From IMG/VR virus record IMGVR_UViG_3300017528_000042, positions 1-38,097 of that record: a DNA stretch of 38,097 nt. One strand, written 5' to 3'. Positions 1-38,097 of the stretch are shown piece by piece. The first letter of the stretch is position 1; each line of letters opens with the position of its first letter. A program made the position numbers and the translations under genes. This DNA comes from a virus. The notes under the pieces were generated by a model. That model worked only from the letters and a program-made list of their open reading frames with translations. It made no database searches and was not told the origin of the DNA.

Positions 1-579
1 GGCCTCGTCCTCATCTTCGTCCTCAGCGTCGCCAGACTCTTCCTCCGAGCCGAGCGCTTCCTCGATGTAGTTGAGGATGCGGGAGGACGGCTTGTCCTGC
101 TCGTTCTCCCATTCGGTGATGGCCTCCATCGTGGCCACGTCGTCCTCGTCCTCCACGTCAAGCGCCTTGACAGCCTTCACCTTGCCAGCGACGGACATCT
201 CGGTGTAGCCCTCGATGTAGTCGTCCGGGTCAAACGGAGCCTCATCGCCGTCGTCACTGCTGGCATCGTCGTCGCCGTCATCCTCGATCTCGGGCAGGTC
301 GCCGAAGACCGGCTCGTCATCCTCGATGGTCACGCCACCGGCCTCAAGGATCTCCTCGATCTGGCGTCCCGACTCAGCGACTTCCTCGTCCTCGTCGTCA
401 GGAGTGATGCCATCGTTCACCCAGGCGTCGATCGAGAACGCGATGATCTCGTCGGCAGCAGCAAGGCGCTCCTTCTTCGTGTCAGGCATCTCCTCGGAGT
501 ACGCCCCGTACTTGATGCCAAGCTCGATGATCACCTGAGCGTGATCGTCGGTGAGCTTCAACTCCTTCAACTGCGGCAC
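1..579 (-). CDS. Acidic hypothetical phage protein (C-terminus beyond left edge)
   Basis: The minus-strand frame is open from a GTG at 579 to the left edge (193 codons). A GAGGAGG ribosome binding site lies 6 bases before the GTG. The protein is strongly acidic, with long Asp/Glu runs around residues 60-120 and again at the visible end. Residues about 150-175 carry the pattern I-x-E-W-E-x(4)-D-K-P-x-x-R-I-L-N-Y. A similar pattern occurs in the acidic protein at 35624-36328, so the two may share a small helical domain. The gene has its own candidate promoter and lies behind a terminator-like hairpin, so it is probably a separate transcription unit from the nuclease gene upstream. No function recognised. 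Confidence 0.8.
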   Translation of the reverse strand, partial: MPQLKELKLTDDHAQVIIELGIKYGAYSEEMPDTKKERLAAADEIIAFSIDAWVNDGITPDDEDEEVAESGRQIEEILEAGGVTIEDDEPVFGDLPEIEDDGDDDASSDDGDEAPFDPDDYIEGYTEMSVAGKVKAVKALDVEDEDDVATMEAITEWENEQDKPSSRILNYIEEALGSEEESGDAEDEDEDEA

Positions 580-619
580 AGCAAGCCTCCTCGGCTCGGT
601 TTCGGTGTTGTCCCGGTCC

Positions 620-648
620 AGTGTAGCGGGTTTCGTCGCTGGGATCAA
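620..648 (-). promoter_or_regulatory. Candidate sigma70-like promoter for the left-edge acidic gene
   Basis: On the minus strand a -35-like TTGATC (648-643) and a -10-like TACACT (625-620) are separated by exactly 17 bases. The predicted start of transcription is near 612, leaving a leader of about 30 bases with a strong ribosome binding site before the GTG at 579. It lies directly after a terminator-like hairpin, as expected for a new transcription unit. Confidence 0.45.
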
Positions 649-658
649 CCCAAAGATC

Positions 659-675
659 AGCCCCCGTAGGGGGCT
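659..675 (-). terminator. Terminator-like hairpin after the Cas4-like gene
   Basis: A perfect 7-bp stem AGCCCCC/GGGGGCT closes a 3-base loop, starting 10 bases past the nuclease stop codon at 685. The stem is very GC-rich, but the sequence after it has only a short T stretch (GATCTTTGG), so intrinsic termination may be partial. Confidence 0.5.
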
Positions 676-684
676 ACGTCGCCG

Positions 685-1782
685 TTAGGACTCTTGCCAG
701 CGAGCGAAGACCGCTTCCCGAACCTTGCCGAGATCATAGTCGGGTCGGGCCTCCTGTGCAGTCTCGACCGCAGCCGACTCAGCCATCGGCACCAAGTCGC
801 CTCGCTTGACAGCCTCCTGATGATCGTCGCGGCAAACACCGCTGCCTCGGTTCGTGCCGTACGGGCACCACTTGCACGGGCTGTCGTCGGTCGTCCAGTT
901 CCACCCGAACGGATGCTTGCCTGTGAGGTGCGTCTGCGGGAGGAGTCCTTCCTCGAAGAACTTGCGCCACACGCGCAACTGCTCGCGTCCCTTGCGCATG
1001 AACTCAGGGTCGTACTCGAAGTAGTACTCGCGTGTCTTGTCGGGCACGTTGCGTGAGGAGTAGTACAGGTACCCGTGCTCGACGGGCGCGAGCGTAGCTT
1101 CCTCCAGACACTTGTCGCCGCCATGCTCCGGGCAAACCGTAACCGCGTTACCATTCCGCCGCCCCAAATCGACGGCCAGCCGCCCACTGTTGATGCAGCG
1201 CACTACGTTCCACGGGCCGCGCTCATGCGCAAGGCCGATCTGACACTTGACCTGCCGCACGTACTCCTCATGCGGGCCACGCAGGAGCTTGATCATCTGC
1301 TCTACATGGTCATCGTCAATATTCTTGACTTCCGCCACGATCGGACGGATAGCGCGCGGACGCACCACGATCGCGTCAACAGTAGAGGTGAGCCACACCT
1401 CTGCGTCCTCAAACTGCGTCTGGAACTCTGCGTCCGGGGGCGCGCTCAGCAGCATGCCTGCGGTGTGCCAGCGACGCACAAGCTGCTTCTCATGATCCTT
1501 GCCTGCATCCATGCGCTGCCTGCCTGCGCGTGAGAACGCGCTACGCGGGATGTCCATGAGTGTGTAGATCGCACGCCGCCCACACGCGCGAGGGTCGTCA
1601 CCAGGGAACTGTGAGCCGTGGAAGGCTACATGCCAGGGCGCATCGTGCTGATGGCCCTTACGCGGTGCCTCTAGCTCAAGCTTCTCCGCGAACTTGTATG
1701 CAGCATTAGTGAGCGGGTCGATCTCCTTCAGCATTCCGATTCTGGAGAAGAATTCACCCCGTGATAACCCCACTATTGACAC
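685..1782 (-). CDS. Cas4/RecB-like Fe-S exonuclease (PD-(D/E)XK superfamily)
   Basis: The 365-residue product has the layout of Cas4-like phage exonucleases. An isolated Cys (about 67) precedes the nuclease core, and a CKWC pair (303, 306) plus Cys317 follow it: four cysteines placed to hold a 4Fe-4S cluster, as in Cas4 and AddB. In the core, Asp136 and the EVK motif (151-153) give the metal-binding residues, and a Q-rich stretch near 177-181 resembles the QxxxY motif. Family knowledge predicts processing of DNA ends, and the RecA-like gene nearby suggests a phage recombination pair. The start is taken as GTG 1782, inside a repeated sequence; an ATG at residue 17 (1734) is an alternative with no better ribosome binding site. 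Confidence 0.85.
   Translation of the reverse strand: MSIVGLSRGEFFSRIGMLKEIDPLTNAAYKFAEKLELEAPRKGHQHDAPWHVAFHGSQFPGDDPRACGRRAIYTLMDIPRSAFSRAGRQRMDAGKDHEKQLVRRWHTAGMLLSAPPDAEFQTQFEDAEVWLTSTVDAIVVRPRAIRPIVAEVKNIDDDHVEQMIKLLRGPHEEYVRQVKCQIGLAHERGPWNVVRCINSGRLAVDLGRRNGNAVTVCPEHGGDKCLEEATLAPVEHGYLYYSSRNVPDKTREYYFEYDPEFMRKGREQLRVWRKFFEEGLLPQTHLTGKHPFGWNWTTDDSPCKWCPYGTNRGSGVCRDDHQEAVKRGDLVPMAESAAVETAQEARPDYDLGKVREAVFARWQES
1138..1152 (-). repeat. Dispersed GGTTACGCGGTTACG motif, variant copy
   Basis: The minus strand reads GGTAACGCGGTTACG, one base different from the consensus found at 10417, 11078 and 17461. It lies inside the Cas4-like gene. Confidence 0.5.
1752..1779. repeat. Copy B of a 27-bp direct repeat
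   Basis: This copy holds one full 27-bp unit. Its first 20 bases (1752-1771) recur at 1904-1923, and the 11 bases CCCACTATTGA (1769-1779) recur at 1894-1904. The two matches have different offsets (152 and 125), which differ by 27, as expected if both copies are fragments of a former 27-bp tandem array. This copy forms the first codons of the nuclease gene. Confidence 0.7.
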
Positions 1783-1830
1783 CCTGCCTTGTCATAGACA
1801 TAGGCGGCCCGCGCATGCTGGAAAGAACGC

Positions 1831-1853
1831 CGCCGGGAAACGCCTGCCCGGCG
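1831..1853 (-). terminator. Terminator-like hairpin between the 65-aa gene and the nuclease gene
   Basis: A perfect 7-bp stem CGCCGGG/CCCGGCG surrounds a 9-base loop. On the minus strand it is followed by GCGTTCTTTCC, which is moderately T-rich. It sits in the 123-base gap between the 65-residue gene and the nuclease gene. The rest of the gap is the two 27-bp repeat fragments and otherwise featureless sequence. Confidence 0.5.
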
Positions 1854-1893
1854 ACACCAGCGATAGCGCCAAAACGCTTCCACCAGTAGACCA

Positions 1894-1923
1894 CCCACTA
1901 TTGATTCACCCCGTGATAACCCC
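1894..1923. repeat. Copy A of the 27-bp direct repeat
   Basis: This copy contains the last 10 bases of the 27-bp unit followed by the first 20 bases of the next unit, matching copy B at 1752-1779. It overlaps the last codons and the TGA stop of the 65-residue gene. Confidence 0.7.
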
Positions 1924-2103
1924 AACACGCACCTCCACCATCGTCAGATCTACAATCGCCATGCCTGCCTGTACGTACATGTAGCCATTCATGCCACGAT
2001 GCGTGAGTCCTCTATCGCGCTTGGCCTTACTCTCAAGCGTCAGCATGATGTGCATCTCTTCCGGCGTTGACGGGAAGTTGATCAGTTCAGCTACGTCGTG
2101 CAT
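1906..2103 (-). CDS. Small hypothetical protein (65 aa)
   Basis: The 65-residue protein begins with ATG 2103, which overlaps the end of the previous gene by 17 bases. A weak purine-rich stretch (GATGAGAAGAA) precedes it. I recognise no domain. The middle has several Met and Gly residues. The last codons and stop lie inside copy A of the 27-bp repeat. Position in a tightly packed chain is the main support. Confidence 0.55.
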   Translation of the reverse strand: MHDVAELINFPSTPEEMHIMLTLESKAKRDRGLTHRGMNGYMYVQAGMAIVDLTMVEVRVGVITG

Positions 2104-2371
2104 TTCTTCTCATCGCCGCCCTGGTCATCTTGCGATTCGCCTCAGCCAGCTTCAGTAGTGCTGCGTGAATCTCGTTTGAGACAGGCTGCCCAACCATATA
2201 CGGTCGCCAGCCGACGGCGTACAGGTGGTCGCGTGCCTTGTCCGCCAGCGATCGCTCGGAGGAAGGTGACGTAGCCGTCTTCGGTGAGGATCTGACGAGC
2301 TTCCCCGCGCGCTTTTGTGCCAACAATCCAGCGGACTTCTGGTGCTTCTTTGCCCACGGGTTCTCCTTCAT
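2087..2371 (-). CDS. Small basic hypothetical protein (94 aa)
   Basis: ATG 2371 overlaps the TGA stop of the RecA-like gene as ATGA, so translation is probably coupled. A longer reading from 2446 would run deep into the RecA-like gene and is not preferred. The protein is rich in Lys and Arg at both ends (KENPWAKKHQK at the start, AMRRNARRS at the end) and could bind nucleic acid. No known domain is visible. Confidence 0.65.
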   Translation of the reverse strand: MKENPWAKKHQKSAGLLAQKRAGKLVRSSPKTATSPSSERSLADKARDHLYAVGWRPYMVGQPVSNEIHAALLKLAEANRKMTRAAMRRNARRS

Positions 2372-3591
2372 GTCGCCATCCGTAGTCTTGACAGAATCTT
2401 GTGCTTCAGTTCGTCGTTCTGCATGATGCCCTCGATCGCACGCCATTCGCCCTTATACTTCAGTGTCGTGCGCTTGAAGTTCTCGTCAAGCATGTAGTAC
2501 ATCCCGCCGCCTGCTGCCTCGATGATGTGAAAGTACTCCGCCACCGTCAGTAGCTCGAAGCCCTGGTCAAAACCGATGTCCTGCACGATTTCACCAGTCT
2601 TGGCATCGGCTACGTCGAAGGCGAATCGTCCCACGGCATTTCTGAAAGGCTTGCCGGTGGAGTTCTTGTCAATCTTGCAGCGCATCTCGATACCGGCAAC
2701 CTCGTGTCCGTCTGAGCCGAGGGCCATGAAGTCGTTGCTGGCCTTCTTCTTGTCGTCAACGAGTTGCAGCTTGTCGTTGAGGTAAAGATGCTTGGCACCT
2801 GAGAACGCGACAGCGATGCTCGCGTTATGACGGAGGAAGCGAATGTTGGGCGGAGTGACAGGAGACTGCCCCTTGTATCCCTGTTGGCCTAGCTGAGTGC
2901 GGACCTGATCCACGATGACGATCGTGTTCTCCTCGCGGTCCATGCGCTTGCGAACCTTGCGTAGACGCTTCCATGCCTGTGCCGCCGAGCCACGGTCGTA
3001 CTCACCGGGTTCGAGGTTAGCCTCCATATAGCTCTGCGCGTTGGAGGCGCTGTCAATGATGATGATGTGGTAGGCATCGAGAGCCGCCGCCATCTCCTCG
3101 ATGATCTCCTCGATGATGTTCTCCTCAATGATGACACAGCGCTCGGGCCGCATGTCGATACCGAGCTTCATCGCGAAGTCCGGCTGAGCACGTTGCTCTG
3201 TGTCAAATATGAGGACACTCAAGCCATCAGGAAACCGCTTGACGATCGAGGCCAGCTTACGCTTGAGCGCGATCGTGCGGAGTTTCTGTCTGCGCACCTC
3301 CCAGAACTTGATCTCAAGCTCGTACAGTTCGCTCATGATCCGGGGATAGTTCTGAGCGCAGTACGCCATTCCCCAGTTCTGAAGACTCTTGCCACTGCCT
3401 TCGGGGCCATACCAGCGACAGATGTGACCGAATGGCACACCGCCGGTCGTGGCCCATGTCAGCAATGGTGAGATAAACGGGATGCGGATCGGGCCATCAG
3501 CGAGTGCGCTTTCAGCACTGTAGATCTTCGAGCCGGTGTTGCGAGCAGCAACCCAAGCTAGGTAATCGCGACGTTTCTCGGGGTCAACCAT
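2368..3591 (-). CDS. RecA-like recombinase/ATPase
   Basis: This 407-residue protein keeps the RecA core: Walker A GPEGSGKS near residue 64, a stretch DTEQRAQPDFAMKLGID matching the RecA segment after beta-3, Walker B IIIIDSAS, and VIVDQVRTQLG matching the region before loop L2. Compared with bacterial RecA there is an extra charged helical stretch between Walker A and the DTEQ segment (residues about 85-120). RecA-type proteins form filaments on ssDNA and promote strand exchange. With the Cas4-like nuclease downstream and a DnaE-type polymerase upstream, it likely serves recombination-dependent replication or repair. The start is ATG 3591, 4 bases after the collagen-like gene, with AGGGTAGG upstream. 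Confidence 0.88.
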   Translation of the reverse strand: MVDPEKRRDYLAWVAARNTGSKIYSAESALADGPIRIPFISPLLTWATTGGVPFGHICRWYGPEGSGKSLQNWGMAYCAQNYPRIMSELYELEIKFWEVRRQKLRTIALKRKLASIVKRFPDGLSVLIFDTEQRAQPDFAMKLGIDMRPERCVIIEENIIEEIIEEMAAALDAYHIIIIDSASNAQSYMEANLEPGEYDRGSAAQAWKRLRKVRKRMDREENTIVIVDQVRTQLGQQGYKGQSPVTPPNIRFLRHNASIAVAFSGAKHLYLNDKLQLVDDKKKASNDFMALGSDGHEVAGIEMRCKIDKNSTGKPFRNAVGRFAFDVADAKTGEIVQDIGFDQGFELLTVAEYFHIIEAAGGGMYYMLDENFKRTTLKYKGEWRAIEGIMQNDELKHKILSRLRMAT

Positions 3592-3595
3592 GTGC

Positions 3596-4147
3596 CTACC
3601 CTACAGTCTTTGCCACGACCACACAGGCCACGATCTGCTTCTGCCCACCGGGGCTATTCACCGTGATCTGCTGCGCCAGTGTCCCTGCCGGACAACCGAG
3701 AGGCGCAGGTGGTGCCGCAGGGCCAGGCGGTCCTTGCGGTCCCTGCCTGCCTCGCGGTCCGCGCGGTCCTGTCGCTCCTGTATCACCCTTGTCACCCTTT
3801 GGCCCACGGAATCCTCTCGGCCCTCGCGGTCCGGCAGGCCCAGTAGCACCGACATCACCCTTGTCACCTTTCTCGCCCTGCTTGCCAGTGGCACCAGTGA
3901 TACCAATTCCGGTCGGTCCTGCGGGTCCTACAGGACCAGCCGGTCCCTGAGCACCACCGGGAGTGCCGGGAGTGCCTTGAGGTCCCTGTTCGCCCTTCGG
4001 CCCTGTGTGTCCACGGGGACCACGCTCTCCCTGCGGTCCACGCGGCCCAGGAGGGCCAGGCTTGCCATGCCAGTCAGGCGGCACCGCGAAGACTGGTGAG
4101 GCCATCACCAGTGCGGTAGCAGCCACCGCTACTATTGTCGTTTTCAT
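3596..4147 (-). CDS. Secreted collagen-like protein
   Basis: The start is ATG 4147, which overlaps the polymerase stop as ATGA. The N-terminus is a classical signal peptide (MKTT, hydrophobic core, cleavage after MASPVFA near residue 21). It is followed by about 110 residues of nearly unbroken Gly-X-Y triplets rich in Pro, Lys and Glu (GPR, GDK, GPQ types). The C-terminal 40 residues lack triplets and contain two Cys (in LGCPAG and IVACVV), possibly a trimerisation or disulfide cap. Gly-X-Y repeats form a collagen triple helix, but the role here is unknown. A secreted product placed between DNA polymerase and RecA is odd: it might alter the host surface or be a moron gene. There is no promoter of its own; translation looks coupled to the polymerase. 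Confidence 0.85.
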
Positions 4148-7100
4148 GCAATCTCCCATTCTTGCTCTTCAGCAACCTCGAACACGTCAGCCATGTCAGT
4201 GACAACAATCTGATTGCGATCGTCTTTGTATCCGGCGATGAAGAACAGTGCTGAGTTAGCGATCAGATCCTTGAACTGCGCGTACATCTTCGGAAAGACC
4301 GTGCAGGAGTATAGATTCGCCTCATAGGCAACATCGATGAAGGCCATCTCTTCCTTCGCCTTGGTGAGAATCACCTTCGTCGTGACTATCTCTCCGCCGA
4401 TCGTCACCTGAGACGCCGTACAACGCGGGCAGTGGCACCATGAACCGTGGTTCGGACCCTTGCGCTTGGGATGCTTGGGCAGATCTTCAACCTCTGCCTC
4501 AGTATGAATACGCTTGTCGATATACGGCTTGAACTTGAGGAGGTACGCACTCTGGGTCAGCGACACATTGAGCGCAGCCAACTCCATCGCATTCAGTTCG
4601 GCCATCGACGGAGTGCTGACGATCGCAGGCTCGTCGCCGTTCTGGTGTTCCTTGATCCAGCGTGCCACTGGATATGTGTCACCAAGCCTGTCGATCTTGT
4701 CCGGCTCGGCATCAGGGTGGTGCGGACATTTCAGATCGTTGATCGCATCCTCGACCATCGCCTCAAGATCATCGTCAGGGTCCTTGGCTTTGATCGTGCG
4801 CGACTTGAGATGTCCACAAGTCATCTTGACCTTCACCTTGGCTACGTTCTCTCCCCACTGGCGTGTGTGGCTGAGCAAGAACTCACGGTCGTCAGTCTCA
4901 TCGAACGCGCCAGCCTGAGTCAATGCGACAAGCTTGTCGGCACCGAAGCCTGATGGGACTTTCTCTACGAAATCTCGATAGTCCTCGTAGGGCCGGTTAT
5001 CGAGGACATGATTGATAAGGCCCGCTCCCATTCCTGTGATGCTGACGAGGCCGTAGCGCAGACGGTCACCGTCGATTCCCCAGCCAAGATCGCTTCTATT
5101 GACATCAGGTCCCACAGCATCGATGTCGAAGAACCTTGCCTCTCGCAAAGTATTCTTGTAGAAATCCTGTTGCTCCTTCTTCTTCGCCTTATGCTCGGTC
5201 GTCAGGATTGATGCATACATGGCAAGCGGGTAGTGAACCTTCAGCCACATGTCCTGATACGCCTGCAAACCGTACGATTCGCTATGGCTGCGGTTGAACC
5301 CGTACCCACCCCACTCAAGGATGTAGCCCCAGATCTCGTTGGCGACATCATCCTTGATGTAGTTCTCGCGGCAGCCCTGCATCCACTGGTCGTAGAACTG
5401 CGCCATCTCGGCCTGCGCTTCCTCCTTGCCGAGACGGTAAAGCTTACTGACAGATTTGCGCATGTAGTCTGCCTGAGCGCCGGTGAACTTGCCGAGCACC
5501 TTGCAGATCTCCATGACCTGTTCCTGAAATGCGATCAGACCAAGCGTTTCTGACAGCACTGATTCGAGAGCATCATGCCAGAAGGTGACCTTTGAGGGGT
5601 CATTGCGACGATCGATGAACTCAGACAGCAGCTTGATCGAGCCAGGACGATATACAGCATTGACGACAGCTAGATCAACTGCGTTACGAGCCTTGTAGGC
5701 ACGAAGGAACTGCGTGATACCGCGCCCTGCAAACTGGAACACTCCGACGCTCAGCCCCGCAACGAAGGCATCCATCGTCTTGCCGTCCACGTCGTAGGGA
5801 TCACGCAGAGCCGGGAGATCGTTCGGCTCCACTTTCTCGCCGTAGTGCTTCTGAATCAGATCGACAGCGTAATCCTGCTTGTCGAGACTCTTGACACCAA
5901 GCATGTCCCACTTGAGAAAGCCGTAGTTGCTCAGGATCGGAAACTCGATGCGGTCCGACCACGCTGTGACGATCGTCTCCTCGTCTGAGCCAGCCTGCGT
6001 CGGGATGTACCAGTTCGTCGGCCGAGGAGTAATGACGACGCCACCAGCATGCTTCGTGTCGCGGAGAATCTGCCCTTCCAGGCGAGTCATATCCTGCCAG
6101 GCAGCCGGAAAGTCGCGCTTGAGCTTATTGACATCATCATTGTCAGAAGCAATTTTGTCGAGGCCACGCTCAAGATCACCGATGCTGTCGGTCGCCGCAT
6201 TGAGGCGAACGTAGTCGATCTCGTAGACGGCACCGATCTCCTTGATCGTGACACGCGGAGCGAAAGTCTGGTAGGCGATGATGTCAGCTACGTGGTCGTG
6301 GCCGTAGACGACGCGCAGATATTCCTTGACCAGATCGCGGCCATTCGAGGCGAAGTCAATATCGATGTCAGGGTAGCCCTCACGATCCGGATTCATGAAG
6401 CGCTCGAACAGCAGCTTGTGCGGGATCGGATCGATACTGGTGATCCCGATCAGGTAGGAGATCAGACAGCCCGCCGCGCTACCCCTCCCCAGACCCACCC
6501 TGATCGGCTTCTTGAACTCACCGGGTACGTAGTACAGCGATCCGTCCGGCATCTTCGTCGGCAGCGGCAGGTCACTCTTGGCCCAGCGCACGAAGTCACC
6601 GGTGATGTAAAAGTAGTCGAGAACATTCTTGTCTTCGAGCACACCGTACTCATAGTCCATGCGCTCGGTGTACGTGTCAATACTCCACTGATCCCAGTGG
6701 CTACGAGGATACTGCTCGATGATCTTTGCCCAGCCCTCTTTCATCCATTGCTTGACTTGAGCAGCAGCATCGACATCGACCTTCGGCGGCTTCGCAGTCT
6801 TGCCAACTACGTACCAGCGGACCTGCCGCGCAAACGCATGTGTGTTGGCAAGCGCTTCATCGACCACATATCCGGGGAGATCCGGATGATTGTCGCGGAA
6901 CATTTGCGACAGTTCCTTGGCCGACGACAGGTAGATCGAGTCAATCTCCTCGGTGTAGACATCCTCGCCCATTTCCTTCTTCGCCTCGCGCTTGGTGAAC
7001 GTCTGCTTGTAGCTCGCCATTCGCAGTACTGCTTGCGTGCCGCTCCACTTCTTGTAGGGCACATGCACATCGCCGGTGACCATCAGCGGTGTGGACGTTT

Positions 7101-7743
7101 CCTGGCTGAGATTAGCTAGCGCAATGTTGACAGTACGCTGCTGTTCGAGATCGTGCGGCATGACCTCCAGCCACAGCCGATCACCGACGAGATCCTTCAT
7201 GTCGAAGATCCAGTCGAACGCACCCTCGATGTCGTCCTTCAAGATCAGTTGCGACAGCGGACTGGCGAGGCATGCGGTGGAAACAATGATGTCCTCATTG
7301 TCATCCTCCAACATCGCTAGATCCATGCAGGGCTTGCCGTAGAAGCCGCCACCGTTATCACGCTTGACCCACGATTTGCTCGATAGCCGCATGAGCGTAC
7401 GCCATCCGCGCAGAGAGGCGGCGTGCAGGCACAGATGGTTAGCCCAGGTGTGGTCACACTCCATGAAGCGATCGGGCCTCCAAAATGCCTCAATTCCCAG
7501 GATTGGGATGAGACGTTCGTCAGCACTACGCTTTTCGCCGGATACAAGAGGGTTGTCAAGCTTCTCGGGGTGTCGGCAGGCATAGACGTGCTCCAGCGCT
7601 CCTCCGAGCCGTCCGTGGTTGGTGAAGCCTAGATGTGTCTGACCCTTACGGACGGCCTGGTGAGACAGTTGATTGCGTGTCCCTGCACCATCAAGCGGGG
7701 AGTACTCGTCATGACAGTGAAAGTGTCCGGCGAAGTCAACCAT
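4144..7743 (-). CDS. dnaE: DNA polymerase III alpha subunit (DnaE-type)
   Basis: This is a C-family replicative polymerase of about 1199 residues. It opens with a PHP domain ([13 protein letters not shown] near residues 7-19). The usual TDHG motif reads TNHG, so one metal ligand may be lost. The palm carries GLGRGSAAG (near 421) and the catalytic PDIDIDFA (near 460), with a third Asp in WDMLG. The C-terminal part has Cys/His clusters (TCGH...CPHH and CHCPRC) that may bind zinc. No DnaQ-type exonuclease domain is visible. ATG 7743 is chosen over 7764 because it places the PHP motif at the usual distance from the start and overlaps the previous stop by only a few bases. It copies the phage genome, perhaps with host clamp proteins. 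Confidence 0.93.
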
Positions 7744-7924
7744 GTGTAATAGTTCCGTCGGCATCTATTGTCAGTACTACTTTATCACCATCACGGATGA
7801 TTACTTGCTTGGTTTCATACGCTTCCGAGGTGGAGTAGATGCCGTACTCACAGTCTTGAGGCAAAGCCATCGGAACCTCAATGCGAATGCGTCGTCCAGA
7901 AGTGTTTCGGAGGAAGCTAGGCAT
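7736..7924 (-). CDS. Small hypothetical protein (62 aa)
   Basis: The start is taken as ATG 7924, two bases after the previous stop; a reading from 7954 would overlap that gene. The short protein has alternating hydrophobic and charged residues (RRIRIEVPM, KQVIIRDGDKVVLTIDADG), consistent with a small beta-rich fold. The stop overlaps the polymerase start. No family recognised. Confidence 0.6.
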   Translation of the reverse strand: MPSFLRNTSGRRIRIEVPMALPQDCEYGIYSTSEAYETKQVIIRDGDKVVLTIDADGTITHG

Positions 7925-7926
7925 TG

Positions 7927-8130
7927 TCAGCCATTCTTCTTCCACGACAGCCATTCGTCAATACTGAGTGTAGCTGTGTGCCCGCCCATGATGTCGTTCA
8001 CCCACACCGCAAACGATCCGTCGCTACGCTTCAGCACAGCGCGCAGCACAAAGGCATTGCCATCCAGAGGATCGGCGCGAACTTCGCCGGACCAGTCCTT
8101 TTTGTAGTCAATGTTGTCGATCTCAGTCAT
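7927..8130 (-). CDS. Small hypothetical protein (67 aa)
   Basis: ATG 8130 overlaps the stop of the wHTH gene as ATGA, which decides the start over the longer reading from 8196. The sequence suggests a small beta-sheet protein (FVLRAVLKRSDGSFAVWVN) ending in a Trp-rich tail (DEWLSWKKNG). No domain recognised. It lies in a chain of short genes between the regulator and the polymerase. Confidence 0.65.
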   Translation of the reverse strand: MTEIDNIDYKKDWSGEVRADPLDGNAFVLRAVLKRSDGSFAVWVNDIMGGHTATLSIDEWLSWKKNG

Positions 8131-8471
8131 GCGGCGTAGAGCCTCGTTTGTTCGAGCCAGGATAGCGCCGAATCGGCGCGAGAAGTGATCGTCCATTGCG
8201 TCAAACCGTTCTGGCCGATGTGGCGAACTACTAGCTGACGATTCTCCAGCGTGCGCAGGGAGGCGTACGTCGCCGAATGAGAAACGCCGATGTAGAATGC
8301 GCCACCGTGCTTCTGATCGTACTTGGAGATCTCTTCCAGATGATCCGACAACAGTGATGTTGTCAGCGCACCCTCAGACTTGAGCAAGACCAGCAGATCA
8401 AACTGCTTCCACGTCATGAATGCTGCTAGTGCATGTGTACTGAGTGGAGTTGGTTTCTTGACTTGAGGCAT
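8127..8471 (-). CDS. Winged-helix DNA-binding protein
   Basis: The 114-residue protein has a winged helix-turn-helix appearance: helix MTWKQFDLLVLLKSEG, a second helix with SLLSDHLEEI, a recognition helix around HSATYASLRTLENRQLV, and a wing-like strand pair ending in TQWTITSRA. This layout resembles PadR or MarR-type regulators. The start is ATG 8471 with CAGGAG upstream. It is the first gene after a terminator-like hairpin and heads the chain that leads into the polymerase, so it may regulate that chain. Confidence 0.75.
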   Translation of the reverse strand: MPQVKKPTPLSTHALAAFMTWKQFDLLVLLKSEGALTTSLLSDHLEEISKYDQKHGGAFYIGVSHSATYASLRTLENRQLVVRHIGQNGLTQWTITSRADSALSWLEQTRLYAA

Positions 8472-8507
8472 ATCGTCGTCACTCCTGTTGTCAACGTAGA
8501 AAGGCGA

Positions 8508-8543
8508 GAGGGGCGCACCGGTTGCCCGCCGATAGCGCCCCTC
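8508..8543 (-). terminator. Terminator-like hairpin between the AT-hook and wHTH genes
   Basis: A perfect 9-bp stem GAGGGGCGC/GCGCCCCTC encloses an 18-base loop and can be extended on both sides by AAAGG/CCTTT with a small bulge. The T tract after it is weak (CCTTTCTACGTT). It occupies most of the 97-base gap between the two genes. Confidence 0.5.
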
Positions 8544-8568
8544 CTTTGCCCATCTCTATGTTTCGCCG

Positions 8569-8976
8569 TCAGTCAGCAGACTTCGGGTTTGACCGAAACG
8601 GACTCGCCTTCTTGCCGCCACTCTTGGCAGCGGCCCGTGACCGCGAGGGCTTGGGCGGCTCCTCCTCCTCTGCGTCCTCGCTGCCCTCATCCTCTTCCGG
8701 CTCCACTGCTGCCGCTTTGGGCGGACGGCCACGCCTCTTCGGCGTCGGGGTAGAGCCATTGCGGATCACGATCTCGCGACGCGGCTGGACGACATCCTCA
8801 CCCGCCTCCACGATCATCACGTTGTCAAGGTCGATGACAACGAACTCTCGCTGCTTGAGACGCGGCATCTCGTCCAGCAGTGCGTCAACGGCGAGCGCGG
8901 GGTCATTCAGACCCTCGATCTCTGCGATGAGCTTGAGATCGCCGTTTTCCTTCTGTGCGTAGATGTTGGTCTGCAC
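8569..8976 (-). CDS. AT-hook-bearing acidic/basic protein
   Basis: The start is GTG 8976 with AAAGGAGG 9 bases upstream. The first 90 residues look like a compact domain (ending in REIVIRNG). Then comes an AT-hook-like KRRGRPPK near residue 80, an acidic run (PEEDEGSEDAEEEE) and a basic tail. AT-hooks bind the minor groove of AT-rich DNA. Its place just downstream of the ssDNA-binding protein suggests a replication or nucleoid-type accessory role, but the function is inferred from one motif only. Confidence 0.7.
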   Translation of the reverse strand: MQTNIYAQKENGDLKLIAEIEGLNDPALAVDALLDEMPRLKQREFVVIDLDNVMIVEAGEDVVQPRREIVIRNGSTPTPKRRGRPPKAAAVEPEEDEGSEDAEEEEPPKPSRSRAAAKSGGKKASPFRSNPKSAD

Positions 8977-9001
8977 TCTTGTCAGCCTCCTTTGATGGCT
9001 G

Positions 9002-9007
9002 ATTATA
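9002..9007 (-). promoter_or_regulatory. Possible -10 element for the AT-hook gene
   Basis: The minus strand shows a perfect TATAAT between the stop of the ssDNA-binding protein gene (9011) and the GTG at 8976. Transcription would start near 8996, leaving a short leader with the AAAGGAGG site. No convincing -35 hexamer is present at the usual distance, so this is tentative. Confidence 0.3.
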
Positions 9008-9010
9008 GCG

Positions 9011-9910
9011 TCAACTGGAACGCCGACGCCTGATGGTCTTGCCGGTGCTCTTACCGGCCTCTCGCTTGGCCTTCACACTGGCAAGGCCATTGCTCTTGCT
9101 GCGGCTGCTGGACCGGCGACGGCGCGGCTTGTCATCGTCGTCATCGTCGTCGTCATCGCGGGAAGCCTTCCTGGCGGAACCCTTGCTGCCACGCTCTCCG
9201 AACGCAGAGCCACGGCGCTTCGAGCGCTCCCCGACATCCTTGTCATCATCGTTGTCACGATCCGGCAACTCGTAGAAGTCATCGAAATCGGGCACGGTGG
9301 TGTAGCGATCGAGATCGATTTCCGACGCCTCAATGAGCGCCAGATCTTCCTTCGTCATCGGGTTGTCCTCTTCGTCAACCCACTCAACACTGTAGTCAGT
9401 GTCCCAGCCAGTCCCTTCGCGCTCGATCTCAATGTCGCGCAGAGACAGGTCGCGCTTCTTGTGCTTCTTGTTCAGCGCGCCGACAAGCCTCTTGCCAGAG
9501 GACAGGATCTTGACCTGATCCTCGTAGCCGATCACCTTGTCGCTGTCGTTGGTCTTCTCGGCCTCGCGCTCAATGACGCGACACCAGAACTTGTACCGGC
9601 GATCCAGATCGTCACGGCAGCCGGGACACGGCGTACCGTCATCGTTCTGGTCAAGGCACATGACATCGCGGGTAAAGGTCTTCTTGCTCTTGCCCCTACC
9701 CTCGAACTCCACGGGGTGAACAAACCCATCGCGGAAGTCATTACCAACATCGATGACACGAACCACAGTGGATTCGCCATCGGGGACCTTCACCCATTCG
9801 GGTGCGCTGAATCGCTTTGCCGAGCGCTTGATGTTCTCATCAACGTTGCCGAGCGATCGCCCGTTCTTCGCTGCACTACTGCTCCTGCGTGTTCGCCTGC
9901 TAACTGCCAT
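9011..9910 (-). CDS. Single-stranded DNA-binding protein, T4 gp32-like type
   Basis: The 299-residue protein opens with a basic tail. It then has a domain with a Cys cluster (Cys85, Cys95, Cys98, Cys110; CPGC and RRYKFWC), and an acidic C-terminal stretch with an Asp run followed by a basic tail. A Cys/His zinc site in the DNA-binding core, aromatic residues around it and acidic C-terminal parts recall T4 gp32 and similar phage ssDNA-binding proteins. It lies between the primase and polymerase genes, as expected for a replisome member. The start ATG 9910 has AGGAGG 6 bases upstream and a candidate promoter at 9994-10002. The basic end after the acidic run is unusual for gp32. Confidence 0.72.
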   Translation of the reverse strand: MAVSRRTRRSSSAAKNGRSLGNVDENIKRSAKRFSAPEWVKVPDGESTVVRVIDVGNDFRDGFVHPVEFEGRGKSKKTFTRDVMCLDQNDDGTPCPGCRDDLDRRYKFWCRVIEREAEKTNDSDKVIGYEDQVKILSSGKRLVGALNKKHKKRDLSLRDIEIEREGTGWDTDYSVEWVDEEDNPMTKEDLALIEASEIDLDRYTTVPDFDDFYELPDRDNDDDKDVGERSKRRGSAFGERGSKGSARKASRDDDDDDDDDKPRRRRSSSRSKSNGLASVKAKREAGKSTGKTIRRRRSS

Positions 9911-9993
9911 GCTTCCCTCCTGTAGTGAATATTGACATGCTGAGGTCGCTCTGGTCGCTTTGTCTGCTCTGTTCCGCTTTGGTGCTCGCCGCG

Positions 9994-10002
9994 ATCATAC
10001 CA
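9994..10002 (-). promoter_or_regulatory. Extended -10 promoter candidate for the SSB gene
   Basis: The minus strand reads TGGTATGAT, an extended -10 (TGnTATnAT type) overlapping the primase stop codon. No clear -35 is seen, which extended -10 promoters can tolerate. The predicted leader of about 80 bases contains short repeats (AAAGCGACC, AGAGCGACC) and ends in CAGGAGGGAAGC before the ATG at 9910. Confidence 0.4.
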
Positions 10003-11155
10003 CAGATCGCCAAGGTGGTTTCGCGTCGCCGATCAGGTGCCGAACCCGCTCGCGCTCGCCTCTACAGAGGTAGTCGTTGGGGTCGTAGCGGTGCCTGCCG
10101 ACGACGCGAGTACGGATGAACGGCTCTAGCATCTCGACCGCGCCAGGGTGGTGCTCGCCGTCTTGCCTGTCGATGCCGTAAAGGAAGTTGCGGCCCGCCG
10201 TATCGTCATCGAAGAACAGTACAACCTCGTCGCAGTATTGCCGGATCAACCGAGACTGGATCATGCTCATGCTCGATCCACCCGTGCAGATCGCAGGGAT
10301 GTTCATGACCCACAGGCTCATCACGTCGATCTCGCCCTCGACCATGACGTAGCGGTCTACCTCACCCCACATGTCAAGTCCGAAGACAACTTTGCTCTTG
10401 TCATAGGGCTTGAAACCGTAACCGCGTAACCGCCGCTTGTCCCCCAGGATCAGGTACTTCGGGCGTACGTCTGGTTCCCACGCGCGTCCCTTGAAGCCGA
10501 CCAGATTGCGATCTGGGTCCATGACAGGAATAGTGATGCGGCGGGAATCAATGTCGTAGCCGATCCCCCATTCCTCAAGCATCGCTGGTGTGAAGCCTCT
10601 GTCAAGCATGTAGCTGACATCTGGTTGATCGCCAAGAGTCTCAGCATAGTGCCCCCAGTCCACGTCAAACCGCTTCCAGGCATCCGCAGCGATCGGCTGC
10701 ACTGTTGTCTCTTCTGGCGGTTGCTGAGCGAGCTTGCGGCGCTCCTCAAACTCCTTCGCGATGCTACCGAAGCGCGGCGCTCTGTACCCAGGCGCGTATT
10801 GGTTCCTGAGCCATAGCTGTGCCTGCTGGCGCGAGACGTTCTCATGCTCGCTCACGAAACCAATCGCGTTGCCCGAGCGCCCACAGCCGTGACACTTCCA
10901 CAGTGTTGTCTGCTCAGGGTTGCGCGAGCCATCGTTCATGTACGCGCTCGGACGCTCATCGCCGTGCGTATGCCCGGAGAACGGACAGGAGAACAGAACC
11001 TCATCAACGGTCGCCTGACTGATGTTCGCCACATCGAAGTTCTCAAGCAGATCAACAACATTGACATCCTTCAGCCAGGTTACGCGGTTACGCTTTCGCC
11101 GCCCCTTTTCGCCGCGCTCCAGCCGAGCTACACGTTCACTGAGCGAGCGAGGCAT
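9995..11155 (-). CDS. DNA primase (DnaG-like: zinc finger plus TOPRIM)
   Basis: The 386-residue primase has an N-terminal zinc-binding motif of CHC2 type (Cys57, His62 or His64, Cys88, Cys91 in WKCHGCG). The middle matches a DnaG-type core (SYMLDRGFTPAMLEEWGIG, RRITIPVMD). The TOPRIM domain has VMVEGEID (near residue 270) and the metal-binding FFDDDTAG. It makes RNA primers for lagging-strand synthesis, probably with the DnaB-type helicase in the same block. ATG 11155 is preferred over GTG 11167 because GGAGG lies 5 bases before it. It is short relative to bacterial DnaG because no separate helicase-binding domain is evident. Confidence 0.9.
   Translation of the reverse strand: MPRSLSERVARLERGEKGRRKRNRVTWLKDVNVVDLLENFDVANISQATVDEVLFSCPFSGHTHGDERPSAYMNDGSRNPEQTTLWKCHGCGRSGNAIGFVSEHENVSRQQAQLWLRNQYAPGYRAPRFGSIAKEFEERRKLAQQPPEETTVQPIAADAWKRFDVDWGHYAETLGDQPDVSYMLDRGFTPAMLEEWGIGYDIDSRRITIPVMDPDRNLVGFKGRAWEPDVRPKYLILGDKRRLRGYGFKPYDKSKVVFGLDMWGEVDRYVMVEGEIDVMSLWVMNIPAICTGGSSMSMIQSRLIRQYCDEVVLFFDDDTAGRNFLYGIDRQDGEHHPGAVEMLEPFIRTRVVGRHRYDPNDYLCRGERERVRHLIGDAKPPWRSVV
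10417..10431 (-). repeat. Dispersed GGTTACGCGGTTACG motif
   Basis: Exact 15-base copy on the minus strand inside the primase gene. The motif is two direct GGTTACG units separated by one C. Confidence 0.6.
11078..11092 (+). repeat. Dispersed GGTTACGCGGTTACG motif
   Basis: Exact 15-base copy on the plus strand near the 5' end of the primase gene, opposite in orientation to the copy at 10417. Confidence 0.6.
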
Positions 11156-11505
11156 CGCTTCCTCCACGCGAGTAGACCCTGCTCGCGGCGTGTGCGCACA
11201 TGCACACCAGCCTTGCGCAGACGGTACATGACCGTCGATGTCGCGATACCGAGCGTCTGACCAACCTCGTGCGCCGACATATCCATGTTCACGTATAAGA
11301 ACATAGTCTTGTCAAACTCCGAAGTCGGTAGGCGAGGACCACCTCCTCCGGCAGCACCAGGGCGTCGCAACGGGATGCCTTGAATCTGCAAGCGGTTTCT
11401 GATGGCTGTCGGTGAGACATGCGCCAGTCTTGACACTTCATTGAGAGAGAACCCTTCAAGGTAAAGCCGCGTCGTGAGTTCCCAGGACACCTCATCCCTT
11501 CTCAC
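11128..11505 (-). CDS. Double helix-turn-helix protein
   Basis: The 125-residue protein contains two HTH units: one near residues 14-48 (EGFSLNEVSRLAHVS, then RNRLQIQGIP), and one near 72-104 (DMSAHEVGQTLGIATS, then MYRLRKAGVHVR). They resemble resolvase or sigma-type HTHs that read DNA in tandem. A Gly-rich linker (AAGGGG) joins them, and the C-terminus is basic. No catalytic domain is present, so it is likely a regulator or site-binding factor. GTG 11505 is chosen because GGGAGGAGATCG lies just before it. It overlaps the NADAR gene by 14 bases and the primase start by 28. Confidence 0.75.
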   Translation of the reverse strand: MRRDEVSWELTTRLYLEGFSLNEVSRLAHVSPTAIRNRLQIQGIPLRRPGAAGGGGPRLPTSEFDKTMFLYVNMDMSAHEVGQTLGIATSTVMYRLRKAGVHVRTRREQGLLAWRKRCLARSVNV

Positions 11506-11947
11506 CGATCTCCTCCCGCAATTTCATCCAGATCTGTCCGAGGTAGTTGTCGCCAGTCTTGTAGCAGCGAAGGCAAGTACAGTTGCCCCAGAAATTGTCG
11601 TGCCACCAGTTCTGCTCAACGAGGTTCGCATCGCCCGTGGAGATCAGCGCCATCGCGATCTCGGGATGGTCATCGATCTTGCGCTGGACCAGATAGTGCA
11701 TCGCAGCAATCTTTGCGTCATCCCAGAGTTTCAACTCTTCTGGCGAGAGCTTCCAGCGCCGTCCGAGCTTCTTCGCGTGCCCTGGCTTCGAGCGCAGGAT
11801 CGTTGCGTATCGCCACGGGTATGCGCTGTGCTTCGCCGCCTGGAACTCAGCCTCGACGTTCGTGCCATCCGGCTCCACGTAGAAGTTCGACAGCCAGTTG
11901 TGAACAAGCTTGCCGCCTTCGCTCTTGACGAACCACGTATCGGTCAT
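11492..11947 (-). CDS. NADAR-family protein (YbiA-like)
   Basis: The 151-residue protein has the NADAR family signature: LSNFY near residue 19, the Glu-containing EAEFQAAKH near 32-40, GRRWKL and WDDAKI in the middle, HPEIAMALISTGDANLVE, then WWHDNFWGNC and NYLGQIWMKLRE. Family members act on NAD/ADP-ribose-type N-glycosidic bonds. E. coli YbiA acts on riboflavin pathway intermediates, and some NADAR proteins remove ADP-ribose from guanine in DNA. A Cys pair (CTCLRC) sits before the last motif. ATG 11947 is chosen because it fits the family's length and forms an ATGA overlap with the preceding small gene; the frame is open further upstream. A phage copy could counter ADP-ribosylation or NAD-based defence; that is inference. 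Confidence 0.85.
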   Translation of the reverse strand: MTDTWFVKSEGGKLVHNWLSNFYVEPDGTNVEAEFQAAKHSAYPWRYATILRSKPGHAKKLGRRWKLSPEELKLWDDAKIAAMHYLVQRKIDDHPEIAMALISTGDANLVEQNWWHDNFWGNCTCLRCYKTGDNYLGQIWMKLREEIGEKG

Positions 11948-12147
11948 GTTCGGTATGATACCAGCAGCGGGCAGGGGACCGGAGTAGCTAACTCCGATCC
12001 CCCATTGCGCGCTATCCGGCTCGGTTCCCATCCGAGCATCAGCGGTCGAAGCATGGGCTGCCGTTCCGGCCATTCAACGCGGGTGCCGTATAGGTCGCCG
12101 CGCACCACAGGATCCTGCCTTCGCCGGTGATATTTGTCAAGATTCAT
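11944..12147 (-). CDS. Small hypothetical protein (67 aa) upstream of NADAR
   Basis: The start ATG 12147 has AGGA 6 bases upstream and lies just inside the end of the wHTH gene. The stop overlaps the NADAR start as ATGA. The product starts with a basic stretch (MNLDKYHRRR) and contains many Pro and Arg residues; no fold is recognised. The coupling on both ends is the main reason to accept it. If rejected, the 190 bases before the NADAR start would be an unexplained gap. Confidence 0.5.
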   Translation of the reverse strand: MNLDKYHRRRQDPVVRGDLYGTRVEWPERQPMLRPLMLGWEPSRIARNGGSELATPVPCPLLVSYRT

Positions 12148-12652
12148 GACCATTCCTGTACCTGGCTGTCCACGGGATCACCCGTCCTCTGGGGCGTGAA
12201 CAGCCAGTAGCCAGCAACAGTATTATGGCAGTGCGACCCTCTCTACCAATTCCGTTTACAATCGAAGGATCATTAGAACCATCATTGTAGTCGCGATCTC
12301 CCGTGTCATAGATGAAACCAACTTCTCGCAATTCACTCGATCGCCGTCGCGCATCATCGATATGACTAGGAGGAGCATCAACAGGCAAGACAGCAAGAGC
12401 CGCCTGCTGATCTGTTCCATTATGATTGGCATACCAAAACAGCACCTTGGCTTTACGCGCACTAATAGTGAATCGTCCAACATCCTTTTCATTCTTTTCA
12501 GCAATATGGCTGGTTTCAGGATCAGTCTCGCGAGCGGGAGCCGAGGCAACGCGCTTGGTCGGCTTCAAGTAGGCCAATCGATTCGTCACCTTGGGATGAC
12601 CATAAGTGAAAATCAGCATTTTCAGAGCAGTGTCAAGACGCTGACTTGCCAT
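12137..12652 (-). CDS. Winged-helix protein next to DnaB
   Basis: ATG 12652 overlaps the helicase stop as TAATG. The middle (residues about 40-120) looks like a winged-helix domain often seen in actinophage proteins: RETDPETSHIAEK, then DVGRFTISARKAKVLFWY, a helix with QQAALAVL, and RRRSSELREVGFIYDTGDRD as recognition helix and wing. The C-terminal 50 residues have no recognised fold. It may be a helicase loader or an origin-binding accessory because of its position, but only the DNA-binding fold is supported. Confidence 0.7.
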   Translation of the reverse strand: MASQRLDTALKMLIFTYGHPKVTNRLAYLKPTKRVASAPARETDPETSHIAEKNEKDVGRFTISARKAKVLFWYANHNGTDQQAALAVLPVDAPPSHIDDARRRSSELREVGFIYDTGDRDYNDGSNDPSIVNGIGREGRTAIILLLATGCSRPRGRVIPWTARYRNGHES

Positions 12653-13932
12653 TACTCATGTCCGTTCCTGTGGCGAACCGACCACGGGTTCGTCTTCGGC
12701 TTTTCTGGCTCGCCGCCGAGCTTACGTGTAGCAGGAGTACTGCCGCCCTTGATCTCCTCGATCTGCATTGTCTCCAGTTCCCAGCGCATGATCGCCGTCT
12801 TGCGTGAGGGACCATCACGATACTTGCGCAGGTACAGCGTCATCTTGTCCTGATCTTCCTCGTCATCCTCTGGAGGCAGCAGGATGATGAGCATGTCGGC
12901 GATCTTCTGCGCGCTCTGGTAGCTCGTCTCGCCCTCGCGGTTCAACTGTGTTGCAGTGACGTACGGCGTCTTCGTGATGCGCGCCTGCTGTTTCAGCCCG
13001 CGTCCGTTCTCCGCCACGCCCTCCCAGCCCTGCACCTTGCGCGGCGTGCGCATCTCCTCCAGATAGTCCACGCAGACCATTCCGGGCTTGTGACGAATCT
13101 GCTCGGCAGCGATCTTCTCGACCGTGCAGTTGCGAATGTCATCAATTATGATGATGTCCTTGTCCATGCGATCCTTCTCGCACTGGCGCAAGACGCGGTG
13201 CCATTCCTTCTCCTCGCCCTGGTTCAGATCGAGCGCCTTGAGCGCGCGGTAGCGAATGTGCGTCAACATTGTGTCGAACTTCCGGAGGATCTGCTCGCCC
13301 TCAACCTCCAGAGAGACGAACACGACCGTGTGACCAGCCAGGTAGGCGTTGATCGCCGTGTACTGGATGCCAGTAGTTTTGCCGCCACCCGGAGGACCGC
13401 CCCAGATCATGATCTCATGCGGCTGAAGACCAAGAGTAATGTTGTCAAACGACGGGATTCCGATCTTGATCCCGTGCTGGATCTGCTTCTTCTTCCTGCG
13501 CTCGTATTCCTCGCGCCGCGCCTTCCCCTCTGAGAGCCGCTGTGCCTTCGGGGTTGGGATGACCATTGTCAGACGGTGCGCCATCTCCAGCGCGTGATGC
13601 TCGATGTTCTCGATCTCGTCAGGATCATCAAGCATGTCATGGTAATCGCGCACCAGTTCGACGGCCTCGCGCTCTTTGACCTTGAGCACGAAGCGCTCCA
13701 GCAAGTACGACAGCGGATCTTGTGTCAATACTGGTTTGAAGTCACTGAACTCTCCGCGTGTAACCGGAACAGACGGCGGCGTCTTGTGCTTGGACATGAA
13801 ATCCGTGGCCCACTCGTACAGATCGGCCAGGTCTTCATCGGCGAAATGGTCCGGCTCGATCCCACGCGCTACCACATCAGCGAGATCACCGGACTGCAAC
13901 GCTTTTGAGAGAAGAATTCTCTCAATATCCAT
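12652..13932 (-). CDS. dnaB: DnaB-type replicative helicase
   Basis: The 426-residue protein has a short N-terminal helical domain and a RecA-fold ATPase. Walker A is GPPGGGKTT near residue 181, Walker B is MVCVDYLEEM, and VTATQLNRE matches the DnaB H3 motif. It unwinds the phage DNA ahead of the DnaE-type polymerase and should work with the primase at 9995-11155. The N-terminal domain is shorter than in bacterial DnaB. The C-terminus adds a Pro/Lys-rich tail (EPEKPKTNP). The start is ATG 13932, a few bases after the previous stop. Confidence 0.92.
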   Translation of the reverse strand: MDIERILLSKALQSGDLADVVARGIEPDHFADEDLADLYEWATDFMSKHKTPPSVPVTRGEFSDFKPVLTQDPLSYLLERFVLKVKEREAVELVRDYHDMLDDPDEIENIEHHALEMAHRLTMVIPTPKAQRLSEGKARREEYERRKKKQIQHGIKIGIPSFDNITLGLQPHEIMIWGGPPGGGKTTGIQYTAINAYLAGHTVVFVSLEVEGEQILRKFDTMLTHIRYRALKALDLNQGEEKEWHRVLRQCEKDRMDKDIIIIDDIRNCTVEKIAAEQIRHKPGMVCVDYLEEMRTPRKVQGWEGVAENGRGLKQQARITKTPYVTATQLNREGETSYQSAQKIADMLIILLPPEDDEEDQDKMTLYLRKYRDGPSRKTAIMRWELETMQIEEIKGGSTPATRKLGGEPEKPKTNPWSVRHRNGHE

Positions 13933-13937
13933 GACAG

Positions 13938-14414
13938 CTACTTACGTGAGCGGCTGCGACTACGGCTAGCAGTCTTTGCCTTGGCCTGCTGCTCTTCGGC
14001 CTCGCGCTCGTTGTGCAAGCGCACGGACTCCTCGACCAGTTCGCGATCCTCAGCGATCGAGTGCTCGATCAGCTTGCTGGTAGCGCGGATGTAGCCACGA
14101 ACCGTGTCATAAACCTTCCGCTGCTCAGCCGTCAAGACTGGTTCCTCGTCGCCCTCATCCCAGTCGATGTCGCCAAGGATCTCGATGCCGGGATTGGCAG
14201 TCTTCCAAACCAACTGCACGGGGCCAATAGTGACATTGGCATACTGCGCCACCGGCACCAGTTCCGAAAGCTGACATGAGATCTGGAGTTCGCCATCCGC
14301 CGTCGCGATCGCCGTACCACGATGTGCTGCTGAACGCGGGACTCGCCCAGCCCCAGATTCGGTTTCCTCGACTCGCGCTTTCGTACGAGTGGAACTACGC
14401 TTGATTGTTGCCAT
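13938..14414 (-). CDS. Hypothetical protein (158 aa), basic ends
   Basis: ATG 14414 overlaps the previous stop as TAATG. The ends are basic (TIKRSSTRTKARV at the start, SRSRSRSRK at the end), while the middle (residues 35-75) has a beta-rich stretch (LQISCQLSELVPVAQYANV) and a following helical region rich in Glu. The beta stretch faintly resembles small phage OB-like proteins, but I would not assign a family. Its position just before the helicase suggests a replication accessory role. Confidence 0.6.
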   Translation of the reverse strand: MATIKRSSTRTKARVEETESGAGRVPRSAAHRGTAIATADGELQISCQLSELVPVAQYANVTIGPVQLVWKTANPGIEILGDIDWDEGDEEPVLTAEQRKVYDTVRGYIRATSKLIEHSIAEDRELVEESVRLHNEREAEEQQAKAKTASRSRSRSRK

Positions 14415-15016
14415 TATCGCCGCCTTCTCCTTCTAATTGTCGTCGTTGTTGTCACCGGTGTGTTCGAGCGCGCCGCGATCTGCTCGAACTTCTCCTCGTA
14501 GCGAACCATCTCACGTTCGATGCGCTCTGGCAACTTCCGCTTCACATGCGGCGGAAAATACCACCCGTTCGACGCGAAGACCTTGACTAGCGCGGCCTCA
14601 AGGTTCTCGGGCCGAGCATACTTCGTTCGCGGCCAAAGCGTCTCCACGATCCACGCTCGGCTCTTCCCGCTTGCCACAAAAGCGCGAGCAGAACGCAGAT
14701 GGTAGCCATTGAGATACTTCGGCCGACGCAGGTTGCGGATATGCTCGTCAACATTGTTAGGATCAGCGACGAGATTGCCAGGACGCATGTCATTCTCCTC
14801 CATCCAGGCAACGATCCCATTTGGTCCCCACACTTGACTATCGGTCCAGTAGCGCCAGTTGCGCTTACCCCGGTGTGGGAGCATGTTCTTTGGAAGCTTT
14901 CCAGTAAGCTCCCACTTGCGGATCGTTCCCTGCTGGCGATTGATGATGACCGCAAGCTCGTCAATATAGACGACGCCTTCCTCGCGCACTTTCGGTCGTT
15001 TCGTTTCTGCGATCAT
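14414..15016 (-). CDS. MerR/excisionase-like HTH DNA-binding protein
   Basis: The start ATG 15016 has AGGAG before it and gives a 200-residue protein. A TTG reading from 15148 would add 44 residues of low-complexity sequence that looks like a leader. Residues about 15-60 form a MerR/excisionase-type winged HTH (VYIDELAVIINRQQGTIRKW, GKLP, RYWTDSQV). The rest is rich in Arg, with a Thr-rich run (TTTTT) before an Arg tail. It heads the gene chain leading to the DnaB helicase, behind an upstream region with inverted and direct repeats, so it may be a self-regulator. Confidence 0.75.
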   Translation of the reverse strand: MIAETKRPKVREEGVVYIDELAVIINRQQGTIRKWELTGKLPKNMLPHRGKRNWRYWTDSQVWGPNGIVAWMEENDMRPGNLVADPNNVDEHIRNLRRPKYLNGYHLRSARAFVASGKSRAWIVETLWPRTKYARPENLEAALVKVFASNGWYFPPHVKRKLPERIEREMVRYEEKFEQIAARSNTPVTTTTTIRRRRRR

Positions 15017-15153
15017 TCGTGAATCTCCTGCATAACGGGAGGTGTTGACACCCCCTATAGGGTAAGGCTGGTGGGGTGGGGTAGGTTGGTTTTCCTGGGA
15101 ATGGTTACTCTGGTAACGCTGACAGTATTGTAACGCTGAGCCGCGCAATCTTG
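15017..15153 (-). promoter_or_regulatory. Regulatory gap upstream of the HTH gene
   Basis: This gap lies between the RNase H stop and the HTH start. On the plus strand it has the inverted repeat GTTAC-TCTG-GTAAC (about 15104-15117), a direct repeat GTAACGCTGA (15113-15122 and 15130-15139), and on the minus strand a -10-like TACAAT (about 15127-15132) whose -35 is weak. The repeats look like an operator. The remaining part, rich in C on the minus strand, shows nothing else. Confidence 0.4.
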
Positions 15154-15645
15154 TCAGCGCAGGTTCTCTGGTTGATACGCGGCTGGGAATGGATCAAGTA
15201 TCTTGCTAGGTCTTTTCTTCTTCAACCACGGGTTCGCGTTCCGGCCGCTGTTCAGAGCCAGCGTGCAGTAGTGATCTGCGAGTACGTTCTTCTCTCGGGG
15301 GATCCAGACCAATTCCCATGCCATCGGGAAGAATCTCACGAGCAGATTTCGCGCCTCGCTGACGAGTGGACGTAGATCGCCGCTCTTGACCTTCCAGCCA
15401 CCGTTGACCTGATTGACGACAAGCTGTGAGTCGGAGTGGATCTTGATGTTGGTGCAGCCAAGATCCTTCGCGTACTTCACGGCCACGATCAGCCCACTGT
15501 ACTCTGCAACATTGTTGGTACGGATTCCGATGTAGCGCGAGAGGATCTTCGTCTTCTCGCCCTTGCGCTTGACCACGACTGCGAACGCAGCATGGCCGGG
15601 GTTCTTCGGCGCACAACCCCCGTCGAAGTAGATCAGTGCCGTCAC
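15154..15645 (-). CDS. Ribonuclease HI
   Basis: The 163-residue protein has the four acidic residues of RNase HI in order: Asp8 (IYFDGG), Glu48 (NNVAEYSG), Asp72 (IHSDSQLV) and Asp124 (NVLADHYC). It should cut RNA in RNA-DNA hybrids and could remove primers during phage replication. GTG 15645 overlaps the previous stop as GTGA, and translation looks coupled. The length is normal for the family. The C-terminal 35 residues beyond the last Asp are basic and Pro-rich. Confidence 0.92.
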   Translation of the reverse strand: MTALIYFDGGCAPKNPGHAAFAVVVKRKGEKTKILSRYIGIRTNNVAEYSGLIVAVKYAKDLGCTNIKIHSDSQLVVNQVNGGWKVKSGDLRPLVSEARNLLVRFFPMAWELVWIPREKNVLADHYCTLALNSGRNANPWLKKKRPSKILDPFPAAYQPENLR

Positions 15646-15938
15646 GGCTGCTCGTTATTGTCAATAGCCTTGAAGACACGCTTGAGCACATCGAGATCGT
15701 AGGTGTCCATCGTCACGAACACTTCGATCGCTTCCGGCGCATAGGAGCAGAGGATGACGCTGTGAACCTCCAGCCACGCTTCTGTGTCGCGGATGATCCA
15801 CGGCGGCTGTGGTTCACCCTTGCTGCTGACCCACACTGAGATCGTGTCACCAATGCGAGGAACGATCGCCAAGTTCGTTGATGCCTCAAGCCGGTCGTTG
15901 CCATCGCCCGGATCAGCACATAACAGTACTTCAATCAC
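15642..15938 (-). CDS. Hypothetical protein (98 aa)
   Basis: GTG 15938 overlaps the helicase stop as GTGA. The sequence suggests a mixed alpha/beta fold (TISVWVSSKG, EAWLEVHSVILCSYA, LDVLKRVFKAI). No motif or family recognised. It lies between a helicase and RNase HI in one coupled chain, so it is probably part of the replication block. Confidence 0.65.
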   Translation of the reverse strand: MIEVLLCADPGDGNDRLEASTNLAIVPRIGDTISVWVSSKGEPQPPWIIRDTEAWLEVHSVILCSYAPEAIEVFVTMDTYDLDVLKRVFKAIDNNEQP

Positions 15939-17419
15939 AGCTTCACCTCGATATTGAGCTTGTCGTACGCCTTGAAGCGCCGCGAACGAAACTGCTTGCG
16001 AAACACGTCAATATTGTGATCGAAGAAGTCGTAGATCACAACGTCACCCTTGCCCTCTGCCACTCTGGTTGCGCGGCCAAGCCACTGCTGAACCTTCGTA
16101 GGATTATTGACAGGGAACGGGAGATACATCCGATCGATGCATGGGATATCGAGTCCTTCCTTGGCAACCGTGGCCAGGAGGATCGCCTCCTCGTCCTGCT
16201 CGTACAGGCGCTTGATCTGTTCGCGCTCCTTGCCCTTCACACCGCCGGTCAGGAGGTAGATGGGCACCGAGGGCAGGGTGGCCTCCACGGCGCTCATAAG
16301 CTCCATGAGATGTTGAACCTCATCTGAGACGATCAGATGGTGATGGTGCTGGTACAGTTCCCCCGCCACCGTCTCAGCGACAAGACTGTTTCGAGCAGGA
16401 TTGTGAACCAGCTTGTTCTTCATCTTGCCGTAGTTGTTCTGGTGGAAGTGCGGGCGCTTGCCGTTGAGACGACAGCCTGGAATCAGGCATTCATCGTCAT
16501 CGTCGGACTCATGGTCGGGCCAGTAGAAGTAGACGAAATCAGTCTTGACAACCTTCACAGTTGGCCGCATGAGCACGCCGGATTCGCGCAGCACAGTCTC
16601 ATCATCGCGATGGAAGACTTCTCCGAGCACGTTCAACACGAACTCGAACTTGTCGTTCTTCCTGTCAGGAGTGGCCGAGACACCGAAACGGTACTTGGCT
16701 GTGAACCTACCGACAAGCTCCTGAATCGTCGCCGCTGCTACGTGGTGGCACTCGTCAACAATGACGCAATCCCACTCGTTGAAGAAGTCATCCCTCTCGG
16801 GGCCGAGCTTGCGAATCGTCTGGACGGTGCCAACAGTGATACGGGCACCCTCTTTCCACTCCTTGTCTCCGATCTGGCCGATTGACATCGGATCTACGTG
16901 AAGCCACCGAGCAACTTCTGCGCGCCACTGATGGAGGAGGCCGATCTGGTCAGTCAGGACGAGCGTCCGCTGTGGATTCATGCTCATCAGGAAAGCAATA
17001 CAAGTGACAGTCTTGCCGGATCCTGTGGGAGCTTCGTAGACGCCCTGCTGATGGCGGATGATCTTCTGCACCGCCAACGTCTGATGCGGGCGGAAAGGAT
17101 GAACACCGTTACCATTGAACGGCGCTCCACGCCTCCAGCGGCGATGATCGTTCCAGTGGACCTTCAGTCCGTGCTCGCGCAGCAGCGTCTTGAGTTGGTA
17201 CGCATAGCCGCGCGGCATAACAACAGTGTCGCCATCGAGATCGCCAAGCTGGAACTCGTCCGGCAGCTTCTCCCACTCCCATCGCCGTGTACGCCGAGCA
17301 ATATCCTTGGCAGTATTGTGGATGGTTAGCTCGTCGAAAATGCGCTCGGCGAGATCATGACCAATAATGTTGCCATCAACGCGCAGGCAGGAGTCAACGC
17401 GGACAGGGACGAGTCGCAT
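15935..17419 (-). CDS. SF2 DEAH-type helicase (UvsW/XPB-like)
   Basis: The 494-residue protein carries the superfamily 2 motifs: I APTGSGKT near residue 133, II VDECHH near 222, III SATP near 249, and VI QWLGRATR near 447. It begins with an N-terminal domain of about 110 residues ahead of HPFRPHQTLAV. The layout resembles T4 UvsW and XPB-type helicases, which remodel branched DNA in recombination and repair. There is an insert with a CxxxxxC pair and His-rich stretches (HFHQ, HHHH) between the two helicase lobes. ATG 17419 has no ribosome binding site but lies at the predicted +1 of the promoter at 17426-17453. It is the first gene of the coupled chain that continues to RNase HI. Confidence 0.9.
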   Translation of the reverse strand: MRLVPVRVDSCLRVDGNIIGHDLAERIFDELTIHNTAKDIARRTRRWEWEKLPDEFQLGDLDGDTVVMPRGYAYQLKTLLREHGLKVHWNDHRRWRRGAPFNGNGVHPFRPHQTLAVQKIIRHQQGVYEAPTGSGKTVTCIAFLMSMNPQRTLVLTDQIGLLHQWRAEVARWLHVDPMSIGQIGDKEWKEGARITVGTVQTIRKLGPERDDFFNEWDCVIVDECHHVAAATIQELVGRFTAKYRFGVSATPDRKNDKFEFVLNVLGEVFHRDDETVLRESGVLMRPTVKVVKTDFVYFYWPDHESDDDDECLIPGCRLNGKRPHFHQNNYGKMKNKLVHNPARNSLVAETVAGELYQHHHHLIVSDEVQHLMELMSAVEATLPSVPIYLLTGGVKGKEREQIKRLYEQDEEAILLATVAKEGLDIPCIDRMYLPFPVNNPTKVQQWLGRATRVAEGKGDVVIYDFFDHNIDVFRKQFRSRRFKAYDKLNIEVKL

Positions 17420-17425
17420 CCGCCG

Positions 17426-17453
17426 ATCATAGCAGACGGTATGATCCCATCAA
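17426..17453 (-). promoter_or_regulatory. Promoter candidate for the SF2 helicase gene, leaderless
   Basis: The minus strand shows -35 TTGATG (17453-17448), a 16-base spacer, and an extended -10 TGCTATGAT (17434-17426). The expected start of transcription coincides with the A of the ATG at 17419, so the transcript would be leaderless, in keeping with the absence of a Shine-Dalgarno sequence. This is the best promoter in the window. Confidence 0.55.
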
Positions 17454-17460
17454 CGGGAGT

Positions 17461-17475
17461 GGTTACGCGGTTACG
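17461..17475 (+). repeat. Dispersed GGTTACGCGGTTACG motif (intergenic copy)
   Basis: Exact 15-base copy in the gap between the 75-residue gene and the helicase gene, just upstream of the helicase promoter. It is the only exact copy outside genes and may be an operator. Confidence 0.6.
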
Positions 17476-17476
17476 G

Positions 17477-17704
17477 TCAGTGCAGCAGCCATCCGCCGTC
17501 CGGAGCGGGGTCTATCCACTCCGCCTGTATGAGTGACGAGATCTCGCCGTGTGCTTCGTGGTCTTCGCCGGACCGCATCAGACTGCAACTAAGCTCAAGC
17601 GCCTGCGCCAGTGTCAAGTGCAAATCTTCGTCTGCTCTAGCGACCATCATTCCAAACAGCCTACGCGCCTCTGGGGATGGCGCGAGTATGGTTGAAGCCC
17701 CCAT
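17477..17704 (-). CDS. Small hypothetical protein (75 aa)
   Basis: ATG 17704 has GAGGA 5 bases upstream. The sequence looks helical (PEARRLFGMMVARADEDL, LAQALELSCSLM) with a short acidic end and a C-terminal WLLH. No domain recognised. It is the first gene after the structured gap 17705-17837, upstream of the helicase promoter. Confidence 0.6.
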   Translation of the reverse strand: MGASTILAPSPEARRLFGMMVARADEDLHLTLAQALELSCSLMRSGEDHEAHGEISSLIQAEWIDPAPDGGWLLH

Positions 17705-17747
17705 GATTTCCTCGTTTTGTTGTCATTGGTGTTGTCATAAGTTTGTC

Positions 17748-17815
17748 GTGCGCCCGGAGCGCTCGCATGAGTGGGGCGGCGAATCCCAACTCAGAGCAGC
17801 TACGGACGGGCGCAC
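17748..17815 (-). other. Large hairpin / structured RNA element
   Basis: A perfect 9-bp outer stem GTGCGCCCG/CGGGCGCAC encloses 50 bases. These include a second imperfect 8-bp stem (GAGTTGGG/CCCCACTC, one mismatch) with a 9-base loop. The whole is 68 bases. It lies between the virion-side collagen-like gene and the replication-side genes, probably as a transcription terminator or structured leader. No T tract follows it. It does not fit tRNA: there is no T-arm before the 3' strand. Confidence 0.5.
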
Positions 17816-17816
17816 G

Positions 17817-17834
17817 CCTTGGTGTTACCCAAGG
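17817..17834 (-). terminator. Short hairpin after the collagen-like gene
   Basis: A perfect 6-bp stem CCTTGG/CCAAGG with a 6-base loop starts 3 bases past the stop codon of the membrane-anchored collagen-like gene. Together with the larger hairpin beside it, it probably ends virion-block transcription. Confidence 0.45.
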
Positions 17835-17837
17835 TCT

Positions 17838-18716
17838 TTACGTAACACAGATGGCAAATACGAGCACCTGCCATACCGTTCCTGCCGGTAGCTGTGTTCC
17901 GTCGAGTGTTACCTGCCAGCCGGTGAAGCCGATCGGGCCTGAATGCGTCAGGACGATTCTGGGGTCCTGTGGGACGGTGATGAAGCCGCCGCCGGTGATC
18001 TTCCCGGCCGAGCAAGTTGCGATCGGCTGCTTGATTGTTGTCGCATCGTTCGCGCTACCGACGACGAACGTTGCTGTGTTCGGCGGAGTAGCAGCAGCAC
18101 CAGGGGGTCCAGTCGCTCCGGTAGCCCCCGTTGCACCAGTTGCGCCCTTGGCACCCGTAGCTCCCTTCGCGCCGGTATCGCCCTTCTCACCGGTAGCACC
18201 CTTGTCACCAGTAGCACCCTTCTGACCAGCAGGTCCAGCCGGACCAGCGGGGCCGGGAGTTCCCTCGCCTCCGGTGCCAGGGATTCCAGCAAGACCTTGC
18301 TGTCCCTGAGCACCCTGCGGGCCTTGGGGGCCGGTTTCACCCTTCGGGCCTTGAGCGCCCTGCTCACCAGGCGCACCGCCACCACCAGGCAGGCCAGGAG
18401 TACCATCAACACCGTTGCTGCCAGGCACGCCGGGAATGCCCTGTTCACCCTTCATATAGGCGACGGTCTGATCGCTCTGCTTCTTCGCTGAATCAGCAGT
18501 CTTGTTGGCTACCTTGGCAATGTCGTCAGTCTGTTCGAGGTTCGTGCTTGCGTTCTCGATCGCCAGCCAAAGCGCAATACCCGTCAACATTGCCAACAGA
18601 CCGATCGCCAGCCACGTCGCCAGCAAACGGGTACGAGAGTAGTGCAGGGTCGCCTTGCCCTGCTTTCCGATTTCTTCAAGAATCCTGTCAGAAGGATCTT
18701 GGGTTGGTTCAGTCAT
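17838..18716 (-). CDS. Membrane-anchored collagen-like protein
   Basis: The 292-residue protein has a cytoplasmic N-terminus of about 30 residues, one membrane helix (residues about 31-53), a coiled-coil-like linker ([15 protein letters not shown]), then about 120 residues of Gly-X-Y triplets. The C-terminal 80 residues form a separate domain starting near NTATFVVGS and ending VLVFAICVT, with Cys residues and Gly-rich GGGF. A domain of this kind is common at the end of bacterial secreted collagen-like proteins. The topology predicts a collagen stalk outside the cell. The start overlaps the small membrane gene by 8 bases. It might be a virion fibre or a host surface protein; the membrane helix argues for the latter. 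Confidence 0.82.
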
Positions 18717-18972
18717 GGAAGCCTAGTTCCCCACGCAACTTCTTCACCTGCTCGGTGCATTCGTCGCGCTCATTGCGCAGTCGATCAGCCGTAATCCGAA
18801 GTTCCTCATTGAGCGACTTGAAGTCTTGGAGAATCGTATCCTGCTGAGAGACGATCGCCGTCGTGTCATCGCGCCTGAATCGAAGCGCTGTAAACACTAC
18901 TCCGCCAAGACCCATCAAGCCGATGATAATCGCCAGTATTCCGCCTGCTTCCGTAGCCGCTAGGACGAACAT
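18709..18972 (-). CDS. Small membrane protein with coiled coil
   Basis: One membrane helix ([19 protein letters not shown], near residues 9-28) is followed by a short basic segment and a coiled coil with heptad-like Leu spacing. This looks like a spanin- or holin-type accessory, but no lysin gene is next to it, so the role is only suggested. ATG 18972 is preferred to TTG 18981 because the GGAGG sequence lies at a better distance from it. The gene overlaps the collagen-like gene. Confidence 0.65.
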
Positions 18973-18988
18973 CCATTCCAAGCCTCCC

Positions 18989-20482
18989 TCATCGAGTGGT
19001 CGCCTGCCCCCACAAGCCTACATACCCAGCGGCACGATATGACGTGAGCGTCCCTTGCTGGAGAAACGATCGCAGCGTTGCAGTGTACGTTGTCCCAGCT
19101 ACTAGCCGGTACTTCTGCTGAGGCTTCCCTGTGTAGTAAGTGATGACACCATTGTAGATGCCAGCCATGATCTCGATGTAAGTTGTCTTGCCGTCAGCGT
19201 CGGCGGGGCTGATATCAATCGATGGCTGCACATAAGTATAGGCGGCATCGCCCTTGGTCATATAGATGCGCCCCGAGAGGTTCCAATAGCAATCGACAGG
19301 CGGCGTGTAGACAAGCTGCGCCAGTCGGCCGTCGCTATGGATCTGAATGTTGCTAAAACCTCCTGCTGTAAGGGTCTGATAGGTCGCCTCAAGACCCTCG
19401 ATCGACTGGTCGGCAAGAATGGTCCCGCGCGGAAATCCGAACGAAATGCCGTCTGTATTGACAGTGGCAAAAGCAGTGAGGTAGAAGACACGCTTGCCGA
19501 AGAGCGTGCCCTCACGGACATAGATCTGCGTACCGGATTTCAGGCTGGCACCAACAGCAGCCTCACCCGTTCGCGTCATCGCCGTTGCCGCGCCATTCCA
19601 GATGTAGGTGCCGTTCTGGATCGAACTCGTCTGGAGCCAAACGAGAACGTAATCACCGAGGGCCATCGTGACACCATCGATCGTAGCCCCTGGCGCGCTC
19701 AGATTGATGTTGCCAGTCGTCGCTACTCTTGCAGGAGCTAGCGTATAGCTCTGTAGCCCCGGCAGTACCGGTGGCACTTCATCAGTGTCAATCCAGATCG
19801 CGCCAGTATTGACACTAGCTGGCATAGACGGCTGCTGGTAGGCTTCTATCGTGCCACCCGGACCCACTGGTCCCGGCACCGTACTCGGATCGCCCTTGTC
19901 GCCCTTCGGGCCAGTAGAACCAGTAGGACCAACAGGTCCCGACAATACCGTTGTGACTGTCTCGGTATCGAAGATCAGACCATCGAAGGTGATCCAAGTG
20001 TTTGCCGTCATCGCAGGCGAAACAGTAATGGCACCAGTGGGAGTGATATCAATGCGCGATGCTGTCGTGCCGTTGACACTGGTATCGAAGAGGATCGTCT
20101 TCGTAGGCCGGTAGCCAACCGGCAGTGTGAAGATTGTTGCACCAGCAGCCGTAGCCGCAGTCGCCATCGCAAAGCCACGGAACAAGACACGGCCGAACGG
20201 ATCCTTCTGGAAGCTCAGAGGAACGAACGAGCCGGTGGAGGGTTCGTAACTGGTAGCGGCATTGCCATTCCAGCCGTACGACTTCCACGGCGAAACGAGC
20301 GCAGGCTCGGTTCCTGTACCCGGCATGTGCCAGGTATCGATAGGAATGGCTACCGGCCCGCTGGAAGCGACTGCATTTTCAAGCCGCCGCAGACGCTCAG
20401 GAACACGGTCATCAGTAGTGATGTATTCCATCCGGTCAGCACGGATGGATTGCCCATGCGTAGTAACGTCAGGAGTGCTCAT
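18989..20482 (-). CDS. Tail fibre or minor tail protein with a collagen-like linker
   Basis: The 497-residue protein begins with a polar N-terminus and an aromatic-rich domain. A short Gly-X-Y segment ([18 protein letters not shown]) lies near residue 190. The C-terminal half is rich in beta strands and aromatic residues. A collagen-like linker between globular parts is common in phage fibres. ATG 20482 overlaps the previous stop as ATGA. It likely belongs to the host-binding apparatus. Confidence 0.72.
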   Translation of the reverse strand: MSTPDVTTHGQSIRADRMEYITTDDRVPERLRRLENAVASSGPVAIPIDTWHMPGTGTEPALVSPWKSYGWNGNAATSYEPSTGSFVPLSFQKDPFGRVLFRGFAMATAATAAGATIFTLPVGYRPTKTILFDTSVNGTTASRIDITPTGAITVSPAMTANTWITFDGLIFDTETVTTVLSGPVGPTGSTGPKGDKGDPSTVPGPVGPGGTIEAYQQPSMPASVNTGAIWIDTDEVPPVLPGLQSYTLAPARVATTGNINLSAPGATIDGVTMALGDYVLVWLQTSSIQNGTYIWNGAATAMTRTGEAAVGASLKSGTQIYVREGTLFGKRVFYLTAFATVNTDGISFGFPRGTILADQSIEGLEATYQTLTAGGFSNIQIHSDGRLAQLVYTPPVDCYWNLSGRIYMTKGDAAYTYVQPSIDISPADADGKTTYIEIMAGIYNGVITYYTGKPQQKYRLVAGTTYTATLRSFLQQGTLTSYRAAGYVGLWGQATTR

Positions 20483-21636
20483 GGCGCTACCTGCAATGCA
20501 CTGAGGGTGGCGACACCAGTATCAGAGATGGTGAGGCTCATGCCGAAGACCCTAATCGCTTGCCCACGAATGTCAATTCGCGGCGGATGCTCGGCTGTGA
20601 GCCGCACCTGATCGCCTACACGGTAAGTGACAAACGGCTCAGGGACACCGCCGTACTCGCTCGGGTTATACGAGAAGGGCGTGACACTATAGGTGATCTT
20701 GCCAGGAGCGCGGACGATGATCTCGGCACCAGCATAGGCCAGTAGAACATTGCTGTCCTTGATATCTGCGAGCGCCGCCGTCTCTTCGATCAGACCAATA
20801 TCGGCCTGCTGTGCCTGGTTGTGCGCGAACTGAGCAACAGTTCCCGGCGCTCCAGTAGCGACCATATAGTTGACCTGCGAATCGGCCTCGATATTGCGCC
20901 CGAACCCAGAGACGTTCTGCGGCCCCCACTCGAAGCCAAACACGACATCATCCTTGACGCGACGATACTTGCGGTGCCATGTGACAACGCGCGTAAGTGG
21001 ATCAACAACAATGTCACCACCGCTCTCGATGTTCATCATCTCTTCGATGGCCGACAAGATGTAGGTGTACTTCGTGTACGTCTTCGAGCGCAGGGCCGGG
21101 ACTGGCACGTAAGCCGTCGCACCGCCAGGACCCTCGTTCGGCATCGTCCCACCCCACGACAGCCACGTCGGCGTGTTCGGAGTAGACCCCGCCACAACCG
21201 GTACCGCGTAACCATCAGGAGCCGTTGTCAGATTTGCTTCCGCCAGCAGATCTTGGACAATTACAGCATCGTCAACACTGAGATACTGCTTGTCGCGCCG
21301 AATGAAACGCTTGGCTAGCCGCTGCAACCAGCCAACACAAGAGACAGTCATCTTGTTGTTGGTCACGTCTTCATCGATCGGCAGGACGTAACCCGACCAC
21401 AAGCAATCCCAAACACTCCTGCCAGCAAGAATCGAGGCCAGATTGTTGAAGCGCATCACCTTGATGCCGGTCTTGTACGGCTGGATCAGCGCCGCGTAGT
21501 CGGCATTCATCGGATACGTGAAACCCGCCGACCCAGGCTTGTTGTGGATTATGTCAACCTTCTTGTCGTGCGACTGCGAAAGCTCGCCGATGTGAGACAT
21601 ATCCTTGCTATTGACAAGAATGAATTTATACAGCAT
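20479..21636 (-). CDS. Tail hub/baseplate-like protein
   Basis: The 385-residue protein begins with an extended beta region (LYKFILVNSKDMSHIGEL) and contains TYPMNADYAALIQPYKTGIK, WDCLWSGYV and a Gly/Pro-rich insert. The layout fits the minor tail protein or baseplate hub (Gp37-like) of actinophage-type siphoviruses and matches its place after a Dit-like gene. It should form the hub that carries fibre proteins. The assignment rests on weak sequence resemblance and gene order. The start ATG 21636 is two bases after the previous stop. Confidence 0.6.
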   Translation of the reverse strand: MLYKFILVNSKDMSHIGELSQSHDKKVDIIHNKPGSAGFTYPMNADYAALIQPYKTGIKVMRFNNLASILAGRSVWDCLWSGYVLPIDEDVTNNKMTVSCVGWLQRLAKRFIRRDKQYLSVDDAVIVQDLLAEANLTTAPDGYAVPVVAGSTPNTPTWLSWGGTMPNEGPGGATAYVPVPALRSKTYTKYTYILSAIEEMMNIESGGDIVVDPLTRVVTWHRKYRRVKDDVVFGFEWGPQNVSGFGRNIEADSQVNYMVATGAPGTVAQFAHNQAQQADIGLIEETAALADIKDSNVLLAYAGAEIIVRAPGKITYSVTPFSYNPSEYGGVPEPFVTYRVGDQVRLTAEHPPRIDIRGQAIRVFGMSLTISDTGVATLSALQVAP

Positions 21637-21638
21637 TG

Positions 21639-22550
21639 CTACATGATGGTGTGGTGGTGGTACATGATGAACTGCGACGTACCACTCGTCATACCTGAAG
21701 CAATGAAGTGAATATTGTTCTTCCCAGGTTCAAGCTCCAGCCAGTCTGAGTTCACATCGAGGTACTGAAAGCGATTCGCCTTATCGCTTTCGCGGTACAT
21801 CCGCCTGTCTCCAATCATGATGTTCCAGCGCTCACCTGTTGGAATCGGTGCCGTGAGCGCGATTCTGTCGCCGTTCGTCTCGTTGATTATCTGCACTGAT
21901 GACATCGGCCCGTAGAGTTGGATCTCGGGCTGTGCCTGGAAGTTGCCTTCGTTGAGCGGAGTGAACACAATGGCGTCAAAAGTCGCCGCTGTGAACATTC
22001 TGTTGCTGTATTCCTTGGCCACGCTGAGGAAACGCGGGTTGCCAGCCCGCAGCATGACTTGAAACGGTCGCTCGAAGTGATTGGGGGTTCGCTGCTCGTC
22101 CGCCATCTGAATCGACTGTGACTTCTTCGCGTAAATCATCATGTCAAGTTCAGGATTGTTGGCACGGAAGATCAGCGGCAACTCATTGTCAAGCTGCGCA
22201 AATGCCTGCCTGAGTCCCTGCTGCATGTCACGCAGCTTGAAGATCGTCTTCGAGTAGATCTTGCCTGTGAGCACGATCGAGCGGCCACCGTAGTAGCTCG
22301 GGAAGGCTGTCTCGCCGTGGTAACCAGGGTTCGCTTCGCGGTTGTCGCGCACATCCGCATCATCCAGCCCGCCAATACTCGTGACAAGATACGTGTCCAC
22401 CCAATCACGAATGTTCAGGTAAAGACCGTTGTACTCGATCACGGACTCGATACCGCGCGGACCCGAATTGCCAGTACCAGGCAGACCTTCGTTCGGATCG
22501 CCGGTGCCTAGGCTGATCGGCGGAGTGATGAATGAAGCAATGTTGCGCAT
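21639..22550 (-). CDS. Distal tail (Dit-like) or minor tail protein
   Basis: The 303-residue protein lies between the fibre genes and the hub-like gene. Its sequence has YNGLYLNIRDWVDTYLV near the start, GRSIVLTGKIYSKTIFKLRDM typical of the tail-ring fold, FERPFQVMLRAGNPRF, and a C-terminal stretch (WLELEPGKNNIHFIASG) like the galectin-like domain of Dit proteins. It should form the ring at the tail tip. The start ATG 22550 lies two bases after the previous stop; the ribosome binding site is weak. Confidence 0.72.
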   Translation of the reverse strand: MRNIASFITPPISLGTGDPNEGLPGTGNSGPRGIESVIEYNGLYLNIRDWVDTYLVTSIGGLDDADVRDNREANPGYHGETAFPSYYGGRSIVLTGKIYSKTIFKLRDMQQGLRQAFAQLDNELPLIFRANNPELDMMIYAKKSQSIQMADEQRTPNHFERPFQVMLRAGNPRFLSVAKEYSNRMFTAATFDAIVFTPLNEGNFQAQPEIQLYGPMSSVQIINETNGDRIALTAPIPTGERWNIMIGDRRMYRESDKANRFQYLDVNSDWLELEPGKNNIHFIASGMTSGTSQFIMYHHHTIM

Positions 22551-22552
22551 GA

Positions 22553-22945
22553 CTACTTGGGATCAGGATCGCTCAGATGTGAAGAGAGCAGGATGGACGG
22601 AATCACGCCTTGCTGCTCAGGACGCGGATCAGTCGGCGACACTGGCAACTCAGGCTGATCAGGCAGTTCTCCATCCTGCAACGGCTCACCATCACGCAGA
22701 GCCGCAATGGCTTCCTTCGCCGTCTTATTGCTTTCCTCCACGACGGCGTAGTGATCGGAGGCGTATTGATCCATCGCAACACCGAACTGCAAGGCAAAAT
22801 CGCGAGCGCCTGCCTTCTTCTCGGCTTCAAGCCTATTGGCTTCTGCGGTAGCCTCTGCCGCAAGCTTGTTGAGACGATCGATCTCCCTTTGATTGGCATA
22901 TTCAGCCGACTTGGGATCGTCACTACTCTTCTCTTCAGCACTCAT
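22553..22945 (-). CDS. Small coiled-coil hypothetical protein
   Basis: ATG 22945 overlaps the collar gene stop as ATGA. The N-terminal half is a charged helix (EIDRLNKLAAEATAEANRLE) likely to form a coiled coil. The C-terminal part is Pro-rich. It lies among the tail-tip genes, so it may be a fibre chaperone or attachment protein; there is no direct evidence. Confidence 0.65.
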   Translation of the reverse strand: MSAEEKSSDDPKSAEYANQREIDRLNKLAAEATAEANRLEAEKKAGARDFALQFGVAMDQYASDHYAVVEESNKTAKEAIAALRDGEPLQDGELPDQPELPVSPTDPRPEQQGVIPSILLSSHLSDPDPK

Positions 22946-24072
22946 GCGCGCCTCACCTTCATGATTCGGAGCAAGCCAATGAACCTTGGGCGCATCTCAT
23001 TACCCGGATCGGCTGTCCACGTTGTCGAGTTTGTAGCAGTATTGAGGGATCTGTCGTTCGCTCCTGTCGTCAGAGGACGGTCAGCCGCACCCGTCGTACC
23101 ACCGAATCCGTAAGCCGTATTGTAGTCAGTATTGCCGCCACCGATACCTGAGATCGAGTTGGCAAACGCTGCCGACTCACCGCCGCCGTAAGCAGGACCG
23201 AAGACACGGTTGTGCTGCGTGACGTAGAGGTTGCCGCCTGTGTGATAGTGCTGCCCAGCGTAGAGGCTGCCAGGGCCATGAAGGTGATCTACACCGGCGT
23301 GAAGATGTGCAATACCTGGGACACCATGACCGTGTGAGAAATCCTTGGCCGCATTCGAGCCGCCCGTACCTCCGATGCCCGGAGCATCGCCAGGAGTATT
23401 GCCCTGACCAGCGCCAGCAGCATGCGCCTTGTAAACGTTGCCTCCGGAAGCACCTTCGGCGGCACTCGAAGGCACAGCACCAAGGATGAACATATTGCGC
23501 AGGTCAGGAACATTGATAGCCTGTGCCGTCATTCCGGCGAACTCATGCTGACCAGCGGGAACCTGCTGTCCGTCACAAATCACCCACCCGGCCGGAATCG
23601 GTACAGAGGCAGCCGGTCGCCACCACTCGATGACCTGACCGATCTGCGCCACCTGACGCATGACATCAGCACCAAGTGAACCCAGCGCCAGATTTCCATC
23701 GGTCGCCAAGATTGTTGTCGGGACTGATCCTGGCGCAGCGGCAAATGCATTCCAGCCGATCGCTCCCACACCCGAGCGCGGCGGGATACGAGCCGGTGTT
23801 ATAGTGTCCTGAACAGTGATGTCGTACTCAGCCGGTCCATCAGCCCAGAACTCAGCCGATCCTGAGACACCAGTGGCGAAGGGATTTGGCCCGCCCGTCG
23901 CTCCTGCCTCCGGAGTTGGCCCTTGCGTTGCTCCCGTAGGGCGTTGGTAGACCGTTGCGAGATCTGTTGTTCCTCGCTTGTAAACGGTAATAGTGACGCC
24001 CGAGAGAGCCTTCATCACTCCTGTCGTTGGATCAGGCTGGGAAAGGGTCATCTGAAAAACATCGCGTGCCAT
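22942..24072 (-). CDS. Tail collar-domain fibre protein with His-rich tip
   Basis: The 376-residue protein has a tail-collar-like region: IGQVIEWW near residue 142, PIPAGWVICDGQ, and VPDLRNMFILGA. A Gly/His-rich part follows (SHGHG, HLHAGVDHLHGPG, GQHYHTGG), resembling the HxH metal-binding tips of T4-type fibres. It ends with MRPRFIGLLRIMKVR, typical of collar proteins. The N-terminal domain (MTLSQPDPTTGVMKALSGVTITVYKRG, split here by name only in its first part) is a beta-rich attachment module. The start ATG 24072 has GAGGAGGTGAGTA upstream. It probably binds the host surface. Confidence 0.78.
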   Translation of the reverse strand: MARDVFQMTLSQPDPTTGVMKALSGVTITVYKRGTTDLATVYQRPTGATQGPTPEAGATGGPNPFATGVSGSAEFWADGPAEYDITVQDTITPARIPPRSGVGAIGWNAFAAAPGSVPTTILATDGNLALGSLGADVMRQVAQIGQVIEWWRPAASVPIPAGWVICDGQQVPAGQHEFAGMTAQAINVPDLRNMFILGAVPSSAAEGASGGNVYKAHAAGAGQGNTPGDAPGIGGTGGSNAAKDFSHGHGVPGIAHLHAGVDHLHGPGSLYAGQHYHTGGNLYVTQHNRVFGPAYGGGESAAFANSISGIGGGNTDYNTAYGFGGTTGAADRPLTTGANDRSLNTATNSTTWTADPGNEMRPRFIGLLRIMKVRRA

Positions 24073-24083
24073 TACTCACCTCC

Positions 24084-27000
24084 TCACTGTGCTGTCTTGC
24101 TTGCGAATGTGACGGCTCCTGCAACTTCGGTCAGATCGATCGGACGGCCAGCCTCGTAGAGATTGATCGTTGTGTCGCTACTGCTGCTGTTGGACGAGTT
24201 GGTGACAGCAACCGACGGGCTACCGAGGCCAGTGCTCGTCATCATAGCCGGATCGTACTGCGGAAGCACCGTGCCCATGCCTGAGAAGATCGCCTCGCGG
24301 AACATCGACCATGCGCTGCTGCTAAAGCCCTGTGGCTGGGTCAGCGCACCGGTTGCATCGTTGAGTGCAACAGTGTTCGTCTTCTGCGCAACAGTATTCT
24401 CAAGAGTCGCCTTGTAGAGATCCTGATACTGCTGCGTCCCCGGAGCGGCTTCCGCCAACAGTGCTGCAAGCTCTTGACCCTTCTGCTCAAGGTCAAGCCC
24501 CTTCGCTGTAAGCAGCCTTACTTTCTCTGCCTGGTCAACCTGGCCGGTGATCTGTCCATTCAGATCGTTGATTTGCAAAAGCAGATCGTCAATCGACTGA
24601 GTGTAGTCGTGCCTCTGAGTGACATCCTGAACCCTCGCATCGAACGCCGCCTTGGTATTCTCAGCAATAGTGACATCAAGCTCTTCGATCTGATCGGTCA
24701 AATCTTGGATCATCTTCGTGTTGAAGACACGTTCGCCCGTAAGCGGATTGATCGCTCCTGCCTGAGCCGTACCAAGAGCGCCGACAAGACCAGCACGCTG
24801 CGTCTGGAAGTTCTCAGCACGTTGAGTAAAGATCCCACCACGCGAGAACGTCCCGCCACCGAACAGCGTCGCCGCCCCTCCGAGGCCGACTGTTCCCATC
24901 GCATCGAGCAGGCGACCGGCAAGATCAAGGCGTCCAGAGGTACGTTGTGCAGCAGTGTTGATGGCGTCAATACCATCCTGAAGCGACTGCTGAGCCAACT
25001 CGAAGACCTGCACGCGCAGATCCTTGACCTGATCCTCAAGCTGGTCTGCAAGCTTGTTGGCATCCTCTGTGCCAACTGCGCGGATAGAAGCAATGCGTCC
25101 TTCAAGCTCGTTTGCCTGGCCGGTGAGCAATTCGGTTTGCCGTGCGTTGACGGCAGCCATGCTGCCACCGATCGCCGTAGAGACTCGGCGAGCAAGCTCA
25201 TTGAGGTTTGTTTGACGATCGTAGCGAGCCGTGATTCCGTCAACAATCTTCTGTTGCAGATCCATCTGCGCCTGGATGAACGCTTGCTGCGCTTCGTAGA
25301 GCGCCTGAAGATTGTCACCAACGCGCTGATCGGCTTCCTGGCCCATCTCGCGGAGCGTCTGTAGCTCGCCGCGTAGACGCTGCCTGACCTCCGGAGAGAC
25401 GCCACCACGCTTTAGCTGTGACAACACTCGTTTCTGTGCTTGCCTGATATCGCGCTGCTCCGCTTGCAGATCGCGACGCTCCGTCCGCACATCGGTTACA
25501 TCTTCGCCTGCGGTTCGCACTGCGACTCGGGCTTGGCGCTCTGCGGTAGCGCGCAGATTCGCCCTGCCGGTAGTAGCACGCTCAACTGTTCGGTGCAGAG
25601 TACGGATTGCAGTACTACGTTCGATTCCTTCCCGCAGCTTGGCGAACAAGCCTTGATCGCCAAGAAGGTTGTCCATCGTGTCGGCGAAAGTGAGCAGCGC
25701 CTTCTCAGCGTCAGTAGACTTGGTTTTGCGGTTGACGGAGCGAGTAACCCTGTCCAGCCTGACGATCGTGGCGCTGATGTTGGCGAGCGAGCCGCCTACA
25801 GAAACCCAATGACTTCCCAACTCGTCAAGGTGCTTCTGCGTCTTCAGCAGTACAGCCAGGAGCTTCGCAAGACCCTTGTCAGAAAGCTTCTTGAGATCCT
25901 GAAGTGTGACGTTAGCGATAGCAGTAGGATCAGCAGCAGTAGTGGCATCCTTGCCAGTGACCTCAGTACCGCCTGCCGCACCACCGGGTCCGCCGTAGAA
26001 GCCCATCATCGAGCGCAGCGCATCACGGCTGACACCCATCATGTGCGCTACGCGATTGACCTGACCCTCGTTCAGAATCCACTCACGGGCATGCGCCATG
26101 ATCGGCACAGCCTTGCCCAGAGGACCAGGGACAATGCCACCCTCGGCAAAGTGTCCGCCGAACCGCGCTAGTGCTGCACGCGCCGGTCCATAACGATCGC
26201 CCTGGATACCGAAGCGCTCGTACCCGAGGCCGACTGCATCGACAGCAGCTTCAAGACCCTTGGCACCCCTGATGCGCGAGTTGGCCGCGCTCTCAGGTCC
26301 AGACAACTCGTGGATGACGAAGGCAAGCTGTGCGCCCAGATCAGTCCACGGCTTCCCGTGCTGTCCAGCGAACGCCACCAGCGCTCGGAAACGACCATCG
26401 CCCCACTGCGCGAGGCCACGGCCAGGACCACCGGCCTGCACGGCATTCGGGCGCAGATTTGACTCCTGCGTGAAGTTGCCAACCCACGCTGCGGCCTGCT
26501 CATCGGAGAATCCGTGCGACTTGAAGAACTGGAAGATCGGTCCTGCACCAGCGGCGACATTACTGACATCGACATCCTGTCCGGAGCCTGCACCGAACGC
26601 AGATGATGCAGCACTAATGGCACTGTTTGCGGCACCTGTCACCTTGTCAAAGAGATTCTGAATCATCTCCTTCATCGGAGACTCAGGACCCTTGACAATC
26701 AGACGTGCGATGTTACCGCCGATAGCAGTGGCAAAATCGCCAACATCGCTGATGCCGGGGAGGTGCATCTGCTTGAACCCGGCCAAGTAACCCGGACCGG
26801 GAGCGTGAGTGAACCAGCCAGCACCAGTCCAGCCCGGATGGCCGAAGCCGGTCGTACCGAAGTAGCGGCTCCCGATCCGCATGAACGTGTGCGTCGGGTT
26901 GTAGAAGATCGTCGCGCCACCGGGGCCACTCGGGAAGCCCCACGATCCCATGCTGCCAGAAGTGGTTGTCGGGACCTTGTAACCTGCCTGCTGAGTAACA

Positions 27001-30000
27001 TAGGAGACAGATCCCGAACAGTCCATGCCGTGACCGATCTGCGCAGGCTGCTGATGTCCGCCGCCCCACACATACGGCAGATGCTTGGCATTGACAGCAT
27101 TAGCGGCAGCGATCAGACGGCTGAGATGTGTGTCACCGCTCTCACCAGAACGACCACCGGATGCCATACCGGGCTGCTCAGGGCCACCCGCGTGATAGGC
27201 ATGGGTCCGTCCGAACATGTCATCGAGGCCGAAGCCCCAGTAGGCACGCATCGCCGGTTCGACGTATGCCTGATGACTCCAGTTCAAAACTGCTTCACCA
27301 GCGCCCAGTGCGTAAAGACCCTTGTCTCTACCGCGCTGACCCTTACCGCCGATGAAGCCGCCCTCGGCCTTCCCTGTAGCGGGAGGAGCGGTGAGGCCGA
27401 AGTTGATGGTCTTGGCACCGAATCCGTGCAGCGCTCGATTGGCTTCGTGACCGATGTAGTTGAGGCCGTCGTACGTGATCTTCATCATCGAAGTCCACGT
27501 ATCCGACCAGTTGTCTACCAGCGACTTGCTACGGACCCTGAAAGACTGTTGAATATCTTGCAGTGAGCTACGCACTGCGCGGTACATCGCGTCCGTCGAG
27601 CGCGAGGTCTTGACCCGCATGTCGCGGAACTGTTCCTCGATCGCATTCGTACCACGCCGAGCAGCATTGACAAGCAACTGCCAGAAGGCTCGCCAGGCAG
27701 ATGAGAAGTCGTCAAGCTGTCCACCCTTGAAATCGATCTCAAGACGGCCTGCACCGGCACCGGGAGCGCCGCCATCAGCCATCCTGCGCCCGTAGCTCTG
27801 TCCACCGCCACCAAAGCGCGAGCGCATGGCGAACATCGCCGCATGTCCACCAGCAGCCGCAACCTCACCCTTCGTCCAGACGTGCTCTCCCGGCTCCAGC
27901 AGCGCATGAATCCTGTCGCCACAACCACTGCCAGGAACCGGGCCACCAGTAGCGAGGTGCGGAAGCGGATTCCTAGGCAGCTTGATGTCAGGAGCGCCCG
28001 GAATAGGAATCTTGTCGGGCAGCAGATCATTCAGGAAATCGATGAAGACGTTGGCAATACTCTTTGATTCCTTGAATGCAGCACTAATGCCATCAACGAA
28101 TCCCTTGGCTGCCTTCGATCCCAAATCCTCAAACGCATGAACTATGCGAGTTTCGCCGCGAATGATTCGATCGCGTAGATCTCCAAGGAAATCACCGATA
28201 TCACCAATGGCATCCTTGAGCGCATTGATGAACCCACGCCAGCCTGCTCTAGCTAGATGCCTGAGCGCATTGATGAGTATGCGCTCGCCACGAACAATCC
28301 GCGTAGCTATGTCTCTAAGGAAATCACCGATAGCATCGATGTTCTCCTTGAGGCCATCGATGAACCGGTTCCAGCCACGCTTGGCAAGATTGGCGAAAGC
28401 TCTAGCGACGATTACAGCAGCCCTGCCGATAAGCGGGCCAAGGCGCTTGAGTATTTCCCAAACGATTTCAAGGAAGCCACGGAATCCTGCTGTCACAGCG
28501 CGGAAGGCTCCACGGAAGATATCCTTGAATCCATCAAGAATCTTGTCAGTATCACCGGTGAGAATTCCGGTAAGGATCTCGACAAAGCCCTTGATGACAT
28601 CGATGGCACCGCCGAGAATGCGACCGATCGTGCGCCCGAAGACTCTGAGGAAGACAGCACTGATGTCGATGATGATCTTCAGGATCGGTCGCAACAGTGC
28701 GAAAGCGCCTTGGCCCCGCTCAAACGCCTTCCAAAGCTCCATGACCGAATCGACAAGACCCTCGACCGACGGCTTGATCTCCTTCCACGCCGCATCAAAT
28801 CCGCCCTTTACCGCCGCCCATGCATCATCGAGCAGCCCGAGCTTGTCCAGCAGCAAGACGACGGCTACACCAATAGCAGCAATGAGTACAACCCAGCCAA
28901 CTGCTGCGAGCAACGAGCCTTCCATAGCTACGCCGAGAACATTGAAGGCTATCTCAAATTCCTTCGCCCAAGTGACAGCTTGCTTTAGCGCCTTTCCGGC
29001 ATCGAAGAGCGTCTGTCCGAGTTTGAATATCGGTCCGATAACACTATTGCCAATCTTGCTGAGGATCAGCATCGATGCAACGAACTTGAGGAAATCGCCG
29101 CCAAACTTCGTGTTGGCAAACTTCAGAAGTGTCTCAGTGATATGCCCTAGGAACCTGACAGCATTCCCCAGCGCGGGGATGAGAGTGTCCGTCAGCAACT
29201 TGGCGAAAGCATCAACACGCTTGGCATCAAATGCCTTGAACAGTTCCTTGCCTAGCGCGACGAGAACATTGACGACTTGATAGGTGATATGACGCGCTTC
29301 CTCAAAGAACTTGCCGACCTTGCCTCTGTTCTCATCAACCTTCTTTGTTAGATCGTCAATAGCCTTGGTAGCATCCTGAACGCTCTTGAGGCCGGATGAC
29401 GCACCACCGGCACCAGTCAGCGCCATGAACAGACGCAGGACGGAGATGCCCAGCTTGACCCACGCCTCGAAGTGCTTCTCGCCTTCGAGGAAGAAGTCCG
29501 TCATGGCCTTCTTGCGGCCAGTCAGTTTGAGGAAGTCGTCGGCTAGATCGCCAACGAAACCGAGCAACTTGCTGAGCGCCGGTCCAGCCTCTTCAGCAAT
29601 GTTAGCGAGAGCCTTGCCAACACTAATGGCGATATCTGCTACAGGCTTGAGATTCTTGCGGCCAGCTTCAGCGATACGGAGGAACTGTGCGATCATCTTG
29701 TCGCTTGTGAAAGCGTCAAAGACTCGATTCAGTTGCTCCGACATCGTTGTCGCGAGCTTCCGCGCGCCGCTGATCAACTGCGGCATCTGGATGATTTCAA
29801 TCAGCCGCCTGGCAGCGCGTGTAAAGCTGCCAAGAATGATGTCGGTGATCGGCCCGAAGACTTCCTTGTAGACCTTTTGCAGATCCATCAAGGCGCGGAA
29901 CAGCTTGCGCTGGCCCTCCGTCATCTGTGACAACAGGAAGTTCAGCTTTTGCGCCGCTGACTGCGTACCAGTCTGTGCCTCGTCAGCAGTACGCTTGGCG

Positions 30001-31778
30001 CTCTCAATGCCACGTCGCGCCTTCGCCACGGCGCGCTCTGCATCCTCGATGCTCTTCTTGGCGTCTTGAACACCGGGCATCCCTTCGACGCCACCAGCGC
30101 GTGCCTTCTGTGCGTCCTGGGAAGCACGAGCACTGTCACGAACCTTGTCATGTGCATCGGCCTGAGCTTGCAATAGCCCAAGCTGTGCCCGCTGAATGCC
30201 CTGGACATCACCAGTCGCCTGTGCTCTGATGAGCGCCTGCTGTGCTTCCCTCTGTGACAGTGCTGCGCCGACCGCCGCGAGTTTCGCCTGGTTCTCAGCA
30301 GCGATCAGATCTTGAAGCTCTCGGCGTGCCTTTCCGCGTTCCTCAGTAAGATTCGCCTGTGCTTCCTTGAGCCGTCGTTGTGCGTCCGCTAACCCTTCTT
30401 GCGCATTCTTGACCTGATCCGTGGCAGCAGCATTACGCTTATCAGCCTGCTGCCCCTGAACAGATGCTTGCTGACGTTCAAGCTGCTGTTGCTTGACCGC
30501 CTGCATAACACTCTTGACCTGATTCAGTGCTGCGGCAAAGAGGCCAATCGCCGGAATAGCCTGCGCAATACCAGCGACAAAGATCCCGCCGAGCGCGGCA
30601 CCGGCTGTCGCTGCTGAACCAGCTACCGCGACTAGCTGTCCGACGAGTCCGCCGAGAACGGTGATAAGCTGCTGCGCGAATCCTGCCGCTGCCAGCATCG
30701 CCATTCCGCGAAGATTGTTGTCAAACTGCGCAACAGAAGAACGGCCCTGCTTGAAATCGCTAATCAGACTTCTAAGAGAGTTGCCGGTCTTCTTGCCATC
30801 ATTATCGACACCGCGCAGTGCCCTGCTGACACGCTCTGATTCGCGAGCGAAGTGAGTCTCCTCGTCAGATCCTCTGTGAGCGGCGCGAGCGAGTTGGTCG
30901 TACTCACTCCTCAGTCTCTTTAGCTGAGATACTGTTGTCGTATCTCGCTCACCTCGCTCGGCCCCCGGCAAGAATGCGCGAGCACGATTTGCAGCACTAG
31001 TTCGCAGAAGCGTTTGCTGAGCTTTCTGCTCTTCGTCCTTAGCGATGCGAGCACGCTCCCGAGCAGCCTCCCGTTCCATCCGGTTGTTCTCGGTGTGTGC
31101 CTCGCGCTCAAGACGAAGCATCGTCTGGTTCGCCTCGCGAGCGATGCGTGTCTTTTCAGTCGCCGCTTGTCGGGCACTGGCAAGGGCATCGCGATCAGCC
31201 TTGCGCTGTGCTTCGACAAGATCCTTCTGTGCCTGGATAATACGCTTGTTGGCATCGATGATCGCCTGCGCTTGATCTCTAGCACCCTTGACATTTCTAC
31301 GAGCAGCATCGGTCATCTTCTCCGATGTCTTCTCTAGCTGCCGCTCAAGCTCTCTATAGCGCCTAGTGGCATGATCAGTGCTGACGGCTCCGTCTTCGTG
31401 CGCCTTTTCAAGATTCTTTACTTCATCACGAAGACTTCTCGTCTGCTTCTTCAGATCGTCTTGCGTCTTTACTGCTACTGCTGCCTTCTTGACGTAAGCG
31501 TCGGTTTCCTTACCGACCCTTGCAATACTCTTGGCTGAGTCATCGTTGTCCTCACCCAATCCCTGCATGGCTGCACGCCAATCACGGATCTTCTCCGTGA
31601 TGCTCGTCATATTCTTTTCCATCTTGGACATCGACTCGTTGAACTTGTCGAGCTTGACTGACTGTGCATCAACAGCGCTGACGAAAAGACGCAGTTCCTC
31701 GCGCGCAGACTTGAAGGCAGCCGCAGTCTCATCGCGCGCCTTGAGCAGAATCCGAAGGATGTATTCGATTTCGTTCAT
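24084..31778 (-). CDS. Tape measure protein with NlpC/P60-like and tail-lysozyme domains
   Basis: The 2564-residue protein is the longest gene. The N-terminal 300 residues are coiled coil; hydrophobic segments follow near residues 360-430 and 940-975; a tandem repeat lies near 1120-1245. Near residue 1585 a catalytic Cys (GHGMDCSGSVSYV) and a following His (PTHTFMRIG, near 1630) mark an NlpC/P60-like peptidase. Near 1771 the motif NFTQESNLRPNAV, followed by GRGLAQWG, marks a phage tail lysozyme. The rest is again coiled coil. It sets tail length and should clear peptidoglycan during DNA entry. ATG 31778 has no strong ribosome binding site, but the gap from the previous stop is only 15 bases. 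Confidence 0.92.
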   Translation of the reverse strand: MNEIEYILRILLKARDETAAAFKSAREELRLFVSAVDAQSVKLDKFNESMSKMEKNMTSITEKIRDWRAAMQGLGEDNDDSAKSIARVGKETDAYVKKAAVAVKTQDDLKKQTRSLRDEVKNLEKAHEDGAVSTDHATRRYRELERQLEKTSEKMTDAARRNVKGARDQAQAIIDANKRIIQAQKDLVEAQRKADRDALASARQAATEKTRIAREANQTMLRLEREAHTENNRMEREAARERARIAKDEEQKAQQTLLRTSAANRARAFLPGAERGERDTTTVSQLKRLRSEYDQLARAAHRGSDEETHFARESERVSRALRGVDNDGKKTGNSLRSLISDFKQGRSSVAQFDNNLRGMAMLAAAGFAQQLITVLGGLVGQLVAVAGSAATAGAALGGIFVAGIAQAIPAIGLFAAALNQVKSVMQAVKQQQLERQQASVQGQQADKRNAAATDQVKNAQEGLADAQRRLKEAQANLTEERGKARRELQDLIAAENQAKLAAVGAALSQREAQQALIRAQATGDVQGIQRAQLGLLQAQADAHDKVRDSARASQDAQKARAGGVEGMPGVQDAKKSIEDAERAVAKARRGIESAKRTADEAQTGTQSAAQKLNFLLSQMTEGQRKLFRALMDLQKVYKEVFGPITDIILGSFTRAARRLIEIIQMPQLISGARKLATTMSEQLNRVFDAFTSDKMIAQFLRIAEAGRKNLKPVADIAISVGKALANIAEEAGPALSKLLGFVGDLADDFLKLTGRKKAMTDFFLEGEKHFEAWVKLGISVLRLFMALTGAGGASSGLKSVQDATKAIDDLTKKVDENRGKVGKFFEEARHITYQVVNVLVALGKELFKAFDAKRVDAFAKLLTDTLIPALGNAVRFLGHITETLLKFANTKFGGDFLKFVASMLILSKIGNSVIGPIFKLGQTLFDAGKALKQAVTWAKEFEIAFNVLGVAMEGSLLAAVGWVVLIAAIGVAVVLLLDKLGLLDDAWAAVKGGFDAAWKEIKPSVEGLVDSVMELWKAFERGQGAFALLRPILKIIIDISAVFLRVFGRTIGRILGGAIDVIKGFVEILTGILTGDTDKILDGFKDIFRGAFRAVTAGFRGFLEIVWEILKRLGPLIGRAAVIVARAFANLAKRGWNRFIDGLKENIDAIGDFLRDIATRIVRGERILINALRHLARAGWRGFINALKDAIGDIGDFLGDLRDRIIRGETRIVHAFEDLGSKAAKGFVDGISAAFKESKSIANVFIDFLNDLLPDKIPIPGAPDIKLPRNPLPHLATGGPVPGSGCGDRIHALLEPGEHVWTKGEVAAAGGHAAMFAMRSRFGGGGQSYGRRMADGGAPGAGAGRLEIDFKGGQLDDFSSAWRAFWQLLVNAARRGTNAIEEQFRDMRVKTSRSTDAMYRAVRSSLQDIQQSFRVRSKSLVDNWSDTWTSMMKITYDGLNYIGHEANRALHGFGAKTINFGLTAPPATGKAEGGFIGGKGQRGRDKGLYALGAGEAVLNWSHQAYVEPAMRAYWGFGLDDMFGRTHAYHAGGPEQPGMASGGRSGESGDTHLSRLIAAANAVNAKHLPYVWGGGHQQPAQIGHGMDCSGSVSYVTQQAGYKVPTTTSGSMGSWGFPSGPGGATIFYNPTHTFMRIGSRYFGTTGFGHPGWTGAGWFTHAPGPGYLAGFKQMHLPGISDVGDFATAIGGNIARLIVKGPESPMKEMIQNLFDKVTGAANSAISAASSAFGAGSGQDVDVSNVAAGAGPIFQFFKSHGFSDEQAAAWVGNFTQESNLRPNAVQAGGPGRGLAQWGDGRFRALVAFAGQHGKPWTDLGAQLAFVIHELSGPESAANSRIRGAKGLEAAVDAVGLGYERFGIQGDRYGPARAALARFGGHFAEGGIVPGPLGKAVPIMAHAREWILNEGQVNRVAHMMGVSRDALRSMMGFYGGPGGAAGGTEVTGKDATTAADPTAIANVTLQDLKKLSDKGLAKLLAVLLKTQKHLDELGSHWVSVGGSLANISATIVRLDRVTRSVNRKTKSTDAEKALLTFADTMDNLLGDQGLFAKLREGIERSTAIRTLHRTVERATTGRANLRATAERQARVAVRTAGEDVTDVRTERRDLQAEQRDIRQAQKRVLSQLKRGGVSPEVRQRLRGELQTLREMGQEADQRVGDNLQALYEAQQAFIQAQMDLQQKIVDGITARYDRQTNLNELARRVSTAIGGSMAAVNARQTELLTGQANELEGRIASIRAVGTEDANKLADQLEDQVKDLRVQVFELAQQSLQDGIDAINTAAQRTSGRLDLAGRLLDAMGTVGLGGAATLFGGGTFSRGGIFTQRAENFQTQRAGLVGALGTAQAGAINPLTGERVFNTKMIQDLTDQIEELDVTIAENTKAAFDARVQDVTQRHDYTQSIDDLLLQINDLNGQITGQVDQAEKVRLLTAKGLDLEQKGQELAALLAEAAPGTQQYQDLYKATLENTVAQKTNTVALNDATGALTQPQGFSSSAWSMFREAIFSGMGTVLPQYDPAMMTSTGLGSPSVAVTNSSNSSSSDTTINLYEAGRPIDLTEVAGAVTFASKTAQ
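28150..28410. repeat. Tandem repeat of about 132 bp inside the tape measure gene
   Basis: The protein shows about three related units near residues 1120-1245: RGERILINALRHLARAGW and RGETRIVHAFEDLGSKA share spacing with ARAFANLAKRGW, each followed by GF(I/V) and IGDFL or similar. At the DNA level the stretch AAGGAAATCACCGAT recurs at 28185 and 28317, an offset of 132 bp. Such repeats are common in tape measure proteins. Confidence 0.6.
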
Positions 31779-31783
31779 GTCGT

Positions 31784-31798
31784 GGTTACGTGGTTACG
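31784..31798 (+). repeat. Dispersed GGTTACG motif, variant copy
   Basis: The plus strand reads GGTTACGTGGTTACG, one base different from the consensus. It lies in the 15-base gap between the chaperone frame and the tape measure start. Confidence 0.5.
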
Positions 31799-33061
31799 CT
31801 TCTTCGTCAGGCATTTGGTCGTAGTCGAGTTCGCGCTTGTTCTTGTCCGGCTGCTGGTCGTACTCGTGTTCTTGCCCGTTGCGCCGCTTCTTCTTTTCCT
31901 CTTCAAGCTCTAAAACTTCGCCAGCAGTCTTGCCCTCGATCGCCCACTGGAACCGCTGCTTCGTCTTCTCGATCTCGCGCTTATGAGCAGCGTAGAACGG
32001 GTTGTTCCAGTCGATGTTCTGTTCCTTGAGCTTGGACTTCGGCGCATAGACGCTGACGATCGCCTGGTTGAAGTGGCGGTTGAGATCTTCCAAATACTGT
32101 TTACGTTTCTCCTGATTCTCCTTGGAATCCCAGTTCGGATTGGAGTACGCAGCGGCGATCATGTCACGCCGCTGCGCCTCGATTGACTCTACTGCTTCCC
32201 GCTTCAGGATGGCTGAGTAGATTCCCTCGACTCTCTTGGCTGGCCATTTGAGTATGTCGTCTAGCTTGTCACCTCCTCCGCTGCTCCATATTTTCTCTAC
32301 TACTTCAACAATGGTTACGCGGGGAGCTTCTCCTGCTGATGATCCTTCTCCCTCGATCGAGCGCGCTGCGCGATCTTGGGAAGCTTCTCGACGAAAAAAC
32401 GGCGGATGTCCTCGTAGTTCTGATCGATGAAGATCTCGATCATCTCCAGGCCGTCATCCTCGTCCAGTCCCCACTTGTCCTCGTCAGGCCGGTACGGCTG
32501 CTCGATCACGTCCTTGAACCAGGGACGTTCGCCGTAGGGGACTTCAAGCATGATGGCATACGCCTCTGCCAGAAAGTCCGGGGAGTAGCCGACCAGTTCC
32601 ATCGCCAGCGTGAAGAACTGAGAGGCGTCAGCGATGTCGGTCTGGGAGAGTCGTCGGCTGCGCTCGATGATCGTGCCGCCCTGGCCTGCGCCGAAGATGT
32701 CCTCCATGCCGCCAACACTGCCACCAGTTGCCTTGATCGCCGCCGACATCGTGCGCCCGATCAGAGCGTAAAGCCTGTTGCGAGCCATGTAGCCGAGTGG
32801 CTGCTGGATGTAGAGCGAGTACTGCGTCTCCTTGCCACCACGCTCGGGCGGCTTGCCGATGATCCAGCGCTTCGCCTCGGCCTTCGGCTCAAGGATCTCC
32901 ATCGCCTCGTCGGCTTCCTTGGCGATGTCCTCAACCGAATCGTCATCAGTGTGTGAGTCCAGATACGGTCCGTGGTTGATCTCCTTGACAGGCAACTCCT
33001 CGACATACGGGTCGGAGATCTCTGCTTCGGGCTTCTTCTTGGTCTTCTCGACTGCGGCCAT
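31794..33061 (-). CDS. Tail assembly chaperone gpGT-like, made by -1 frameshifting
   Basis: This is the predicted frameshift product. Translation starts at ATG 33061, follows the chaperone frame to codon 223, slips back one base at T TTT TTC (32399-32393), and continues in an open frame to the stop at 31794. The product is about 422 residues; the second part is 199 residues. The downstream part has a helical stretch (KWPAKRVEGIYSAILKREA) and a charged C-terminus rich in Lys, Glu and Asp. Lambda gpG/gpGT and most siphoviruses make such a pair, which binds the tape measure while the tail assembles. The position directly upstream of the tape measure is the classic one. An ATG at 32162 could also start the second part alone, but the open frame runs further back. 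Confidence 0.85.
32315..33061 (-). CDS. Tail assembly chaperone gpG-like
   Basis: The 248-residue zero-frame protein is mostly helical and acidic. It starts with MAAVEKTKKKPEAEIS, has KRWIIGKPPERGGKETQYSL in the middle, and ends EKDHQQEKLPA. It lies directly upstream of the tape measure gene and carries the slippery site, which is what identifies it as a gpG-type chaperone. The ATG at 33061 has AAAGGAGAG upstream. A short form of this kind is usually made in large excess over the frameshift product. Confidence 0.85.
   Translation of the reverse strand: MAAVEKTKKKPEAEISDPYVEELPVKEINHGPYLDSHTDDDSVEDIAKEADEAMEILEPKAEAKRWIIGKPPERGGKETQYSLYIQQPLGYMARNRLYALIGRTMSAAIKATGGSVGGMEDIFGAGQGGTIIERSRRLSQTDIADASQFFTLAMELVGYSPDFLAEAYAIMLEVPYGERPWFKDVIEQPYRPDEDKWGLDEDDGLEMIEIFIDQNYEDIRRFFVEKLPKIAQRARSREKDHQQEKLPA
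32393..32399 (-). promoter_or_regulatory. -1 ribosomal frameshift slippery heptamer T TTT TTC
   Basis: In the chaperone frame the codons read CGT TTT TTC GTC. The heptamer fits the X XXY YYZ rule exactly, with both tRNAs able to re-pair after a -1 slip. The -1 frame is then open for 199 codons to 31794, past the zero-frame stop at 32315. I did not verify a stimulatory RNA structure downstream. Confidence 0.85.
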
Positions 33062-33080
33062 GACGCTCTCCTTTGATGAG

Positions 33081-33608
33081 CTAGTCTCTTGACATTATTC
33101 TTGACGGAAGACGAGGGACGGCATAGATGTTCAGCGCGCGCCAAGTCTCGTAGAAGTAGTGCTGACCTTCCTGGCCGCGTACCCAGCGGCGGAACTTGTA
33201 CCTAGTGATGCGGCCCTTGCTGTCGATCTCGGGCGGGCGCTTCTCCAGCCTGAGCGCCTTGGAGATCCGTGGGTAGATCATCCCGCGACCAGCGTAGATG
33301 CCGGTGCCGAACTCCACGTACCACGGATGGAAGCTGCGGCCACCCTTGATGCCGACGATCGCCTCCCACTCTCCTCCGCCGCCAGCGCCACCCGGCAGCC
33401 ATGTCGGAGGTTCACGCTGGATGTGCTTCAACAAGTATCCATCATGCACCGGCACTGTTGTCACTAGCCAGCGCTGAGCGAAACGTGCCATATCGTTGAC
33501 AAATTCACGAGACTGTGCATGCGCGTTGTCCTCGACGCGGCGCAGGGCATGGAGGATCTTCTCCTCATCCTCATGCGAAACTTGGATGTCGATGAATTTG
33601 TCAGCCAT
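33081..33608 (-). CDS. HK97 gp10-like neck/tail completion protein
   Basis: The 175-residue protein contains the typical HK97 gp10 pattern: an N-terminal helix, FAQRWLVTTVPVHDGYL, a Gly-rich segment (PGGAGGGGEW), and HPWYVEFGTGIYAGRGM. Such proteins connect head and tail. In many phages this gene lies before the major tail protein; here it lies after it, an unusual order. ATG 33608 is preceded by a hairpin and has no strong ribosome binding site. Confidence 0.8.
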   Translation of the reverse strand: MADKFIDIQVSHEDEEKILHALRRVEDNAHAQSREFVNDMARFAQRWLVTTVPVHDGYLLKHIQREPPTWLPGGAGGGGEWEAIVGIKGGRSFHPWYVEFGTGIYAGRGMIYPRISKALRLEKRPPEIDSKGRITRYKFRRWVRGQEGQHYFYETWRALNIYAVPRLPSRIMSRD

Positions 33609-33610
33609 CT

Positions 33611-33751
33611 TTACACACGACGAGGCGGAAGCTCTCTCGAACCTCCGCCCCTCATCATGTCTGTGGAATTCTGCACGTAAATCGCCTTTGCTGATTTGGT
33701 GCTAGCGGCCTGGCCTTTGCTCAGACCGTCAACGGTGTTGATGGATCCTAC
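33611..33751 (-). other. Open -1 frame beyond the major tail protein stop
   Basis: Past the TAG stop of the major tail protein the -1 frame is open for 46 codons and ends in TAA two bases before the next gene's ATG. It reads VGSINTVDGLSKGQAAST and continues to MMRGGG and a basic tail. The only good start codons in it are a GTG 21 codons from the end and two ATGs after it. It might be a -1 frameshift extension of the tail protein (a slip on C CCG with the stop codon in the A site), a 21-residue gene, or a decayed piece. I do not claim it is translated. Confidence 0.3.
33622..33651 (-). other. Hairpin upstream of the gp10-like gene
   Basis: A 10-bp stem with two G-U pairs (GGGGCGGAGG/CTTCCGCCTC) closes a 10-base loop, 14 bases before the ATG at 33608. 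No T tract follows, so an attenuator or mRNA-processing structure is as likely as a terminator. It overlaps the orphan -1 frame. Confidence 0.4.
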
Positions 33752-34428
33752 GGGGTCACCGCGTCCGGAACCTGCTCGAAGATCTCCCCGAACTGGCTGT
33801 CCACAGGCTGTGAAGGATCCGCCTGCGCGTTCCAGCGGACCGGCAGCGAAACCTGCTCGCCCGTCTTCTGGAGCGTGAGGCCGGACTCCTGCGCCGCCTT
33901 GTAGCAGTTGCGGAAGACCCAGGCTCGAATGAGCGCAGCCGTCCCAGGACTCGCTCCCGAAGGTTCAGGCGGGAACTGGAACAGTACTGCGATCAGACGC
34001 CCGACATACGACGTGGGCGCTGACAGTCCGACGTGCCGCTCGTCAAGCTGCGGCGACGTTGTGGAAGCAGCGTTGATAGGACCAAGCTCCCAGGCAAGCT
34101 GGAATGTCTCCATTGTTGCCTCGGCAAGCTGGGTACCGACGCTCATCTCCCAGTTCGTCGGACGGCGACGGATGGAACCCGTCACCTGATCAACATCGAA
34201 GTCTTCCTCCGCATTGTTGCGGGTGATGTTGATGCCTGTCTTCGTGAAGCCGATCTCGACCCAGGGAGTCACCAGATCGTACTGTGTTGCGCCCGTCGTC
34301 AGTTCGATGATGTCACTGATGTCACTAGGCCACGCCGAACCTGACGGGGCGTACAGAATACGACCAGCACCCTGCACGAAACCGCGCTCATAGTTGATTC
34401 CGTGGCGACCACGGAAGAACGAACCCAT
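33748..34428 (-). CDS. Major tail protein (tail tube)
   Basis: The 226-residue protein lies between connector genes and the gp10-like and chaperone genes. Its sequence has VEIGFTKTGINITRNNAEEDFDVDQ near residue 55 (shown here only as a region of beta strands with an acidic turn), RRRPTNWEMSVGTQLAEA, and a C-terminal FGEIFEQVPDAVTP. This is the pattern of tube proteins in actinophages, which polymerise into hexameric rings. ATG 34428 has a near-perfect AAGGAGGTGA, indicating strong expression, which supports a major structural protein. Confidence 0.82.
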   Translation of the reverse strand: MGSFFRGRHGINYERGFVQGAGRILYAPSGSAWPSDISDIIELTTGATQYDLVTPWVEIGFTKTGINITRNNAEEDFDVDQVTGSIRRRPTNWEMSVGTQLAEATMETFQLAWELGPINAASTTSPQLDERHVGLSAPTSYVGRLIAVLFQFPPEPSGASPGTAALIRAWVFRNCYKAAQESGLTLQKTGEQVSLPVRWNAQADPSQPVDSQFGEIFEQVPDAVTP

Positions 34429-34445
34429 CTACTTCACCTCCTTAG

Positions 34446-35093
34446 TCATTGGTGCATCGTCGTGTACGCCTTGATGGCGTAACTAGTGCCGACAGCCTGG
34501 AACCAGAAATTCGTCCCACGGCCCTTGTGTTGATACGTCCACGGCAAGGACGGTTGGCCTCGCAACGGATTTGAGACACCGGCGATCAAGTGTGCTGTCT
34601 TGTCATTACTGCACAACGCGAGGAAAACTGCCTCGCTCATCCGCACAGCACGCCGGAAGACGTGATCTGAGGCGGGATCGATTGGATGTGGATCGCTGTC
34701 GATCCCGCTGTTGACCTGCGTCTCAGGGGTCGCCTTGGCAAGACAGTGGACAGTAAACCCGATGAGGTAGACGTTCACATGATCGAGCCGGGTGTTCTCG
34801 GCGTCAGGGGTATAGTCCTCTGTCGTTACTGCTACATACGGATACGACTCAGGACCAACCTCTTCGAGCACCATTGATGGGAAATTGCCGACCCAGACGT
34901 GGGAGGGCGGAACCTCCTCGTACTCCAGCGGAACGTACGGCTCACCGCGAAGTTCTGCCCGAGCCTGGTCAGCTTCAACCCGGCGCTCGTATACGACTTC
35001 GAGGCAATCGTTCATGTCAGTGATGATGACAGACTCGATCACATCGAGGGCTTCCTCGGTACCGAGAGCGAGTTCTGATGCGAGCGGACTCAT
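34446..35093 (-). CDS. Tail terminator / head-tail connector-like protein
   Basis: The 215-residue protein starts at ATG 35093, which overlaps the previous stop as ATGA. Its sequence has VIITDMNDCLEVVYERR near residue 25 and a stretch with PYVAVTTEDYTPD and VYLIGFTVHCLAKAT, as in proteins that close the tail tube. The place just before the major tail protein is where tail terminators or neck proteins usually lie. The assignment rests mainly on gene order. Confidence 0.6.
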   Translation of the reverse strand: MSPLASELALGTEEALDVIESVIITDMNDCLEVVYERRVEADQARAELRGEPYVPLEYEEVPPSHVWVGNFPSMVLEEVGPESYPYVAVTTEDYTPDAENTRLDHVNVYLIGFTVHCLAKATPETQVNSGIDSDPHPIDPASDHVFRRAVRMSEAVFLALCSNDKTAHLIAGVSNPLRGQPSLPWTYQHKGRGTNFWFQAVGTSYAIKAYTTMHQ

Positions 35094-35602
35094 ACCGTCG
35101 TCTCGGGCGGTCCGTACAGCGGCTCAAAGCTGAAGGGATCAGGAGTGACATGGGCTGTAAGCAGTCCTGCTTCCTGCACCCTGGCTGTGTCCCCTACACG
35201 GCGAGGAATCTGCGGCAACTCTGTCTCAACTGCTGGCAGGAGTGATGCCGCATCCTTGAAGATCAGATCGCGCAGTTTGGCGAGATCTTCTGCGCGATCC
35301 TTGTACGCCTTCGTTTCACGATCCCCGGCTGAGTGCGCTAGCGCCTGCTTCGACCAGTAGTCGATGCCAGGAATGATGATATCGAGCGCGAACAACTTGC
35401 CAGCGTAGGTAGCGAGCAGCGGACTGAGCGCTTCCTGCTCGGGCATGTCAAGAACGGCCCCGAACAGCCTATACATGACAGTGTTCAGACGACGTTCGAG
35501 AGCATCAGGACCGAACGTGTCAGCCTCGATCAGCGCGTCCCACGTCTCGGGAAGTTCATCCCGCGCCGCGAGCGCGATGGGAGATTGCATGTCAATAGCC
35601 AT
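35090..35602 (-). CDS. Head-tail connector/adaptor-like protein
   Basis: The 170-residue protein is largely helical (ALERRLNTVMYRLFGAVL, AEDLAKLRDLIFKDAASLL) and ends with a Pro-rich tail. The place between the acidic gene after the capsid protein and the terminator-like gene fits an adaptor (gp15-like) that docks to the portal. ATG 35602 is preceded by GAGAG only; an in-frame ATG at 35590 is also possible. The family is not certain. Confidence 0.6.
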   Translation of the reverse strand: MAIDMQSPIALAARDELPETWDALIEADTFGPDALERRLNTVMYRLFGAVLDMPEQEALSPLLATYAGKLFALDIIIPGIDYWSKQALAHSAGDRETKAYKDRAEDLAKLRDLIFKDAASLLPAVETELPQIPRRVGDTARVQEAGLLTAHVTPDPFSFEPLYGPPETTV

Positions 35603-35623
35603 GATGACTCTCGATATCGTCGG

Positions 35624-36328
35624 CTAGTCGTTCGCCTTCTCGATCGAAGGCGGGCTGCCACCCTCGGGCGGCTTGGGCTGCCGGTCGCGCCGTCCCCTGC
35701 GCGTTGCCTTCAGACCGGTGCCCTTGATGTCGCCCTTCTCCTCGTCCTTCGTGGAGCCATACGCCTTCTGCGGGTCGCCAGTACCAGTGACGCCCTCACC
35801 GGGTGTCACCAGTCCTTCGTCCGGCACTTCGCGCGTGGTGAGGCGAGCCGAAGCCTTGTTCTCGTCGGCTTCCTGAACATCACTGGACACGCCGCCCTCC
35901 TGGCGGTCGATGGCATTCTCGCCGTAACCGATGTTGTAGTTGACGATCCGATTGCGCGGTTCGTCACGGTTGGCTTCGTACTCCTGAATCCGCGTGACAG
36001 CCGCAGACGGGAGGTTGCGCATCGCGGCGAGAACATCGTCCTCTTCCATCTCGTCGTAGCCGTCGAACGGCAGGCCGAGGTGGGCCTCGCTGCGCGTACC
36101 GGCGTCGCCGCCCTTTTCGAGCACATGCGAGAGCGAGTCGTACAGTTCGCCCTCACCCGATTCGAGCGCCTCCAGCCAGTCCTTCGCGATCTTGTCATCA
36201 TCGATGACATCGCCCCGGTAGTACGTCTCCCCCATCCCGTTCTGGTAAACGGTGGAGCCGTCGGCCTGCGGCAGCGAGGAAACGGTCCGGTGGACCGTCA
36301 CTTCGTCAGCAGTAACAGTGTAAGTCAT
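35624..36328 (-). CDS. Acidic protein downstream of the capsid gene
   Basis: The 234-residue protein begins MTYTVTADEVTVHRTV, has an acidic central part, and near residues 105-125 the pattern AVTRIQEYEANRDEPRNRIV then NY. A similar pattern appears in the left-edge protein (1-579). The C-terminal third is disordered-looking and basic at the end (KATRRGRRDRQPKPP). ATG 36328 has the near-perfect AAGGAGGTGACAAC. It lies between the capsid protein and the connectors, so it is probably a head protein. Function unknown. Confidence 0.65.
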   Translation of the reverse strand: MTYTVTADEVTVHRTVSSLPQADGSTVYQNGMGETYYRGDVIDDDKIAKDWLEALESGEGELYDSLSHVLEKGGDAGTRSEAHLGLPFDGYDEMEEDDVLAAMRNLPSAAVTRIQEYEANRDEPRNRIVNYNIGYGENAIDRQEGGVSSDVQEADENKASARLTTREVPDEGLVTPGEGVTGTGDPQKAYGSTKDEEKGDIKGTGLKATRRGRRDRQPKPPEGGSPPSIEKAND

Positions 36329-36340
36329 GTTGTCACCTCC

Positions 36341-37405
36341 TTACGGGATCCGCACGTCGGCGTAGAGGAATGCCTCGGGGCGCTTCATCCGCACGATGCG
36401 GCGTGACGCCTGCCGAAGCAGCCTGGTGTAGACACCCTCGCCCTTGAGGATGATCTCGGACTGAGGACCGGACAGGAACACCGTGTCGCTGGGGCCGGAC
36501 TTGATCTCCACCGGCCCGTTCAGAGTCTCAGCAATGCTGACACCCTCGACCGTGTAGTCAGTGGTGATGAGGAGGTTCCCCACCGGCAGATAGCGAGTGT
36601 GGTCCTGCGGGCGCTTCGACGCACCGACAGACTCCTGTCGGAAAGCACCGTTGCACGGCACGAACTGTGTGCCGGGCGGCAGGAGCTTGAGCACGTCTTC
36701 CAGCGTCGGCATGAACGGCTGCCCCACAGGCACGTTGAAGTACGTGCGGAGCTTCTGGTTCGACGTGATGAGCAGTGAATCGTCATCACTGATGTGGATC
36801 TTGCGGCCCGGAGCGCCAGCATCATTGCTGACCTGCTTGAGCCACACCTTCAGGTCGTTGACCGGATCACTGTTGGTGAGATCAGTCCACGACACTGCCG
36901 TCGTCGGCTTGTGCCCGCTCGGAAGCGGGTAGTCGATGACAAGAGCGGTGTCACGAAGCTGATACTCGATCGTGAGTTGTCCGGAGAACGCGGCCCACCG
37001 CATCCATTCGGTAAGGCGCTCGTTGCGACGTTCGAGGATCTGACCGATCTCGACCAGCCTGCGCGCTTCCCTTCCGGCAAGCTTCTCGCCACCCTGCGTC
37101 AGAACTTCCCAACGCCGAGGACTGATGCGATGTGCCTCGTCCAGATAGGCAAGCTCGATGACCGTCTCGCGCTCCTCGCGACCCGTGATGTCCATCAGGG
37201 GGATTGAGGCTTCCGGCGCACGGAACTGACCGATGCCGGTGGCGTGGAGGTCTTCGACGCGCATGCTGACATACTGCGAGTCGGTGTCCTGCATCGGCGC
37301 GATCTGCTCGCCGACGAAAGGAGCCGTCTCCATCTCGGTTTCGACCGGACCAACAATAGCGTCAGTCAGTGCGGCCTGATCCATGATGTCGTCAATAACT
37401 GCCAT
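36341..37405 (-). CDS. Major capsid protein, lambda gpE-like family
   Basis: The 354-residue protein matches the gpE-type capsid family: an N-terminal arm, MDITGREERETVIELAYLDEAHRI (region only near residues 70-95), WMRWAAFSGQLTIEY, and the C-terminal GVYTRLLRQASRRIVRMKRPEAFLYADVRIP (region near 325-354). It forms the icosahedral shell. The gene follows a decoration-protein gene, as in lambda, though there the order is D then E. ATG 37405 has GGAGGAGGTGAAGACAC upstream, fitting strong expression. Confidence 0.9.
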   Translation of the reverse strand: MAVIDDIMDQAALTDAIVGPVETEMETAPFVGEQIAPMQDTDSQYVSMRVEDLHATGIGQFRAPEASIPLMDITGREERETVIELAYLDEAHRISPRRWEVLTQGGEKLAGREARRLVEIGQILERRNERLTEWMRWAAFSGQLTIEYQLRDTALVIDYPLPSGHKPTTAVSWTDLTNSDPVNDLKVWLKQVSNDAGAPGRKIHISDDDSLLITSNQKLRTYFNVPVGQPFMPTLEDVLKLLPPGTQFVPCNGAFRQESVGASKRPQDHTRYLPVGNLLITTDYTVEGVSIAETLNGPVEIKSGPSDTVFLSGPQSEIILKGEGVYTRLLRQASRRIVRMKRPEAFLYADVRIP

Positions 37406-37423
37406 GTGTCTTCACCTCCTCCC

Positions 37424-37828
37424 TTAGCTGAACTTGCAGGTTGGCAGAGCGGCCTTGATGGCGGCGGAATCCGTCGCCCAGCCGACGATGCGATCGGTGC
37501 GGAACCACTGACCGTGATTCCACATTGCTGCCGGTGCGTCCGACTTGGAAGTGCCGTCAGCGAACAGGACCGTGATCGAGAGGATGCCGCGAATCGGCGT
37601 GACCGCCGCATCCGCAGTGACCCAACGACGGTACTGATTGGTGACAGCATCCTTGCACAGCGGCGTACCGGCGACGAGCGTACGATTGCCGTTGCCATCC
37701 GGAGCAACAGCAGTAGCGTCAAGAACGATCGACGCGGCGACATCGACGTTCGCCTGCTGGACAAGGATCTCCAGATCGGGCGTCGTCGTGCGGGCGGAGG
37801 TGATGTTCCATGCCGATGCGACTGCCAT
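37424..37828 (-). CDS. Head decoration protein, lambda gpD-like
   Basis: The 134-residue protein has the decoration-protein pattern: LVAGTPLCKD with the following NQYRRWV, then PIRGILSITVLFADG and a Trp-containing turn. Such proteins cap the capsid trimer sites and stabilise the shell. ATG 37828 overlaps the previous stop as TGATG, and AGGAGGTGAAG precedes it. It lies just before the capsid gene, as in lambda. Confidence 0.88.
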   Translation of the reverse strand: MAVASAWNITSARTTTPDLEILVQQANVDVAASIVLDATAVAPDGNGNRTLVAGTPLCKDAVTNQYRRWVTADAAVTPIRGILSITVLFADGTSKSDAPAAMWNHGQWFRTDRIVGWATDSAAIKAALPTCKFS

Positions 37829-38097
37829 CAGTCTTCACCTCCTGCCGTCATCCCGCCATAGCGCTTGCGAGTGCGCTTGAGGGAACGACCGGTGATCGTT
37901 TCGAGGTTCTTCCGATGCTCGTCGGTCTTGCTCTCCGAGTTCGGCTCTCCGCCTTCGTCGGGACGACCGTGGTCGTCCGTCAGTTGAATGTCGGAGAGTT
38001 CGATCTTGCCCTCATTGTTGCGGGGCAGAAGCTCCACGAACTTCCGCAGAGCACCGGCAACGGAGATCTCCTCGCGGCCTGTCGCACCAGTAGCGAC
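37828..38097 (-). CDS. C-terminal part of a head protein (scaffold or protease type)
   Basis: The minus-strand frame is open from the right edge to a TGA at 37828 (89 residues visible). The visible end is polar and charged (NSESKTDEHRKN, RSLKRTRKRYGG). The upstream neighbour of a gpD/gpE pair is normally a portal-protease-scaffold protein, so a scaffold-type tail is plausible, but the sequence shows no motif. The start lies beyond the window; an internal GTG exists but is not needed. Confidence 0.6.
   Translation of the reverse strand, partial: VATGATGREEISVAGALRKFVELLPRNNEGKIELSDIQLTDDHGRPDEGGEPNSESKTDEHRKNLETITGRSLKRTRKRYGGMTAGGED

What the first reader, a model, noticed from the sequence alone, without database searches (positions are those of the whole stretch)
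11492..11947. NADAR-family protein inside the replication gene chain
A YbiA/NADAR-type protein is rarely expected beside primase, helicase and SSB genes. Some NADAR proteins reverse guanine ADP-ribosylation or accompany NAD-related toxin systems, so a phage copy could counter such a defence. Whether this one acts on DNA, nucleotides or riboflavin intermediates cannot be told from sequence.
Basis: partly seen in the sequence, partly recalled or inferred. Interest (0 to 1): 0.6.

Follow-up and report, generated by a model that had tools for sequence, protein, structure and literature searches.

The report
Phage ADP-ribose-removing enzyme among replication genes
An uncultivated bacterial virus, and all five related viruses whose DNA covers the same spot, carry between two of their DNA-copying genes an enzyme of a family that strips ADP-ribose tags from DNA bases, probably to undo a bacterial defence that poisons viral DNA; the enzyme family and this kind of counter-defence are already known, but I found no description of this fixed place inside the copying machinery.

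Summary
A 151-residue NADAR protein lies at 11492-11947 on the minus strand (Pfam PF08719, E 8.7e-16), with a confident YbiA/NADAR-type predicted fold and the core ADP-ribose-handling residues (E32, K39, W75, E111, D117, W120) intact. The window is a fragment of a novel siphovirus-like phage. Five related phages whose contigs cover the site all carry NADAR between the replicative helicase and the primase. A search with the DNA polymerase, blind to NADAR, returned all five. NADAR diverges about as fast as primase and forms one clade, while its immediate neighbours vary. So it is a fixed member of the replication operon, not passing cargo. Two of the five carry a SLOG-domain protein next to it (one match weak) and one a DUF4031 domain fused to it. 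The phage type usually tested (T4 gp30.3) is a different subfamily. Best explanation (0.5): a base-ADP-ribosyl hydrolase co-produced with the replisome that clears guanine-ADP-ribose from phage DNA; soluble ADP-ribose signals are the main rival. No substrate was tested. It is a new member of a known kind (phage orphan NADARs). A His/Cys motif, probably a metal site, marks one class of phage NADARs.

The parts
11492..11947 (-). NADAR protein, 151 aa; core residues E32, K39, W75, E111, D117, W120; H116 + C123/C125/C128 motif
   Evidence: PF08719 E 8.7e-16; phrog_1017 2.1e-26; AF2 pLDDT 90.1, 8bau Z 14.2; residue table
11944..12153 (-). 69-aa ORF of unknown function; its stop overlaps the NADAR start codon (ATGA)
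   Evidence: ORF list, overlaps, no Pfam match; not confirmed as a gene
12137..12652 (-). orf171, unknown function; no match in the kin loci searched
   Evidence: phrog_18663 1.3e-6; no Pfam match; no hit in kin loci
12652..13932 (-). DnaB-type replicative helicase
   Evidence: PF03796 1.9e-25; phrog_19 1.2e-63; conserved upstream flank of NADAR in all kin
11128..11505 (-). HTH protein, 125 aa, overlapping NADAR by 14 b and primase by 40 b; no match in the kin loci searched
   Evidence: HTH families; overlaps; no hit in kin loci
9995..11167 (-). DNA primase (zinc ribbon + Toprim)
   Evidence: PF13155 5.5e-11; phrog_47 1.8e-54; conserved downstream flank of NADAR in all kin
9011..9910 (-). single-strand DNA-binding protein
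   Evidence: phrog_14578 2.7e-10
4144..7764 (-). DnaE-like DNA polymerase of the same module
   Evidence: phrog_405 3.4e-228; used as the NADAR-blind query that found the kin

Best explanation
The gene encodes a catalytically competent NADAR (ADP-ribosyl-base N-glycohydrolase) made from the phage's own replication operon. It most likely removes ADP-ribose that host ADP-ribosyltransferase toxins (DarT1-like or other guanine-modifying ARTs) attach to guanines in single-stranded phage DNA, so that helicase, primase and polymerase are not blocked. SHOWN here by sequence: NADAR family and fold, intact core residues, fixed co-inherited position between helicase and primase in six lineages, overlapping genes. 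SHOWN in the literature for relatives: the NADARs tested hydrolyse guanine-ADP-ribose. INFERRED: that this protein is active, that DNA at the fork is its main substrate, and that the purpose is counter-defence.
For: Family and fold. Residues aligned to the ADP-ribose-contacting residues E43, K50, W89, E125, D130, W133 of P. nicotianae NADAR (PMC11543638; alignments) are identical in 37/37 sequences. Five of five kin phages whose contigs hold both DnaB and primase have NADAR between them, and the polymerase search that is blind to NADAR found all five. Kin NADARs form one group (94/82; 95% of bootstrap trees), at 40-66% identity against 41-80% for primase and 40-81% for DnaB, which points to vertical co-inheritance under constraint. 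Gene overlaps of 1-40 b fit one co-expressed operon. All four NADAR subtypes tested, a phage one included, cleave guanine-ADP-ribose in DNA (PMC11125620) and NADARs do so on RNA (PMC11833690). A phage orphan NADAR countering DarTG1 is reported (Johannesman et al. 2025, title in the reference list of PMC12548467; details from memory). The non-NADAR anti-DarT factor of T4 (gp61.2, Pfam AdfA) also lies close to a primase gene.
Against: The protein lacks the basic N-terminal extension proposed to bind DNA in DarT1-linked NADARs, and its net charge is about 0, pI 7.0 (PMC11543638). SLOG neighbours in two kin and the DUF4031 fusion point to ADP-ribose or nucleotide chemistry in general. T4 NADAR is active in vitro yet does not rescue DarT1 toxicity. 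The host is unknown, so the presence of a guanine ART in it could not be checked.
Confidence: 0.5

Rival explanations
1. The enzyme acts on low-molecular-weight ADP-ribose derivatives (cyclic ADP-ribose signals, ADP-ribose adducts) made by host NAD-dependent immune systems, together with SLOG-type partners; its place in the replication operon only gives early expression.
For: A survey of viral NAD/ADP-ribose systems argues that phage NADAR, Macro and SLOG domains mainly target soluble ADP-ribose derivatives and occur together (PMC9503650). A YAcAr SLOG gene follows NADAR in kin E (E 5e-12) and a weak SLOG match (LDcluster4, 1.2e-3, below cut-off) precedes it in kin B. No basic DNA-binding extension and neutral charge.
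Against: A diffusible-signal enzyme has no obvious reason to stay between helicase and primase in six lineages. No Macro or Nudix domain in the seven records searched. No YAcAr SLOG match in the window, which is only a fragment. Direct NADAR activity on soluble signals is not shown in the papers read.
Confidence: 0.25
2. A housekeeping or repair role in phage replication: removal of ADP-ribose or related adducts from DNA or RNA (primers, NAD-derived ends) arising without any host toxin.
For: Fixed position in the replication module; E. coli carries a NADAR with dnaG/rpoD/rpsU, and the authors raise a role in replication itself (PMC11125620); NADARs act on guanosine in RNA (PMC11833690).
Against: No endogenous phage source of the modification is known; no DarT in the seven records; NADARs do not act on RNA phosphate-end ADP-ribose (PMC11833690).
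Confidence: 0.15
3. A riboflavin-intermediate N-glycosidase, the classic YbiA annotation.
For: Best NCBIfam match is TIGR02464 riboflavin intermediates N-glycosidase (E 1.9e-14).
Against: The score of 54.2 bits is below that model's cut-off of 73.7; no GTP cyclohydrolase II in any of the seven records; no metabolic genes beside it.
Confidence: 0.04
4. Antitoxin of a phage-borne toxin-antitoxin pair (DarT-NADAR or YarT-YbiA like).
For: NADARs are antitoxins of DarT1 and YarT (PMC11543638, PMC11125620).
Against: No DarT family match in the window or kin records; neighbours are replication, HTH or unknown genes that differ between kin while NADAR stays. YarT-like toxins were not searched for.
Confidence: 0.04

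Closest known systems
E. coli YbiA and stand-alone PF08719 NADARs (2b3w; P. nicotianae 8bau)
   Same: Fold (Z 14-16), Glu at the class-defining position (E111), core ADP-ribose residues
   Different: One-residue insertion before D117; His/Cys motif absent from YbiA and its Cys absent from the matched part of 8bau; only 25-28% identity; phage replication operon context
Phage orphan NADAR anti-DarT factor (Johannesman et al. 2025, Nat Commun 16:1598; title from a reference list, content from memory)
   Same: Phage-borne orphan NADAR without a toxin beside it
   Different: Sequences could not be compared here; described mainly in T4-like phages; here fixed between helicase and primase of an unrelated siphovirus-like phage
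T4 gp30.3 phage NADAR (Pfam PF08010)
   Same: Same superfamily, phage-encoded
   Different: Separate Pfam family; histidine in place of the class-defining Glu (PMC11125620); the window protein has Glu and no PF08010 match
DarG1 (DarT1-linked NADAR, BC4488 type; G. lovleyi 8bat)
   Same: Distant fold match (Z 7.8-8.8)
   Different: Lacks the N-terminal extension; Glu instead of Asp; no DarT beside it
T4 AdfA (gp61.2, anti-DarT factor A)
   Same: Lies close to the phage primase gene; counter-DarT role (PMC11481870)
   Different: Unrelated protein family PF23813, proposed to bind DarT rather than reverse the modification
E. coli sigma70-linked NADAR (dnaG-rpoD-rpsU operon)
   Same: NADAR linked to a primase gene (PMC11125620)
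   Different: Chromosomal operon; not compared by sequence here

Membership tests
NADAR superfamily (PF08719) | Profile match above the curated cut-off | tested here: met
   59 bits against 35.1, E 8.7e-16
NADAR superfamily (PF08719) | YbiA-like alpha+beta fold | tested here: met
NADAR superfamily (PF08719) | ADP-ribose-contacting/catalytic residues | tested here: met
   E32, K39, W75, E111, D117, W120 equivalent to E43, K50, W89, E125, D130, W133; the R79 and R93 equivalents (R63, K79) vary among relatives
NADAR superfamily (PF08719) | Guanine-ADP-ribose hydrolysis | not testable with these tools
   needs a purified-protein assay
YbiA-type subfamily | Glu at the last-strand catalytic position | tested here: met
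   E111, invariant in 37/37; a one-residue gap lies between it and D117, so the match rests on sequence alignment
Phage gp30.3-type NADAR | His at that position; Pfam PF08010 | tested here: not met
   E111; no PF08010 match up to E 0.1, while T4 gp30.3 matches PF08010 at 4.6e-71
DarG1 (DarT1-linked, BC4488 type) | Asp at that position | tested here: not met
   E111
DarG1 (DarT1-linked, BC4488 type) | N-terminal fold extension of two strands and a helix | tested here: not met
   model residue 1 aligns only from residue 52-53 of 8bat; the protein has no room for the extension
DarG1 (DarT1-linked, BC4488 type) | Adjacent DarT gene | tested here: not met
   no PF14487 match in the record
Riboflavin intermediates N-glycosidase (TIGR02464 equivalog) | Score above the curated cut-off | tested here: not met
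   54.2 bits against 73.7
NADAR family anti-phage protein NF053876 | Score above the curated cut-off | tested here: not met
   49.2 bits against 240
Phage anti-DarT factor NADAR (AdfN) | Phage-encoded NADAR without a cognate toxin gene | tested here: met
   no DarT in the window or kin
Phage anti-DarT factor NADAR (AdfN) | Removes DarT1-made ADP-ribose from phage DNA during infection | not testable with these tools
   needs infection of a DarTG1 host

The most novel reading that the evidence does not exclude
A NADAR that is a working part of a phage replisome: co-translated with helicase and primase and acting at the fork to strip ADP-ribose from template DNA or primers, in a lineage that has kept it in that slot while the genes around it changed. 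It would belong to a class of phage NADARs carrying a His-Cys3 metal site (H116, C123, C125, C128) not described for solved NADARs.
Probability: 0.2. Interest if true: 0.65.

Novelty: new member of a known kind. Interest (0 to 1): 0.4.

Why it matters
Phage NADARs are usually scattered accessory genes. A lineage in which NADAR is a fixed part of the replication operon suggests a lasting need to keep replicating phage DNA free of ADP-ribose, and so that guanine-ADP-ribosylating defences may be a persistent pressure in this host group. It also gives a clean test case: a small, single-domain, toxin-free NADAR of the Glu type, whose substrate (DNA base or soluble ADP-ribose compound) can be decided in one biochemical experiment, a point on which the published views differ.

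Tried and rejected
DarT, Macro, Nudix and GTP cyclohydrolase II families: none in the seven records. PADLOC gave only a weak match, 1.1e-3. Rejected: the longer 193-aa start (the extra 42 aa are not clearly conserved); reading the near-invariance of NWWHDNFWG in alignment A1 as evidence, since that motif was a search pattern; filing the protein as gp30.3-type, DarG1 or riboflavin enzyme (membership tests). I expected T4 gp61.2 to be a NADAR; it is not, it is AdfA. The second model's second-look list lacked YbiA 2b3w, which is a limit of that list and not evidence against the fold. LeRoux 2022 and Johannesman 2025 were not held.

Full report
Observation. With 17 relatives as alignment AlphaFold2 gives pLDDT 90.1 and pTM 0.84. 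The model matches P. nicotianae NADAR bound to ADP-ribose (8bau) at Z 14.2 over 138 residues and G. lovleyi NADAR (8bat) at Z 7.8. The first, poorer model matched YbiA 2b3w at Z 16.2 and 8bau at Z 15.2, and Foldseek found those two alone with E below 0.001.

The window. The record is a 38,097-base virus contig. Every gene assigned here runs on the minus strand: capsid 36341-37405, tape measure 24084-31778, Dit 21639-22550, a DnaE-like polymerase, a UvsX-like recombinase, SSB, primase, DnaB, RNase H and an SF2 helicase. The phage is divergent: its DnaB has no match among 50,697 phage records and its polymerase at best about 31% identity. From DnaB to primase the genes overlap: DnaB to orf171 by 1 b, orf171 to orf69 by 17 b, orf69 to NADAR by 4 b (ATGA), NADAR to the HTH gene by 14 b, HTH gene to primase by 40 b. 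This is the look of one co-translated operon (inference).

Kin phages. A primase search found IMGVR_UViG_3300041956_000050 (L031, kin A). Its polymerase is 70%, DnaB 68%, primase 59% and NADAR 60% identical to the window's, in the same order. A search with the two NADARs found kin B and C (L043, L049), with NADAR 47% and 45% identical in the same slot. Because those were found through NADAR, I searched with a four-row polymerase alignment, which is blind to NADAR. It returned A, B, C and two more, D (L056) and E (L050), plus L051/L052 and one distant record. All five records that hold both DnaB and primase have NADAR between them. The L051/L052 records lack both flanking genes and so do not test the point. 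The kin NADARs form one group in a 37-row tree (support 94/82; 95% of 200 bootstrap trees). Pairwise identities are 40-66% for NADAR, 41-80% for primase, 40-81% for DnaB and 45-80% for polymerase. The small gene trees agree on the C+D pair; the places of B and E are not firmly resolved. NADAR has therefore been inherited with the replication genes and kept under constraint.

What changes around it. In the window, orf171 and orf69 precede NADAR and an HTH gene follows; neither orf171 nor the HTH gene has a match in the kin loci searched. In kin A a DUF4031 domain (E 4.7e-15) lies in frame before NADAR in one open frame of 259 aa; whether it is made as a fusion or NADAR starts at a later ATG could not be told. 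In kin B a 195-aa protein with a weak SLOG match (1.2e-3, below cut-off) precedes it. In C and D an 82-84 aa protein without a Pfam match precedes it. In E a YAcAr SLOG protein (5e-12) lies between NADAR and primase. NADAR is the constant in a variable slot.

Elsewhere. 363 phage records hold a relative at E 1e-5 or better. In 17 annotated contexts I read, the neighbours are mostly hypothetical genes, now and then a DNA ligase, an RNase H two genes away, a DnaE-like fragment or a Rad50-like gene. In 22 other NADAR virus records, DnaB was found in 3 and Toprim_2 in 2. By the contig coordinates these lie about 12 kb or more from NADAR. Many of those records are short fragments. So helicase-NADAR-primase is special to this lineage, as far as this sample goes.

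Residues. Aligned to the residues reported to contact ADP-ribose in P. nicotianae NADAR (PMC11543638), the window has E32 (E43), K39 (K50), R63 (R79), W75 (W89), K79 (R93), E111 (E125), D117 (D130) and W120 (W133). E32, K39, W75, E111, D117 and W120 are identical in 37 of 37 sequences; R63 and K79 vary. Eleven of the 37 rows came from a search in which NWWHDNFW was one of the patterns, so only the other 26 count as evidence at D117 and W120. The class-defining residue is Glu, as in the YbiA family, not Asp (DarT1-linked) or His (phage gp30.3 type) (PMC11125620). T4 gp30.3, the phage NADAR tested biochemically, is in another Pfam family (PF08010), so its failure to rescue DarT1 toxicity does not transfer directly.

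His/Cys motif. Of 23 sequences with His before the conserved Asp (H116), 21 also read WG-x-C-x-C, usually followed by a third Cys or by His. Of 14 with Gly or Asn there, none has it. Without the pattern-fetched rows the counts are 11 of 12 against 0 of 14 (Fisher 1.6e-6; rows are related, so this overstates independence). I read this as a likely metal site (H116, C123, C125, C128) present in one class of phage NADARs and absent from YbiA; no coordinates or metal data were available.

Mechanism. The NADARs tested so far remove ADP-ribose from guanine in DNA (PMC11125620) and RNA (PMC11833690). DarT toxins modify phage DNA and block its replication (PMC11543638). A fixed, co-translated place between helicase and primase fits an enzyme that clears such modifications where single-stranded DNA is exposed. 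A phage orphan NADAR that neutralises DarTG1 has been published (Johannesman et al. 2025, seen as reference 47 of PMC12548467; the text was not held and what it shows is from memory). T4's unrelated AdfA also sits close to the primase gene. Against this, survey authors argue that phage NADARs, often grouped with SLOG and Macro domains, act on soluble ADP-ribose derivatives (PMC9503650); the SLOG neighbours in kin E and perhaps B fit that view, and the window protein lacks the basic extension of DarT1-linked NADARs and is neutral. I put 0.5 on DNA-base de-ADP-ribosylation as counter-defence, 0.25 on soluble derivatives, 0.15 on a replication housekeeping role, and little on riboflavin (below the equivalog cut-off; no GTP cyclohydrolase II) or a phage-borne toxin-antitoxin pair (no DarT).

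Novelty. The family, the activity and the idea of phage counter-defence by NADAR are known. New here, as far as I could check, are the fixed place in the replication operon of a divergent siphovirus-like lineage and the His/Cys class marker. I file it as a new member of a known kind.

Noticed in passing
L022:9446-10291 and L026:9611-10417: Virus contigs encode fusions of a DUF488-N3a domain (E about 5e-10) with a NADAR domain; this may overlap with the rhodanese-phosphatase/DUF4326 fusions mentioned in PMC9503650, which was not tested.
   Followed up: partly
L031:9262-10038: In-frame DUF4031-NADAR open frame of 259 aa in kin A; no paper found that holds both DUF4031 and NADAR.
   Followed up: partly
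window 11128-11505, minus strand: HTH protein with what look like two HTH units; matches PADLOC model mad1 at 5.3e-8, probably only through the HTH, and several sigma/HTH families.
   Followed up: no
window 3596-4159 and 17838-18716, minus strand: Two collagen-like (Gly-X-Y repeat) proteins, the first beside the polymerase and recombinase rather than among the tail genes.
   Followed up: no
L049:9786-10031 and L056:3913-4164: Related 82-84 aa proteins between DnaB and NADAR in kin C and D, with no Pfam match.
   Followed up: no
L051 and L052: A further kin lineage (polymerase 51% identical) whose records hold neither primase, DnaB nor NADAR by search; a fuller genome would be one more test of the fixed slot.
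   Followed up: partly
phage records such as OP752703.1 and OQ680479.1: NADAR proteins annotated as 'GTP cyclohydrolase II' or 'swarming motility protein' in many phage records, names apparently carried over from COG3236.
   Followed up: no
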